Assembly (NCBI GenBank): GCA_026399075.1
Contig: JAPLRR010000027.1
Location: forward strand, 1 to 64,000
DNA: 64,000 bases
Reading direction: 5' to 3'
Source: Methylococcales bacterium
Lineage (GTDB): Bacteria; Pseudomonadota; Gammaproteobacteria; Methylococcales; Methylomonadaceae
The notes beneath the pieces are model-generated. The model did not search any database, was not told where the DNA came from, and was given only the letters and a program-made list of their open reading frames with translations. This document shows positions 1-64,000 of this stretch, piece by piece. A program made the position numbers and the translations under genes. Every line of letters starts with the position of its first letter. Position 1 is the stretch's first letter.

Positions 1-310
1 TATCAAGCTACAATGTCAACATCCTTTTACAGCTGCCTTCCGGCCAATCCACCGCCCCGACTAGCCTGCCGGGGAAGAGCTGCACATTATACAGCCACAA
101 CCAGCTTCGTCAAGCAATTTCCCTGTTTATTTCTCTCCGCAACCTGACAACCAGTCCATGTAAAGCGTAACCAATTAGTTTAATGCTTATAAAGCAATGC
201 TTTAACATTACAATTAATTCAAGCCAAAGATTATATCAAATTTAAATAGCGTTATAATTGTTTTCAGAATACATAAATCCGCTATAAAAACATGCTTAAA
301 TTAACATATC
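1..310. other. Stretch without recognisable gene
   Basis: No reading frame with convincing coding character and no tRNA-like cloverleaf was found here. The segment becomes AT-rich toward its right end. In Escherichia coli the yjeF-yjeE-amiB-mutL block continues into miaA and hfq; here the sequence downstream of mutL holds only this stretch and a decayed frame. Confidence 0.5.
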
Positions 311-842
311 TTATATACCATCTTCACGGGCTGGGCTTTTTCCATTGCTCAAATCAATTATTTCAGTAAACCCTACTTTTAGCGCACCTATACAAACCAT
401 AACCACAGGAAGTTTTGGCACAAAGAATCCCGCCTGTCTTTGATGAATTACCTCCATCACACAAGCCATCTTGTCTATTAGCGTAAGCATCTGGTTTCTA
501 TGACGCTCATCAAGATCGCCACTAATCTCGCGCCAACTTCGGTTAGTGCGCCGTTACAAATGCCCCATAATATGACCCAATGGCGTAATTCCCGTTCGGC
601 CCCGGTTGCTGAGTAGCAACTGCGGATGCTCCCAATACTTGGTTGCAACATCCCTGTCATAAAGCATTTACGTGGACAATGCGCGGGCTTTGCTCTGTGT
701 CGCTATAGTCTGCCACAAGGTCTTGGTACATTACTGACAATACTTGGCCTTCAAAACTTTCCTGGGCCGCATGGCTAGTATCAGCCAAGGTTTCCAGCAA
801 CAAGCGGGGCCGCCCACCAAACATCCATTCAGGAAAGTTTTT
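311..842 (-). pseudogene. Decayed reading frame of unknown family
   Basis: Two overlapping minus-strand frames read like one protein broken by a frameshift. The first runs from about 842 to a stop at 657-659 and contains the stretch GGRPRLLLETLADTS. The second is open from about 667 to a TAA at 311-313, with an internal TAA at 554-556, and contains YDRDVATKYWEHPQLLLSN before the stop and LDERHRNQMLTLIDKMA after it. The amino-acid flow continues sensibly across both lesions, which is what a dead gene looks like. I do not recognise the family. It lies just downstream of mutL, where related genomes often carry miaA, but it does not resemble MiaA. Confidence 0.4.
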
Positions 843-1014
843 ATGCTAAACCATGACCGGATAGATGCAAGTTTGGATGTCTTTTCCCAACATCCTTTAT
901 TGTAGATGCCCAGCCATCCACTTTGCTAAAGCTAGTCTTTCGCCCAATTTTCGCGCCAGGCTTTTCCGGATAAGAACCCTTGTGAGGGAAGCAAGCTGAT
1001 TATTGCCATATCCC

Positions 1015-2823
1015 TTATTGCCCCCGCAGGAAAAATTTATCAAGGTCGTGTGTCGAAAGTTCTATCCACGTCGGACGACCATGGTTACATTGGCCTATCC
1101 TTTCGGTTTGTTCCATATCACGTAGTAAAGCGTTCATTTCATCCACACTTAATCGGCGGCGCGCCCGCACTGAGCCATGGCAGGCGATAGTTGCCAACAG
1201 GCTATTGGTTTGTTCTTCAATGCGTTGGCTCATGCCGTGTTCGGTTATGTCGGCCAGCACATCCCGGATCAGCGCTTCTTTGTCGATATTGCCCAGCAAT
1301 GCGGGGGTTGCCCGTAGGGTTATGGTTTCTGGGCCGGAACGGTTAAGTTCAAATCCCAGTGTGCTGAAATATTCGTGCTCTTGCTCTGCCAAATCGGCTT
1401 CGGTGGTGCTAACGTTGATTTTGATTGGCAGCAATAACGGTTGGCTAGGCATATTGCCTTTCTGGTAGTGTTTTTTTAACCGTTCGTAAGTGACCCGTTC
1501 ATGGGCGGCGTGGGCATCTACCAAGATAATACCGTTGGGCGTTTCGGACAGGATATAGGTGGCATGTAAATGGGCGATTGCATAGCCTAAAGGATGGGAT
1601 TCTTCGGCTTGCGGCTCGGGTTGTTTAGTTGCGGATTCTGGGTAAAGCGAGGCATAAGCTTTAATGGATTCGGCGATGTTTAAGGGCAATGCCGTTTGCA
1701 TCGGCGGATTTTGTTTATAAGCCGTTTGTGGGAAAATCTTAGGGTGCTTGGCTTGCGTCGGGGTTGCGGCGGCTAGCGGCGTTTGGCTTAGGCTATCTTT
1801 GAGTTGGACGATGGTGTGTTCTGGCCTTAATTCCGCAAGTGAGCGGTGCAGGGCCGAAAACAAAAAATCATGCACCAAACGGCCTTCCCTAAACCGGACT
1901 TCCAGTTTGGCGGGATGGGCGTTGACATCAACCAAGGTCGGGTCTAGTGTCAAATATAAGACAAACACCGGATGCCGCCCATGAAACAAGACATCTTGGA
2001 AAGCTTGCTTAACCGCATGGGATACCAACTTATCACGCACTAAGCGGCCGTTGACATAAAAAAATTGCATGTCTTGCTGGCTACGGGAAAACGTAGGCAA
2101 ACCCACCCATCCACCCAATTGCAGGCCGGAGGCGGCAAAATCAATTTTTACCGCATTGGCGATAAATGCGCTGCCGCAGATACTGGCGATCCGTTGCTCT
2201 TGCGCACTTTCAGTCAGTGCGGGTTTGAGGTTGAAAATTTCTTTTTGGTTATGGCTTAAGGTAAACGCGATGTCAAAACGGCTAAGTGCCATGCGTTGGA
2301 TTAGGGTTTCTATATGGGCAAATTCGGTTTTTTCAGTTTTTAAGAATTTGCGCCTGGCGGGGGTATTATAAAATAAATCCCGCACATCGACGGTTGTACC
2401 TTGCGGGTGTGGATCGGGTTGCGGCTCGGTGTGTTGTTCTGTGCCATCGGCAGTGACGCTCCACGCACATTGGGCATCAGCAATTCGGGAAATCAGGGTC
2501 AGCCTTGCCACCGAGCTGATACTGGGCAGTGCTTCCCCACGAAAGCCCATGCTGGCTACTTTTTCTAAATCTTGTAAAGTGGCAATTTTGCTGGTCGCAT
2601 GTCGGGACAAGGCGAGTGGTAAATCTTCTTTCACGATACCGCAGCCATCATCCCGAATTTTTATTAGCCTTGCACCGCCTTGTTCTATATCTATGGCTAT
2701 GTGTTTTGCTCCGGCATCAAAGCAGTTTTCCACCAGCTCTTTGACCACCGATGAGGGCCGTTCGACCACTTCACCGGCGGCAATTTGGTTGACAAGTTGG
2801 GTGGGTAAAGCGTGTATGCGCAT
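1015..2823 (-). CDS. mutL: DNA mismatch repair protein MutL
   Basis: MutL couples mismatch recognition by MutS to strand incision and excision. The 602-residue product has the GHKL ATPase motifs in order: the Asn/Asp-containing helix near residues 32-39 (ENCFDAGA, where most relatives read ENSLDAGA), DDGCGI at 58-63, GFRGEAL at 93-99, NTPAR at 153-157 and NAHPAK at 301-306. A variable linker of about 330-410 follows, then the C-terminal dimerisation domain. Residues 436-447 (DAHAAHERVTYE) match the metal-dependent endonuclease motif DxHAxxExxxxE, so this is probably a nicking-type MutL, as in Pseudomonas, rather than an E. coli-type MutL. The start is ATG. It is the last gene of the leftward nnr-tsaE-amiC-mutL set. 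Confidence 0.97.
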   Translation of the reverse strand: MRIHALPTQLVNQIAAGEVVERPSSVVKELVENCFDAGAKHIAIDIEQGGARLIKIRDDGCGIVKEDLPLALSRHATSKIATLQDLEKVASMGFRGEALPSISSVARLTLISRIADAQCAWSVTADGTEQHTEPQPDPHPQGTTVDVRDLFYNTPARRKFLKTEKTEFAHIETLIQRMALSRFDIAFTLSHNQKEIFNLKPALTESAQEQRIASICGSAFIANAVKIDFAASGLQLGGWVGLPTFSRSQQDMQFFYVNGRLVRDKLVSHAVKQAFQDVLFHGRHPVFVLYLTLDPTLVDVNAHPAKLEVRFREGRLVHDFLFSALHRSLAELRPEHTIVQLKDSLSQTPLAAATPTQAKHPKIFPQTAYKQNPPMQTALPLNIAESIKAYASLYPESATKQPEPQAEESHPLGYAIAHLHATYILSETPNGIILVDAHAAHERVTYERLKKHYQKGNMPSQPLLLPIKINVSTTEADLAEQEHEYFSTLGFELNRSGPETITLRATPALLGNIDKEALIRDVLADITEHGMSQRIEEQTNSLLATIACHGSVRARRRLSVDEMNALLRDMEQTERIGQCNHGRPTWIELSTHDLDKFFLRGQ

Positions 2824-2935
2824 AGTCCGGCCTAAAGCAAAAGCCGCTATTTTATAGGAGTGGCAACGGTCTGGGTAGTTTGGCGGCTTACTGGCAAGTT
2901 AAGCCGCTATTATTGGCAGCTGGTGGGCTTGCGGC

Positions 2936-4165
2936 TTATTTATCCAGTGCGGCGATTTTGTTGTCGATGGGGGCTGATTGGTTGAAGTAAGTCCGCACAC
3001 CCTTAAAAATGGCATTGGCCATTTTAGCCTGATACTTGGGGTTAAGCAGGTTTTGCTCTTCTAAGGGATTGGAAATAAACGCTGTTTCTACGAGTATGGA
3101 GGGGATATCCGGTGATTTCAGGACGATAAAACCCGCTTTTTGGACGGAAACCTTGTGTAAATCAGAAACGCTGTCAAAGCTTCTTAGCACTTGGTTGGCA
3201 ATATTGACGCTAGCCTCTTGGGTAGCCGTTTGTGACAAATCCAACAACACCGATGCCAGCACATCATCTTTATCATTCAGGCTAACCCCGACCAAATCAG
3301 AGGCGTTCTCACTGTCTGCCAGCCAACGGGCTGCTTCACTTGAAGCCCCGTTGGTTGACAAGGTATAGATGGACGCCCCCTTAACCGTGGCATCTTGGAA
3401 CGCATCGGCGTGGATAGAGACAAACAAATCCGCCTTGGCAGTCCGGGCAATTGCCATCCTGTCCCTAAGGCCTACGTAATAATCGCCAGTGCGGATCATC
3501 ACGGCTTTCATGCCGGCTTGGCCATTGATTAATGTGGCCAGCTTTTTGGCAATGGCAAAAGTCACTTTTTTCTCTTCCGTGCCTTGTGGGCCGTGGGCGC
3601 CAGGATCATTGCCGCCATGCCCGGGATCAATGGCTATAACGATGCTGTTGCCCCGTTTGGAGGGCGTGCTTGGGCTGGCTGCTTTAATAAGGCCTGCCTT
3701 GGGTTCTGGTGTTTGCACGACCACGACATTGTCTTCAGCCTTTGCTTCCGTTGGAATTGCAATAGGGCCTTTATTAAATAAATCGACAATTAAATTATGG
3801 TCGTCACTTTTATTGGAATTTAAGCTGAATTTTTTAGAACTGATGGGCACTTTTAAATCAACAACGACCCGTAAATCGGTTTTGTCTTTTATGCCTGAAC
3901 GCACTTTGGCAAATAAGGGATGGTCGGCAGGGGGTTGTTTTAATGCCCGTTGTAACTGCGCATCTTTGATGTCAATAACCAGCCTGGATGGGTTATCCAT
4001 CACGAAAACCCGATGTTTTGGGGCTGCCGAAACGTCAAACATCATACGGTTTTGCTTAGGTGTCGAAGTATATTGCAAGGTGTTTACATTGATTTGCCCG
4101 GCATAGACCGACATAGAAAATATCGGCAACCCAAACACCCACAAGACTTTCCAGAAATTTCCCAT
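2936..4165 (-). CDS. amiC: N-acetylmuramoyl-L-alanine amidase (AmiC/AmiB type)
   Basis: A periplasmic zinc amidase that cleaves the amide between N-acetylmuramate and the stem peptide during daughter-cell separation. Of 409 residues, the first ~22 form a signal peptide. An AMIN domain (about 30-130) for localisation follows, then a low-complexity linker and an Amidase_3 domain (about 170-395). Zinc and catalytic motifs are visible: DPGHGGNDPGA, the downstream EEKK glutamate, SIHADAF, and LVETAFISNP with the catalytic Glu. No LysM or SPOR domain is present. The neighbours tsaE and mutL match the conserved yjeE-amiB-mutL order, so amiB would be an equally reasonable name. Confidence 0.93.
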   Translation of the reverse strand: MGNFWKVLWVFGLPIFSMSVYAGQINVNTLQYTSTPKQNRMMFDVSAAPKHRVFVMDNPSRLVIDIKDAQLQRALKQPPADHPLFAKVRSGIKDKTDLRVVVDLKVPISSKKFSLNSNKSDDHNLIVDLFNKGPIAIPTEAKAEDNVVVVQTPEPKAGLIKAASPSTPSKRGNSIVIAIDPGHGGNDPGAHGPQGTEEKKVTFAIAKKLATLINGQAGMKAVMIRTGDYYVGLRDRMAIARTAKADLFVSIHADAFQDATVKGASIYTLSTNGASSEAARWLADSENASDLVGVSLNDKDDVLASVLLDLSQTATQEASVNIANQVLRSFDSVSDLHKVSVQKAGFIVLKSPDIPSILVETAFISNPLEEQNLLNPKYQAKMANAIFKGVRTYFNQSAPIDNKIAALDK

Positions 4166-4245
4166 AGCAATAACCTCAAATACAACAATGTTTATGACGA
4201 TTATACCAGTATGTCATTGTTTTTATAGATCCGCTGCAAATTATT

Positions 4246-4662
4246 TTAAAGGCTGGGTGTCATCTCCAAAAATCGCCCCTCACCCTGGGTTGTTAAGGAA
4301 ATGACATAATCAGGATCAGGTAAAAACCCTTGCCCCAGATCCGGCCATTCAATAAAACAAACACTGTCTTTAGCGAAATAGTCGCTGATCCCTATCCATT
4401 CCAACTCTTCGGGATCGGTTAGCCGATAGAGGTCAAAATGGAAGATGTCTTGGCCATTTATGGAATATTCTTCAACCAAAGTATAGGTTGGGCTTTTCAC
4501 CACCCCATGATAACCAGCCGCCCTAAGAAAGCCCCTGACCAAAGTGGTTTTCCCCGCACCCAAATCTCCCTGTAAATAAACCAAGCATTTTGGGGGGATG
4601 GTTGTAAACAACTCTGCCCCAAATGCTTCGGTCTCTTCGGCGTTCTGCAAAAATTTCTGCAT
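4246..4662 (-). CDS. tsaE: tRNA threonylcarbamoyladenosine synthesis ATPase TsaE
   Basis: TsaE is the ATPase partner of TsaB-TsaD in making the t6A37 modification of ANN-decoding tRNAs. The 138-residue protein carries the P-loop GDLGAGKTT near residues 33-41, the SPTYTLVEEY segment, and a Walker-B-like FHFDLYRL, all typical of the family. The longest frame begins at a TTG at 4665, but the ATG at 4662 is preferred. It shares one base with the TGA stop of the upstream gene (TGATG), which implies translational coupling. Its place between the NAD(P)HX repair gene and amiC matches many gammaproteobacteria. Confidence 0.95.
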   Translation of the reverse strand: MQKFLQNAEETEAFGAELFTTIPPKCLVYLQGDLGAGKTTLVRGFLRAAGYHGVVKSPTYTLVEEYSINGQDIFHFDLYRLTDPEELEWIGISDYFAKDSVCFIEWPDLGQGFLPDPDYVISLTTQGEGRFLEMTPSL

Positions 4663-6122
4663 CAACGGGACGATCTAAGATAGGGCATTAAATCACTGGC
4701 CAACAAGCCCCGCTCCCCGTCTTTTTCTGCTGCCATATCAGCGGCCTGGCCATGCCTGTAAACACCCTGCTCCGCCGCGTCTTTCAAGGGCATGCCTTGT
4801 GCCACCAAGCTGGCTATCACCCCGGACAAGACATCGCCCATACCTCCAGAGGCCATGCCAGGATTGCCTGTGTTAGAAACGGCAATGCTATCTTGGGTGG
4901 CGATTATTGTGCCAGCGCCTTTTAAGACTATCACCCCACCATGGCGGGCCTGAATGGCCGTCGCCGCAGCAAAACGGTCTTGCAAGATTTGTTCTGTTGG
5001 GCAATCCAGTAATCGGCCAGCTTCACCCGGATGGGGCGTTAAAATCAAGTCGGATTTGGAGATCGGCAAACGCCCCAATAAGTTCAAGCCGTCTGCATCA
5101 ATAAGCAACGGCACCTTAACAGAAACAGTGGCGGTAAACATGGATTTTGCCCAATTACTTTCGCCTAAACCCGGGCCTAGCACCACAACCGTTGCCTTGG
5201 CCATCAAATCTGACAATTGCCGGGTAGTTTCGACACCATGACACATCAATTCGGGTCTACCCAAGTTCATCACAGCGGCATGTGCCGGGCGGGTGGCAAT
5301 GCTGACCAATCCGGCCCCCATACGTAAAGCCGCTTCCCCAGCCAGCATGGCGGCGCCAGTATAACCCGCTTCGCCCCCGATAATAAGCACATGCCCATAA
5401 TTGCCCTTATGTGAGCATTTTGCGCGGCGTGGCATGGTTTTTTTAACGACACGGACTGCTGATGGCGGAATGGCCTTAAAAATAGATTCGGGTACCGCCA
5501 ATGACGTATAACGGATGCTACCGCAATAATCAGCGGCCTGCCCGGTAAACAGGCCTTGCTTCAAAGCAATGAAGGTAACGGTACTATCAGCCCTTACCGC
5601 ACAGCCCAAGACATTACCCGTGTCTGCATTCAGGCCTGACGGGCAATCCACAGCAATGACCGGAGCGGGCGACTGGTTGATAAGCGCGATGGCTTGGGCA
5701 TAAACCCCAGTGACCGGACGGTCTAACCCAGTCCCCAGCAAAGCATCAACAATCAGGTCTGCGTTTATCACAACATCACTATGAAAAGGGACAATAACCC
5801 CCTTGAGGCCCACATAATTTAAGTGGGCAGTCCGCGCATATCCTTTCAGGTTTGATGGGTCCAAAACACTATAAACTACCACCTTCAAGCCAGCATCCAA
5901 AGCTAATCGGGCAATGATATAACCGTCCCCAGCATTATTGCCACCACCACAAAAAACCGCCAAGGATTGGGCATTAGGCCATTGCTCCTTGATATGGTAA
6001 AAAACCTCATAGCCGGCCCTATCCATCAAATCAAAACCTGGGATGCCGCGTTCCTGTATGGCAATGCGGTCTAACTCCCTGGCTTGGGCGGCACGATACA
6101 AGTTAAGTGGCAATTTTTGCAT
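4662..6122 (-). CDS. nnr: Bifunctional NAD(P)H-hydrate epimerase / ADP-dependent dehydratase
   Basis: Repairs hydrated NADH and NADPH. The N-terminal YjeF_N domain (about residues 1-215) epimerises NAD(P)HX, and the C-terminal ribokinase-like domain (about 225-480) dehydrates the S form. Visible landmarks are GGGNNAGDGYIIARL in the epimerase half and, in the dehydratase half, the dinucleotide-proximal GGEAGYTGAA, LGPGLGES, LTPHPGEAGRL and the phosphate-site motif GMASGGMGDVLSGVIA. At 486 residues the length is normal for the fused enzyme. The stop overlaps the tsaE start by one base. The start is ATG at 6122. Confidence 0.95.
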   Translation of the reverse strand: MQKLPLNLYRAAQARELDRIAIQERGIPGFDLMDRAGYEVFYHIKEQWPNAQSLAVFCGGGNNAGDGYIIARLALDAGLKVVVYSVLDPSNLKGYARTAHLNYVGLKGVIVPFHSDVVINADLIVDALLGTGLDRPVTGVYAQAIALINQSPAPVIAVDCPSGLNADTGNVLGCAVRADSTVTFIALKQGLFTGQAADYCGSIRYTSLAVPESIFKAIPPSAVRVVKKTMPRRAKCSHKGNYGHVLIIGGEAGYTGAAMLAGEAALRMGAGLVSIATRPAHAAVMNLGRPELMCHGVETTRQLSDLMAKATVVVLGPGLGESNWAKSMFTATVSVKVPLLIDADGLNLLGRLPISKSDLILTPHPGEAGRLLDCPTEQILQDRFAAATAIQARHGGVIVLKGAGTIIATQDSIAVSNTGNPGMASGGMGDVLSGVIASLVAQGMPLKDAAEQGVYRHGQAADMAAEKDGERGLLASDLMPYLRSSR

Positions 6123-6172
6123 AGGATTATCCGGCAGTGGGGTGTGGGGATGTTAAGGATGGTTTACACCTG

Positions 6173-7234
6173 TTAGGGGTTACGCTGAATATAATGGACT
6201 TCAGGTTTGCCTTCAGAGGCGACCAATTCACCGATAACAAAGACTGTTTCGCCTAAGGCGGTTAATGTTTCCAAGGTTACTTGCTCATCTTCTGCGGCCA
6301 CACACACAATCATGCCGATGCCGCAATTAAAGGTGGTCAACATATCGGCCAAAGCGACATTCCCTTTGTCCTGCAACCATTTAAAAATGGCAGGGAACTC
6401 CCAAGCGGCAAGATCGATGTTGGCGTTAAGCCCTAGCGGTAACACACGTGGCAAATTTTCGGTCAAGCCACCACCAGTAATATGGGCCAGCGCATGTATC
6501 GGCACAACTTTTAATAACGATAATAAAGCTTTTACATAAATCCTGGTGGGTTCCAACAAAGTTTGGCCCAAGGTCTTGTCGGCAAACGGGGCAGAAAGTT
6601 CGGTTTGGCTGTGGGCAATAATTTTGCGGATTAATGAATAGCCGTTGGAATGGGGGCCGGATGAGGCAATGCCGATCAGCTTGTCGCCGAGTTTAACTTT
6701 ACTGCCGTCCAATACCTGGGCTTTTTCCACAATACCGACACAAAACCCAGCCAGATCATACTCGCCATCGGCATACATGCCGGGCATTTCTGCCGTTTCA
6801 CCGCCAACCAGGGCCGCGCCTGCCAATTCACAACCTTTTCCTATGCCTTCAATGACAGCTGCCGCCGTGTCAACATCCAATTTTCCAGTGGCAAAATAAT
6901 CCAAGAAAAATAATGGCTCGGCACCTTGCACAATGATGTCGTTGACACACATCGCAACCAAGTCAATACCGACGGTATCATGCTGACCCAAATCAATCGC
7001 CAGCTTAAGCTTTGTCCCTACGCCATCCGTCCCTGAAACCAAGATCGGGTTTTGATAACGGTCTAGTGGCAGTTCAAACATAGACCCAAACCCGCCCAGG
7101 CCCGCCATGACACCAGCAGTGCGTGTCCTGGCGGCAATTGGCTTTATGCGTTCAACTAACTCATTGCCTGCCGCTATATCTACGCCAGCACTTTTATAAT
7201 TCAGGCTTTCTTGGTTTTGTGCACTCAAGGTCAT
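6173..7234 (-). CDS. purM: Phosphoribosylformylglycinamidine cyclo-ligase (AIR synthetase)
   Basis: Catalyses ATP-dependent closure of FGAM to aminoimidazole ribonucleotide in purine synthesis. The PurM ATP-grasp-like fold is recognisable from the start segment [14 protein letters not shown], the glycine-rich [56 protein letters not shown] and [15 protein letters not shown]. The open frame extends upstream to a TTG at 7270, but the ATG at 7234 (353 residues) gives the family-like N-terminus and has AAAGGGAAG just before it, so I chose that. It is usually paired with purN, which is not adjacent here. Confidence 0.96.
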
Positions 7235-7441
7235 CTTCCCTTTAAAATTTAAACTGTTGATATTGTACAAGACATCATGGATTTTGTCTGATGGATATGA
7301 ATAAAGCTAAATGGCAATTAACCTATAAAAGGTGGCTAGTCACTGAAATAGTTGAATTTCATCCAAAAAAAAATTAAAGTGACCAAGTGTATCAGTAGGT
7401 TAATGTGTAAAACCCTACCCCATCTTGATTGAGGAGTTCAA

Positions 7442-7846
7442 ATGAAAATAACAAACCTGTTTAAATCGGCACTCTGTGTGGCGGCCTTCTTAGTTGGCGG
7501 CCCAGCTTTCGGCTACAGCCCAGAAGAATTAGAACAATCATGCAAAAAGCCACACTTCACAGATTTTAATCTCACCGAATATAAAGCCCCAGAAAATATA
7601 GAAATTGCCCCAGAATCAGAATTTATTATCAAGATTTCCCATTGGGCAGACCCTGCCAGTATCACGCTGATGGCTAAAAAACAACCCTTGCCTTTCACCT
7701 TGGAAACCAACAGCAGTTTCCATAAAATTAAAGCAAAATTACCCGCCTCTTTATCAGGGAGTTTTGTTAGAATTGATGTAGGCGCAAAAGCCCTATTGGG
7801 TTGTGATGCAAAAACAGGTTGGCTTGTTAAGGTGGCAAATAAATAA
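7442..7846 (+). CDS. Small exported protein of unknown function
   Basis: A 134-residue product with a clear Sec signal peptide (about residues 1-24: basic MKITNLFK, a hydrophobic core, cleavage near AFG-YS) and a mature part rich in beta-forming residues. Two cysteines, in SCKKPHF and LGCDAKTG, could form a disulfide in the periplasm. The start is supported by GAGGAG seven bases upstream of the ATG. It is a single-gene unit, divergent from purM and followed by a strong terminator. I do not recognise a family. Confidence 0.75.
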   Translation: MKITNLFKSALCVAAFLVGGPAFGYSPEELEQSCKKPHFTDFNLTEYKAPENIEIAPESEFIIKISHWADPASITLMAKKQPLPFTLETNSSFHKIKAKLPASLSGSFVRIDVGAKALLGCDAKTGWLVKVANK

Positions 7847-7876
7847 GCTAAAACTGAAAGCAGGTGTTTTACTTCC

Positions 7877-7902
7877 AAACTCCCGTTTATACGGGAGTTT
7901 TT
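7877..7902 (+). terminator. Rho-independent terminator
   Basis: AACTCCCGT, loop TTAT, ACGGGAGTT, followed by a T run: a tight stem with a tetraloop placed 30 bases after the stop of the small exported-protein gene. It is close to symmetrical but has a T run only on the plus strand. Confidence 0.88.
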
Positions 7903-8253
7903 GGCCTTAACCTTGCCAGTGTGGCCATTGGGGGCTATATGCCAACCACGACACGGCATTGCCAATAACTATTGGGGCTTGCACAAAAAATTCTTTCCTT
8001 ATGGCCTTATCATAGCCAAGCAAAATCACCACCTTTCGCTTTGTGAAGACCAACCACACATGAATTTTCGCCCAGACTTTAGTCGGCCACACTAATTAGC
8101 ATGTTACTATATAACATAACCGCACCAAGGGGGCTGTTATCCTATTATTGGTGTAACACAATTAATAAAAGTTAATATCCCGTTATAAAATCAAAGCTTT
8201 CCCATGCCCTTAGCTGATTACTTCACGCCTTAACCCCCCTATTATTTTGAACA
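7903..8253. other. Intergenic stretch, presumed promoter region
   Basis: No coding frame stands out. The part after about 8090 is AT-rich and lies directly upstream of the sulfatase-like gene, so it probably holds that gene's promoter. No specific box can be assigned with confidence. Confidence 0.4.
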
Positions 8254-10272
8254 ATGCAGACTAGGAACTTGAAAGTGTTTTTTCTTAAATTAGAAAATTT
8301 TATTGCGCGGTATCGTCGCTTGGCCGTGGTAGTTTTTGCGGTGGTCATTATTCAAATTTTCGAATCCATACTTCTCTTTTATAAGTACGATTTGTTTACT
8401 GGCGGCTTTTTACAACCTTTTTCATATAAAACTTTTTCTGAACGCCTTATCTTTGTCGGCTTATCTTTGTGGTTCGATTTGTCATTAATCGGGCTATTGG
8501 CCAGCCTCTGGTTTGTAATCGCTGACAAACTGAATAAATATGGTCTGATCATCTATTATAGTTTTACCGCTATCGTAGTAGTGTTTGTTGGTATTTGGCT
8601 TGCCATCAAGTTTAAAGTGTTATCCTATTTCAGTGACACGCTAAACCTTCAAATTGTCAAAAATTTAGGGGGGGGCAGCTTAAAAGAAGCCCTACTTTAT
8701 ATCAGCAATGAAATTTTGTTGTTTATGGGAATTTTAAGTTTATTGATAGTTTGTTTGGTTTTGTTCATCAATTATTTGAAGGGTAGGACGTTTGTTAAGC
8801 GCTTCGCTGAAAATACGGTGGAACATAGGACTTATATGGAGCTTTTAGTTGCCCTTATCGTGCTGACACCTTTCATTACCCTATTCGTGTCCAATAATGA
8901 TTTTTATCGCTATGGTTTGGAAAAACAAATCGCTTATCGGCTTATCAGCCTAAGCCTTGATAAGTTGTCCGATTTTGATTTCGACGGTTATGGCAGCTTT
9001 TCATACCCAAAAGATAAGGCCATTTTTAATGCCCATATTTATCCAGAGGCATTTGATGTTCCAGGCAACGGGATTGATGAAGATGGCTTTCTGGGTGATG
9101 CGCTAATCAGCCCCATTGCCAGCGACAGCCTTGCTAAAATACAGCCCATACCGGGAAAAAATATTGTTTTGATTGTGCTGGAAAGCGCAAGGGTCGATTT
9201 GCTCGACCAGAAAATTAATGGCCGTTATGTGACCCCGGTCATGCGGGAAATTGCCAAAAATGGAAGCGTCATTAAACACGCCTATAGCCACACCGGCTAT
9301 ACCGTTACCTCAATAACGGCGATATTTAACAGGGATCCGGTAAACAACAAGCCAAAAATCACTTTGCTTAATTTCCTCCGTAGCGCCGGTTACGGAATCT
9401 CCATTATTTCAGGACAAGATGAGTCTTTTGGCAATGTGGCAGCAAATACAGGCATGAAAAACCCTGATACTGCTTATTTTGATGCAAGGACTGCGATCAA
9501 TGACCGGGTGTTTCCCAGCACTGAGCAAGGTAGCTTACGCCTGAGTGAAGAGCGTGTCGTGTCGCAGTTTCAAACGCGAATTGAGCAAGTGGACTTCACT
9601 AAGCCACAGTTTTTCTACTTAAATTTTCAAGCTGCCCACTTCCCTTATACCCACCCCAAAATGGCCAAACGGGTTATTGACAACCCGATCCCCCGCTCTG
9701 ACATTATTGAGGCCAATAAGGACTGGGTAGCTGCTAGCTACTGGAACGCCGTAGCCAATGCTGATTGGGCAGTTGGCAAAGTCATTGAAGCGTTAAATGC
9801 ACGGGGCATCCTCGACAAAACAACCCTGGTTATTTTAGGTGACCATGGCGAGTCTCTGTTTGACGACGGCTTTTTGGGTCATGGCCATTCCATTAATGAC
9901 ACCCAAACACAAATACCCCTGATTATCAATGACCCAACTATCGTGGCTGATGAGCCGATCGGCCAAATCGATGTTGCTGAAATGACCATCCGGTCTGCCT
10001 TAGGCTTGGATAATAAATGGTCAAACAGAAATAAAACCGTGTTCCAGTGGGTAGGCAGCTTATCCCAACCGACATTGATTGCCCATGTAAAACAGGATGG
10101 GGTTAGGACTTTGTTTGATTTTCGCTCTGAAGAAGTATTCTTTAGCGACCTGAAGTCATGGAAATCTTACCAAGAGGCGTTATCAGACCCTGTTTATAAA
10201 GACCGCGTGATAAACCTTATCCGGGAATGGGAGGCCTTACGTTGGGAAGAACATTTGGCAGAAAAGCCATAA
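8254..10272 (+). CDS. Membrane-anchored sulfatase / phosphoglycerol-transferase-like enzyme
   Basis: A 672-residue alkaline-phosphatase-superfamily protein. About five hydrophobic helices fill residues 20-210. The catalytic domain starts near 302 (KNIVLIVLESARVD, first metal ligands) with a Thr/Ser-rich nucleophile region at 347-356 (TGYTVTSITA) and a late metal motif ILGDHGESLFDDG. This layout is that of LtaS/OpgB/EptA-type enzymes that transfer phosphoglycerol or phosphoethanolamine onto envelope glycans or lipids; the substrate cannot be read from sequence. Between the membrane part and the catalytic part, residues 240-282 contain FDFDGYG and PGNGIDEDG, which resemble a degenerate calcium-binding or MopE-type Asp-rich repeat. 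It converges on the acyltransferase gene with a 7-base gap. Confidence 0.8.
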   Translation: MQTRNLKVFFLKLENFIARYRRLAVVVFAVVIIQIFESILLFYKYDLFTGGFLQPFSYKTFSERLIFVGLSLWFDLSLIGLLASLWFVIADKLNKYGLIIYYSFTAIVVVFVGIWLAIKFKVLSYFSDTLNLQIVKNLGGGSLKEALLYISNEILLFMGILSLLIVCLVLFINYLKGRTFVKRFAENTVEHRTYMELLVALIVLTPFITLFVSNNDFYRYGLEKQIAYRLISLSLDKLSDFDFDGYGSFSYPKDKAIFNAHIYPEAFDVPGNGIDEDGFLGDALISPIASDSLAKIQPIPGKNIVLIVLESARVDLLDQKINGRYVTPVMREIAKNGSVIKHAYSHTGYTVTSITAIFNRDPVNNKPKITLLNFLRSAGYGISIISGQDESFGNVAANTGMKNPDTAYFDARTAINDRVFPSTEQGSLRLSEERVVSQFQTRIEQVDFTKPQFFYLNFQAAHFPYTHPKMAKRVIDNPIPRSDIIEANKDWVAASYWNAVANADWAVGKVIEALNARGILDKTTLVILGDHGESLFDDGFLGHGHSINDTQTQIPLIINDPTIVADEPIGQIDVAEMTIRSALGLDNKWSNRNKTVFQWVGSLSQPTLIAHVKQDGVRTLFDFRSEEVFFSDLKSWKSYQEALSDPVYKDRVINLIREWEALRWEEHLAEKP

Positions 10273-10279
10273 ACCGCTG

Positions 10280-11374
10280 TTAGCCAAAAACGGCGCGTAG
10301 CCGTTTATCAAATAGCATCAATAAATAGGCGCACAAGGTGGAAAAAAGCAGACTGGCCAGCGCGGTTATATCATTTAACCAACTGAGGTGGTAGGTTTCT
10401 GCAATATTATGGAACAGCGAGCGCAGGAATCCATTAACCATAAACAAGTGGAACGATATGGTGCCATAAAATAGCAGTAGCCCTGTCATTACGCCCTTTT
10501 GGGACAAGGCTTTTAAGGCAATAATCGCTATTGCCAAAAATAATACGCTAAACGACAAGTCAGCTGCAATCCAAAAAATCGCATTAACATTCGCTAGTGT
10601 AAAAACGACTAAGGCTAACATCAAATACCGGATAGGCAGTTTTATTGCGGGTTGTAACGCCAGGATGATTCCCAAACAAACCACCGACAAATGACCAAAG
10701 ACGGTATGGTTTATGTTTAAGCCCTGTTGGATCAAGTAAGGGTTTACCAGCCACTCCAGTAAAAATGAACCACCGGAAACCAGTACAAAAAGTCCAACGC
10801 CGAACTTCCCATGGGCTTTTAGGAGCCACGGGTAAAGGACATAAACTTGCATGATAAAAGGGAGGAACCACCAAGGGCCCACAGGCATAAGGGCTTGTCT
10901 TGGGATAAAATTAGAGGCCAGTAAAACCTTCCAAAGTAGGCTGTCCCAATAAAGCACCTTTTGATTAGTCAAAAAGCTGGATTTAATACAAGCCAGCACA
11001 ATATAAACGGCCACACACAAAAGAAATGAAAAATAAATCTTAACAACCCTATTTTTAAAGAATTCGCCAATATTTAGGGATTGTTTTTGATATTTTAGGG
11101 TAAGTCCATAGGTGCTAAAAAATATAAATATCTGAACACCATAGTGTCCAAAATAGCTAAAAACGGCCCTTAAGAAGTTTTCTGGACTGATTTTTAGCGT
11201 TTGGTAAAAAGTCCAAAAAGTTTTCTGGGAATAGGCAAATTCATTTTCCCCTATAAGGGGCGTCAGATTATGGTAATAATTGTGCAGTACAATTAACAGA
11301 ATACCCACCCCTTTGAGCAGGGTTGTCTGTGTGCTTGAAAAATGCCCCATTTCAACTTTTAGCCGTTTTTTCAA
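10280..11374 (-). CDS. Integral-membrane acyltransferase (Acyltransferase_3 family)
   Basis: 364 residues with about ten hydrophobic helices. The N-terminal LLKGVGILLIVLHNYYHN holds the His (VLHN) that aligns with the catalytic His of OatA/NodX-type acyltransferases, and a typical FFSTYGLTL segment follows. These proteins acetylate or succinylate envelope polysaccharides, peptidoglycan or lipids. The longest frame starts with TTG at 11374, preceded by a GGGGGG run; an ATG at residue 9 (11350) lacks a clear ribosome site, so the start is uncertain. It converges with the sulfatase-like gene, and the pair may modify the same surface polymer (inference). Confidence 0.8.
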   Translation of the reverse strand: MKKRLKVEMGHFSSTQTTLLKGVGILLIVLHNYYHNLTPLIGENEFAYSQKTFWTFYQTLKISPENFLRAVFSYFGHYGVQIFIFFSTYGLTLKYQKQSLNIGEFFKNRVVKIYFSFLLCVAVYIVLACIKSSFLTNQKVLYWDSLLWKVLLASNFIPRQALMPVGPWWFLPFIMQVYVLYPWLLKAHGKFGVGLFVLVSGGSFLLEWLVNPYLIQQGLNINHTVFGHLSVVCLGIILALQPAIKLPIRYLMLALVVFTLANVNAIFWIAADLSFSVLFLAIAIIALKALSQKGVMTGLLLFYGTISFHLFMVNGFLRSLFHNIAETYHLSWLNDITALASLLFSTLCAYLLMLFDKRLRAVFG

Positions 11375-11502
11375 AATACCCCCCGACTTTTACCAACACC
11401 CTCAATAGTAAACGGACACTTTCGCGGTTAAGACTACTTTAAATGAGGCTGATGACATCATGTTTGCTATGAAGTCACCCACCCTAAAAAGCCGGAAAAA
11501 TC

Positions 11503-11543
11503 AGGTAGCCCTTCGACCCATAAAATTGCCTTGGCAGCTACCT
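11503..11543 (-). terminator. Structured hairpin, probable terminator of the adenylation operon
   Basis: On the minus strand AGGTAGC pairs with GCTACCT. The 27-base interior contains a small inner TGCC/GGCA hairpin, and GATTTTT follows the outer stem. It sits about 95 bases past the stop of the acyl-CoA-dehydrogenase-like gene, so a terminator is the simplest reading. It is also about 130 bases ahead of the acyltransferase start, where a leader RNA could sit. It matches no riboswitch consensus I know. Confidence 0.45.
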
Positions 11544-11638
11544 AGCTGGATTTCACAATCCCAATAAAGCCAACTGGGGTTGCAAAATAACATAATAAAT
11601 GCAATACCTTGAGGCTTGCGATCCTATTGGGGCCGCGA

Positions 11639-12715
11639 TTATTTATAACCATCACCAGTCCCCAACAAAGCCGCGATAATATTTTTTTGGATTTCAGATG
11701 AACCTGAAAACAGGCGGCTAGACAAGGCATCGTTGACCAAGCCAGCCATTGGGCTACCGACGGTCAAAGCATTGCTACCCATGATTTGTACCGCATCCAA
11801 ACTCGATTGCAAAAATGCCTCGGCGGCGAATAATTTGGTTTGGGCACTGGCTAGGGTGATGCGCTGATGCCTGTCTTTAAGGCGGGCGCATTCATGCACC
11901 CAAAGCTTGGCAGTGTCCAACCTTAACCGCATGTCGGCAATTTTATGGCTGATGGCCTGGTTTTTACCTAAATGGACACCACCAACTTTACGCTCTCGGC
12001 TAAATTTGACGACCTTATCCAATTGCCAGTCCATAACACCACATAAACCGGCAAACACAAATGCCCGCTCCAGTTCTAAAGCCTGCTGGATCATGATGTT
12101 TCCTGAGGCGGTTTTACCCAATTGCCTAGAATGTGGTATCAGGGCATGCTCCAGAATGACATCACCCATAGTCGCAGTCTGGCAACCCGACACTTGGGGG
12201 GCATCAAGAAACTTAACGCCTATATCATCATTATGGACAATAAAAGCCGACAATTTATTGTCCAGTCTGGCATAGACCACTAACAAATCGGCAATTGGTG
12301 TATTGGTGATGTAGCGCTTGTGGCCGTCCAGCACAAAACCCGCTTCAGTAGAAATGGCGGTCATTTCCAAGCCATTAAGGTCAGAACCTGCTTGCGGTTC
12401 GGTAATGGCGTGGCCTCCCAGAAGCTGGCCCGTCATTAATTGGCGCAAATAGGCCGCCTGTTGTTCGGCATTACCATAATTTAGGATCGGGAACACTGAA
12501 CCCCAAAGGTGGGCGTTGATGGATAACAATAGGCCAGGGTCAACGCAAGCCTTGCCTAGCGCCTCATGCGCACTTACCAGATCGGCAAAACCGTTGCCCT
12601 TGCCACCGTAATTTTCTGGGATGGCATGCAATAAAAGCCCCTGATTGGCGCAATAGAGCAACCGTTGCCGCGAAGCCGAGGCATTACCTACGCACGGGAG
12701 TATATCCATTGCCAT
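11639..12715 (-). CDS. Acyl-CoA-dehydrogenase-like flavoprotein of a biosynthetic operon
   Basis: A 358-residue flavin dehydrogenase. ITEPQAGSDLNG (about 104-115) and the C-terminal FSGSSEIQKNIIA are family landmarks. The MCAD-type catalytic Glu (the E of the usual EYP) is replaced by Gly in VGSPMAG, but residues 213-217 (LELER) place a Glu (216) where isovaleryl-CoA dehydrogenase keeps its base. It therefore looks active with an IVD-like geometry, like the prolyl-carrier-protein dehydrogenases of pyrrole-containing natural products. Its ATG begins directly after the TGA of the adenylation gene (TGAATG). With the upstream adenylation enzyme and carrier protein, it probably oxidises a carrier-bound aminoacyl or acyl group. 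A free acyl-CoA substrate is the alternative. Confidence 0.82.
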   Translation of the reverse strand: MAMDILPCVGNASASRQRLLYCANQGLLLHAIPENYGGKGNGFADLVSAHEALGKACVDPGLLLSINAHLWGSVFPILNYGNAEQQAAYLRQLMTGQLLGGHAITEPQAGSDLNGLEMTAISTEAGFVLDGHKRYITNTPIADLLVVYARLDNKLSAFIVHNDDIGVKFLDAPQVSGCQTATMGDVILEHALIPHSRQLGKTASGNIMIQQALELERAFVFAGLCGVMDWQLDKVVKFSRERKVGGVHLGKNQAISHKIADMRLRLDTAKLWVHECARLKDRHQRITLASAQTKLFAAEAFLQSSLDAVQIMGSNALTVGSPMAGLVNDALSSRLFSGSSEIQKNIIAALLGTGDGYK

Positions 12716-14161
12716 TCAATTTTTCTCCAGTAAATACAGCAATGCCTGATAGTCGGTTTTGCCGTTAGATAAATAGGGTAACGCATCCAGAGCGATAATT
12801 TTACTGGGCTGCATATAGGCAGGTAATCCTTGTTTGATTGGCTTTACAATCGTCTCTAGTTTCGCACCTGGTTTTAGCACCACTACAGCAGCGGGACGCT
12901 GGCCGCTAGTGCTGTCCGGGATACCGATAACAGCGCAATTGGCAACTTCTGGGCAGCTTAACAAGACGGCTTCAATTTCAGAAGGCTCCACCCTATAGCC
13001 AGAACATTTTAGCATCCGGTCGAGTCGGCCATGATAGCAATATTCGCCCTGCCCATTTAGCGACACTTTATCGCCTGTATTATAAAAATCATCAGCCGAT
13101 AATGCCGATCCCAGCTTGCCTTGTTGCCAGTAGCCGGACAAGTTATTGGCGCTTTGCACGCGTAACTCACCGGTTTTTTCATCAATTTCCAACAACGCAC
13201 CACAAGCTGGATAACCGATGGGGATAGCCTGCTCCGGTTGAAGCCGTTCGCGGTCTATTGGCCAATAACAACAGACATTGGTTTCTGTGGGGCCATACAG
13301 ATTATAAAACTGCACAGTCGGTAGTAATTCGCATAGTGTTATCAATTGGGGTGTAGGGAACACCTCGCCAGCAAATAGCACGGTTTTTAGATCTGGAAGC
13401 GGTGTTGTCTTTAAAGCACCTTTAAGTGCGATAAAACCCAGTAAAGATGGCACGGTGTAAAAGACACTGATGCGCTGTTCTTGCAACCAAGCGGTTAAAC
13501 GGCTTGGCGATAAGGTTAGGCTAGCGGGCATAAAATTGACAGTGGCGCCACAACTTAAGCAACTAAACAAATCGAAAATAGACAAATCAAAATGAAAGGG
13601 CGCCAGTGAAGCAATCCGCTCCAAAGGGCTGAGAGTAAATGTGCTGGCTGCCCAGTTGGCAAAATTTGCCAATGCCCTGTGGCTTAAAGCAACACCTTTA
13701 GGAGTACCTGTGGAACCTGAGGTATAGAGTATTGCCGCTATGGATTCAGGATTGGCTGTCGCCAAAATTTGGCTGCCGGATGGTGCAAAATCAGCTTGGC
13801 CTATATCCAGCCAAAGTTCTGGCGATTCTAGCCAGTCCGGACAGGCGCCTTTGCCGATAATACATCCTGGGGCGGCATCATTTATGATGTAATTTAAGCG
13901 ATGGGGCGGATTCTTCATATCAAGCGGAATGTAACAGGCATCCACGCCCAATACCGCGAATACGGCTATTGTGGCATCAATCCCGCGATCCAAGGCAATA
14001 ACAACCCGTGGCCTAGGGATTTTCACCGCCGCCAGACAACTGCTTAATTGGTAAATCCGCTGCATAAGCTGTTGGTAGCTAAGCTGCTGCTGGCCTTCAA
14101 TAAGGGCAATCGCCTCGGGTGTTTCGAGGCAACGCTGCTTAAAGGCTGATAACAATGGCAT
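12716..14161 (-). CDS. Stand-alone adenylation enzyme (aminoacyl/acyl-AMP ligase, prolyl-ligase-like)
   Basis: 481 residues with the complete ANL core: A3 LYTSGSTGTPKG (145-156), A4 FHFDLSIFD (189-197), A5 YGPTETNVC (289-297), YNTGD, GRLDRMLKCSGYRVEP, and the A10 lysine in LSNGKTDY. It has no fused carrier domain. The Asp in A4 (FDLS) is the residue that binds an alpha-amino group in amino-acid-activating domains. TETNVC is, from memory, also seen in L-prolyl-AMP ligases such as PigI/PltF. Activation of an amino acid, possibly proline, and loading onto the adjacent carrier protein is therefore the best guess. Substrate identity is inference. Confidence 0.82.
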   Translation of the reverse strand: MPLLSAFKQRCLETPEAIALIEGQQQLSYQQLMQRIYQLSSCLAAVKIPRPRVVIALDRGIDATIAVFAVLGVDACYIPLDMKNPPHRLNYIINDAAPGCIIGKGACPDWLESPELWLDIGQADFAPSGSQILATANPESIAAILYTSGSTGTPKGVALSHRALANFANWAASTFTLSPLERIASLAPFHFDLSIFDLFSCLSCGATVNFMPASLTLSPSRLTAWLQEQRISVFYTVPSLLGFIALKGALKTTPLPDLKTVLFAGEVFPTPQLITLCELLPTVQFYNLYGPTETNVCCYWPIDRERLQPEQAIPIGYPACGALLEIDEKTGELRVQSANNLSGYWQQGKLGSALSADDFYNTGDKVSLNGQGEYCYHGRLDRMLKCSGYRVEPSEIEAVLLSCPEVANCAVIGIPDSTSGQRPAAVVVLKPGAKLETIVKPIKQGLPAYMQPSKIIALDALPYLSNGKTDYQALLYLLEKN

Positions 14162-14215
14162 AAGCTTGGGAAATTATCTGCTGAAAATCTGGCTGTTTAA
14201 GCTTGCCAAACCCAG

Positions 14216-15547
14216 TCATTCGGGTTCCCCCAACAGCTGCGCCAACACCACTTGGTGCAGTTGTGCCATTTGTTCTACATTGCTGGTAGGCTCGGCAAAG
14301 TTATAACTTAAGGTTAGCTGGTTTTGATAAATACAACTCAAAAAAGCCAAACCGGGAGGTGTCGTGACCTGACAGGCATAAAAAAGATCCGTTATTGTTG
14401 CCCCAGGGAAACTATCAGAAGGAACATCCATACGGCCAACATCAGAAAACCAAAAGGAACTTCGTTCTTTACCCGAGCCATAAGACAGGCGCAGGGTTTT
14501 GCCATATTCAGCCAGTGACAACCAACTCCCGGCCCACATCAAAGGCAAAAACGCATAATCCATTTGCTGGCGGATAACATTGGCATTTTGCTGTTTCAAA
14601 TGGGCAAATAATGCTTTACGGTCTTGCACCACAGCACGGGGTGCTTGCGCAAACAATGCGCAAATATGGTTGCCAGTCATGGGTGCCATGGCCCGTTGCT
14701 TACGTAAATTGAAGGCATAAGGCACACAATAGGCGGCGCCATCACTATTGGGGTGCATTATTTCCAACGCCCGCATCAGGCAACCGATGTAATAAAGGCT
14801 AGTGCCCGTCAAGCCAACCTGTTCTTTGGCCAGTTTTAGCACCTGATTGGTTTGTGCCACGCTCAGTTTTTGAATGCTGTAATTCATGCGCTGCGGGGCT
14901 AGGCCGCTATGAAAGGGTTGGATGCTTTCCAAGCTATCCAGCTGGTCTATATAACGCTTGCCCTTCCAAAGCAGATTAATTTTTTGCCACCACCGATATT
15001 TCCCCAATTGCACATCCACTAAAGGGGGCGTAACGGGTAAGCCAAATTGTTGGCGCTGCACTTCATCTGTTGTACATAGATATTTAAGGATAAGGTCGGC
15101 GCTACGCGCATCCCCAAACACATGCATCCAACGGATAAAAAATATATGCTGTGTCACTCCCGTCAACAGGTGAAACTCAATGGGTGCGGCAAACTCCCTC
15201 GCCTGTTTATGGTTAATGATGGTATCAATTGTCTGTTGCTGAAAATCCGCTTCAAGTTTATTTTCAGGGCAATGATGCAGGAAAAATACTGGGGGTGGAT
15301 TATCACGCTTGCACCAATAATGGCGCTTGCCAATTTGTTGCAGACTGGACAGCGCAACAGGAAATCGCTGGCAAAATTCATTTATCCGTTGCTCCAGCAT
15401 GGCTATATCCGGGGCTTTGCTTAGCCTCAGGGCAAAACAACCAAAATTGCCGGCCAAGCCGTCTTTGCGGATTTCTTCATCCATGGCCAAGGTAAAGCTA
15501 TCAGCCGGATTAAGTTTTTCCAGAATGTCTTCCTTACTGATGCTCAT
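14216..15547 (-). CDS. Condensation-domain-like acyltransferase
   Basis: 443 residues that read like a stand-alone NRPS condensation or WS/DGAT-type CoA-dependent acyltransferase. Residues 139-153 (RWMHVFGDARSADLI) contain HxxxD (His142, Asp146), equivalent to the second His and Asp of HHxxxDG, but the first His is Met and the Gly is Ala. A second part with NLRKQRAM and TGNHICALF is compatible with the C-terminal half of the fold. Its ATG overlaps the carrier-protein stop by four bases (ATGA), so the two are translated together. It may release or transfer the carrier-bound acyl group to an alcohol or amine. The acceptor is unknown. Confidence 0.65.
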   Translation of the reverse strand: MSISKEDILEKLNPADSFTLAMDEEIRKDGLAGNFGCFALRLSKAPDIAMLEQRINEFCQRFPVALSSLQQIGKRHYWCKRDNPPPVFFLHHCPENKLEADFQQQTIDTIINHKQAREFAAPIEFHLLTGVTQHIFFIRWMHVFGDARSADLILKYLCTTDEVQRQQFGLPVTPPLVDVQLGKYRWWQKINLLWKGKRYIDQLDSLESIQPFHSGLAPQRMNYSIQKLSVAQTNQVLKLAKEQVGLTGTSLYYIGCLMRALEIMHPNSDGAAYCVPYAFNLRKQRAMAPMTGNHICALFAQAPRAVVQDRKALFAHLKQQNANVIRQQMDYAFLPLMWAGSWLSLAEYGKTLRLSYGSGKERSSFWFSDVGRMDVPSDSFPGATITDLFYACQVTTPPGLAFLSCIYQNQLTLSYNFAEPTSNVEQMAQLHQVVLAQLLGEPE

Positions 15548-15783
15548 CCTTTTTTATGCCGTAAGATCCATTGTTCCAGTGCGTTAAGAGATTGCACATT
15601 GCTGGGTTCAATTTCAGTGTCAGGCAAAGTCACGCCATATTCATTCTCAATAAACATGATTAGTCGCATTATCCCCATACTGTCTAAACCCGCCTCCAGA
15701 AGATCGTCATCATCGCTAAACTGTCCTGGTTCAGCGACAAAAATAAGCTCTTGGAAGATAAAATCGCGTAGCTTCTTTTTCAT
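15544..15783 (-). CDS. Acyl/peptidyl carrier protein
   Basis: A 79-residue carrier protein with the phosphopantetheine attachment motif AGLDSMGIM (Ser35) at the start of helix 2, and normal acidic character. It is the first gene of the leftward four-gene operon and overlaps the condensation-like gene by four bases. It likely accepts the residue activated by the stand-alone adenylation enzyme two genes downstream. It is distinct from the housekeeping AcpP, which would sit with fab genes. Confidence 0.9.
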   Translation of the reverse strand: MKKKLRDFIFQELIFVAEPGQFSDDDDLLEAGLDSMGIMRLIMFIENEYGVTLPDTEIEPSNVQSLNALEQWILRHKKG

Positions 15784-15796
15784 AGTTTTTGTAAGG

Positions 15797-15812
15797 TATA
15801 CTAAATAGTATA
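15797..15812. promoter_or_regulatory. Perfect inverted repeat, candidate operator or promoter element
   Basis: TATACT-AAAT-AGTATA, a 6+4+6 perfect palindrome 14 bases upstream of the carrier-protein ATG and within the 194-base divergent region that also serves the dehydratase gene. Each half resembles a -10 box. Its position suggests a repressor site or an overlapping promoter for the adenylation operon. No regulator gene is adjacent. Confidence 0.35.
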
Positions 15813-15977
15813 TGATAGTCCATTAAAGCCCCATTCGTCATCAGTATTCAAGATCGCCGATATTTTAACAGTTTGGTTTCAATGGGCTTACAAGGGAAAA
15901 TTTATTGGATGCGTCACTAAATATCAACCCATTCCAGTGTCTATTATGGACACATAATTCCGGTTTTAATCAACCCA

Positions 15978-16418
15978 ATGAACACCATTGCTATCGAAGA
16001 ATTGCTGCCCCATGCCGGTAAAATGATCTTACTAAACAGGGTGTTGGCTTTTGATGACGAAAACATGGTGGCTGAAGTGATCGTCCGTGATGACGGCTTG
16101 TTTGGTGACGGTCACACAGTGCCTGCGTGGTTAGGTATGGAATACATGGCGCAAACCATCGCAGCACACGGCGGCATGCACCGCCGCTTGGCTGAAATGC
16201 CGATTAACCTTGGCTTTTTATTGGGCAGCAGGCGCTATGAATGTAACGTGGGCACTTTTGCCATTGGCACTGTGCTGGCTGTTAGCGTCCATAGGCTAGT
16301 CTTGGATCAGGGCTTAGGGGTATTTGATTGCCGTGTTACAGCTGATGGGATATTAGCAACCGCCAAACTGAATGTCTATCAGCCTGATAACGCAGTGAAC
16401 CGCATTATGACTATCTAA
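15978..16418 (+). CDS. Hotdog-fold 3-hydroxyacyl-ACP dehydratase (ApeP-like)
   Basis: 146 residues beginning IEELLPHAGKMILLNRVLAFD, the signature N-terminus of the ApeP-type dehydratases that work with aryl-polyene ketosynthases. MEYMAQTIAAHGGMH follows as the central hotdog helix. The enzyme would remove water from a 3-hydroxyacyl-ACP during chain extension. It is the first gene of the rightward unit, 221 bases before a matching ketosynthase and divergent from the carrier-protein operon. No ketoreductase, acyl-carrier partner of ApeE/F type or exporter accompanies it here. Confidence 0.85.
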   Translation: MNTIAIEELLPHAGKMILLNRVLAFDDENMVAEVIVRDDGLFGDGHTVPAWLGMEYMAQTIAAHGGMHRRLAEMPINLGFLLGSRRYECNVGTFAIGTVLAVSVHRLVLDQGLGVFDCRVTADGILATAKLNVYQPDNAVNRIMTI

Positions 16419-16435
16419 GGCCTTGCTTACTAAAG

Positions 16436-16454
16436 GCCACGCCTAGTGCGTGGC
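16436..16454. repeat. Hairpin GCCACGC/GCGTGGC between dehydratase and ketosynthase
   Basis: A 7-base perfect stem with loop CTAGT, 18 bases after the dehydratase stop. It has no T run, so it is not a classical terminator. It could stabilise the upstream mRNA 3' end or attenuate read-through into the ketosynthase gene. Confidence 0.35.
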
Positions 16455-16639
16455 TGGAAAAGCCATATTAACACCAAAATTAAACCTGTTTTAATCCAAC
16501 TGGCGACCCCTGCCAAGGGCTAAGCCGCGCAACGTGGTCATATTCATCAGCCCTAGATCATATTGCGCTTGCAAAATTCACCAGCTAACAAAACGGTTTA
16601 TCCAACAGGTAATTATTTTTTAATCGGGGGAGAGTATTG

Positions 16640-17860
16640 ATGAAACGGGTTGTGGTGACTGGTATGGCTGCTATTACGCCGCTGGGAAATGACTGGAACA
16701 CAGTGGCCCATAAGCTTAAATCGCAAATAACCGGTATCCAAAAAATGGATGACTGGGATAAATATAAAGGCTTGAACACCCGCTTAGGTGCGCCGGTGGT
16801 TTTCTCCAGACCCGACCATTATTCCCGTAAACAAGTCCGCAGTATGGGGCGTGTCGCGATGTTAGCCACTTATGTTTCGGAACTGGCCTTAATCAATGCC
16901 GGCTTGTTGGAGGATCCTTGCTTGACTAACGGCAAAGTGGGCGTCGCTTATGGCAGTTCCTCCGGCAGCTTTGATGGCTTGATTGATTTTACCAAAATGC
17001 TGCTAAACCATGACAAAGGCGCTATGAATGCGACTTCATACATCCGTATGATGGGCCATACATGCCCTGTCAATATCAGTTTACATTTTGGCATTAACGG
17101 GCGCATTATCCCAACGTCCAGTGCCTGCACCTCCAGCAGCCAAGGTATTGGTTATGCCTACGAAACCATTAAACACGGGCAACAAATAGCCATGGTTGCA
17201 GGTGGTAGTGATGAATTGTCGGCCTCACAGGCGGCTGTGTTCGACACTTTATTTGCAACAAGCATCCGGAATAATGAACCCAACAAAAGCCCACGTCCGT
17301 TCGACAAAGCACGTGACGGGCTGGTAATCGGCGAAGGCGGTGGGACACTCATTTTGGAAGAACGCGAACATGCCTTAAGCCGGGGCGCAACGATTTATGC
17401 TGAGATTATCGGTTTCGGCACCAATTGCGATGGCCTACATGTTACCCAACCCGATTGCGGCAGCATGCAGGTCGCAATGAAGCTGGCGCTGCAAGACGCA
17501 GGCCTTGATGCCGCTTTGATTGATTATGTCAGTGCCCATGGCACGGCTACCGAACGGGGCGACATTGCCGAAAGCCATGCAACAGCCGCTGTACTAGGCA
17601 ATAGGATACCCATTAGTTCAATGAAAAGTTATACCGGCCATACACTGGGTGCCTGCGGCGCAATTGAGGCTTGGGCAGTGGTACAAATGATGAACGAAGG
17701 CTGGTTCCACCCAACGGCAAATTTGGAAACTGTCGATCCCGCTTGTGCAGATCTGGACTACATCAAAGGCGATATTCGGAAAATAGATTGCGAATATGTG
17801 ATGAGCAATAATTTTGCTTTTGGCGGCATCAACACCTCGTTAATATTTAAACGGGTTTAG
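16640..17860 (+). CDS. Beta-ketoacyl-ACP synthase of the aryl-polyene (ApeR/FabF-like) type
   Basis: 406 residues. The catalytic triad is intact: Cys in TSSACTSSSQG (about residue 163), His in SAHGTATERGD and His in SMKSYTGHTLGACG. The run of sequence from GGSDELSASQAAVFDTLFAT through GEGGGTLILEE to YVMSNNFAFGGINTS follows the ApeR-like ketosynthases of aryl-polyene clusters more closely than housekeeping FabF (family recall, not a search). The frame opens at a TTG at 16637, but the adjacent ATG at 16640 with GGGGGAGAG ahead is the likely start. With the ApeP-like dehydratase, it extends and dehydrates an ACP-bound chain. Confidence 0.88.
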   Translation: MKRVVVTGMAAITPLGNDWNTVAHKLKSQITGIQKMDDWDKYKGLNTRLGAPVVFSRPDHYSRKQVRSMGRVAMLATYVSELALINAGLLEDPCLTNGKVGVAYGSSSGSFDGLIDFTKMLLNHDKGAMNATSYIRMMGHTCPVNISLHFGINGRIIPTSSACTSSSQGIGYAYETIKHGQQIAMVAGGSDELSASQAAVFDTLFATSIRNNEPNKSPRPFDKARDGLVIGEGGGTLILEEREHALSRGATIYAEIIGFGTNCDGLHVTQPDCGSMQVAMKLALQDAGLDAALIDYVSAHGTATERGDIAESHATAAVLGNRIPISSMKSYTGHTLGACGAIEAWAVVQMMNEGWFHPTANLETVDPACADLDYIKGDIRKIDCEYVMSNNFAFGGINTSLIFKRV

Positions 17861-17879
17861 GCCCTTAAGCCTAAACCCG
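17852..17879. terminator. Bidirectional terminator-like hairpin across the ketosynthase stop
   Basis: CGGGTTTAGGC pairs with GCCTAAACCCG (11 bases, loop CCTTAA). The left arm includes the TAG stop of the ketosynthase. Rightward it has no T run; leftward TTTAAATATT follows. It lies between two converging genes and may serve both. Confidence 0.55.
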
Positions 17880-17972
17880 CAAACAGTTAAGACAAAATTC
17901 TGCAAGCCCCAAGGCTTAGCCCAGCTATGCGGACAGAACATGCACTCCTGGATACAGGGGTGCATTGATTGT

Positions 17973-18593
17973 TTAACGCGCTTGTACATCCATCCAAATT
18001 TTCCGGCCATTTACAATCATAACCTTTATGGTTGATTGTAGGTCAGGTATCGCCAGCCCAGGAAAGCGGTAGTGGCGAAAAATATACTCACCTATCATCA
18101 GCACGCCGATCATCAGGTAAATCAGCACCCCGTTATACAACATCCACCAAAAGTCGGAGGCCCAGTTTGCCAGCACAACACCGACAATGGCATTGAAGCC
18201 AAAAAATACCGTCCACAAAATGGTCAACTGGCGACAATACTCACTGATGCCCGGCTCAAAAATAGGGAATTGCAAGCGCACAAAGCTTTCGATAAAGGAC
18301 GGCCCCTTTCCTTTCAACAACGTCCTTCCAAAAAAATACATCAGCATTAGTTGAATCAGTACGGGTAACACTTTGGCAGTAAGCGACTGCAAATAGTAAG
18401 TTCCCAACAACAGGGCAACCGAAACCACGGCCTTGTAGAGCTTAATTGCTATACGCTGGGCAGCAAAAGATTGTAGCAAATACACCCCAGAAAAAATGGC
18501 TGGGGCGATCCAAGCCATACCGCTTTCTATCCCCCGATAAACCAAATAAGGATACGTTAGGAACAAACAGGTGGCAATAATGCCTTTAATCAT
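17973..18593 (-). CDS. COG4648 membrane protein (ApeG-like), copy 1
   Basis: 206 residues with about six hydrophobic helices and the family segment FVRLQFPIFEPGISEYCRQLT followed by an LYNGVLIYLMIGVLMIGEY-type end. Proteins of this family occur inside aryl-polyene clusters; their biochemical role is not established. A strong AGAGGAGA site precedes the ATG. It converges with the ketosynthase gene. A clear paralogue lies at 24220-24768 and shares the RLQ(F/Y)P motif, the R-Q-hydrophobic segment and the LYNG...GEY end. Confidence 0.75.
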   Translation of the reverse strand: MIKGIIATCLFLTYPYLVYRGIESGMAWIAPAIFSGVYLLQSFAAQRIAIKLYKAVVSVALLLGTYYLQSLTAKVLPVLIQLMLMYFFGRTLLKGKGPSFIESFVRLQFPIFEPGISEYCRQLTILWTVFFGFNAIVGVVLANWASDFWWMLYNGVLIYLMIGVLMIGEYIFRHYRFPGLAIPDLQSTIKVMIVNGRKIWMDVQAR

Positions 18594-18810
18594 ACATCTC
18601 CTCTGGCGGCCTGGGTGTTAATGAGTTTGTTACAGGATTAATCAAGCCTATTTCGATGTCCAATGGCCCACGCCCGGTCTTACATAAAAGGATTTGTGGA
18701 AGATGGCTTCGGCTTAAAGAAAATTTAAAGCCAGCCAAGCCCAAGCCCCTACCGACAAAAAAACCACTTACTAACCCCCGTATTTTCGTCTACTTTTAAC
18801 AACCGCCCAA

Positions 18811-19374
18811 TTAATCCTCAATGCCGCTTACCTTACCATCTTTGAAATGCAACTTGAACTTATTAAAGCGGCCACTCCAATAAATCCACTGGTTACTGTT
18901 CAAGTTTGAAGTTTCAGTAATTGGCGGATAGCCGATAGCAACAATTACAGCCTCTTTACGCATACCAATGGCAACTGTGCCATTATCAATTTGTGCCTTT
19001 TCTAGTGGGGTAAATTTTGACAAATTAATCTTTTTCTTAGCGAACAGCTTGTCAAACGCACGATAAACATCATCGCCGGTATGTTTTTCGACATTCTTGA
19101 CCACTAGTTTCTGATTGGGGTTGAGCAACTCAACCGTGATTGCTTTGCTGGAAATAGTTAATAGCCTAACAGGTGTATTAACCGGTATAGAGTCACCACG
19201 ACGAAAGTTTGAAGTCAGGTGGGTCCCTTTTTCATAGCGGATCACGAACTGGGTGTAATACGTCGCACCGATTGAAATTGACGAGGGTAACTCTTCTGGC
19301 TTTAACGTCTTCTTACAAGAAACCAGTGAAATTATCACCAACAAAAAAACTATACCACGGATAAAAATGCGCAT
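18811..19374 (-). CDS. Lipoprotein with BamE/SmpA-like C-terminal module
   Basis: 187 residues. A lipoprotein signal peptide ends in LVSC (lipid-modified Cys about 20). The C-terminal half has the pattern of BamE-like domains: a short helix, then GMRKEAVIVAIGYPP, then WIYWSGRFNKFKLHFKDGKV. BamE itself is an outer-membrane-assembly subunit of about 110 residues; this protein is longer and outside any bam context, so it is a BamE-fold lipoprotein rather than BamE. AGAGGGG precedes the ATG. The isolated location gives no functional hint. Confidence 0.7.
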   Translation of the reverse strand: MRIFIRGIVFLLVIISLVSCKKTLKPEELPSSISIGATYYTQFVIRYEKGTHLTSNFRRGDSIPVNTPVRLLTISSKAITVELLNPNQKLVVKNVEKHTGDDVYRAFDKLFAKKKINLSKFTPLEKAQIDNGTVAIGMRKEAVIVAIGYPPITETSNLNSNQWIYWSGRFNKFKLHFKDGKVSGIED

Positions 19375-19920
19375 GACTAACTACCCCTCTTGACAGGACC
19401 AATAGATGAAGGCGCCGCCATCCAAGTTAAAAACAGATGTGGCTATAGGGGTAAATGTAATCCTAGCGGTCATTGGGGTCAATAGCCGCGAAAACTTTGT
19501 CTTGGGGCGGGCTTACTGCAATTGTTGTAAGTAACTGTGTATTTTGGCATTTGTGGGCAGCATATTAATTTTCCCTATGTCCCTTTGCTGGATGGCTGTT
19601 CGTTTATAGCCAACCCTAGAATTGATTGGGAAGCGGACAATAGAAATGATTGAAAACCCCGTCACAATAAAAAATTGTTAACGGTATACCCAAACAACTA
19701 CATCCAAAGTCTGTTGCAAAAATGGGCATAACGCGTTCCTTAACGTACCCAAGCATTAAAAGTGCATCGGATATAGCACGGAACTACAAGTGACGATTTT
19801 ATGTGATTGGGAGAAAAATGACTTTAAATAATTTAAAGTTATTGAAAAAATAACTTTTTATACCAATTGAATTTTTACAAGCAAGCTACGGATAAATTTT
19901 AAAATTATGTAGCTGTAGAA
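19375..19920. other. Intergenic stretch without gene
   Basis: About 550 bases with no supported reading frame, AT-rich after 19790. It probably holds the promoter of the lipoprotein gene at its left edge. No tRNA or small-RNA signature was recognised. Confidence 0.4.
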
Positions 19921-19973
19921 GGGGGGGGATGAGCGGGTTAAAACACCCCCCCGCCGAGATGTATACGGGGGGG
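19921..19973. repeat. G8 / C7 / G7 homopolymer tracts able to form alternative hairpins
   Basis: Eight G at 19921-19928, seven C at 19946-19952 and seven G at 19967-19973. The central C tract can pair with either flanking G tract (loops of 17 and 14 bases), giving two mutually exclusive stems. On the minus strand the tracts lie just past the stop of the small membrane protein gene and could act in termination. Such tracts are also prone to slippage. Confidence 0.6.
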
Positions 19974-19981
19974 TAGTTGTC

Positions 19982-20191
19982 TTACTTACCTGAAATTTGT
20001 TCAGCAGAGCTGTTATTCGAGGTATGTCTTTTCTCAATTTTAGAGAATGTTTCTGTTTGCAAAGCTTGTACCGCGCCGCTTTCCAAATGTTTGGTTTCGT
20101 CTTTTTTCAACATAACTACCAAAAGTACAATTGCAGCAATACAAACGCCAACGATTACCCAGGTATTGTCTTTTTCTTCTACTTCAGCCAT
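19982..20191 (-). CDS. Tiny single-pass membrane protein, unknown
   Basis: 69 residues: an acidic N-terminus (MAEVEEKDNT), one strongly hydrophobic helix (about 11-28), KKDE as a positive-inside edge, and a polar Ser/Glu-rich tail. AGAGGA seven bases before the ATG supports translation. Size and layout fit a bitopic inner-membrane protein. No family is recognised. The plus strand has competing open frames here, but they lack a ribosome site and a protein-like composition. Confidence 0.5.
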   Translation of the reverse strand: MAEVEEKDNTWVIVGVCIAAIVLLVVMLKKDETKHLESGAVQALQTETFSKIEKRHTSNNSSAEQISGK

Positions 20192-20821
20192 TTTAAAATC
20201 CTCTATAGTTATTAATATTTATTATCCCCTCTCCTCAAGGGAGCAACCCAAAAATAAACTTTTTTTGAATTGGTTGTCGAATTATCTTTAAACAACGGTG
20301 CAATTTTTATCATGAGATACTGTGCCGTGTCAAAACTATAAATAAAAAATCGCGGGGGCGACATCTTTTTTTTTATGCCCACATCGTTTTTTTAATGCCT
20401 TAGAAAGCATGAAATGTTATTTAACCCACTGATAATTAAAACCATATAATTCGTTACCCAGCAATGCGCCGCGCTTGGCGCTTGAACCATTTTTAGCAAT
20501 TTACCTTCACTAATTTCAGACAGCGTTGTCTGGTCAAAATAACAGCTAAACTGAGCGTTTAACTGAATCCGCCCAGACCTAGATAAACTTGTCAAAAATA
20601 AATCGTGCGCCTTTCCGTTGGCCTTTTTTCTGACCTGAAGCCTTGTTTGTATGCTTGGAAATAAGGCCATTAGTTTCTAGATTTGCCGACTACACCACGC
20701 AGCAACCCTCACGAAACTTTCTGGGTAGACAATAAGCCATGCCCACATCAGCAACTTCAGCCAATTTACTTGCGCTTGTTATACAATAGCGAACTAGCCG
20801 CTATTTTCACTTAACACATCC
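20192..20821. other. Intergenic stretch upstream of the SNF2 gene
   Basis: About 630 bases with AT-rich homopolymer runs near 20340-20400. A 92-codon frame on the minus strand (20392-20670) has no ribosome site and no recognisable features, so it is not called. The SNF2-gene promoter should lie within the last 150 bases. Confidence 0.35.
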
Positions 20822-23800
20822 ATGAATAAACCGAAAAAACTGCTCCGTTCTGATATCCGTTATGAATGTGGAGATAGTTCGTACGAAAAAGGAAGAAGTT
20901 ATTTTGAAAATGGCCGTGTCATTAATCTCCTGGTGGTAAGCGAGGAGGAACTTTCCCTACAACTTAACGCTTCCGTTAAGGGCAATGATCCTCTGCCTTA
21001 CCAACAACTTATCAGAATAACTTGGCGGCCTGACTATAGTACTGCCCAGATTCAAGGCACATGTTCTTGCCCTGTTGGCAATAACTGTAAACATATTGTT
21101 GCTGCCTGCTTAATGTACCAAGGTGCCAAACAAACGCCGACATCATCCCCAGCCCCTGATGCCAGCTGTTTAGCTTGGCTGGACAGCCTTATAGCACCTG
21201 AATCTTTACAACATAATATTTACGAAGAGTTTATCGCTTATATCCTTAAGCCTGGCAACTCACGCCATACCTGTACTGTAGAGTTTTTGATAATCAAGGC
21301 AAACAAATCGGGGCGCTTAGGTAAAGCCAGAAAAGCGACCTTAAACACCCTCCGATACAGCTACTCATACCTCAGCTACATTAATCCGCTGGACGAGGAA
21401 GTAGCGAAATTATTGTCCGCACTTACCACTTACAAAGGCGAACCATTGGTCAGTGGTGTCATTGGCCATCTTGTCTTATCAAAATTAATAAAATCTGGGC
21501 GCTTATTCTGGGAAAACGTCGAAAGCACAGCTTTGACAGCGGGTGCCAACCGTGATTTAACTTTTAATTGGCATCTTCAAGATAACCGTTTTTACCAATT
21601 ATCAGTGGATATTCAACCTTCGGCAATGCTGCTGTTAACCGATCCCCCCCTTTATTTGGACACCATTGAAGGAACTCTCGGTTCATTTAATACTTGCTTG
21701 CCTACCGCAGGGCAGTTCAATAAAATTGTGTCAGCCCCGCTTATTCCCGCTGAATATGCTGATGAATTCAGTTATAAACTGGCTATCGAACATCCAGACC
21801 TGCACCTTCCTGCGCCTAAAAAAGTAGCCTTAACGGATCTGGACGGGCTAACGCCCAAACCCATTTTGTTTTTATACGGCCTGCAATTGGATGCCCAACA
21901 TTATGGCCATTTTATGGCTTTAAGTTTTAATTACGATGGGTTTACGATTTTTGCTGATGCACCCGAAGAATACAGCACCATCAAAACCAACCAAGGTTTT
22001 GTGCGCATTAAACGGGACATGGAAGCTGAACAAAGGGCGCGTAATTGCCTTATTGAATCTGGCTTTACTATCACGTCCACAGGAAAAAATGCCCAGCCAG
22101 GCCTTAATTTTTTTACTGGCGCTGCAATGGCGATTGAAAGCGCCTTAATTTGGCACAAATTTTTCCAAGCCTCAATGCCTGAACTTAAGTTGGCTGGCTG
22201 GGTTATCGACATCGACGAAAGCTTCAAACTTAACTTTCAAAACGCCCAAAACTTTGCCGTCGAGATCAGTGAAACGCAGAACGATTGGTTTGAAATGCAA
22301 TTCAACGTTGAGATTGATGGCCAACCTTATCCCTTATTGCCCTTGATCATGCCAGTACTGGAAAACTACGATCCAGGAAACTTACCCGATACGCTTACTT
22401 TAGCATTAGGAAACCACAAATACCTGAGCGTGGCTAGCAGCACACTCAAACCGATATTGGCGGTTTTGTTTGAATTATTCAACACCAATCCGCTGGAAAA
22501 AGATGGCACCGTCAAAGTGTCCCGGTTTAATGCCGCCAGTCTTGCGGACTTGGAGGCACAAAGTTACGGCTTGTTTTCATTAACGGGTGGCAAGGCGCTC
22601 AGGGAACTGGGAAAAAAATTAAAAAACTTTAGTGGCATTAAAAATGTTCCCCAACCTGTCAACTTTCATGCTGAACTACGGCATTACCAACAACAAGGTC
22701 TAAATTGGCTACAATTTTTACGTGAATATAATTTCGCGGGTATCCTTGCCGATGATATGGGCTTGGGCAAAACTGTCCAAACCCTGGCCCATCTTTTATT
22801 AGAAAAACAAAGTGGCCGTATGATTTTGCCTTGTTTGATTATTGCCCCAACCAGCCTGATGGGCAACTGGCGACGCGAAGCTGCGCGCTTTACACCGGAA
22901 CTAAGCGTGTTAACCCTGCAAGGTGCTGAGCGCAGACCGTTGTTTGACAAAATCAACGACCATGATTTGATATTGACCACCTACCCATTGTTGCCGAGAG
23001 ACGAAGAAAACCTGCTCAAGCATGAATATCACTTTCTGATCCTAGACGAAGCCCAAACCATCAAAAATCCAAGCTCCATCGCTGCCCAATTGGTGAGGAA
23101 GATTAACACCCAACACCGCTTGTGCCTAACGGGTACACCGATGGAAAATCACCTGGGTGAACTCTGGGCACAATTTGATTTTTTGATGCCAGGTTTCTTG
23201 GGTGATAGCGCGTCATTCAGAAAACACTACCGAACCCCCATAGAAATCTACGGCGACATGACGCAAAAATCGCATTTATCGCACCGTATAGCCCCGTTTA
23301 TGCTCCGGCGAACCAAACTCGGGGTCGCCAATGAATTGCCGCTGAAAACCGAAATTATCCGCACTGTCCCACTTTATCCTAAACAAGCGGCTTTGTACGA
23401 AAGCATACGCTTGACCATGGAAAAAAAAGTCCGTGACGCAATTGCTGAAAAAGGCTTGGCCCGCAGCCACATCACTATACTTGATGCCTTGTTAAAATTG
23501 CGCCAGACTTGTTGTGACCCCCGGACACTACCATTAAAAGAAGCCCGGAAAGTAAAGGCGTCCGCCAAACTCGACTTACTGATGGAGATGTTGCCAGAAC
23601 TACTGGAAGAGGGTCGCCGCATCCTGATATTTTCCCAGTTCACCCGCATGATCGCGTTGATTGAAGATGAGCTGAACTCAAAAAATATTGCTTACAGCAA
23701 ACTGACGGGGCAAACCCGCAAGCGTGACGAAGCGATTGACCGCTTTAAAAGTGGGGAAGCAGCTGTTTTCCTAATTAGCTTAAAGGCTGGCGGGGTTGGT

Positions 23801-24073
23801 TTAAATCTGACGGAAGCCGATACTGTCATCATTTATGATCCTTGGTGGAATCCTGCGACGGAAAGCCAAGCAGCAGACCGCTCGCACCGTATTGGGCAAA
23901 ACAAGCCTGTTTTTGTTTACAAGCTCATCACTGAAAACACCGTTGAAGAAAAAATCATTGCTATGCAGGAGCGAAAACGCGCATTAGCAGAATCCATCTA
24001 TAATGACAACTCAAAGGAAGAGCCATTAAAGCTCACTGCGCAAGACCTTACTGCCTTGTTTGCCCCCCTATAA
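20822..24073 (+). CDS. SNF2-family helicase/ATPase with N-terminal SWIM zinc finger
   Basis: 1083 residues. A SWIM motif (Cys81, Cys83, Cys89, His91; CSCPVGNNCKH) is followed by a long middle region and a two-lobed SNF2 motor: ADDMGLGKT (about 643-651, motif I), a DEAQ box (about 742), LTGTPMENHLGELW (motif III) and the C-lobe SLKAGGVGLNLTEAD and SHRIGQ. Bacterial proteins of this layout are double-stranded DNA translocases related to RapA. Roles in transcription recycling, nucleoid remodelling or defence are proposed for the family, and none can be picked here. It is monocistronic, and no methylase or nuclease partner adjoins it. Confidence 0.92.
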   Translation: MNKPKKLLRSDIRYECGDSSYEKGRSYFENGRVINLLVVSEEELSLQLNASVKGNDPLPYQQLIRITWRPDYSTAQIQGTCSCPVGNNCKHIVAACLMYQGAKQTPTSSPAPDASCLAWLDSLIAPESLQHNIYEEFIAYILKPGNSRHTCTVEFLIIKANKSGRLGKARKATLNTLRYSYSYLSYINPLDEEVAKLLSALTTYKGEPLVSGVIGHLVLSKLIKSGRLFWENVESTALTAGANRDLTFNWHLQDNRFYQLSVDIQPSAMLLLTDPPLYLDTIEGTLGSFNTCLPTAGQFNKIVSAPLIPAEYADEFSYKLAIEHPDLHLPAPKKVALTDLDGLTPKPILFLYGLQLDAQHYGHFMALSFNYDGFTIFADAPEEYSTIKTNQGFVRIKRDMEAEQRARNCLIESGFTITSTGKNAQPGLNFFTGAAMAIESALIWHKFFQASMPELKLAGWVIDIDESFKLNFQNAQNFAVEISETQNDWFEMQFNVEIDGQPYPLLPLIMPVLENYDPGNLPDTLTLALGNHKYLSVASSTLKPILAVLFELFNTNPLEKDGTVKVSRFNAASLADLEAQSYGLFSLTGGKALRELGKKLKNFSGIKNVPQPVNFHAELRHYQQQGLNWLQFLREYNFAGILADDMGLGKTVQTLAHLLLEKQSGRMILPCLIIAPTSLMGNWRREAARFTPELSVLTLQGAERRPLFDKINDHDLILTTYPLLPRDEENLLKHEYHFLILDEAQTIKNPSSIAAQLVRKINTQHRLCLTGTPMENHLGELWAQFDFLMPGFLGDSASFRKHYRTPIEIYGDMTQKSHLSHRIAPFMLRRTKLGVANELPLKTEIIRTVPLYPKQAALYESIRLTMEKKVRDAIAEKGLARSHITILDALLKLRQTCCDPRTLPLKEARKVKASAKLDLLMEMLPELLEEGRRILIFSQFTRMIALIEDELNSKNIAYSKLTGQTRKRDEAIDRFKSGEAAVFLISLKAGGVGLNLTEADTVIIYDPWWNPATESQAADRSHRIGQNKPVFVYKLITENTVEEKIIAMQERKRALAESIYNDNSKEEPLKLTAQDLTALFAPL

Positions 24074-24219
24074 TTGGCTTTTACATCATACAGCGCTTTG
24101 CAATTCTGACGTTTGTAAATGCTTAAGAACCATTTATACTTCGCTGGGTAACAATAAAAAGTTATCCGGTGCAAATTTCAAAACATAGATTAAATCATTA
24201 AATATATTAAACTTTAGAC

Positions 24220-24768
24220 ATGCGCATTTTGATTAATGGCATTATTGCCATACTGGGCCTACTTTACCCCTTAGCCGTTTATTTTGGGCTGCAGTACTTT
24301 GAACCGTGGAAACTTGCTGGAGCGTTGCTGGTATTGCTGCTTATAAAACTTGGCGTCAATTATTCCAACAAGCATTGGAGCCAGTCTTTGTTAATAGCAG
24401 GTATCTTGTATTGTGGATTTGCTATCTGGAGCAATAATCAGCTTAGCTTGCGGTTTTATCCGGTATTGGTAAATGGCGTATTGTTGGCCATTTTTTCGTT
24501 GAGTTTACGCTCATCATCCAGCCTTATTGAAAGGCTTGCCAGGCTTCAGTATCCTAACCTTTCGCCTGAAGGCATTATTTACACCCGGCAGGTCACTCAA
24601 ATTTGGTGTGGATTTTTTGTTTTCAACGGCTTTATCGCTTTATTAACTGCCATCTGGGGCAGCTTTGAAGTCTGGAGTTTATATAACGGCTTGGTGGCCT
24701 ACATCTTGATGGGGATTTTAATGGGCGGAGAATACATCATCAGAAAAAGAATCCAAACACATGTCTGA
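24220..24768 (+). CDS. COG4648 membrane protein (ApeG-like), copy 2
   Basis: 182 residues, about six hydrophobic helices, with RLARLQYPNLSPEGIIYTRQ and a final LYNGLVAYILMGILMGGEY that match the copy at 17973-18593. Its TGA lies inside the start of the next gene (ATGTCTGA, an 8-base overlap), so it is translationally coupled to the ligase/dehydratase fusion, as ApeG precedes ApeH in aryl-polyene clusters. A membrane-bound partner in chain assembly or export is plausible but not shown. Confidence 0.8.
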   Translation: MRILINGIIAILGLLYPLAVYFGLQYFEPWKLAGALLVLLLIKLGVNYSNKHWSQSLLIAGILYCGFAIWSNNQLSLRFYPVLVNGVLLAIFSLSLRSSSSLIERLARLQYPNLSPEGIIYTRQVTQIWCGFFVFNGFIALLTAIWGSFEVWSLYNGLVAYILMGILMGGEYIIRKRIQTHV

Positions 24769-26494
24769 GAAACTTACCCCACTATCCCATTACTTAATTT
24801 CAGAAAAGACGCCTACAAGCCCAGTTTCCTACCATGCTGGACAGTATTTTCAAGCCGACGAATTTTGTCAGGCTGTTAAAGCGTGGGTAGTTCAGCTTCA
24901 ACAACAACCAGTCCAGCGTTTTGCCTTATTTACCGAAGACGCGTACCCTTTTGCAGTTTTGTTGTTTGCACTCTTGCACGCAGGCAAGGAAGTTTGGATA
25001 CCTGGCAATAATCGACCGGGTACCGCACTGCAACTTTCCCAGCTTAATTGCCAGTTAATCGGTGATTGGGATGCCAACCGGCCGTTTGATTTTTTGCTGG
25101 CGGCATCTGCCAGTTCGGCCTTGGATTTATCACCCCTAGATCCTGAAAATACCAAACTAGTGATGTTTACTTCAGGATCTACTGGACACGCCAAACCAAT
25201 AGTCAAACACCTGTTTCAATTTCAGCTTGAAATTGAAACATTGGAAAAGTTGTGGGGGAAGCAGCTAAAATCAGCGGCTTCTTTGGCAACCGTCAGCCAT
25301 CAGCATATATACGGGTTATTGTTTAGGGTTTTATGGCCTTTATCAGCAGGACGATGCTTCCATAGCCCCTGTTATATTAATCCTGAAACCCTGGCGTTAA
25401 GCGCCCAAAACATTGCTTCTTATTGGGTTGCCAGTCCCGCACATTTAAAACGCTTGGATCAGGGCTCTCCTTGGGATGAAATTGCCAATTTATGTGTAAT
25501 TTTTAGTTCCGGTGGCCCATTACCCAATGGTGTTGCCCGGCAAATATACAATTGCTGTGGGCAGCCTGTCATTGAAGTCTATGGCAGCACAGAAACTGGC
25601 GGCATAGGCTGGAAGCTTTCCGGATATGGGCCACCAACCGATTGGACATTATTTGACGGTTTGTCACTGAAGCAAACCCATGATGGCTGGCTGTTACAAT
25701 CCACTTATCTGCAATCGCCCCAATCTCTTACCAGCAGCACCTACTTCCCTGAGGATGGTTTGCAACTAGACGATCAAATTAGCTTACAAAGTGATGGTCG
25801 GTTTACCTTGCACGGACGCCTGGACAGGATAGTCAAAATTGAAGAAAAGCGGCTTTCTTTGTCTGAGCTTGAACACCGTTTATTGGCGTTACCCTGGATA
25901 ACAGAAACCTTTTCCCTAAAATTAACGAAAAACAGGGAGGTAATTGGAGTTGCAATCATTTTGTCTAAGGATGGTTTACAGTCACTTAAAACAAAAGGTA
26001 GGAAAGCGTTAATAAAACAATTACGGAATGAACTTCACCACTATTTTGATGCTGTGCTTCTACCAAGAAAATGGCTGTTTTTAGAACAAATGCCGCAAAC
26101 TTCTGAAGGCAAAATCGAACAGCTAATCCTATATCAACTTTTAAACTTAGACAGCCGAAAATATCCTCATGTACTTAAGGTTGAAAAAACTGCCGATGGC
26201 CTTGAACTGAATCTTAACGTGCCTGAAGAGTTGATGTATTTTCCTGGTCATTTTCCCCGCCACCCCATACTGCCTGGCGTTGTGCAGATCGCTTGGGCAG
26301 AGCATTTCTGCAAACTTTTTTTTAGCCAAGACAAACCGATCTTAACTTTAGAAGTAATTAAATTTGTACAGGTAATCACACCAGGGTTAGAACTGAAACT
26401 CAGACTTAACTGGAAACCATCACCAGGAAAATTATATTTTAATTTCAGTTCGGAAAGGGGGGCCCATAGTTCTGGGAGATTGGTGGTTACCTAA
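24761..26494 (+). CDS. Acyl-AMP ligase fused to hotdog dehydratase (ApeH-ApeI-like)
   Basis: 577 residues in two parts. Residues 1 to about 455 are an AMP-forming ligase with MFTSGSTGHAKPIVKHL (about 134-150), VYGSTETGGIGW, GRLDRIVKIEEKRL and a SEGKIE lysine near the end. Residues about 460-577 form a FabA/FabZ-like hotdog domain with the active-site segment MYFPGHFPRHPILPGVVQ (His in GHF). In E. coli-type aryl-polyene clusters ApeH (ligase) and ApeI (dehydratase) are separate proteins, so this is a fusion of the two. The ligase would activate a carboxylic acid starter and load it on an ACP, and the dehydratase would act on the growing chain. No carrier protein is adjacent. Confidence 0.85.
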   Translation: MSEKLTPLSHYLISEKTPTSPVSYHAGQYFQADEFCQAVKAWVVQLQQQPVQRFALFTEDAYPFAVLLFALLHAGKEVWIPGNNRPGTALQLSQLNCQLIGDWDANRPFDFLLAASASSALDLSPLDPENTKLVMFTSGSTGHAKPIVKHLFQFQLEIETLEKLWGKQLKSAASLATVSHQHIYGLLFRVLWPLSAGRCFHSPCYINPETLALSAQNIASYWVASPAHLKRLDQGSPWDEIANLCVIFSSGGPLPNGVARQIYNCCGQPVIEVYGSTETGGIGWKLSGYGPPTDWTLFDGLSLKQTHDGWLLQSTYLQSPQSLTSSTYFPEDGLQLDDQISLQSDGRFTLHGRLDRIVKIEEKRLSLSELEHRLLALPWITETFSLKLTKNREVIGVAIILSKDGLQSLKTKGRKALIKQLRNELHHYFDAVLLPRKWLFLEQMPQTSEGKIEQLILYQLLNLDSRKYPHVLKVEKTADGLELNLNVPEELMYFPGHFPRHPILPGVVQIAWAEHFCKLFFSQDKPILTLEVIKFVQVITPGLELKLRLNWKPSPGKLYFNFSSERGAHSSGRLVVT

Positions 26495-26588
26495 CAGGCA
26501 AAATATGTGGAAATGGCGGCATCAGGTATAAAGCCCGGTTAACAAAGCCAAGGTCTTTTACTATTTCTGGCCTTCTTTCATCTTCCAA

Positions 26589-26632
26589 TATCCAACAATA
26601 CTCATGCTGATTAGCGAAGGTATTGTTGGATA
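26589..26632. repeat. 13-base perfect inverted repeat between converging genes
   Basis: TATCCAACAATAC (26589-26601) and GTATTGTTGGATA (26620-26632) with an 18-base spacer. It lies between the ligase/dehydratase fusion and the converging cold-shock gene. It may be a long-loop transcription terminator for one or both, or a regulatory or relic mobile-element site. It has no adjacent T run. Confidence 0.6.
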
Positions 26633-26652
26633 GGGTCTATGGTAAAGGGTTA

Positions 26653-26991
26653 TTAATTATAAGCCATCAAAATAGCCACAATGGCAATGATTACCCCAAT
26701 ACTGATGGCAATCAGCCATTTTTTGGGGCTGCCACCATCAAGATCGTTTGCTGCCGTCTCCTCAGTAACACTTACCCCTTCAATTTGTGCATTAACGGCT
26801 TTGTATTTGCCATGGTTGTCCTTGGCAATTTGGTAATAAATGATGTCTCCCGTTATTGGCCTGCGGCTGGTGCCTTTAAGTGCGGAAATATGTATAAAAA
26901 TGTCCTTGCCACCGTCTTCCGGTTTGATAAAGCCAAATCCCCGGTCTTCCTTCCATGTTTTTAAAACTCCTTTAACCATTTTTTTTGTCAT
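26653..26991 (-). CDS. Cold-shock domain protein with C-terminal membrane helix
   Basis: 112 residues. Residues 5-70 form a cold-shock (OB-fold) domain with the RNA-binding motifs GFGFIKPEDGGKDIFIHIS (RNP1 and RNP2 positions). A short acidic linker follows, then one hydrophobic helix (about 92-109, WLIAISIGVIIAIVAILMA). Similar CSD-membrane fusions are found in many proteobacteria; the helix would place a single-stranded nucleic-acid-binding domain at the inner membrane. The start ATG has only a weak ribosome site. It is monocistronic. Confidence 0.85.
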   Translation of the reverse strand: MTKKMVKGVLKTWKEDRGFGFIKPEDGGKDIFIHISALKGTSRRPITGDIIYYQIAKDNHGKYKAVNAQIEGVSVTEETAANDLDGGSPKKWLIAISIGVIIAIVAILMAYN

Positions 26992-27153
26992 AAAAATTGC
27001 TTCTGTGTTGTTTCGTGTATTGGTTTTTGATGTTCACTATAGTGGCGGGATTGCCTTCCCCCGCTTTGCCATTACTAATCGGCAAGCAAGCGTTTAAAAA
27101 AACACCTGATTAAGGCCATGCCAGTCCTGCACGACCTAATCAGTAAGCCGGGG

Positions 27154-27519
27154 TTATTTTTTTATGATCACCTTATCATCAATCACTAACTCAGAAATAC
27201 CGCCTAAAGAACCGAGCAAGGTACAGCTGGCTTTTTTAAAACCACCTGTCTTAACATTTTCGCCAGCCCAGATTAAAGTGACGTAGGTTTCTTTATCCGT
27301 TTTTGTTTCGGTTGGAAAAAACACTTGTTCGCCGGTTTTTTCTTTGATGAGCGCAGGACATTTTTCGCTCGCCATCGTTTGGATGGCAACAAGGTTCCTG
27401 ATATTTGATGAGGCTTCTTTTTGGGCAACTGTAGGTTCTTCTTTGCTCAAACCCACCATAATAAAGCCGGCCACAAAAACCCCAATAACTGCAATAACCA
27501 CTTTCATTGTTTCTGACAT
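27154..27519 (-). CDS. Membrane-anchored periplasmic protein, unknown
   Basis: 121 residues with an N-terminal hydrophobic helix (about 6-24) acting as anchor or uncleaved signal. The soluble part has two cysteines (EKCPALI and ASCTLLG) that could be disulfide-bonded. AGGAG nine bases upstream supports the ATG. No family is recognised. The gene lies between the cold-shock gene and aas, on the same strand as both, with gaps large enough for its own promoter. Confidence 0.65.
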   Translation of the reverse strand: MSETMKVVIAVIGVFVAGFIMVGLSKEEPTVAQKEASSNIRNLVAIQTMASEKCPALIKEKTGEQVFFPTETKTDKETYVTLIWAGENVKTGGFKKASCTLLGSLGGISELVIDDKVIIKK

Positions 27520-27779
27520 AGCGCTACTCCTAATAATTATTACAAAGACTGCCGCCTTAACGGCAAGTTAACATCGTGCTAAAACTCCTATGCAAGCTAC
27601 CTAGGCAATTTTATTGCCCGCACATAGGGCCAGGCGCTGTAGAACGCCCAACCCCACCATTGTATACTTCCCAGACAGATACGCTAGAGCGGTGATGGGC
27701 TTTTGCCATAATGGTAGCCATCGTAGCCCGTCGTTTCTAGCTTACAGCGTACTGGGCCGACACCTTAACCATTTAAACA

Positions 27780-29921
27780 TCAGGGTTTTCCGCTTGCTAA
27801 TGCAGTCACCGCCGGATAATTGGTCTTACCCGTCGCCATGACAGGGATTTCAGGAACGACTAAAATTTTCTTCGGCAAACTGATGGCGGCAACGCCGGGT
27901 GATGCCGCCGCCAAATCGGCAATCGTCGCCTGTTTTTGCGTGGTCAGCAAAATGACCTGTTCGCCTTTTTTGGGGTCGGGCAGGCTGATGGCGGCATGGT
28001 GCGCATCTGGCCACGCTGTGGTTGCCAATTGTTCAACCGCTGTTAAAGACACCATTTCCCCACCGACTTTGGCAAACCGTTTGCTTCGTCCACGGATACT
28101 GATAAAGCCTTCATCATCGACATGCACGATGTCGCCAGTATCATACCAGCCCTTGCCGTAGATAGATTCGGGTGGCACCACCACGCCCGGCTTATCGGCC
28201 AACAAATAACCCAGCATAATATTGGGGCCGCTGACATGCAATTTCCCACCCTCTTCGATACCTGGCACTGGCTCCAATTGGTGTTCCATGCACGGCATAA
28301 AACGGCCCACCGTGCCCGCCTTATAATAAAGCGGTGTGTTGACTGAGGTTATCGGTGAGGTTTCGGTAGCCCCATAACCTTCGAGGATACGGATACCAAA
28401 CTTATCCGCCCAAATTTGACGGGTGCTTTCTTGGAGTTTTTCTGCCCCCGCCACCACATAGCGCATATTGAACAAATCATAAGCATGGGCTTTTTTGGCG
28501 TAGGCCGCCAAAAAGGTGTTGGTGCCAAACATGATGGTGGCATGGATCTCGTAGGCCATTTCAGGGATGACGGTGTAATGCAATGGGCTGGGGTAAAAAA
28601 AGGTTTTCATGCCATTGATGATCGGCAGCATCGTGCCAACCGTAAAGCCAAAAGAATGGAACATGGGCAAGAAATTTAGGACGATGTCGCGGGCATTAAA
28701 ACTGATACAGGCTTCCAATTGCTTTAGGTTGCCAATGATATTGGCATGGGACAGCACCACCCCTTTGGGCGCGCCTTCTGAGCCGGAGGTAAATAAAATC
28801 ACAGCTGGGCTGTCTGGGCTTTGGCGTTTGGGGTCGTACCAAAAATCAGCGGTGAGGCATTTGACCAAGGCACTGAACTTATCCAGTGCCGAAATGTTTT
28901 TCGCCACATCTTCCAAGTAAATCAACTGGCATTGCTTACCCAACTGTCCGGCCTCTTCGCTTAATTCGCCCAAATCTATAAATCGGCGGGAGGTTACAAT
29001 GGTCTTGACCAGTGCTGTTTGGCACGCTGCCGCCATAGCCGCACTGCCAGTTGAATAATTTAACATGGCGGGCACGCGTCCGTAGATCTGCAAACCCAAG
29101 ATGGTCATTAAGGTTTTGGTGGAATTGGGCAAAAACACCCCCACATTTTCGCCGTCGCTAGTCTGGCTTTTTAATAGCTGGCCGATGATGAGGCTTCGTG
29201 TGATCAAATCGTTATAACTTAACGGCATGCGCTCCAAATCTTCGACAATTTTATGCTTGCCGCCGTGTATCTTGCGGGATTCCAACACGCTGGCAAAAAT
29301 AGTTTGCCGATACGGGCTGCTGACAAACATCATTTCAGTCATGATCTTGGCCAACAAATTGCCACAATAGGCACGACGGGCTTTGCCCCTGAGCGTTTCG
29401 GGGGCACAAATGGTGGTGGGTGGCAAAATCGAAATGGTAATTTTGGGAAATAAGCGCAAACGGACGATATTGTGCAATTTTGAAAAATGGGTATATTGGG
29501 CACCTGCGATGCGTATCGGCAAAACAGCGGCTTGGGATTTATCTGCGACCATCCCTGTGCCATCATAAATTTTCATTAAGGAGCCGGTCACGGTTATACG
29601 GCCTTCCGGGAATATGACGGTTTTGATGTCTTCTTCCAGATGATGGATCAAATCTTTCAGCGATAAAGGATGGGTAGGATCCATAGGAAACACCCGTGAC
29701 AAGCCTAAAAAAGGCTTTAACCACCAACGCTGGGAGATATGGGTGTTGATCGCAAACGTGATGTCATCGGGCAAAAACACGCCTAACAGCAATGGATCAA
29801 GAAAAGAAGTATGGTTAGCCACAATTAACACCCGTTTGCCAGCCTTGGTGTAATTGTCCAGGCCGATAACCTCGACCCTATAAAGTAAAATCAGTAATCT
29901 GCGTAAAAATTGTTTTAGCAT
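27780..29921 (-). CDS. aas: Bifunctional lysophospholipid acyltransferase / acyl-ACP ligase (Aas-like)
   Basis: 713 residues. The N-terminal PlsC domain (about 1-200) has NHTSFLD (the HX4D catalytic pair) and VFPEGRITVTGSL. The C-terminal AMP-ligase domain (about 215-700) has ILFTSGSEGAPKGVVLSHAN, EGYGATETSP, YDTGDIVHVDDEG and MATGKTNYPAV with the late lysine. Aas activates fatty acids onto ACP and uses them to re-acylate 2-acyl-lysophospholipids at the inner membrane. No MFS transporter domain (as in some fused LplT-Aas proteins) is present. GGAG precedes the ATG. It is divergent from the sterol genes. Confidence 0.92.
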   Translation of the reverse strand: MLKQFLRRLLILLYRVEVIGLDNYTKAGKRVLIVANHTSFLDPLLLGVFLPDDITFAINTHISQRWWLKPFLGLSRVFPMDPTHPLSLKDLIHHLEEDIKTVIFPEGRITVTGSLMKIYDGTGMVADKSQAAVLPIRIAGAQYTHFSKLHNIVRLRLFPKITISILPPTTICAPETLRGKARRAYCGNLLAKIMTEMMFVSSPYRQTIFASVLESRKIHGGKHKIVEDLERMPLSYNDLITRSLIIGQLLKSQTSDGENVGVFLPNSTKTLMTILGLQIYGRVPAMLNYSTGSAAMAAACQTALVKTIVTSRRFIDLGELSEEAGQLGKQCQLIYLEDVAKNISALDKFSALVKCLTADFWYDPKRQSPDSPAVILFTSGSEGAPKGVVLSHANIIGNLKQLEACISFNARDIVLNFLPMFHSFGFTVGTMLPIINGMKTFFYPSPLHYTVIPEMAYEIHATIMFGTNTFLAAYAKKAHAYDLFNMRYVVAGAEKLQESTRQIWADKFGIRILEGYGATETSPITSVNTPLYYKAGTVGRFMPCMEHQLEPVPGIEEGGKLHVSGPNIMLGYLLADKPGVVVPPESIYGKGWYDTGDIVHVDDEGFISIRGRSKRFAKVGGEMVSLTAVEQLATTAWPDAHHAAISLPDPKKGEQVILLTTQKQATIADLAAASPGVAAISLPKKILVVPEIPVMATGKTNYPAVTALASGKP

Positions 29922-30175
29922 GGATGGCTCCTTACATTATCAGAATGCGTATTGTATAGCTTATGTAGAGGATTTTAGATTTTTTGCCCCTGCGGCTATC
30001 AACAAATCTACCCATAAAGCCATAAGAATTGCCCCAGCCGATGAGAAATTTTTGTACAATGGGCAGCCACCGCGTAAAATTATCAATTGTTTGGCTATGC
30101 CCGTTACTTTCAAAGGCATAAGCTTCCTGAGGCAACCATTATTTATGGTGTATGCCCCCCTAACCAGATCAAGAT

Positions 30176-31807
30176 ATGACTAAAACAACTACCGAAAAAC
30201 CCGTGGCTACTGGCAAAGAACCCCCTAAAATGCCTGGCGCATTACCGCTTTTTGGACACATGCTTGAATTTGGCAAAAACCCCTTCCAATATATGATGAA
30301 ACTTAGGCTGCTGCTGGGTGAAATCGGCGAGTTTCGGATGTTCCATCAAAAAATGGTGCTAATGACCGGCCCCGAAGCCAACGAAGCCTTTTTTCGTGCG
30401 CCCGATGCCCAGCTAGACCAAAGCCAAGCCTATAAAATCATGACGCCTATTTTTGGCAAAGGCGTGGTTTTTGATGCCCCGCCCCATAAAAAAGACCAAC
30501 AGCTTAAAATGCTCATGCCGGTTTTGCGCGACAAGCCCATGCGTGGCTATGCGCAAGTGATAGTCCAGGAAGTGGAACAAATGGTCGCCGACTGGGGCGA
30601 CAGCGGCGAAGTTGATTTGCTGGCATTTATGAAAGAACTCACCATTTACACCTCCAGCCATTGCCTATTGGGCGATGAGTTTCGTTACGAACTCAATGAG
30701 GAGTTTGCCAAAATTTACCACGACCTGGAAAAAGGCGTGAACCCACTGGCGTTTGTGTTCCCCTATCTGCCTCTGCCCGTGTTTCGCCGCCGCGACAAGG
30801 CGCGCGCCAGACTACAGGAGTTAGTCACCGGCATCATTGCCAAACGCGCCCAGAAAACAGAAAAGAGCGAGGATGCTTTCCAATTGCTGATTGAAGCCCG
30901 CTATGACGATGGCAGCGGCTTATCGCCGCATGAAATCACCGGCATGTTGATCGGCACCATTTTCGCAGGCCACCACACCACCGCCGGCACCGCCGCATGG
31001 ACATTGCTGGAATTGGCGCGACGGCCTGAACAACTGGAGAAAGTGTTGGCCGAACTAGACCAGCATTTTGGTGTGGATGGTGAAGTGACTTTCCAATCTT
31101 TGCGTGAAATTCCAGTGCTGGAAAATGTCATAAAAGAAGTGTTGCGCTTGCATCCGCCATTGATATTTTTAATCCGCAAAGTCATGCAGGATTTTCATTT
31201 TAAAGGCTATACCGTCAAGGCCGGCAAATATGTCTGTGCCTCCCCGCGCGTTTCGCATCGTCTTGCCGAGGTGTTTCCCGACCCAGAAACCTTTGATCCT
31301 GACCGCTACTCAGAAGCCCGCCAAGAAGATGCCCAACCCTTTAGCTGGGTTGCATTTGGTGGCGGCAAGCATAAATGTACTGGAAACGCCTTCGCCATGT
31401 TGCAATTAAAGGCCATTTTTAGCATTCTGTTACGCCGTTATACTTTTGAACTCATCGACGACAAAGACCATTATCAGGACGACTTCACCCAAATGGTGGT
31501 GCAGCCCTTATCGCCCTGTCGGGTGCGCTATGTCAAACGCCAAAACGTGGTAACTGGCGTTGCCGGGCTTGCCGACCAAGCCACACAAACAACCGTGGCC
31601 AATGCCTCAGGCTTGCACATCAGCATAGACCGCGAACTGTGCCAAGGCCATGCCAGCTGCATGGGGGAAGCACCGGAATTGTTTCATGTTGACGAAGCGG
31701 GCAATGTCACTATCCTACAAGAAAACCCATTACTGGATTGGCTGGATAAAGCACGGCAAGCAGAAAAATACTGCCCCAGCAAAGCCATTAAAATCGAACT
31801 TAACTAA
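30176..31807 (+). CDS. Sterol 14-alpha-demethylase CYP51 fused to a 3Fe-4S ferredoxin
   Basis: 543 residues. Residues 15-455 are a P450: I-helix AGHHTTAG (264-271), ExxR at 321-324 (EVLR), and heme loop FGGGKHKCTGNA with Cys401 as axial ligand. An alanine-rich linker leads to a ferredoxin domain (about 479-542) with CQGHASC (Cys489, Cys495) and the distal Cys533 of YCPSKAI; the His in place of the second Cys indicates a 3Fe-4S cluster. This fusion is the arrangement described for Methylococcus capsulatus CYP51. It removes the 14-alpha-methyl of lanosterol-type sterols. A reductase for the ferredoxin is not nearby. Aas is divergent, and the NTF2-like gene follows after 20 bases. Confidence 0.95.
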   Translation: MTKTTTEKPVATGKEPPKMPGALPLFGHMLEFGKNPFQYMMKLRLLLGEIGEFRMFHQKMVLMTGPEANEAFFRAPDAQLDQSQAYKIMTPIFGKGVVFDAPPHKKDQQLKMLMPVLRDKPMRGYAQVIVQEVEQMVADWGDSGEVDLLAFMKELTIYTSSHCLLGDEFRYELNEEFAKIYHDLEKGVNPLAFVFPYLPLPVFRRRDKARARLQELVTGIIAKRAQKTEKSEDAFQLLIEARYDDGSGLSPHEITGMLIGTIFAGHHTTAGTAAWTLLELARRPEQLEKVLAELDQHFGVDGEVTFQSLREIPVLENVIKEVLRLHPPLIFLIRKVMQDFHFKGYTVKAGKYVCASPRVSHRLAEVFPDPETFDPDRYSEARQEDAQPFSWVAFGGGKHKCTGNAFAMLQLKAIFSILLRRYTFELIDDKDHYQDDFTQMVVQPLSPCRVRYVKRQNVVTGVAGLADQATQTTVANASGLHISIDRELCQGHASCMGEAPELFHVDEAGNVTILQENPLLDWLDKARQAEKYCPSKAIKIELN

Positions 31808-31827
31808 ACCGACACGGGACACAAAAC

Positions 31828-32427
31828 ATGGCCGCATATCCTAGGGCAGAACTTGAAGAAATGGTGGAACGCTGGTTGCAGGCCAACCGTGATGCCGAAA
31901 AAGAGGGCAACTGGCCCAAATACTTAGGTGCCATGTATACCGAAAATGCCGAATACCGCTGGAATATCGGCCCCAATGAAGAGTTTGTCGCCCGCAACCG
32001 CAAGCAAATTGAAGAATGGGCCTTAGGTGTGCAAATGGAAGGTTTTGAAGCTTGGCGTTACCCTTACCACCGCATCTTAATCGATGAAAAACAAGGCGAA
32101 GTGATCGGTTTGTGGACACAAGTGTCACCTGCTTTCCGTGAAGACGGCACACCTTACCAAGTGGAAGGCATCGGCGGTTCATGGTTCCGCTACGGTGGCA
32201 ATTACCAATGGGAATGGCAACGCGATTTCTTTGATTTGGGCAATGTCAAAGCCTTGTTTTTTGAATTGGCGGCAGATGGTAAGCTGGATATTGCCGTACA
32301 AAAAAAGATCGGCAAACTGGCAAAAGGCCAGTTATTACCAGGCCATGAACGCTTACGCCCCGCGCCTAGTGCGTGGAAAAAAATCAAAGGGGTGTTGGCG
32401 ATGGTGAGGATTGCGGTGTTGGGTTAG
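31828..32427 (+). CDS. SnoaL/NTF2-like protein next to CYP51
   Basis: 199 residues. Residues 5-140 show the cone-shaped NTF2-like pattern: a helical start (ELEEMVERWLQANRDAEKEG), then MYTENAEYRWNIGPN, a middle acidic strand, and GGSWFRYGGNYQWEWQRDFFD. The C-terminal 60 residues are Lys-rich. Members include steroid delta-isomerases and polyketide cyclases, but many are of unknown role. The 20-base gap to CYP51 implies an operon and so a role with sterol intermediates (inference). An isomerase, a hydratase or a substrate carrier would all fit. No catalytic residue set could be assigned. Confidence 0.75.
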   Translation: MAAYPRAELEEMVERWLQANRDAEKEGNWPKYLGAMYTENAEYRWNIGPNEEFVARNRKQIEEWALGVQMEGFEAWRYPYHRILIDEKQGEVIGLWTQVSPAFREDGTPYQVEGIGGSWFRYGGNYQWEWQRDFFDLGNVKALFFELAADGKLDIAVQKKIGKLAKGQLLPGHERLRPAPSAWKKIKGVLAMVRIAVLG

Positions 32428-32526
32428 CGTTCGGTCTTTGTAAGCACGATTGGTCTTGCCGCAAGCTTATCCCCTAAAGCTATACGATAATCCTGTTCTA
32501 ATCACGTTTCAAAACATTCTAGTATT

Positions 32527-33612
32527 ATGACTGAAAAACAATCCGGCATTCGCCTTAATCGTTTAACGATTGAGAACTATAAAAAAATTGATCGGTTAGA
32601 GATTGAGTTTCCGCGCCCGTTGATGACTGATGATGCCGATGTTTTATTGTTTGGCAGCGAAAATGGCGGCGGTAAAACATCGGTGCTTGAGTGTTGTGCT
32701 TTATTAATGTTGGCGGGGCAGATTGGCGAAAAATTCAATCCATTTAGAGAAGCGGAATCACCGCTGGACATTGCTGATTTATTAGTGAAAGCAGGACAGA
32801 CAGAAGCGACCCTAGGAGGGGATTTTACAAATAACAATAAATCTTGCCACGTCATGTTAGTAATCGATCGTGATGGTATTGTAGAAGTATATTTCCTAGG
32901 TGATGTTTTTATATTTGAACACCCTCGGCTATTCTCAATGGGCAATGCAGTTAATAGCCTTTTTGCTTTTTCTGGCGAACCATTACTTATTCCACCTTTA
33001 TTGCATTTTAATAGCTACCGGAAAATTCAGGAATCCAATCCTGAGCTGGGGATGATGGCTGATGATTATCATATTGTTCGTCCCAATACCTTTCCGCGTT
33101 TGGGTGCGCGCAACCCAAGTAACCCAGTCAGTTCGTTTAAATTGGAAATACTACGCGCCTTAATGGGGCAAGCGTCTTTGTTTGAGGGCTTAAAACAAGA
33201 GGTAGCCCAATCGGTATTATCGCAATTGAACCACCTTATTCAACGTTATTGCGGCGGGGAAATCGAGCAGTTAAAACTTTTGCCGGATTATAAAGTGGAT
33301 ATACGCATCAAACCCACTAGCGGCGGCGAATCTTTTTCTTTTGATGGCTTAAGTTCAGGCCAAAAAGAAATGATTGCCACACTTTTTCTGATTTGGCGCA
33401 ATAGTCAAGAACAGCCGTGTATCGTTTTAATTGACGAACCCGAGTTACATTTGAATGCGCAGTGGCATGGTGATTTTGTTAGGCAGCTATATAAACTCGC
33501 TCCTCAGAACCAGTACATTCTGGCAACCCATTCAGAAGCCATGTTCCGTTCGGTCGATGAACGCCAACGTGCCATTTTAGTCCCTGATGATGTGGGTGAT
33601 GTGCCGTTATGA
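32527..33612 (+). CDS. AAA ATPase of a PARIS-like defence pair (AriA-like)
   Basis: 361 residues of the ABC/SMC-like AAA15/AAA21 class. Walker A GSENGGGKTS (43-52), signature-like LSSGQKEMIATLF, Walker B CIVLIDEPELHLNAQWHG and a final ATHSEAMF switch histidine are all present. No long coiled coil is visible, as in AriA and OLD-type ATPases. Its stop overlaps the start of the DUF4435 gene by four bases (ATGA). In PARIS, AriA holds the AriB effector until a phage anti-restriction protein is sensed; that mechanism is known for characterised systems and only inferred here. It lies between sterol genes. Confidence 0.82.
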   Translation: MTEKQSGIRLNRLTIENYKKIDRLEIEFPRPLMTDDADVLLFGSENGGGKTSVLECCALLMLAGQIGEKFNPFREAESPLDIADLLVKAGQTEATLGGDFTNNNKSCHVMLVIDRDGIVEVYFLGDVFIFEHPRLFSMGNAVNSLFAFSGEPLLIPPLLHFNSYRKIQESNPELGMMADDYHIVRPNTFPRLGARNPSNPVSSFKLEILRALMGQASLFEGLKQEVAQSVLSQLNHLIQRYCGGEIEQLKLLPDYKVDIRIKPTSGGESFSFDGLSSGQKEMIATLFLIWRNSQEQPCIVLIDEPELHLNAQWHGDFVRQLYKLAPQNQYILATHSEAMFRSVDERQRAILVPDDVGDVPL

Positions 33613-34499
33613 GATGGCAACAAGGGGGTGATGCCACACGTGTGCTTCAAAATGCCAGGCACACGCTATTTGTGGAAGGCAAGGACAACCAAGAAATTGA
33701 TGCCGTTGTTATCCAAGAGCTGTTGAATGCTAATGGCTTGACAGCCATCGACGTGCAAACAATGGGCAGCTGCGATAATGTCCGCAGTGCCGCCCAAGCA
33801 TTGATAGCGGCACATCCGTCGTATTATTTTCTGATTGACCGTGACGACCAAGACCAAGCAAGCGTTGACAGTTCTTGGATTAAGTTTCCAGACCCTTCGG
33901 CGTATAATATGCTGATTTGGCGTAAAAGGGAGTTGGAAAACTATTTTATAGACCCTGCTTATCTTAGCCAATCTCAGTTTCTAAAGCCTAATGTTGATGT
34001 TAAACAACGCATCCTTGATGAGTGCAATCGACGGCTATTTCTTGATTCGGCAAATTTAACGTTATATGCCCTTAGCCGGGAATTACGGAAACCATTGGCA
34101 ATTCGGCATTTTGCTAACCCCGACCTATTTCAAAATGAAGATGACGGTTTGTTGCAATTAGGGCAATTATCCCAATTTGCTAATAAAACTAGCGAAGTGG
34201 CAGCTATTCTAAATGGGGCAAGAATTAATGGCATCTATTTAGACTTTGTGCAGGAATTAAGCGGCGGCGTTTTCCCGCTACAATATGGCTCTGGCACATG
34301 GCTAGAGCGCATGTCGGGCAAAGAAGTTTTTCACGCTATTGCCAGCCAATGTTTTCTGGTGAAAGACGCTTCTGGCACCGTGTTAACAGGCAAAGCGCAA
34401 AATAAACAGATTGCCAAACAGTTGGCTAGATTGCCCTTAGCCCAACAACCCGTTGATTTTCAAGAGCTGGTTGCTTTGTTAAAAACAAGACTAAACTAG
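33609..34499 (+). CDS. DUF4435 / TOPRIM-like effector of a PARIS-like pair (AriB-like)
   Basis: 296 residues. The TOPRIM-type acidic motifs are visible: LFVEGKDN (Glu23), TMGSCDNV and YFLIDRDDQD (Asp77, Asp79). RKRELENYFI follows, typical of DUF4435. In PARIS systems the AriB protein is a TOPRIM nuclease that, when freed, cleaves host tRNA and aborts infection. It is translationally coupled to the ATPase gene by the ATGA overlap. The downstream sterol cyclase gene starts 87 bases later. OLD-family proteins with a fused TOPRIM are the alternative relative, but here the two parts are split as in PARIS. Confidence 0.8.
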   Translation: MRWQQGGDATRVLQNARHTLFVEGKDNQEIDAVVIQELLNANGLTAIDVQTMGSCDNVRSAAQALIAAHPSYYFLIDRDDQDQASVDSSWIKFPDPSAYNMLIWRKRELENYFIDPAYLSQSQFLKPNVDVKQRILDECNRRLFLDSANLTLYALSRELRKPLAIRHFANPDLFQNEDDGLLQLGQLSQFANKTSEVAAILNGARINGIYLDFVQELSGGVFPLQYGSGTWLERMSGKEVFHAIASQCFLVKDASGTVLTGKAQNKQIAKQLARLPLAQQPVDFQELVALLKTRLN

Positions 34500-34586
34500 C
34501 ATAAGCCTTCGAAGAAGATGAAAGTTTCAACGACCATCATTAATGTGTTAAAAAGCCGATCCGGCTCTAACCCCTAATAAATATCA

Positions 34587-36821
34587 ATGCTGAAAATAAA
34601 ACCAAGCTGGAAAAACTGGCAACTACTTACCGAAAAAGGACGGCATATCTGGGCATACAAGCCCGGTTCCACAACTATCGACGCACACTTACATAATGTT
34701 GGCCAACTAACGGCGGAAGAAATAAGCCAGTTTGCTGAAGATTTTCAATTTGATAAAAACGAAAACCCCAATTCCGGCGACCAAGTGTTCAGACACGCCG
34801 CCATCAATGCAAAATACCAAGCCTTTGCCGGACAAATCCCCAAAGCCCACAACCCAGAAGCACAACTCGCCACCGATGCCCTAGTCAAAGGCATCAATTA
34901 TTATTCATTCTTGCAAAGCCCCGAAGGCCATTGGCCTGGCGATTACGGCGGGCCATTATTTTTATTGCCAGGTTTATTGATCGCATCGTATATTTCCAAC
35001 ACCCCATTCCCTGAACCGCACCGGGAAATGATGAAGCTGTATTTATTCAACCACCAAAATAAAGACGCTGGCTGGGGGATGCACATCGAAGGCCAATCAA
35101 CCATGTTTGGCACAGTCATGCAATATGTATCCCTGCGTATCTTGGGCGTGGACAAAGACCATGGACAACTGCAAAAAGCCAGGGCATGGATTAAGGCCAA
35201 CGGCGGCGCAACCGGCATCCCTTCGTGGGGAAAGTTTTATCTGGCGATTTTAAATTGTTACGATTGGCAAGGTTTTAACAGCCTGTTCCCCGAAATGTGG
35301 TTATTCCCAAAATGGTTGCCTGTGCATCCGTGGCGTTATTGGTGCCATAGCCGCATGGTCTATCTGCCAATGGCTTATTGCTATGCCATGCGTATTAAGG
35401 CGCCGGAAGATGCGCTGATATTGTCCCTGCGGGAAGAATTGTATAGCCAAGATTTTGCGTCCATAGACTGGCCTAAACACCGCAATACTGTGTGTGAAAA
35501 AGATTGCTACACAATTTTGTCACCCGTATTAAAATGGATGAACTTTTTTACCAATGGCTATGAAAAGATAAAATGCAGTTGGTTAAGAAAAAAAGCCACG
35601 GACTATATTGTCAAGTACCTAAATGCTGAAGATGCCCAAACCGATTACGTCAATATAGGCCCGGTTAGTAAAGCCATCAATTCTATCTGTAGCTGGCATG
35701 TTTATGGCAAAGGTTCTGAACAATTTAGCAAACATGTAGCGCGTTGGTATGATTATTTGTGGGTTGCCGAAGATGGCATGAAGATGAGCGGTTATAATGG
35801 CTCGCAACTTTGGGACACAGCATTTGCCACGCGGGCGATGCTGGAAAGTGAGGTGGGGCGCTTATTTCCTGAAACCCTGGCAAAAAGTTATGCGTTTATC
35901 GATTATGCGCAAATCAAAGCCGAACACCCGACCCATGCCGAATTTTTCCGCCATCCAATGGTCGGCAGCTGGCCTTTTTCCACCCCTGAGAATGGCTGGC
36001 CTGTTGCAGATTGTACCGCAGAAGGGTTAAGCGCCACTTTGGCCCTCCACCAGTCCGGCCTAATTGTGCCAAAAATTGACGATCAGCGCATACAACAGGC
36101 GGTAGATGTAATATTGTCATACCAAAATGCCGATGGCGGCTGGGCCACTTACGAATTGTCACGTGCGCCTAAATGGCTAGAAAAACTGAATCCATCTGAA
36201 GTTTTTGCCGATATAATGATCGACTATTCTTGGACTGAATGCACGGCTGCCTGTGTGGTAGCACTACTGGACATGCAAGCAGCCAATCCGGATTACCGAA
36301 ACGAACAACTACAAAAAGCCATAACCGCTGGCCTACACTTTATTCTTAAACAACAAAAGCCAGACGGTTCGTGGTATGGTGGTTGGGCAGTCTGTTTTAC
36401 CTACGCCACGTGGTTTGGCGTAGAGGCCTTGGCTAAAGCCAAAGGTAAAGGCTATATTGATGATACGGCTATCGCAGCAAGCCTCAACAAAGCTAGTGCC
36501 TTTTTGATGGCCAAACAAAAAGCCGACGGTGGTTGGGGCGAAACTTTTGAATCCTGTTCCAAATTGGTTTATACCGAAGCCTTGGCATCGCAAGTGGTCA
36601 ACACCGCGTGGGCCTTGCTGGCGTTAATGGCCGCTGATTATGGTGACAAACAAGTTATTGATGCTGGGGTTAATTTATTGCTGGACAGACAAACAGCACT
36701 GGGCGATTGGCCGCAAGAAAATATTTCCGGGGTTTTTAATTATAACTGTATGATAACCTATGCCAATTATAGGAATAGTTTTCCTATCTGGGCGTTGAGC
36801 CGATACTGTAAGCAGTCTTAG
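34587..36821 (+). CDS. osc: Oxidosqualene cyclase (lanosterol-synthase type)
   Basis: 744 residues of the squalene/oxidosqualene cyclase fold. The protonating motif is ADCTAEG with Asp475; squalene-hopene cyclases have DXDD instead, so this acts on 2,3-oxidosqualene. Several QW-type repeats are visible (NADGGWATYE, KPDGSWYGGW, KADGGWGE, LGDWPQE). It forms the tetracyclic sterol skeleton at the membrane. The following gene encodes the epoxidase that makes its substrate. It is preceded by the ATPase-DUF4435 pair instead of the CYP51 operon. Confidence 0.95.
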   Translation: MLKIKPSWKNWQLLTEKGRHIWAYKPGSTTIDAHLHNVGQLTAEEISQFAEDFQFDKNENPNSGDQVFRHAAINAKYQAFAGQIPKAHNPEAQLATDALVKGINYYSFLQSPEGHWPGDYGGPLFLLPGLLIASYISNTPFPEPHREMMKLYLFNHQNKDAGWGMHIEGQSTMFGTVMQYVSLRILGVDKDHGQLQKARAWIKANGGATGIPSWGKFYLAILNCYDWQGFNSLFPEMWLFPKWLPVHPWRYWCHSRMVYLPMAYCYAMRIKAPEDALILSLREELYSQDFASIDWPKHRNTVCEKDCYTILSPVLKWMNFFTNGYEKIKCSWLRKKATDYIVKYLNAEDAQTDYVNIGPVSKAINSICSWHVYGKGSEQFSKHVARWYDYLWVAEDGMKMSGYNGSQLWDTAFATRAMLESEVGRLFPETLAKSYAFIDYAQIKAEHPTHAEFFRHPMVGSWPFSTPENGWPVADCTAEGLSATLALHQSGLIVPKIDDQRIQQAVDVILSYQNADGGWATYELSRAPKWLEKLNPSEVFADIMIDYSWTECTAACVVALLDMQAANPDYRNEQLQKAITAGLHFILKQQKPDGSWYGGWAVCFTYATWFGVEALAKAKGKGYIDDTAIAASLNKASAFLMAKQKADGGWGETFESCSKLVYTEALASQVVNTAWALLALMAADYGDKQVIDAGVNLLLDRQTALGDWPQENISGVFNYNCMITYANYRNSFPIWALSRYCKQS

Positions 36822-36873
36822 GGATGATAAACGCATCAACGCAGTTTCAAGTAATTGTACCAAAAAGCTAAAT

Positions 36874-38220
36874 ATGAAATCAGAATTCGACATTTGCATT
36901 ATCGGCGCAGGCATGGCGGGCGCCACTATCGCCGCTTATCTCGCCCCCAAAGGCATCAGGATTGCGTTAATCGACCATTGCTACAAGGAAAAAAAGCGCA
37001 TCGTCGGAGAATTATTACAGCCAGGCGCTGTCCAGTCTTTGCAACAGATGGGGCTAGGGCACTTGCTGGACGGATTTGAGGCACAGCCTGTAGATGGCTA
37101 CGCGCTTGTGCAAGGTAACGAACAGATCACCATCCCCTACCCTAGTCATTACCGGGGCATGGGCTTGCATAATGGCCGCTTTTTACAACAAATCCGGTCT
37201 AGCGCCTTGCTCAACACCAGTGTCCAACAAATCCATGGCAAAGCGTTACAGTTACTGGAAAATGATCGCCAAGAAATTATCGGGGTCAGTTACAGGGAAT
37301 CTGTCACCTCAGAAATTAAAACTATCCATGCCCCCTTAACCATCACCAGCGACGGCTTCTTCTCAAACTTCCGGGAACATTTAAGCAACAACCAAAAATC
37401 TGTCACCTCCTACTTTATCGGGGTTATTTTAAAAGATTGCGACATGCCTTTCCCCAAACACGGGCATGTGTTTTTATCCGGCCCCACGCCGTTCATTTGC
37501 TATCCCATTTCCGACCACGAGGTCCGGCTGTTAATTGATTTTCCAGGCGAGCAACTACCAAGGAAACAATTGCTGCAAGCCCATTTGGATGCCAATGTGA
37601 CACCCTACATCCCCGAATGTATGAAGCAAAGCTACGAACAAGCCTTGCAAACTGGTGGCTTTAAGGTCATGCCCAACCATTATATGGCGGCCAAGCCCAT
37701 CATCCGCAAAGGCGCGGTGATGTTGGGCGACGCGCTTAATATGCGCCACCCATTAACGGGCGGCGGTTTGACGGCGGTGTTTTCGGACATCCAGATATTA
37801 AGCACACACTTATTGGCCATGCCCGATTTTAGCAACACCGACCTCATACATGAGAAAATCGAAGCCTACTACCGTGACCGCCAAAACGCCAACGCCAACC
37901 TGAATATTCTTGCCAATGCCTTATACGGCGTAATGTCCAATGATTTGCTCAAAACCGCTGTCTTCAAATACCTGCAATGCGGCGGCAGCAATGCCCAAGA
38001 ATCAATCGCCATCTTGGCCGGCCTCAACAGAAACCATTTTTCCCTGATCAAACAATTCTTTTTCCTGGCCATGTTCGGTGCTTACGATTTGGTGCGCGAA
38101 AACAGCCGGAATATCTCTAAAGCCAGCAAAATCCTCGTGGATGCCTTCGCCATCATCAAACCCTTGGCAAAAAATGAGCTTTCCTTTGCGGCGGTGGTGA
38201 GTGGGTATTTTAAGAAATAG
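36874..38220 (+). CDS. sqmo: Squalene monooxygenase (epoxidase)
   Basis: 448 residues. FAD-binding GAGMAG near residues 11-16 (ICIIGAGMAGATIAAYLAP) and RIVGELLQPGAVQSLQQMG follow the squalene-epoxidase pattern. The second FAD motif MLGDALNMRHPLTGGGLTAV is the strongest family mark. The enzyme uses O2 to convert squalene to 2,3-oxidosqualene, the substrate of the cyclase 52 bases upstream. The C-terminal 120 residues are hydrophobic and likely membrane-associated. No transmembrane N-terminus is present, unlike eukaryotic forms. Confidence 0.94.
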   Translation: MKSEFDICIIGAGMAGATIAAYLAPKGIRIALIDHCYKEKKRIVGELLQPGAVQSLQQMGLGHLLDGFEAQPVDGYALVQGNEQITIPYPSHYRGMGLHNGRFLQQIRSSALLNTSVQQIHGKALQLLENDRQEIIGVSYRESVTSEIKTIHAPLTITSDGFFSNFREHLSNNQKSVTSYFIGVILKDCDMPFPKHGHVFLSGPTPFICYPISDHEVRLLIDFPGEQLPRKQLLQAHLDANVTPYIPECMKQSYEQALQTGGFKVMPNHYMAAKPIIRKGAVMLGDALNMRHPLTGGGLTAVFSDIQILSTHLLAMPDFSNTDLIHEKIEAYYRDRQNANANLNILANALYGVMSNDLLKTAVFKYLQCGGSNAQESIAILAGLNRNHFSLIKQFFFLAMFGAYDLVRENSRNISKASKILVDAFAIIKPLAKNELSFAAVVSGYFKK

Positions 38221-38569
38221 ACTAGCGTAGCCTCAACTTGGTTTTATAGCCAACCCATTCCTGCGGTTAAATTTAATCTGCAAAACTTTGGGTTTGGTCT
38301 TCGGCAAGTGGCCTTTTAAACTTAGTATTCGGGGTAATTTAATCCCCGATAAAGTTCAACAACGCTCACCAGTTTCGTATGATTTTTTATGGCAGTCGGT
38401 AGGAATAACACCGTAGAAAATTCGCTCGTTGATGGGCATCAATAAGCATTCGCCAATTTTTAACTTTTCGAATTTGTTAAGCACAGCCTATTCGAGGAGA
38501 TGGGCAAAAATAGCCTAGCTGGAATGGAAAGATAGTCGGTTGCAATTCAAATTTTGAATAAACCCTTAA
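38221..38569. other. Gene-free stretch after squalene monooxygenase
   Basis: No supported reading frame, tRNA or obvious terminator was found in these 350 bases. It is the start of a 0.9-kb decayed zone that ends at the IS66-type element. Confidence 0.4.
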
Positions 38570-38836
38570 ATACGACCTAGCTTAGCCGCTATGTCCTATT
38601 TTTACACTTATGTCGGCTGTACCCGATTTATAGAAGCAGAATTTATAGCGGAATACATTGTTGATAAAGATTTGGAGCAAGAATGTATTGATTAGTATGC
38701 CTTTAAAAATGCCAGCCATCATGTTTGGCCTTATTGGCGGGAGTTTTTAATGAGTCAATGTACTAGAATGTATTTGCCCAGATTGGTTTTACTGACTGCA
38801 CAGCTTGCACATAACCGACATCAGAATGGTTCTTAG
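38570..38836 (+). pseudogene. Decayed SecB-like chaperone gene fragment
   Basis: One frame reads through a single TAG (38693-38695). Before it stands MSYFYTYVGCTRFIEAEF, and after it VWPYWREFLMSQCTRMYLP, ending at a TAG at 38834-38836. The WPYWRE...LP stretch resembles the C-terminal half of SecB-family proteins, including the SecB-like chaperones of toxin-antitoxin-chaperone systems. The N-terminal half of the family is missing or too degraded to see. The family call is from memory of the motif and is tentative; that the frame is broken is direct. Confidence 0.4.
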
Positions 38837-39144
38837 TGCCAATAGATACAACTCAGCATATTTTTTGCGTTGGAACCGCATCAATCTCGAAAAATGCGGT
38901 TCGCTACATCAGCTCTATGGAAAATCTACAGGGTTAATTCGTCCAGCGAACAAGAAAGAGGAAGATATGGTAAAAATGTCAGGAGGAGATGCCATTTTTT
39001 ACTTTTTACGACAGCGTTGGTGGAAGATATGAAAAAAGCCATCTTACACATTTTTAAAAAATGGTCTGTTAAGCAAACTGCTGCATTTTTGGGTTCTTTC
39101 ACTGTCAGTATCGCCGAACCCGCGCCTTACGGGTTACTTAGTAG

Positions 39145-39163
39145 GTAATTACTCAGCGTAATT
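39145..39163. repeat. Left terminal inverted repeat of the IS66-type element
   Basis: GTAATTACTCAGCGTAATT, directly preceded by the target duplication CTTAGTAG at 39137-39144. Confidence 0.9.
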
Positions 39164-39216
39164 ACCAACCCTTCCAAATTATGACATTGACTAGCATGAT
39201 ACAAGCGCCCATGCAG

Positions 39217-40650
39217 TTAAAGAATAAAGTCCGGCAATCTGCCTTCAAAAAGCATAGTCAGTGCATCGGTGGCGGAAACATTGTTTTTACGGCAAGTCGA
39301 TAAATAACTGCGCACACGGCAAAAGATCTTCGCCCCATCCATTGACCGGAAGCAACCGGAGATTTTCTGATGCAGCTTGGTCATGCGAATATCATTTTCC
39401 CCCTGATTATTGGAAAAGGATACCTCCGCATCGGTCATGAAGCGTAGCGTTTCTTGCTCAAAATCCCGCAATCGTTCCAGTAGATTCCGGGATTTGCTGC
39501 GTTTGATGCGCCCCCGCTTTTTGCGTCCTTTCCCTTCCGGCTCTGGCGGTGGCGGGCATTCCAACTCCGCCTGCTTTAATATCGCCCGGTATTGTTCGCG
39601 GTACTGGACGGCTTGATCTTCATGTAACATTCCGCCCTGTGCATAAACCTCATCCAGAATACCTTCCAATAGGTCGATCATCAATTTTGCCCAGGCCTGC
39701 CCCTCTTGTTCATGGGCAAAAGCCAATTCCCGTAAGTGGTGGGCATTGCATAAGGCATGCTGGCAAATAAGTTTGAAATACGGTTTCCAATGGTCGTGAA
39801 CCAGAATGCCGGAAAACAGGGTTATCAGGGGCAAGCTTTCCATTGCCTCCAGTCCGCGTTTTTCATGCGCGTAATACAGCGTCCACAGCGGACTGGACAC
39901 GCAGTGTAACCAGCGGTTTTTGCCATTGATATTAATGCCCGTCTCATCGGCATGAACCACCCGCGTATGCAGTAGTTTGGCGATCAGCTTTTGCTCAAAC
40001 TCCCCAAGCAGTTCATAGGCCTGTTGGTTATAAGCAAAAATCGACCCCTCGCTGAGGGGTAGCTCCAGTTGCTCCTGGAAGTGCTCTTGAACCCTATTAT
40101 AGGGAATCAATTGATACTGCGACAAATACACCGACTGGGCTTTGACACCGTTGCCGTACTGGGCGGCTTTAATCACGCCCGCCGGGAAGGGCGCTGTAAA
40201 GCGTTGTCCTTGCTGGTTTTCCAAAATTTCGGCTTGGTATTCGATCACGACGCGTCGGATGTCAATATCAAACACTTGGCGGGAGTCGAAACCGACCACC
40301 GTATAGTCGCCGGGCGGCAAAAGGCTCCGGTCGACCGCCAGGAGTTTAATCACATCGGGATTGTCAATCTTTTCCAGCGTGGTGCCGATGCGGCCCGGCT
40401 GACCTCCGGTTTTTTTCCCGGAGCCCCCTTTATCACCTTTCCCGCCCTTGCCAAAACGATTTGATGAGGGTGGCTGGCTACTGTTACGGCTGTTCAAATT
40501 CAAACGGCCCGCCATGATCTGCACCAGCATAATCAGTATGCCCAGTATGCCCAGTACCGTACGCAAAGCCGGTGACAATTGCGGTTCATCGGCAAGCATC
40601 TGCTTGGCCGTTTTAATCGTGGACTCCACGTCAATGTCATCGACTGTCAA
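39217..40650 (-). CDS. tnpC: IS66-family transposase (TnpC type)
   Basis: 477 residues. A short helical N-terminus with LNSRNSSQPPSSNRF, the Lys/Gly-rich GKKTGGQPG stretch (typical of IS66 TnpC), and the DDE domain: VVHADETGI (first Asp), GILVHDHWKPYF (second Asp), CNAHHLREL, and SFSNNQGENDIRM with the Glu. It ends with the usual RSYLSTCRKN segment. A Lys/Arg-rich loop (GKGRKKRGRIKRSKSRN) is inserted before the last part. The frame begins with TTG at 40650; no nearby upstream ATG exists. It is apparently intact. Confidence 0.93.
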   Translation of the reverse strand: MTVDDIDVESTIKTAKQMLADEPQLSPALRTVLGILGILIMLVQIMAGRLNLNSRNSSQPPSSNRFGKGGKGDKGGSGKKTGGQPGRIGTTLEKIDNPDVIKLLAVDRSLLPPGDYTVVGFDSRQVFDIDIRRVVIEYQAEILENQQGQRFTAPFPAGVIKAAQYGNGVKAQSVYLSQYQLIPYNRVQEHFQEQLELPLSEGSIFAYNQQAYELLGEFEQKLIAKLLHTRVVHADETGININGKNRWLHCVSSPLWTLYYAHEKRGLEAMESLPLITLFSGILVHDHWKPYFKLICQHALCNAHHLRELAFAHEQEGQAWAKLMIDLLEGILDEVYAQGGMLHEDQAVQYREQYRAILKQAELECPPPPEPEGKGRKKRGRIKRSKSRNLLERLRDFEQETLRFMTDAEVSFSNNQGENDIRMTKLHQKISGCFRSMDGAKIFCRVRSYLSTCRKNNVSATDALTMLFEGRLPDFIL

Positions 40651-40888
40651 AATAAATACCGTAAACCGTTTAGGATGGCGATATTATAAGGCCAGTTTCA
40701 GAACTCGAATTTTGCCTTCGAGGATGACCTATGTGCCACGAAAGGCATGGACAAGCAACTGGGGGGGCTTGTAATGCTTTCCGGCTTTTCTCGGACGAAC
40801 TGGAGGCTATAAATGGCAAGCCTAAAGCCTTTCTATGAATTGCTTGAAATTACGGTTTTTTGCGAAAAAACGTGTCAAGCATTATTTT

Positions 40889-41287
40889 TTATTTTTTTGA
40901 TAAATTACGCTGAGTAGTTACCTTAGTAGAATCTATTATACTTCCTAATCCAATTGACTGTAGAGTATGATCAATTATATTAGATGAATTTAGCTGCATT
41001 TTTAAAAGGGCATTTTGTTCTTCATCTGTGAATTTTTCAGGTGATTTTTTGTTAAGCAATCGTATTGCCCATCTTCTCAAAGCTAGTTGGTCATTCCTAA
41101 TAGCGTTATCATCTGATTTTTGTTCAGTAGCTAAAATACTTAGCGCAATTCGCACATATTCTGAATCAACTTTTGTGCGCTCGCTTGATGTAGTTATTAG
41201 CCAACTAGAAAAAACAAGAGCGACAGGAATACCAATGCCTGCAAGCCATTGAATTAAAATATCATTTCGTCTTAATAAATCGAACAT
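40889..41287 (-). CDS. Small membrane-anchored protein with C-terminus rewritten by the IS
   Basis: 132 residues in the current frame: a hydrophobic helix (about 11-31) after a short N-terminus, then a helical, charged domain. The last ten residues (VTTQRNLSKK) are encoded inside the IS66-type element. Joining the two target-duplication copies restores the ancestral end: lysine 122 would be followed at once by TAA, now at 39134-39136. So the IS removed the native stop and added ten residues. No family is recognised. The start is ATG. Confidence 0.7.
   Translation of the reverse strand: MFDLLRRNDILIQWLAGIGIPVALVFSSWLITTSSERTKVDSEYVRIALSILATEQKSDDNAIRNDQLALRRWAIRLLNKKSPEKFTDEEQNALLKMQLNSSNIIDHTLQSIGLGSIIDSTKVTTQRNLSKK
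40903..40921. repeat. Right terminal inverted repeat of the IS66-type element
   Basis: AATTACGCTGAGTAGTTAC, the reverse complement of the left end with one mismatch, followed by the second copy of the target duplication CTTAGTAG at 40922-40929. Confidence 0.9.
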
Positions 41288-41370
41288 TGGTTAGCCATTC
41301 TAGAATGGTAATGGTTTAATATTTTTCTAACACATTACCTTATTTCTGTAAGAAAAAAATTTATTTATAG

Positions 41371-41934
41371 TTATGATTTTGCTTGAGCTTCCTTGGTTCT
41401 TCTTAACATTTCATCTAAACGGCTTGATATAAGAATTTTCCAACTAGAGCCAAAACGGCGAACACTGAGTACCTCCACTTCAGTTCCTGGAAAATTAGGG
41501 TAAAGTCGAACAACAACGTGGGTAATGTCGCCTGTATTTTCCTTAACTGATCCGAGTATTTTTGTGGTTATACGTACCCCCTTTGTATGTGGAACAGCTA
41601 CATACATTACTTGTCTCATCAGGCGTTCAGGGGGAATTAACTTAACTGATTCAAATGTGGCGCTTGGCCCGAAAAAAAAGTGAAGCAACTCGTTTTTATT
41701 TAACTGCTCACCATTTGGATCAACAATGCCAATAAACATGTTTTTAAATCGGACAAGCTCATCAGGATGAATAAACTTTGGAACAGCCATCAAACCTTTT
41801 TCTCCCAAAGTTTTATAGTAATTTTCACAAAACGCTTCTGCCGTTTCAAAAGCCCATACCTTAGGGGACGTTAGTGCTAAACAGATGCAAAGAATCTTGT
41901 AAATATTGTGCATAAATTTAATTATCCGAAACAT
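41371..41934 (-). CDS. Exported protein, unknown
   Basis: 187 residues with a signal peptide (an MFRIIKF/MHNIYK start, hydrophobic core, cleavage near VWA-FE), then a soluble domain with a central beta-rich part (MYVAVPHTKGVRITTKILG and VVVRLYPNFPGTEVEVLSVRR). A single Cys remains in the mature part. A second Met at residue 8 is an alternative start. It lies 84 bases upstream of the membrane-anchored gene on the same strand, so the two may have been co-transcribed. No family is recognised. Confidence 0.65.
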   Translation of the reverse strand: MFRIIKFMHNIYKILCICLALTSPKVWAFETAEAFCENYYKTLGEKGLMAVPKFIHPDELVRFKNMFIGIVDPNGEQLNKNELLHFFFGPSATFESVKLIPPERLMRQVMYVAVPHTKGVRITTKILGSVKENTGDITHVVVRLYPNFPGTEVEVLSVRRFGSSWKILISSRLDEMLRRTKEAQAKS

Positions 41935-42023
41935 AATATTTAGCTGAACTATATATTTACAAATATCCTAAGTCAATATAATTTGCCAATAATCAATGGT
42001 ATGTAGGTTGTACAACCTTGTCT

Positions 42024-42464
42024 TTAATCAGCCACCCACAAACGATTAAACGGTTTACCTGTCCTAGTTCGGTAAGTATCAAAATCCGCTTTGTCTACTG
42101 TAAAAATATGTGGGGTTTTCAACCCGCGCAGCTAGAAAAACTAAAGCGGCATCAGCAAAGTCCGCACCATGATTTTTTGAAGCGTTATGATATTTTGCCA
42201 TGTAAGCCGCCATATCCAATAATTCGTTAGCTTGGCTGGCATGAATTTGTACGCCAAACTCAACCAGCCATTTCAACAAAATCAGGCGGCTTTCTTTGCC
42301 CTGCAAATGGCAAGCCTCGGAACGCATTCCCAGACAGTATGAAAGTTTTGCTAGCCATGTGTTTTGAGCACCTGCTTGGCGGTTTCGTGTTGCTCAAGTT
42401 GTTTTGAATTTTTCGGTTTTACAATTAAAACCACTAAAGACCCAGTATCAAGCAAGATGTTCAT
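42024..42464 (-). pseudogene. Frameshifted PIN-domain (VapC-type) toxin
   Basis: The start MNILLDTGSLVVLIV (first acidic residue of a PIN nuclease) is followed by a TAG at 42351-42353. The protein then continues in a second frame (ESRLILLKWLVEFGVQIH, and NHGADFADAALVFLAAR with the later Asp pair) to about 42079. It returns to the first frame for VDKADFDTYRTRTGKPFNR and a TAA at 42024. Two frameshifts plus a stop make it non-functional unless recoded. The order of PIN motifs supports the family. Confidence 0.75.
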
Positions 42465-42692
42465 ATTTTTTCCGAATGGCTTTTTTACATCGGATTTGGT
42501 TTTACTGGGATGGTTCATTGATAAATCCAATTCGACTGTGCCTAAATAGTTTTCATTGGCTTTCATACGGCGATAGGCGGTTATAGCCGCTTGAATGGCT
42601 TTTGATGGTTTCATCCGGGTTTCTTTACACAGGGCTTTAAGCGCTATGATCGCCTCGTCATCAAGCTCTACGTTATTGGTTATCATTGTCAT
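42465..42692 (-). pseudogene. Antitoxin-like gene that has lost its own stop
   Basis: About 75 codons with a ribbon-helix-helix-like start (VELDDEAIIALKALCKETRM, KPSKAIQAAITAYRR) upstream of the broken PIN toxin. The frame now runs straight into the toxin start (KPFGKN-MNILLD). In the neighbouring frame a TGA would overlap the toxin ATG as ATGA, the usual coupling. A small indel probably fused the two. Together they are a decayed type II toxin-antitoxin locus. Confidence 0.55.
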
Positions 42693-42874
42693 TTTTGCCC
42701 CTTAATTAAATAGCAAGTAACCCTGGAGCGCAGCGGAATACGGGATGTGGTACGAATGTCCCCACATTTCGCGTTGCTTCATGCGGGCTACGATCTAAAT
42801 TTATTGCCTGACCCATCATTCCAGCAATTAGCCTCGATGTAACGTAGGGGAATCGAGGCTAATTGCTTAATAAC

Positions 42875-43732
42875 TTAATTGACCTTAAGCTGTCCGCCGC
42901 GCCCCAATCCGCCTTTAACATCCTGTGCCTTGTAATTTCTAAGTGATAACACCATGTTGTTATACGCATCAAAAAATGCCGCCGCCGTTGCTATACCTTC
43001 GGGTGTACGGCTATAGGCGCCAAGGCTGCCTCCCACTACACCGCCCATCAGTCCGCTCCAACCGCCAAAACCAGCCGCACCCGAACCGCTCATACTGTTT
43101 GCGGTTGCACTGCCTTGGGAAATGGCCACTTGAACAGTGGAACGGATATCTGTTAGGGTAAGGGCAACATCGGTCGTCCTGGTTTCCATCGCCCCGGTAG
43201 CCGCTGTTGCCAACGCACCTAAGCTACCTAAGCCTGCCGCACCAAGGCCAACACCTAACAGTACCCCGCCAATACCGGCACTGCCGCCACTTGTGGCCTC
43301 ATTGTTGACAATGATTTGGGGATCCAAGAGATAGTCTGCGGCGACACGTTGGCCTTTTTCTTGTTTTGATCCTGCACGATACTCACCGGATTCCCGTTGC
43401 TCATCAACTATGTCATTAAGCAATGCCCTCGTTTGTTGATTGCCGACCGAGGTAATAACAAAGCAGTTAGATTGCTGTACCGCAAGCCGAATAAGCGGGT
43501 CAACGGTGGTAACGCTACTGGCACCGCTAAAGCGGCCGTCGCTAACGGCAAGCGTCCCCAATGGACTTGAACATCGCTCCAAGGACTTATTGGCATTAAC
43601 ACTACTTGATCCGCCCGCTGACCCTGAGATTAGGTTTGAACTACCGCCGGTTTGCACGCCTGGCGACGCACAAGCACTCAGACCCAAGACAGAAACTACT
43701 AATGATAACGCTCTAATTGGTTTAATGTTCAT
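42875..43732 (-). CDS. CsgG-family lipoprotein
   Basis: 285 residues from the ATG at 43732, chosen because GGGAG lies nine bases upstream and it gives a proper lipoprotein signal ending in LSAC; the open frame extends 16 codons further. The domain shows CsgG-like features: AVSDGRFSGASSVTTVDPL, LAVQQSNCFVITS, then a Gly-rich hydrophobic insertion (about 155-180) and a TDVALTLTDIRSTVQVA strand. CsgG relatives form outer-membrane secretion pores or act in surface-structure assembly. No curli genes are nearby, so the cargo is unknown. It is divergent from the Sel1 lipoprotein gene. Confidence 0.78.
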   Translation of the reverse strand: MNIKPIRALSLVVSVLGLSACASPGVQTGGSSNLISGSAGGSSSVNANKSLERCSSPLGTLAVSDGRFSGASSVTTVDPLIRLAVQQSNCFVITSVGNQQTRALLNDIVDEQRESGEYRAGSKQEKGQRVAADYLLDPQIIVNNEATSGGSAGIGGVLLGVGLGAAGLGSLGALATAATGAMETRTTDVALTLTDIRSTVQVAISQGSATANSMSGSGAAGFGGWSGLMGGVVGGSLGAYSRTPEGIATAAAFFDAYNNMVLSLRNYKAQDVKGGLGRGGQLKVN

Positions 43733-43833
43733 ACTTACAACTCCCCACAATAAAAGATTACAGACAAGATATAGTTGCACTTCAAAAAAGTGGATAATAC
43801 CCTAATTTTTTATAAAAAGAGAGGAATATACCT

Positions 43834-44448
43834 ATGTATTTAAAAGTATTAACTTTAAAGAAACTAGTCATGATTTCCCTAGTTTTGGGCATCACCGCTT
43901 GTGCGCAACATGAGCCACAAAAGCAGCAATCCATAAGTGTCTGTGATGCTAGTGGTTGCGCTGACCGCCCGCATGATTATGCGTCTTTTGATCCTGAAAG
44001 GGATACGCCGGATGATGATCCCGGAGGTAAAATAGCCTCACTCGAAACAATGGCTGCGCAAGACCCTAGTGCCGCATATGATCTGGCCTTACGTTTTTTC
44101 AGGGGAGATGGTGTACGCCAAGATACCTACCGATCAATTAAATGGATGCGTGATGCCGGAGAACGCGGTGATTTAAATGCACAAAAAGCACTAGGTAGAC
44201 TTTATTTGACGGGTCTTGGGGAAATGGGCGCTGATCCAGGGGAAGCCGAAAAATGGCTGTCCATTACCGCTGGCCGTGGCGATGAAGAAGCCAATAGCTT
44301 ACTGCAAGAAGCAACAGCAGCACGACAGTCAACTCAGGCAGATTATCGCTGGCGTAAACACTGGCAACCCATATTCTATAATTCTTGGTATTCTGGCTAT
44401 ACCTATCGGTGGTATTGGCGTACAAACAGGTGGAATATGTATCATTAG
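43834..44448 (+). CDS. Sel1-repeat lipoprotein with aromatic tail
   Basis: 204 residues: a lipoprotein signal (LGITAC, Cys about 23), an acidic linker, two Sel1/TPR-like repeats (about 75-160, with AAYDLALRFFRGDGVRQD and AQKALGRLYLTGLG), and a striking Trp/Tyr/Arg-rich C-terminus (NSWYSGYTYRWYWRTNRW). Sel1 repeats mediate protein contacts. AGAGAGGAA precedes the ATG. It is divergent from the CsgG-like gene by about 100 bases, suggesting shared control and possibly a shared envelope role. Confidence 0.8.
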   Translation: MYLKVLTLKKLVMISLVLGITACAQHEPQKQQSISVCDASGCADRPHDYASFDPERDTPDDDPGGKIASLETMAAQDPSAAYDLALRFFRGDGVRQDTYRSIKWMRDAGERGDLNAQKALGRLYLTGLGEMGADPGEAEKWLSITAGRGDEEANSLLQEATAARQSTQADYRWRKHWQPIFYNSWYSGYTYRWYWRTNRWNMYH

Positions 44449-44500
44449 GCATCTGGGGCTAAGTCCATACCATGCGCTACGCATAACGGAATATCGGTTA

Positions 44501-44850
44501 ACCAACCATGAAAACAGGTAAGGAAATTCACGATCGAATAAACGCATCGCTGCTGTTGTCCCATCAAGGCGTTTGAATCCATAATTATGGAGCACCGTTA
44601 ATGCCCAGAGGCGTTTTACCGTCAAGCCTCGGCCATTGTGGTACATCTGCGGCAGGTAATCATTGCGCCCTTCCACCGCCGAGGGGCTAAGATGAAACTT
44701 ACTTGCCATCCACTCAGCCCAAGCCAACGAGCGTTCCAACCTGCTTTTAGGCAATATCACGCTAACTGTATCCGCCTGCCAGACATGAACAGCACGATGC
44801 CGAACTTGTGTGCACTTTTCCCGTTGGGCTACCAACTTAAAGCAGGACAT
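44501..44850 (-). pseudogene. C-terminal remnant of a DUF6399-type transposase-like protein
   Basis: Contains SPSAVEGRNDYLPQMYHNG, GRGLTVKRLWALTVLHNYG and KRLDGTTAAMRLFDREFP, the most conserved part of DUF6399 proteins of transposon origin. The N-terminal catalytic portion is absent, and the frame is closed by a TAA just before the first ATG. It lies between the Sel1 lipoprotein gene and mnmE, and is a dead fragment. Confidence 0.7.
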
Positions 44851-44938
44851 TTACAAATGTTGAACCTTACACTGTCCCTGCTTAAGTTGGGAGCCTTCAT
44901 GGCCTAAGTGACTATTTCAGAACCTTTTGACTGATGAT

Positions 44939-46282
44939 CTATTTGCCAATGCAAAAACTAGAAAATATTTTTCCCAATAAATCATCGGAACTCACCTCAC
45001 CAGTAATTTCCGCTAGACTTATTTGCGCCATGCGCAGGTCTTCGGCGACCAGTTCGCCTGCCAAGCTGGTTTGTAGTTGGTCTAAGGCGCTGACAACAAA
45101 TTCGTGGCCTTTGTTTAGGGCTTCTATATGCCGCCGTCTGGCGATGAACACATTATCGGTGGCGGCGTTGTAACCTACACTTTGTTTGAGGTGTTGCCGC
45201 AATACGTCCATGCCCTGCCCTGTTTTGATGGACACGTAGCAAGTGTCGCCTGAGTCGCTGTGCTCAAATTTTGGCGTTAAACCCAGCAAGTCTATTTTGT
45301 TATAAACTTTGGTGATGTCGATGTTTTTAGGTAAGGTTTTTATCAGTTCGTCAGTTTCGGCCTCTCTAGCATCAATCAACAATAAAATCCTGTCGGCTTT
45401 TTGGATTTCTTCGCGGGCGCGGCGTATACCTTCTTGTTCGATGGCGTTGTCGCTGTCCCTAAGACCGGCGGTGTCGATGATGTGTAGCGGCATTCCGTCG
45501 AGTTGAATACGTTCCCTTAACACGTCGCGGGTAGTGCCAGCAATATCGGTGACAATGGCTGCTTCATGGCCAGCTAGGGCGTTTAATAGGCTAGATTTTC
45601 CAGCATTTGGTTTGCCGGCTAAGACAACAGTCATGCCATCACGGAGCAAGCGTCCTTGTTGGGCAGTATTTTGAATTTGCTCTAGGCGTTGCAGCAAGTT
45701 GAGCAAACGGTTTTCCACCACCCCGTCACTTAAAAAATCGATTTCTTCATCGACAAAATCAATGGCCGCTTCAACGTAGATGCGCAGTTCGGTCAATTCC
45801 GCAACGAGTTCGTTGATTTGGTTTGAAAACACACCTTGCATGGATTTTTGTGCAGAACGCACTGATTGTTCGGTGCTGCTGGTTATTAAATCAGCAACCG
45901 CTTCTGCTTGTGCTAAATCAAGTTTGTTATTGAGATAGGCACGTTCGGTGAATTCACCCGGATTAGCCAGCCTTGCACCTAGCGATAATACCCGCCTTAG
46001 CAACATATCAAGCACCACAGCACCACCATGGCCTTGTAATTCGATGATGTCTTCGCCAGTATATGAGGCTGGACTGGGGAAATACAAGGCTATGCCGGTA
46101 TCAATTGTGGATCCGTCGGCCTCGTTAAAAGAGGCAAACAAAGCATGTCGGGGTATTAAGGGTTTATTGAGGAGTTGTTTGGCAATTCCAGTGGCTAAGC
46201 TTCCGGAAATGCGGATGATACCAACACCGCCATTTCCTGGCGGTGTTGCAATAGCTGCTATTGTATCGGGGTTTGCCGACAA
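44939..46282 (-). CDS. mnmE: tRNA uridine-5-carboxymethylaminomethyl synthesis GTPase MnmE
   Basis: 447 residues. MnmE with MnmG modifies U34 of certain tRNAs. It has the folate-binding N-terminal domain (TIAAIATPPGNGGVGIIRIS), a helical domain, the inserted G domain with P-loop GKPNAGKSSLLN, the switch TDIAGTTRD and DTAGLRDS, and ends in the diagnostic CIGK. The start appears to be TTG at 46282, since no ATG fits the family N-terminus; the gene begins one base after the yidC stop codon. MnmG, RsmG and ParAB, often downstream in gammaproteobacteria, do not follow here. Confidence 0.97.
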   Translation of the reverse strand: MSANPDTIAAIATPPGNGGVGIIRISGSLATGIAKQLLNKPLIPRHALFASFNEADGSTIDTGIALYFPSPASYTGEDIIELQGHGGAVVLDMLLRRVLSLGARLANPGEFTERAYLNNKLDLAQAEAVADLITSSTEQSVRSAQKSMQGVFSNQINELVAELTELRIYVEAAIDFVDEEIDFLSDGVVENRLLNLLQRLEQIQNTAQQGRLLRDGMTVVLAGKPNAGKSSLLNALAGHEAAIVTDIAGTTRDVLRERIQLDGMPLHIIDTAGLRDSDNAIEQEGIRRAREEIQKADRILLLIDAREAETDELIKTLPKNIDITKVYNKIDLLGLTPKFEHSDSGDTCYVSIKTGQGMDVLRQHLKQSVGYNAATDNVFIARRRHIEALNKGHEFVVSALDQLQTSLAGELVAEDLRMAQISLAEITGEVSSDDLLGKIFSSFCIGK

Positions 46283-46283
46283 G

Positions 46284-47981
46284 TTAGCCCGCTTTTTCTA
46301 TCTGCTTTGTGATATAGGTTTGTTGGATAATAGACAGGGTGTTATTGACAACCCAGTATAAAACCAAACCTGCCGGAAAAAATAAGAAGAATATCGTAAA
46401 CACGATTGGGAACATCTTCATCACTTTTGCTTGGATAGGATCTATCGGCGCTGGGTTTAGGCCTTGCTGAATTTTCATGGTGAGACCCATGATTAAAGGC
46501 AAGATATAAAACGGATCTTGTATGGACAAATCTTGTATCCAAAACATAAAGGGTGATTGCCTAAACTCTATGGTTTCACTCAATACCCAATACAGCGACA
46601 TAAACACCGGTATCTGTATCAGGATAGGTAAACATCCGCCTAAAGGGTTTACTTTTTCCTTTTTGTACAATGCCATCATTTCGTTGTTAAAACGCGGCCT
46701 GTCATCGGCAAAACGTTCTTGCAACTCTTTAAGGCGCGGTTGAATTTTACGCATTTTAGCCATTGATTTAAAACTGGCTTGTGATAATGGGAAGAACAGC
46801 AGTTTAATACATAAAGTCACACCAATAATGGCCACACCCCAATTACCAATAAAATTATGTATTGTGTTGAGTAACCAATAGATAGGTTTGCCTATAAACG
46901 TCAAAACACTGTAATCAACTGTCAATTCCAACCCAGTTGATATTTTTTCCATCATGGGCTGGATTTTTGGGCCGGCAAATAATTTGGACTCAAATTGGGC
47001 TGCGCTATTTGCTGCCACAGTTATGGTTGGGGAATAAGTGCCAATGACATATCGGCCATCTTTAAGTTCTTTGGTATAAAAATGGTTTTCTTGGTCTGCG
47101 GGTGGAATCCAAGCAGAAGCAAAATAATGTTGGATCATTGCAGTCCAGCCACCTTGGGTAGTTACATCCAAAGTTTCATCCTGCATATCGTCAAAGCTTA
47201 TTTTTTGGTACTTGTTTTTTTCTGTGTAGATCACACCACCATCATAAGCCCTCATGCCACCTGTCAGCATATTGCCTTTGCTTTGGGTGTCAGGTGCCCT
47301 TAATAACTGGCTGTATTGTCTACCAGACCAAGGATTTTGTGAGTTATTGGCAACTTTTTGGTCTAGTATAATTTCGTAACTGCCCCGTTTGAATGAAAAG
47401 GTTTTAGTAACGACTAGGCCGTTATTATCAGTCCAGGTCAATGGCACAGTCAGGCTGTCTTGGCCTGCTTGTAAAGAGTAACTGTCTTGTTCATTTTTGA
47501 ACGCAGTATAATGGTTGGGTGCTGCTGGTAATCCACTACCTGCTATCAGGCCGCTTTGTGCAACAAATATTTTTTCTTCATTGCTGTCAAACAACCGCAC
47601 TGGTGCAGAATTTGGTTTTACAACATCAAGGCCAACCAAACTGCGTAAGCTGTCTACAACGGTGTTGGCTTTTTCGACGGGGTAAGTTAATAAATCTAAA
47701 TTAGTGACTGTACCGCCTTGTAGATCTATTTCCAAGGCAATAACATCAGTGGTGATTTTTACGGTTTTCGCCGCCGCTGCTGCTGAAACAGGAACTGCAA
47801 CTGGTGATTGGGTGGATGAGGATGCGTCCGTTGTTGGCAAATCCTCAGTGGGCTTGCTGCCTTCGGGATTCACTATCGCAGCCACTGGGGGTTTCGGGCC
47901 ATAGTCTTGCTCCCAAGCCTGCCACAACATAAACACAAGCATTGCAAAAGTAACGACAAGTATAAATCTTATATTATCCAT
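46284..47981 (-). CDS. yidC: Membrane protein insertase YidC
   Basis: 565 residues from the ATG at 47981, where [19 protein letters not shown] is the canonical first membrane helix; the open frame extends 11 codons upstream. A large periplasmic domain (about 60-350) precedes the five-helix core with [20 protein letters not shown] and the late [10 protein letters not shown] helix. YidC inserts membrane proteins with or without SecYEG. Its start overlaps the yidD stop by 8 bases (ATGGATAA), tying the two translationally. Confidence 0.97.
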
Positions 47982-48207
47982 TCTTATTACCAAATTTTTC
48001 TGGAACGGGATCAATGCCCCCTTGATGAAAAGGGTGGCATTTTAATAATCTTTTGAGCGTGAGATAGGAGCCAATAACAGCACCGTGACGTTGTAATGCT
48101 TCTAAGGAATAACTTGAACAGCTTGGATAAAAACGACAGTTAGAGCCAAGCAAAGGACTAATAAAGTATTTATAAAACTTTATAATTGCTATGAGCATGA
48201 AGCGCAT
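47974..48207 (-). CDS. yidD: Membrane protein insertion efficiency factor YidD
   Basis: 77 residues with the family core [30 protein letters not shown] and [14 protein letters not shown]. The open frame reaches a TTG at 48228, but the ATG at 48207, with AAGG upstream, fits the family length. It overlaps rnpA at its start and yidC at its end. It assists YidC-dependent insertion. Confidence 0.94.
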
Positions 48208-48560
48208 CGGGATACCAACCTTAGCCAATGCTTTTCCAATGACTTTCTTAATGTTTCCAGTGGAGCATCAACTGCTTCCCTGCGTGCCAGTACAACGATG
48301 TCTATATTTCCCAAGCTTTGTTGCTGTGTTCTAAAATTTTCCCGTACAGCGCGTTTAATCACATTCCTGTGCACGGCCTTTTTTATATTTTTTTTTGCAA
48401 TTGCCAAGCCTAACCTAGGATGGTCAAAATCATTTTTTATAGCCAATAAGGTAAAATAGGTATCACTTGATTTTACTGGCTTAGCAAAAACTTTTTTATA
48501 TTCAGCCGGTTTTTTTAACCGGCACTGCGGGGGAAAACCAAATTGTGCCTGGTCATTCAA
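48189..48560 (-). CDS. rnpA: Ribonuclease P protein component
   Basis: 123 residues. RnpA binds the M1 RNA for tRNA 5' processing. The RNR motif region is clear: [38 protein letters not shown] is the usual N-terminal segment. The start seems to be TTG at 48560, as no ATG or GTG lies ahead of the conserved region in frame. The stop falls within yidD, and rpmH ends 6 bases upstream of the start. Confidence 0.95.
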
Positions 48561-48566
48561 CTTGGA

Positions 48567-48701
48567 TTACACAGTCAACTTAGCGCGGCCTTTTGCCCTA
48601 CGGGCATTCAAGACCCTACGGCCACCGACAGTTGCCATTCTTGCACGAAAACCATGGGTTCTTGCACGTTTAATCTTGCTGGGTTGGTATGTTCTTTTCA
48701 T
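48567..48701 (-). CDS. rpmH: 50S ribosomal protein L34
   Basis: 44 residues: [18 protein letters not shown] at the start, then [18 protein letters not shown], the invariant L34 sequence. It is the first gene of the leftward rpmH-rnpA-yidD-yidC-mnmE operon and is divergent from dnaA with 163 bases between them, which must hold both promoters. Confidence 0.98.
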
Positions 48702-48864
48702 ATTAATAAAACCTAATTAGATGTGAGATAACAAAAACAGATAAAAAAGACTACGGATGATAAAATAATCTGTATGCCCTGTCAATTCTGTAGTGCAATG
48801 TTTTATTACTGTATAGTGTTTCTTGTGACCCCTCCCCCCCTAAATAATAACCTTACCTACGTCA

Positions 48865-50181
48865 ATGAGATCAATTTGGGATAACTGCCTTACAAAGCTG
48901 GAAAATGAAATTGCAGGTGTTGATTTCAGCACTTGGATACGCCCTCTACAAGCAATAGAAAACGATGGGCAAATGAAACTTTTGGCCCCAAACCGATTTG
49001 TATTGGACTGGGTTAAGCAGCATTATTTTGTCAAAATTGAAGAATCAATCAATGAGTTTTCCAATGGGACTATGGACTTAATTTTTGAGATTGGATCAAA
49101 AAAATCAATAACACCCGTTGCTATAAGCAGGGAAAAACCAGCGGAAGTAAAAAAATCTAGCCCCAACTTTCTTAATAAAACATTCACTTTTGAAAATTTT
49201 GTTGAAGGTAAATCCAATCAATTAGCTCGAGCTGCTTCAATTCAAGTTTCTGAAAATATTGGCAAAGCTTACAATCCTTTGCTTATTTATGGTGGTTCTG
49301 GCTTAGGTAAGACCCACATCATGCACGCCATAGGTAATGCTGTCTTCCAAAAAAATCCCTCCGCAACTATCGTTTATCTGCACTCGGAAAAATTTGTCCA
49401 GGACATGGTCAGGGCTTTGCAACAGAACTCCATTAACGCTTTCAAGGAATATTATCGCAGTATAGACGTTCTTTTAATTGACGACATCCAATTCTTTGCT
49501 GGTAAGGAACGCTCCCAAGAAGAGTTTTTCCATACCTTCAATACGTTACTCGATAAAAAGCATCAAATCGTTTTAACTTGTGACAAATACCCTAAAGAAA
49601 TTATTGGTCTCGAAGACCGTTTAAAATCAAGGTTTGGTTGCGGTCTCCCCGTTTCAATTGAGCCGCCTGATATGGAAACTAGGGCGGCTATCTTAATGAA
49701 AAAGGCAACCCAGGCTAATGTTGAACTTCCTCAGGACGTTGCGTTTTTTATTGCCAAAAAGATCCCCTTCAATGTCCGCGACCTTGAAGGGGCTTTAAGG
49801 CGGGTAATAGCCAATGCACAATTTACAGGACGTGAAATTACCATTGAATTTACTAAAGAAGCCCTCCATGACTTAATTTCGTTAAAAGATAAGTTGGTCA
49901 GTATCGACAATATCCAAAAAACCGTCGCCGAATATTTTAAAATTCGTATTTCTGACTTATCGTCTAAAAATCGGAAACAAACCGTTACCCGCCCACGACA
50001 AATGGCCATGTGCTTAGCGAGGGAACTAACATCACACAGTTTCCCAGAAATTGGCGATGCGTTCGGTGGCCGCGATCACACCACTGTAATGAACGCTTGT
50101 AAAAAAATTAATGAATTAAAAGAAGCAGACCATAAAATTGCAGAGGACTACTCCAATTTGTTACGGACGCTTTCGCATTAA
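48865..50181 (+). CDS. dnaA: Chromosomal replication initiator DnaA
   Basis: 438 residues. Domain I covers about 1-80 ([21 protein letters not shown]), a short linker domain II follows, AAA+ domain III has [17 protein letters not shown] and [21 protein letters not shown], and domain IV has the DNA-binding signature [15 protein letters not shown]. The linker is short compared with pseudomonads. Sensor-adjacent [17 protein letters not shown] replaces the usual WGLTVAIEPPELETR. DnaA boxes follow the stop codon at once. Confidence 0.98.
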
Positions 50182-50966
50182 CTGTGGATAACCTTGTGTT
50201 CAACTTAACAAATACTGGGGAACACAATGTGCATAGCTTTTAACTATAATCGATGGTGAATTTTAATACACCAATTATCCACAATCAGCCTACAGATTAG
50301 TTAACAATATAAGCTATTGTATTTAAAAGTTAATAAAAGTTATCAACAAACAATCCTGTTGCTAATAACAATTAAATAAAAAATAAAAAATTTTTTATAA
50401 TTAACTAAACTTTCTTATTTTTTCTAATCAATAGCTTTTTAAATTTGGATGTTATGTTACCGACCTGTGGATAACTCTGTTGATAAGGAACGTAAATATG
50501 GGGTTAAAACTGTGTATAGAACGTTGTGTGTATTTAATTCTAATCGTTTATATAGTCTTCATACACATGTTAAATACAAAATAAAAATACCCATAAATAA
50601 TTGATTAATATAATAAAATAACTGTTATCAACAGATTTTTAGCCCTTAATAGTAATAAGAAAGAATAAATAGTTCTATATTACTATTTCTTAACAACAAA
50701 GAAATTTCCAAAACGATTTTATCTATTAAGTACTTAGCAACAAGTTGTCATACATACCGTATCGATTTTATGGCGTATTTTGTAGAGTTGATCAAGGAAA
50801 ATACATGTTAACTTTTTGCAATTCACTTATGATTTAGCTTAATCATGCAAGCGATTGGATATGTCTGGCTGGTAAGTTCTTCACCAAAAGTAACCTTACT
50901 TTATCAAACATTCAAAATCCACAGCTTACTACCCAAAATAATTTGTAACTCAATGACACAAAAATT
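50182..50966. other. oriC: Probable chromosomal origin of replication (oriC)
   Basis: A 785-base AT-rich, gene-free stretch between dnaA and dnaN. Perfect DnaA boxes (TTATCCACA or complement) are at 50183-50191, 50275-50283 and 50466-50474. One-mismatch boxes lie at 50228, 50340, 50478, 50511 and 50635. A/T-only runs at about 50365-50450 and 50540-50720 are candidate unwinding elements. The 50466/50478 pair is 3 bases apart and in one orientation. GATC is scarce here, which argues against SeqA/Dam control. Confidence 0.9.
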
Positions 50967-52067
50967 ATGAAATTCATTATTAATAGAGAAGAATTACTAA
51001 GCCCATTACAACAAATCGTTAGTGTGATTGAAAAAAGGCAAACCATGCCAATTTTATCGAATGTATTGATTGTTATCGAAAACGATGAGTTAGTATTAAC
51101 AGGTACAGACTTAGAAATTCAGATTATCGCTAAAATAGCTATTGGCTCTGCAACACCTGGGGCAATTACGGTTCCCGCAAGAAAGTTTTTAGACATTTGC
51201 AGGCTTTTGCCTAATGGGGCTGAATTAAAATTTGAACAACAAAATGATAAAGTAAAAATTTTATCAACTCGAAGTCGTTTTTCATTAAGCTGCTTACCAG
51301 CAGATAGTTATCCAGAATTTTCGGAATCGGAATTAGATAATCATTTTTTTATTAACGCTGGAAAATTAAAAAAGGCACTTGATAAAACTGTGTTTTGTAT
51401 GGCTAACCAGGATGTCCGTTATTATTTAAATGGTTTATTACTTAATATTTCCAACACCAAAATTAAGTTGGTTGCTTCGGATGGCCATCGTTTATCTATT
51501 TATGAGGATACGTTAGACTTAGGTATAGGATCTGAAGCTCGAATTATCCTACCCAGAAAAGGTGTTCTGGAACTTAGCCGTTTGCTTGATGATCAAGAGA
51601 CTGAGTTAAAAATCGAGTTTTCCAGCAATAATATAAAAATTTTTATCAAAAATCTTATTTTTTCTGCAAAACTAGTTGATTCAAAGTATCCAGACTTTAG
51701 TAAAGTATTCCATCAAGATTTACTCCCCCCAATACCGATTCAAAAGTATGCATTAAAAGATGCCCTAACCCGAGTTGCTATTTTATCCAATGAAAAATTT
51801 AAAGGCATCACTTTAGATATTAGCCATGATAGCTTAAGAATTAGTACGCATAATCCAGAGCATGATGAAGCAGAAGAGGAGCTTGCTATCGAGTTTGAGG
51901 GTGAACCTTTGTCTATTGCTTTTAATGCACAATACTTACTTGATGCAGTTTCAAATTTGGATTCCGATTTTGCTGTCTTAACGATTGCAAGTAACGTTAG
52001 CAGTTGTTTTATTAATGAGCCCGATAACTCCGCATACAAATTTATTGTTATGCCTATGAGGCTTTAA
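50967..52067 (+). CDS. dnaN: DNA polymerase III beta sliding clamp
   Basis: 366 residues, the normal length for the three-domain clamp. MKFIINREELLSPLQQIVSVIEKRQTMP... opens the protein and VMPMRL closes it, as in other gammaproteobacteria. It tethers polymerase III to DNA. It sits downstream of oriC, with recF beginning 10 bases after its stop. Confidence 0.98.
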   Translation: MKFIINREELLSPLQQIVSVIEKRQTMPILSNVLIVIENDELVLTGTDLEIQIIAKIAIGSATPGAITVPARKFLDICRLLPNGAELKFEQQNDKVKILSTRSRFSLSCLPADSYPEFSESELDNHFFINAGKLKKALDKTVFCMANQDVRYYLNGLLLNISNTKIKLVASDGHRLSIYEDTLDLGIGSEARIILPRKGVLELSRLLDDQETELKIEFSSNNIKIFIKNLIFSAKLVDSKYPDFSKVFHQDLLPPIPIQKYALKDALTRVAILSNEKFKGITLDISHDSLRISTHNPEHDEAEEELAIEFEGEPLSIAFNAQYLLDAVSNLDSDFAVLTIASNVSSCFINEPDNSAYKFIVMPMRL

Positions 52068-52077
52068 GGTTTGCTAT

Positions 52078-55606
<3,529 letters not shown>

Positions 55607-55861
55607 GGGCATTTGCACAGACTTCGTTTTAATGCGGGGAAAAAAGGTTGAACATTTTTTTGTTGCCCAAAATAAATAGTTAAGCTTAAGTTTTAAGGCG
55701 ATCCCTTGTGGCTTAACCATGACCCAAATACCAAAAAGCGCTTGTCAGGCTATTTATTTTCAAAATATTTCCCTTTAATGTGCGTGTTTTAGCAAAATTA
55801 GAGCCTTTGAGAAAAAATTGAATAGTAAGGTGTATTTATTTGAACATTTTAGGTTGAAAAC

Positions 55862-56212
55862 ATGAGTATTTTTTCAAAAACAGACGATGAGATTCTCAAT
55901 GGGATAACTCCTATCATGGACAATATGATGGAGGGATCGACCGAAATTGATCATGCTAAACATACCCGTGACTTCACTGTTGGGATGAAGTCCATAGTAA
56001 CTCCAGAGCAACTTCAAATAATCTGCAAAAATTACCAGTCGAAGTGGGGGCTTTTTGGGAAAAGGGACTTTGTTGCAATATTTAGAAGAAGCGATTCAGT
56101 GGCGGTTATTTGGAGGCAATATTGTACTAACTCTACAGATGAGTTTGTTGCAGAAGCGGTGTTTGTTGAGCAGGAAGGCCGTTTGCTAATAGACCATGCC
56201 ATGATTTACTAA
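55862..56212 (+). CDS. Small cytoplasmic protein, unknown
   Basis: 116 residues with no signal peptide or membrane helix. An N-terminal helical part (DEILNGITPIMDNMMEGS) leads to an alpha/beta part (VAIFRRSDSVAVIWRQY, EFVAEAVFVEQEGRLLIDHAM) reminiscent of small NTF2- or profilin-like folds, but no family is assignable. It is a stand-alone gene 255 bases after gyrB with an AT-rich leader. Confidence 0.7.
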   Translation: MSIFSKTDDEILNGITPIMDNMMEGSTEIDHAKHTRDFTVGMKSIVTPEQLQIICKNYQSKWGLFGKRDFVAIFRRSDSVAVIWRQYCTNSTDEFVAEAVFVEQEGRLLIDHAMIY

Positions 56213-56425
56213 GTTATTTATGTCAGGCTAACAGCGAATGAGCCTGATAGACTCAGGGCAAACGCATTTGACTTTTTAAACTATCAGAAAATCAATCGGT
56301 TATATTTAAAAGCCAATTTATTTTGGTTTTTATAGTCTCATCTGATTGATTTTAAATACTTTTAATTTGTATGCGCTTGCCCTGCTGATAGACTACTGAT
56401 TTTTCTAACCTCTATTTTTTATCTT

Positions 56426-57220
56426 ATGCTAACTTATCCACAAATTGACCCAATCGCTTTAAGCCTAGGACCAGTAAAAATTCACTGGTATGGTCTGATG
56501 TATCTGATTGGTTTTGCCGCAGTATGGTTTTTAGGGCAAAAACGTGCGGCTCAGCCGTGGTCAGCGATTAAACCCGAAGCAATAGAAGACCTTGTCACTT
56601 ATGGCGCATTAGGCGTAATTTTAGGGGGTAGGATTGGGTATATCCTTTTTTATAATTTTAGTGAATTTTTAGACAACCCCCTTATCCTGGTTAAGATTTG
56701 GCAAGGAGGAATGTCTTTTCATGGGGGGATGTTGGGGGTTTTTATTGCGATGTGGTTCTTTGCAAAAAAACAAGGTTGTACAATGTTACAGTTGACTGAC
56801 ATTATAGCTCCATTGGCACCAATAGGTTTGGGGGCAGGGCGCATTGGTAATTTTATTAACTCTGAATTGTGGGGTAGAGTCACTGATGTTCCATGGGCTA
56901 TGGTGTTTCCCAATGGAGGCTTACTTGCCAGGCACCCATCGCAGCTTTATGAAGCGTTTTTAGAAGGTGTTGTGCTGTTCGCCATACTTTGGATGTATTC
57001 AGGGAAACAACGGCCAGTAGGTGCTGCTACGGGCATGGCTTTGTTTTTCTATGGTTGTTTTCGATTTTTTATCGAGTTTTTCAGGATGCCGGATGCACAT
57101 CTGGGATTTTTGGCATTAGATTGGGTGACTATGGGGCAGATACTGTCAACCCCCATGATTATTGCAGGCACAGTATTAATTTATTACTCTTATAGATCAA
57201 ATCCGGTAACTTCTCATTAG
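56426..57220 (+). CDS. lgt: Prolipoprotein diacylglyceryl transferase
   Basis: 264 residues, seven membrane helices. Landmarks are WYGLMYLIGF near the start, GGMSFHGGMLG, the signature GLGAGRIGNFINSELWGR, and HPSQLYEAFLEG. Lgt moves diacylglycerol from phosphatidylglycerol to the lipobox Cys of prolipoproteins, the first step for the several lipoproteins encoded in this window. thyA, a common downstream neighbour, is absent; a transposase remnant follows instead. Confidence 0.97.
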   Translation: MLTYPQIDPIALSLGPVKIHWYGLMYLIGFAAVWFLGQKRAAQPWSAIKPEAIEDLVTYGALGVILGGRIGYILFYNFSEFLDNPLILVKIWQGGMSFHGGMLGVFIAMWFFAKKQGCTMLQLTDIIAPLAPIGLGAGRIGNFINSELWGRVTDVPWAMVFPNGGLLARHPSQLYEAFLEGVVLFAILWMYSGKQRPVGAATGMALFFYGCFRFFIEFFRMPDAHLGFLALDWVTMGQILSTPMIIAGTVLIYYSYRSNPVTSH

Positions 57221-57241
57221 TCACAGGTAGCCGCAGCTCCA

Positions 57242-57261
57242 ATCAGATCAGATCAGATCAG
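57242..57261. repeat. Short tandem repeat (ATCAG)x4
   Basis: Four perfect ATCAG units at the distal end of the transposase remnant. The remnant's present stop codon is formed within the repeat. The array could expand or contract by slippage. Confidence 0.85.
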
Positions 57262-57548
57262 ATTAGGTAATGGTGGAATATTGCTTTCGCCAAGCAACCT
57301 AGCTTTAAAGTAATGCCAAAGCAAAATCTTGAGCTTTAGGCAGCTCTTTGTTGGGGTTGCAAAGGTATCACGGCACCTTCGCCCCACCTCACTACGGGCG
57401 ATGCCTCTATGTCTCGTATTTTGACATAATCCCGAATATCACGTTCGCTCAGGCTGATGTGGATCGGTAAATATGGATTGTCGAGAATCCGAAGCAGTTC
57501 GTGCTGATTGTTACCTATCTGCTGTAAAGCAAGATTCCGCCCCCCCAT
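57253..57548 (-). pseudogene. C-terminal fragment of a DDE (IS66-like) transposase
   Basis: The first frame gives NQHELLRILDNPYLPIH then SLSERDIRDYVKIRDIEAS, the Glu-box region of IS66-related transposases. The family continuation appears in the next frame (RSEVGRRCRDTFATPTKS, then LWHYFKARLLGESNIPPLP), so the fragment carries a frameshift near 57395. It ends at a TGA at 57253-57255. The N-terminal two thirds are missing. It differs from the intact IS at 39-41 kb, so it comes from another element. Confidence 0.75.
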
Positions 57549-58207
57549 TACCCAAGCTAGCTAATACTCACCAAGCAGTTTAAGCAGCTGGTGGTGTTCG
57601 TTGCAATTCAGTATGATTTCCCTGCAACAGTCGATTAACAGTACATGGATGCCGATGAAAACCTGAAATACCAACCGATTTATCCTTGAAAAAGTGCGGC
57701 ATCAGATACAAAGCCAAGACCATTTAATATCATGGCTTTAACGCATAGCCCCACTGATACATGACGTTGCCCATGGCCTTCTTTAATCACGGTGTCAACC
57801 AATGCAGCCAGCCCCCAATTCATCATTCATACCCGCAATCATGTCGGACTTGAAAATCATTTTTATGGTACGAAAATATACGCGGCGGATTATCAATTCG
57901 GGGGCAAAATTGTCGAGCCGATTTTTAATCGATGAGCGTATCTTCCAAGCCGCAGAGATCGTCAGGATTTATGTAAAAACGGCTTAGGTTTTGGCGAGGG
58001 TATTGATCCAACAATCTTTTGGGCAGCGCATGAAATCCTGGGTATTTTGGGTTTGATACGCCAACTACAGCATTCCCCCTGATACTCAGGCTATCCCCTA
58101 AATCTTGTATTTTGCACTTTTTCCACTATTTTTTGTCGGACTAGGCTTAAGATAACGCGGCTTTTTGCTGGGCAAACACATTACCGTACACCTGTGACTG
58201 ATAATTT
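57549..58207. other. Gene-free stretch with likely decayed sequence
   Basis: About 660 bases between the transposase fragment and batD. Short open frames exist on both strands but none has protein-like continuity or a ribosome site. In other genomes the genes next to batD are batA and batB; no trace of them was recognised here. Confidence 0.4.
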
Positions 58208-59941
58208 ATGAAACTGACTATGGACATTTTACCTCCGATTTCTTTCCGACGGGCGCTACGCTTTAGCGCCTATTTTATTATAGCTATGCTGATGCTGTTC
58301 ATGCTAACACCATCCACCAGCTTTGCGGCAGACATTAATGTGACTGTAGACCGTAATCCGGTCAACTTGGACGAATCTTTCCAGATTACTTTTTCGGCGA
58401 CTGAATCCCCTGATGGTGAGCCAGATTTTAGCGCCTTGGAACAAGATTTTGCCATACTAAACCAAAGCCAGAGCAGCAGTTCGTCATGGATTAACGGCCA
58501 TTCCAGCAAATTAATCCAATGGACGGTGAAAGTGATGGCTAAACAAGCTGGAAATCTGGTGATACCAGTCATTAAATTTGGGGATGATGCTAGCCCGGTG
58601 GATAGTGTGGTGGTTAATGAAGCTGATGCAAAAAAAACCATCAACACCGGGGAAGAGCTGTTTATGGAGGTTGAGGCCAGCCCGGAAGATCCGGTTATCC
58701 AATCCCAAGTGTTTTATACCTTGCGTTTGTATACCAAGGTGGAAATTGCGCAAGCCAAATTAACTGAGCCGGAACTGGCGGATGCGGTGGTTGAAAAACT
58801 AGGGGATGACAGTAGTTATAACACCGAGCTAAATGGTGTGGCCTATTCAGTGACAGAGCGGAAATATGCCATTTTTCCGCAAAAAAGCGGGCTGTTAACG
58901 ATTAAACCTTTGGTATTAACCGCTGAAGTGCTGACCAGTGGCCGCGCCCGCTTTAACTCGTTTTTCAATTCCCAAATGACCACCACCAAACGTGTGGAAT
59001 CCAAGGCGCTGACGCTGAATGTAAAACCAGTCCCCGCCGCGTTTACCGGAAAACATTGGCTACCCGCCCAGCAATTGGAGTTAAAACAGGAATGGTCGGG
59101 TGATGTCCAGCAAATGAAGGTTGGCGAACCGTTGACCAGAACGCTGACCTTGTTTGCCAAAGGCACCACAGTCGGCCTACTCCCGGAGCTTAATGCTGCC
59201 AGCACTAATAGCCAGTTAAAAGCCTATCCTGACCAACCGGTATTACAGGAACAGAAAAAATCTGATGGTCTGATTGCCTTTAGGGCAGAAAAAACGGCAT
59301 TGATACCCTCGCAGCCAGGTAATTACACCTTGCCAGCCATAGAAATCCCTTGGTTTAACACTGAGACCCAAAAAATGGAAATGGCCAAAATTCCAGAAAC
59401 CACCTTGACGGCCGTGTCGGCTGCGGGGCAGCCGACAACGCCACCTGCTGCTGCCATCCCAGCGCCAAAAACGCCCGCCGCTAACGCCAGCGTAATAGCC
59501 GATACCCACCCGCAAGAAACCAATGTATGGTTATGGGTTTCGGTGTTTTTGGCAATGGGCTGGATAGTGACAGTGATCGCTTTTTTAAGCAAACGGCAGC
59601 AGGTAAAGCCAGTTATTGACAATAAAGCGCCTGATGTAAATATGAGTGCGTGTATCAAAGCGTTAAAAATGGCCTGCATTAATAACGATGCAAGCGCCGC
59701 CAAACAAGCGTTGCTGGCGTGGGGGCGGCAGCAATTTGATGCCAGTAACTTGGGGTCGGTTGCGGAATATTGCGATGCCCGCTTACGGGATGAAATTTTG
59801 CACTTAAATCAGGTATTGTATGGCAAGGACAGCAGTAAGTGGCAAGGTAAAAGGCTCTTTCAAGCCTTCACTGAAAACAAGGCAAGGGACAAGACGTTGG
59901 TCAGTGAGGATAAGACCCTAGAGCCGCTTTATCGTTTGTAG
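58208..59941 (+). CDS. batD: BatD family protein
   Basis: 577 residues: a signal peptide (about 10-38, ending near FAA-DI), two to three immunoglobulin-like beta domains (the opening INVTVDRNPVNLDESFQITF is typical of BatD), a Pro/Ala-rich stretch (about 415-435), one membrane helix (about 440-458, WLWVSVFLAMGWIVTVIAF) and a cytoplasmic tail. BatD works with the VWA-domain proteins BatA/BatB and a MoxR ATPase in envelope stress or complex assembly. Those partners are missing from its flanks, so it is an orphan here, or they lie elsewhere. Confidence 0.87.
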   Translation: MKLTMDILPPISFRRALRFSAYFIIAMLMLFMLTPSTSFAADINVTVDRNPVNLDESFQITFSATESPDGEPDFSALEQDFAILNQSQSSSSSWINGHSSKLIQWTVKVMAKQAGNLVIPVIKFGDDASPVDSVVVNEADAKKTINTGEELFMEVEASPEDPVIQSQVFYTLRLYTKVEIAQAKLTEPELADAVVEKLGDDSSYNTELNGVAYSVTERKYAIFPQKSGLLTIKPLVLTAEVLTSGRARFNSFFNSQMTTTKRVESKALTLNVKPVPAAFTGKHWLPAQQLELKQEWSGDVQQMKVGEPLTRTLTLFAKGTTVGLLPELNAASTNSQLKAYPDQPVLQEQKKSDGLIAFRAEKTALIPSQPGNYTLPAIEIPWFNTETQKMEMAKIPETTLTAVSAAGQPTTPPAAAIPAPKTPAANASVIADTHPQETNVWLWVSVFLAMGWIVTVIAFLSKRQQVKPVIDNKAPDVNMSACIKALKMACINNDASAAKQALLAWGRQQFDASNLGSVAEYCDARLRDEILHLNQVLYGKDSSKWQGKRLFQAFTENKARDKTLVSEDKTLEPLYRL

Positions 59942-59966
59942 CTAAAATTCTGAGCGCCATTCCAGC

Positions 59967-60680
59967 ATGTCTATTTTTCGTTTTCAGCAGTTTTCGGTGA
60001 TCCAACGGCAATCGGCCATGAAAGTTTGCACGGATGCCGTGTTATTTGGTGCGATGGCGCCCATTAAACCCGCTGATAAGGTGTTGGATATTGGTGCGGG
60101 GACTGGTTTGCTGTCATTAATGGCAGCCCAATTGGGGGCCGCAAAGGTGACGGCGGTGGAGTTGACACTGGCGGGGTATGAAGAAAGCCAATTGAATTTT
60201 GCCAATAGCCCTTGGACAGGGCAACTTACAGCGGTGCATCAGGATATTCAAGGCTATGCTCAAGCAACGGATGCCCGTTACGATGTTATTATTTGTAACC
60301 CGCCGTTTTTTGAGCATCACAGCAAAACAACAGACCCCTTAAGAAACCTAGCCAGACACAATGACCAACTGCCTTTTGCGGACTTAATTGCCAGCACTGT
60401 CCGCTTATTATCCCCGCAAGGTTTGTTTTATTTGCTATTGCCCGTACATGCGGTGGAAAAATTTGCCAAACTAGCCTTAGCTTCAGGTTTATATGTAAAT
60501 CAGCAGACGGATTTTCGGGGCTACAGCCACAACGTAGCCAAAGTGTCGGCACTGACTTTTAGCCGGAGTGCGAAGGGGTATGGCAAAACCTTATGGACTA
60601 TTTATTCATCCCCCAGGGTTTATAGCAAAGACAGCGCCGATTATTTGGCTGCTTTTTTGTTACGGTTTGCTAAGGGTTAA
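59967..60680 (+). CDS. trmN6: tRNA1(Val) (adenine(37)-N6)-methyltransferase
   Basis: 237 residues of class I methyltransferase. The early FRFQQFSVIQRQSAMKVCTD and SAM motif VLDIGAGTGLLSLMAAQ are followed by the adenine-N6 catalytic motif IICNPPFFEHH. That combination is typical of YfiC/TrmN6, which methylates A37 of tRNA-Val1. It starts 25 bases after batD and ends at a strong terminator. Confidence 0.92.
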   Translation: MSIFRFQQFSVIQRQSAMKVCTDAVLFGAMAPIKPADKVLDIGAGTGLLSLMAAQLGAAKVTAVELTLAGYEESQLNFANSPWTGQLTAVHQDIQGYAQATDARYDVIICNPPFFEHHSKTTDPLRNLARHNDQLPFADLIASTVRLLSPQGLFYLLLPVHAVEKFAKLALASGLYVNQQTDFRGYSHNVAKVSALTFSRSAKGYGKTLWTIYSSPRVYSKDSADYLAAFLLRFAKG

Positions 60681-60689
60681 TCTATTCAG

Positions 60690-60712
60690 CCCCCTCTTTG
60701 GAAAAGAGGGGG
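60690..60712. terminator. Terminator hairpin after trmN6
   Basis: CCCCCTCTTT pairs with AAGAGGGGG around a short GGAA loop, 10 bases past the trmN6 stop, followed by TTTAGTT. The stem is strong. It lies between converging genes and may stop transcription from both sides. Confidence 0.75.
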
Positions 60713-60774
60713 TTTAGTTACATGGGGAGGATGTTCCAATGTCTTACGGAATTTCTATCAGTAGCGGCTAAAAC

Positions 60775-61170
60775 TTAGCGGATCACACGATGGCCACGGC
60801 CACTCATACAGCTGTTATAAGCATTTTTATACTTATCTTCGGTACTTAAGCCTTTATACGCGCCGCCACCAAAACCGCCTGCCGCCGCGCCTATGGCCGC
60901 GCCAGTACCAGCATTTCCGGCAAATGCCCCGACAATGGCGCCACCTGCTGCACCAAGCAATGCACCTGTTCCGGCACCGACAGCGGTTTCTTTGACTGTG
61001 CCACCAGACGCTTGGCTGGCCAATTGTTTGCATTCTGCGGCATCTTGGTTAATACGGTAAGCATTAGGGTCATTATAAGGGTCTACGGTTGGTGTCCATC
61101 CCGTTTGGCTGGCACAAGCCGACAATAAAATACTGCCAATTAAAACACTACTGCTGGCTAATTTGTTCAT
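60775..61170 (-). CDS. Glycine-zipper outer-membrane lipoprotein
   Basis: 131 residues. The lipoprotein signal ends in LLSAC (Cys about 19). The central 60-110 region is a glycine zipper (GTGALLGAAGGAIVGAFAG, GTGAAIGAAAGGFGGGAYKG) able to form paired membrane helices. A short tail contains a Cys (NSCMSGRGH). Similar Rcs/17-kDa-antigen-like lipoproteins are common in proteobacteria and are of structural or unknown role. It is monocistronic. Confidence 0.82.
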   Translation of the reverse strand: MNKLASSSVLIGSILLSACASQTGWTPTVDPYNDPNAYRINQDAAECKQLASQASGGTVKETAVGAGTGALLGAAGGAIVGAFAGNAGTGAAIGAAAGGFGGGAYKGLSTEDKYKNAYNSCMSGRGHRVIR

Positions 61171-61237
61171 GATGATTACCTTTAAAAATTTTTATTATGG
61201 ATAATTAAGTTTAGATTCAATTCGGCATTGCCAAAGT

Positions 61238-63721
61238 TCATAGATCCCTTAAAACAAGTAGTGGGGATTTGTTCAGCACCTGCCTTACTCCCCAGCATCC
61301 GGCAATGCCTACAGAAAATGCACCCATTAGCGGTATTGCAAACCACAAATAGGGACTACAACGATAGGCCATATTTAGCAGCTGCGTATATAAAGCATAG
61401 ATAATGGTTTCTGAGATAAGCATAGCCAATACACCTGATATGAGGCCAAGTAAGCCAAATTCAATGATATGGCTGGATTTTAATAAGCGTCGGTTAGCGC
61501 CCAAAGTACGCATTAACGCGCCCTCATATATCCGGCTGTCCAAACTGGCATAAACGGATGCAAACAAGACGGTAAAACCCGCCATTAGGGCAAAGTAAAG
61601 CAGGTAGTTGATAGCTAGCGTCAATTGCGACAACAGCGTTTTAAGTTGCTGCAAAATGGCATCGACTTCCAAAATGGTGATGCTGGGGTAGGTTTTAACC
61701 AAACTGTTCAGCAGGTTTTTTTGGCTTTGCGGCAAATAAAAGCTGGTGATGAAGGTACTGGCGTAAGCATCTAAGGTGCCTGGCGAAAAAACCATGTAAA
61801 AATTGGGCTTCATGGTGTCCCAGCGCAAAGCCCGTATACTTGCTACTGTGGCGCTGAGTTGCTCACTGCCGATGGTGAACAATAAAGTGTCGCCCACCTT
61901 TATGTTAAGATTTTCGGCCAGTTTTTGCTCCACCGACACCAAGCCGCTTTTTGCACTGGGCCACCACAGACCCGCGACTAGTTTATTTTCCTCTGGCAAG
62001 TCCTGCGTCCACGTCAGGCTTAATTCACGTTGGGTGGCGCGTTCACCTTGGCTGTCTTTGCTGACAATTTTTTGTACGGGGGTTTGGTTGATTGCCACCA
62101 AACGTCCCCTCACCACCGGAAAAAAATGGCTGCCAGCAATTTGTTGCTGTTGCAGGGCTTGCTTAAAACCCGTTTGTTGGTCAGGGAAAATATTTAGCGC
62201 GAAATGGTTGGGCGCATTAATGGGCAATTGTTGTTGCCAATTGTCGATTAAATCGTTACGTACGGTAAAACTTAGCACCATAGCCACTAAGGTCAAGCTA
62301 AACGCCAAAATTTGGCTGACACTGCCCCGGCTGTCCCTTACCAAACCTTGCAAACCTAAACGCCACGTCAAACCCATCGACGGCAAAGCTTTGCGCACCA
62401 ACAGCAACACCCCATAAATCAGCAAACCTAACAGCAGCAAGGCCAGTAATCCAGCGCCTAAAATGGTGGCGGTCAATTTGGGGTCATTGGTATATTTCCA
62501 AATTAACAAACCAATAATGCCGATAGCCACACCATAAACCATCCACGCGCTAGTGGGCAAAGGGGCTAATTCGCGGCGCAATACGCGTAAGGGCGACACT
62601 TGCTTAAGCCGTAACAAGGGTGGCAAAGCAAAGCCCAAGAGCACGGACATGCCAATGATCAAGCCAAAAAACACCGCCAACAAGCTAGGGCTGGCCAGTT
62701 GCTGCGGCAGTAAGCCTTTTAACAGGTGGAATAAACCCGCTTGGGCAAACCAGCCCAAAAAGCAACCTATGGCACTTGCCAGCAAACCGAGGACAATGAA
62801 CTGGCTGCTATAAAGCCACAGTATTTCCTTCTGTTTACAGCCCAAACACCTCAACAGCGCGGTGGTATTGAAATGCCGTTCGGTATAGCGGCGGGTCGCC
62901 ATGGCAATCGCCACACCGGCAATTAAAATTACCATAATGCTGGACAAGCCCATATAACGTTCTGCCCGTTGTAGCGCTGAGCCTAATTCCGGGCGGTCTT
63001 CATGAATATCAACCAAGCGTTGCGAGGGGTTTAACTGCGGTTTAAGCCATTGCTTAAATTCAGCCAAGGCATGTTCATCGCCAGTAAATTGAAAAAAGTA
63101 ATGGACATGGCTGCCGGGTTGTACAACCCCAGTAGCCTGCAAATCGTTTTCATGAATCATTACGCGCGGCGAAAAACTGAAAAAATCGCCTTGTTTGTCG
63201 GGTTCGTAGGTAATGATGCGGCTAATGGTCAGGGGGGCTTCACCAACGGTCAGCTTATCGCCCAATTTTAGCTTTAGGGCGGCTAAAATACGCTTTTCTA
63301 GCCAAGCAGTGCCAGGTTCAGGGCCTTGTTGGACGATGGCTTCATCCGCATAATCGGTGTTCATGGTTTTTAAATGGCCACGCAAGGGGTAGCTAGAACT
63401 GACCGCCTTAATGCTGGCTAGCAATAATTCATCATGCTCGATTAAAACGCTAGAAAATTCAGCCGTGCGCGCTTGAGTCAAGTGTAGCTGCATCGCTTTA
63501 GCCAGCCACTCAGCCGCTATAGGTGCCGGGCTGGCGATAACCAAGTCGGCGGCCAAAAATTCGGCGGTTTGTTGCAACATTGTGCGCTGCAAACGGTCTG
63601 AAAATAGTGCGATGGCCGTAGAACTGGTGACGGCAATAATGAGTGCCGCAATCAGTATGCTTAGCTCACCAGAACGGCTATCGCGCCATAACATGCGCAA
63701 CGCGAGGTTAAAACGGCTCAT
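61238..63721 (-). CDS. ABC transporter permease (YbbP/FtsX family)
   Basis: 827 residues: an N-terminal helix, a large periplasmic domain (about 45-240), three FtsX-type membrane helices (about 255-370), two more (about 390-440), a second periplasmic domain (about 485-690), and a final FtsX triplet. This duplicated layout is the YbbP-like predicted permease, which pairs with the YbbA ATPase. Its ATG overlaps the ATPase stop by four bases. The substrate is unknown; lipoprotein- or hydrophobic-compound-related export is only suggested for the family. Confidence 0.9.
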
Positions 63722-64000
63722 AGCAAGCGGCCTGCGTCGAGTTGTAGCGTGCGTTGGCAGCGTGCCGCCAAGGCATGGTCGTGGGTGACTAAAATTAAGG
63801 TGGTCTGGTTTTCTTGGTTTAGCTCAAACAACAAGTCAATAATGGTTGCGCCCGTCCTGCTGTCCAAATTGCCCGTGGGCTCATCGGCAAACAGAATCAC
63901 AGGTTTTGTCACAAACGCCCTTGCCAAGGCAACCCGCTGTTGTTCACCGCCAGACAGCTGTTTAGGTGTGTGCCGCAAGCGGTGCCCCAAACCTACCCGG
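63718..64000 (-). CDS. ABC transporter ATPase (YbbA-like), N-terminus beyond window
   Basis: C-terminal part only. The signature [16 protein letters not shown], Walker [18 protein letters not shown] and switch [11 protein letters not shown] are visible. The frame is open to the window edge, so the Walker A part lies beyond it. It overlaps the permease start by four bases (ATGA), as expected for a LolD/MacB-type ATPase-permease pair. Upstream of ybbA many bacteria carry the divergent tesA gene, which would lie outside. Confidence 0.93.

What the first reader, a model, noticed from the sequence alone, without database searches (positions are those of the whole stretch)
32527..34499. PARIS-like ATPase + DUF4435 pair embedded in a sterol locus
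Seen: an AAA15-type ATPase gene and a TOPRIM-motif DUF4435 gene overlapping as ATGA. Known: this is the composition of the PARIS anti-phage system (AriA/AriB). Inferred: it forms a functional defence unit here, possibly a divergent branch, because the ATPase is compact (361 residues). Its location is unusual, as nothing around it is prophage- or integrase-like.
Basis: partly seen in the sequence, partly recalled or inferred. Interest (0 to 1): 0.75.

Follow-up and report, generated by a model that had tools for sequence, protein, structure and literature searches.

The report
PARIS-like defence pair inserted in sterol operon
Two overlapping genes, an ATPase and a metal-dependent nuclease distantly related to a known bacterial anti-virus system, have landed between the sterol-making genes of a methane-eating bacterium; they belong to an unnamed branch that a standard annotation rule misses.

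Summary
The two genes are real and at the stated coordinates: ATPase A (32527-33612, 361 aa) and TOPRIM protein B (33609-34499, 296 aa), overlapping by ATGA. Nearest named system for B: PARIS. 19 of 19 B members (window included) match PADLOC's AriAB model, and B's profile aligns with three AriB-type proteins over 179 columns, far above 50 shuffled controls. TOPRIM acids are invariant in the 19. But B scores 13.4 bits against Pfam DUF4435 (cut-off 27), failing the published PARIS rule (PMC9122126), and hardly resembles the best-scoring AriB-type group tested. So: a divergent PARIS-like branch, not a strict member. Both genes, or traces of them, stand together at 23 of 23 loci found, intact at 18. 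The sterol setting is an insertion: 29 of 29 other methanotroph loci inspected keep CYP51-SnoaL-OSC-SE without the pair, and homology breaks near 32420 and 34570-34579. The 'compact ATPase' argument is weak: E. coli AriA is 464 aa, but AriA-type partners here are 301-456 aa. Defence, trigger and target are inferred. Likeliest mechanism: the ATPase holds and releases a TOPRIM nuclease, giving abortive infection.

The parts
32527..33612 (+). ATPase A (361 aa), AriA/PtuA-like ABC-type ATPase: proposed sensor and holder
32653..32682 (+). Walker A of A (residues 43-52, GSENGGGKTS); G43, S44 and N46-S52 invariant in 11 members, window included
   Evidence: coordinates computed from the ORF start
33346..33369 (+). 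ABC signature of A (GLSSGQKE, residues 274-281), invariant in the same 11
33421..33438 (+). Walker B of A (IVLIDE, residues 299-304); D303 and E304 invariant in the same 11
33609..33612 (+). ATGA overlap of the A stop and B start; a 4-nt overlap in 13 of 18 intact pairs
33609..34499 (+). TOPRIM protein B (296 aa), divergent AriB-like protein: proposed nuclease effector
33675..33677 (+). B residue E23 (presumed TOPRIM catalytic glutamate; lines up with the VEG motif of AriB-type proteins), invariant in 19 members
33837..33845 (+). B residues D77-R78-D79 (presumed TOPRIM DxD), invariant in 19 members
33924..33941 (+). B KRELEN (residues 106-111); K106, E108, E110 and N111 invariant in 19 members; aligned with IESY/IENY of AriB-type proteins
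32421..34571 (+). Approximate extent of the inserted segment, between the SnoaL-like gene's 3' end and the cyclase gene; right edge uncertain by tens of bases
   Evidence: (29 empty sites)
31828..32427 (+). SnoaL-like sterol-operon gene whose last codons differ at the left insertion edge
34587..36821 (+). Oxidosqualene cyclase (squalene/oxidosqualene cyclase family; lanosterol-synthase type inferred), the conserved next gene of the sterol operon

Best explanation
A two-gene ATPase-TOPRIM pair of the PARIS type (split, 'class 4' OLD architecture), forming a divergent branch that was inserted as a cassette into a methanotroph sterol operon. Shown here: two overlapping genes kept together; intact ATPase motifs; invariant TOPRIM acids; distant homology of B to some AriB-type proteins; purifying selection in relatives; insertion into a conserved operon. 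Inferred by analogy to PARIS: A oligomerises and holds B inactive; a phage product displaces B; freed B dimerises and cleaves an essential RNA (in E. coli PARIS, tRNA-Lys/Thr/Asn), stopping translation and phage growth. The actual trigger and substrate are unknown.
For: B: PADLOC AriAB (PDLC02981) matched by 19 of 19 members and AriB by 10 of 19; no GajA, OLD or other system's model matched at E<=0.01. Profile-profile of B against three AriB-type proteins (Salmonella L102, L057, L045): probability 95.2, score 61.9, 179 columns; best of 50 column-shuffled controls, all parsed, 1.8 and 22.8. The OLD alignment against the same three: 12.1. Against OLD-class proteins B aligns over 100 columns, probability 81; gyrase TOPRIM (one sequence) 0.1. 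E23, D77, D79, K106, E108 and E110 invariant in 19. A and B, or traces, together at 23 of 23 loci; pairwise identities of A and B correlate at r=0.92 over 153 non-independent comparisons; dN/dS 0.07-0.18 in relatives. Of 18 neighbour proteins scanned at 13 related loci, chosen by eye, 5 at 4 loci match defence or toxin-antitoxin models: DRT reverse transcriptase UG22 (425 bits) just upstream and a weak IetA (52 bits) downstream in L014, a type IV restriction model (179 bits) in L018, PemK in L010 and an addiction antidote in L015. In both loci with only one broken gene (L012, L043) it is the nuclease (both are draft assemblies). PARIS mechanism: PMC12409363 (abstract, sections 3, 23, 24, passages) and PMC11455837 (whole text).
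Against: DUF4435 threshold not met (13.4 vs 27 bits). Against a mixed set of 10 AriB-type proteins the profile probability was 25.5, lower than against OLD. Subgroup by subgroup, only L045 (94.7) and L057 (84.2) resemble B; the group of L049, the highest PADLOC AriB score seen (143 bits), gave 0.6, L053 0.4, L055 0.8, L046 8.1, and L102 alone 64.7. One of 19 members matches Pfam OLD-like_TOPRIM at E 0.009. The experimentally studied E. coli AriB was never compared directly: no AriB chain was found in the PDB sequences by B, its profile, L045 or L102. A's best matches are PtuA, not AriA. The predicted fold of B gave no PDB match at E<=0.001, its TOPRIM part being poorly modelled. No defence gene recognised beside the window pair; 13 of the 18 neighbour proteins scanned at related loci gave no defence match or an ordinary one. 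No match in phages, plasmids or viral contigs, the last by short peptide patterns only. No expression or phage data.
Confidence: 0.65

Rival explanations
1. A separate split ATPase-TOPRIM defence class, not PARIS: an independent pairing of a PtuA-like ATPase with a TOPRIM nuclease, with its own trigger and target (RNA or DNA).
For: A ranks PtuA models and PtuA structures first. B fails DUF4435, aligns to OLD TOPRIMs at probability 81, and gives 0.6 against the L049-type AriB group. B members are 37-71 % identical to the window's B.
Against: B aligns to L045, L057 and L102 beyond the TOPRIM core (179-187 columns). 19 of 19 B members match AriAB. PtuA-first ranking also occurs for the ATPase of L045.
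Confidence: 0.25
2. A toxin-antitoxin or addiction-like module kept by selfish linkage, with phage defence incidental.
For: Patchy occurrence (7 of 201 family genomes), positions among metabolic genes, nuclease lost first in 2 of 2 loci with one broken gene. A commentary files PARIS itself under toxin-antitoxin systems (PMC11455837, whole text).
Against: In E. coli PARIS deletion of either gene was non-toxic, which its authors took to exclude a TA system (PMC9122126 passages). Some relatives sit beside defence genes.
Confidence: 0.07
3. A housekeeping or regulatory role tied to sterol synthesis.
For: Same strand and operon-like position between sterol genes. L008 also has the pair directly upstream of cyclase and epoxidase genes. 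An archaeal OLD protein has a cell-cycle role (PMC12796447 passages).
Against: In the same 201-genome sample, B is not found in the other 67 cyclase-bearing genomes, and the cyclase (E<=1e-150) not in the six other B-bearing ones (some genomes incomplete). 29 of 29 inspected loci lack the pair. L008's A is closer to Methylobacter L014, outside the sterol locus (86 vs 69 %).
Confidence: 0.03

Closest known systems
PARIS (AriA/AriB), including the AriAB fusion and the Salmonella BREX-linked pair
   Same: ATPase gene followed by a separate overlapping TOPRIM gene; ATPase length as in the Salmonella pair (363 aa); homology of B to some AriB-type proteins over the TOPRIM and the following helical part; Glu and DxD kept
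   Different: B below the DUF4435 cut-off and 14.7 bits to AriB, where six AriB-type proteins give 48-143 bits (five of the six were found with AriB or DUF4435 models, so they score well by selection). Against AriAB B's 28.5 bits exceed those of L102 (17.0) and L057 (20.9). Solved E. coli AriA is longer (464 aa). Trigger and RNA target unknown
Septu / retron type I-A PtuA ATPases
   Same: A's best sequence and fold matches (79 bits; Foldseek top ranks, from a low-confidence model)
   Different: The PtuA partner is the HNH nuclease PtuB (PMC12409363 section 3); here the partner is TOPRIM-like; no reverse transcriptase or annotated retron RNA next to the window pair
OLD family classes 1-3 (P2 Old, Gabija GajA, retron Eco8)
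   Same: ABC ATPase plus TOPRIM logic; TOPRIM profile similarity (probability 81 over 100 columns)
   Different: Those are single polypeptides, with GajB helicase or a reverse transcriptase in classes 2 and 3 (PMC10568477 passages); no such gene among the flanking genes scanned here

Membership tests
PARIS | Adjacent ATPase and TOPRIM genes (or one fusion) | tested here: met
   23 of 23 related loci, traces included
PARIS | ATPase reaches AAA_15 >= 32 or AAA_21 >= 27 bits (rule in PMC9122126, passage) | tested here: met
   52.2 and 44.8 bits
PARIS | Partner reaches DUF4435 >= 27 bits (same rule) | tested here: not met
   13.4 bits; 9 of 19 members match at E<=0.1, best 2e-5; a PF14491 search of 101 family genomes found nothing in G000 and reported only other contigs in G026 and G097
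PARIS | TOPRIM acidic residues intact | tested here: met
   E23, D77, D79 invariant in 19 members, aligned with VEG and DRD of AriB-type proteins
PARIS | Effector homologous to AriB beyond a generic TOPRIM | tested here: met
   Probability 95.2 over 179 columns with L102+L057+L045, shuffles at most 1.8; but 25.5 against a mixed AriB set, 0.6 against the L049 group, and E. coli AriB itself not compared
PARIS | ATPase closest to AriA | tested here: inconclusive
   PtuA 79.0, AriAB 73.1, AriA 64.4 bits; the control L045 shows that the ranking is not diagnostic
PARIS | AriA hexamer sequesters AriB; release by a phage protein; tRNA cleavage; abortive infection | not testable with these tools
   No heteromer prediction and no experiment; mechanism taken from PMC12409363 and PMC11455837
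Septu | HNH nuclease PtuB as partner | tested here: not met
   B has no HNH match in Pfam or PADLOC at E<=1 and has TOPRIM motifs
Gabija (class 2 OLD) | ATPase-TOPRIM in one protein plus adjacent GajB helicase | tested here: not met
   Separate genes; adjacent genes are sterol genes; B matches no GajA model at E<=1
Retron type I | Adjacent reverse transcriptase and ncRNA | tested here: not met
   No reverse transcriptase among the flanking genes scanned; no Rfam hit in 27000-40000; the reverse transcriptase beside L014 is best matched by the DRT model UG22

The most novel reading that the evidence does not exclude
A and B are a distinct, so far uncatalogued class of split ATPase-TOPRIM immunity (PtuA-like sensor, AriB-like nuclease) that moves as a bare two-gene cassette into metabolic operons of methanotrophs, purple sulphur bacteria and other lineages, is missed by DUF4435-based surveys, and senses and cleaves something other than what E. 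coli PARIS does.
Probability: 0.27. Interest if true: 0.6.

Novelty: new variant of a known kind. Interest (0 to 1): 0.4.

Why it matters
It shows a branch of PARIS-like immunity that the published detection rule would miss, so PARIS-type systems may be undercounted. It also gives a clear case of a probable defence cassette interrupting a conserved biosynthetic operon, with the empty site seen in 29 relatives. That makes the cassette's ends and possible effects on sterol genes testable.

Tried and rejected
Compact ATPase as a sign of divergence: weakened. A is shorter than E. coli AriA (464 aa), but AriA-type partners here are 301-456 aa (nine proteins) and the Salmonella one is 363. PtuA-first ranking as evidence for Septu: rejected as non-diagnostic after the control L045. 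Fold search: B's model has pLDDT 77.8 overall but block means of 50-62 over residues 51-110, which hold DxD and KRELEN, and Foldseek gave nothing at E<=0.001; A's model is poor (59.3), so its PtuA matches are weak support. Solved-structure search found no match for B or its profile at E<=10. AriAB fusions: none at E<=1e-25 in 203 class genomes, but no control rang either, so uninformative. REP-like or terminal repeats as the insertion mechanism: a short inverted GGGTTAG/CTAACCC at the two edges was seen by eye; the REP pattern gave 0 matches in the window, the left-edge word 1 (itself), and the left-edge stretch matched nowhere else in the genome, so no mechanism is claimed. A promoter or terminator of its own: 8 promoter-like sites against 5.7 expected and 2 terminator-like against 4.1 in the region scanned, so no evidence. 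Shared ancestry of the window and L008 insertions: not supported by the A tree (window with L016, support 0.97), unresolved in B (window with L008, 0.42); L008's contig shows no SnoaL gene in the 374 bases upstream of A. Rfam: nothing in 27000-40000.

Full report
Observation. A is an AAA_15/AAA_21 ATPase above both Pfam cut-offs. B's DUF4435 match is 13.4 bits, half the cut-off. Adjacent genes are CYP51 fused to a ferredoxin domain, a SnoaL-like protein (below Pfam's cut-off), an oxidosqualene cyclase and a squalene epoxidase.

Relatives. B was found in 7 of 201 genomes of the family, 2 of 369 of the class and, with a profile, 11 of 398 of the phylum, the window's own genome counted each time, and at 5 genome-contig loci. 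There was none in phages or plasmids, nor in viral contigs by peptide patterns. A and B, or traces of them, stand together at all 23. Eighteen have both genes as full ORFs and were used for trees. The five dropped are L012 and L043 (B deleted internally or N-terminally, A whole), L020 (both truncated), L044 (contig end) and L040 (A's called ORF lacks the first part). A precedes B on one strand in all 18; the overlap is 4 nt in 13 of 18. Named hosts are Methylobacter and another Methylococcaceae MAG, Thiodictyon and a Chromatiaceae MAG, and a Spirulina MAG that could be a binning error.

What B is. Across 19 members, window included, V22-E23-G24, D77-R78-D79, W104, K106, E108, E110, N111 and F113 are invariant. 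PADLOC AriAB matches 19 of 19 and AriB 10 of 19; no other system's model reaches E 0.01. In Pfam, 9 of 19 match DUF4435 at E<=0.1, 4 DUF3226 and 1 OLD-like_TOPRIM. AriB-type proteins used as yardsticks score 143 (L049), 73 (L057), 68 (L102), 66 (L045), 58 (L046) and 48 (L055) bits against AriB models, B 14.7; all but L102 were fetched with AriB or DUF4435 models, so they score well by selection. Profile-profile comparison gave 95.8 with L057+L045 over 187 columns and 95.2 with L102+L057+L045 (score 61.9; best of 50 shuffles 22.8), with VEG, DRD and the E-N/S-Y motif in register. Against that, L102 alone gave 64.7, the L049 group 0.6, L053 0.4, L055 0.8 and L046 8.1, a mixed set of ten 25.5, and OLD proteins 81 over the TOPRIM alone. 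B is therefore tied to one side of the AriB-type spread, not to its best-scoring group, and E. coli AriB itself was not compared. L102 is a Salmonella pair; a PARIS homologue in the Salmonella D23580 BREX island is named in PMC11341690 (passages), which saw no activity for it under its conditions. That L102 is the same kind of locus is inferred from its restriction-enzyme, Lon-like and STM-tagged neighbours.

What A is. Walker A, signature, Walker B and the switch histidine H335 are invariant in 11 members. It ranks PtuA 79, AriAB 73, AriA 64 bits, and PtuA is first in solved structures by sequence and by Foldseek. Because L045's ATPase, with an AriB-type partner, also ranks PtuA first, this does not separate Septu from PARIS; the partner does.

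Insertion. In the 201-genome sample 68 genomes hold the cyclase at E<=1e-150. B was not found in the other 67, and the six other B-bearing genomes do not hold the cyclase. Loci were fetched for 29 of those 67: in 29 of 29 CYP51, SnoaL-like, cyclase and epoxidase follow one another without A or B, with about 15-300 bases between SnoaL-like and cyclase genes. Homology to these empty sites ends at 32420 in 11 of 29, earlier in the rest, and resumes at 34570-34579 in 17 of 29, later in the rest. The insert is thus about 2.15 kb, little more than the two genes. Locus tags of CYP51, cyclase and epoxidase in Methylobacter luteus (1253, 1255, 1256) fit the same order (PMC4919349 passages). L008 also carries the pair before cyclase and epoxidase, but its A is 86 % identical to Methylobacter L014 and 69 % to the window's (its B 72 and 71 %), so one shared event is not shown.

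Habit. I scanned 18 neighbour proteins at 13 related loci, chosen by eye and without a control set. Five at four loci match defence or toxin-antitoxin models: DRT UG22 upstream and a weak IetA-like ATPase downstream in L014, a type IV restriction model in L018, PemK in L010, an addiction antidote in L015. Others are ordinary, such as 2-oxoacid dehydrogenase E2 before the pair in L011 and L012. DUF4435 genes in L048 and L049 run into prephenate dehydrogenase. Embedding in a metabolic operon is therefore not special to the sterol genes.

Mechanism. From PARIS (PMC12409363: abstract, sections 3, 23, 24; PMC11455837: whole text): a hexameric ATPase holds the TOPRIM protein, a phage protein triggers release, and the released dimer cleaves tRNA, two-metal catalysis being proposed and E26 needed. 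Here matching residues exist, and purifying selection acts on both genes in relatives (dN/dS 0.07-0.18, eight comparisons over four locus pairs, none with the window). Where only one gene is broken it is the nuclease (2 of 2, draft assemblies). Assembly, trigger, substrate and defence are inferred.

Known or new. OLD classes and the place of PARIS as class 4 come from PMC10568477 and PMC12796447 (passages). By the published rule (PMC9122126, passages) the pair is not PARIS; by homology and architecture it is PARIS-like. In the literature searches (listings seen) I saw no paper on this branch or on such a pair in a sterol operon; most subscription papers are not held. I file it as a new variant of a known kind.

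Noticed in passing
window 31828-32427: A SnoaL-like protein lies between CYP51 and the cyclase in 29 of 29 inspected methanotroph sterol loci at 84-90 % identity, at least as conserved as the cyclase, yet Pfam SnoaL_2 is below its cut-off (17.8 vs 27 bits). I know of no assigned role in sterol synthesis.
   Followed up: partly
window 48865-55606: dnaA, dnaN, an SMC_N/RecF-type gene and gyrB in order, with a 785-base AT-rich gap after dnaA (probable replication origin) and yidC and mnmE just before; the sterol genes end about 10.6 kb away.
   Followed up: no
L014 4475-11395: Methylobacter cluster of a DRT-type UG22 reverse transcriptase, the A-B pair and a weakly IetA-like AAA ATPase: a possible small defence island.
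   Followed up: partly
L048-L052: Another ATPase-DUF4435 family in several Methylococcaceae (L049 scores AriA 197, AriB 143 bits); in L048 and L049 the DUF4435 gene overlaps prephenate dehydrogenase, and in L049 an aminotransferase precedes the pair.
   Followed up: partly
L018 6515-7918: The ATPase ORF has an in-frame N-terminal extension of about 107 aa with a CPNC motif (weak DUF7835, below cut-off), possibly a fused zinc-ribbon domain.
   Followed up: partly
window 39217-40650: IS66-type transposase gene on the minus strand about 1 kb past the squalene epoxidase gene.
   Followed up: no
L012, L043: Two loci keep an intact ATPase but have lost a large part of the nuclease gene; both are draft assemblies, L012 close to a contig end.
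   Followed up: partly
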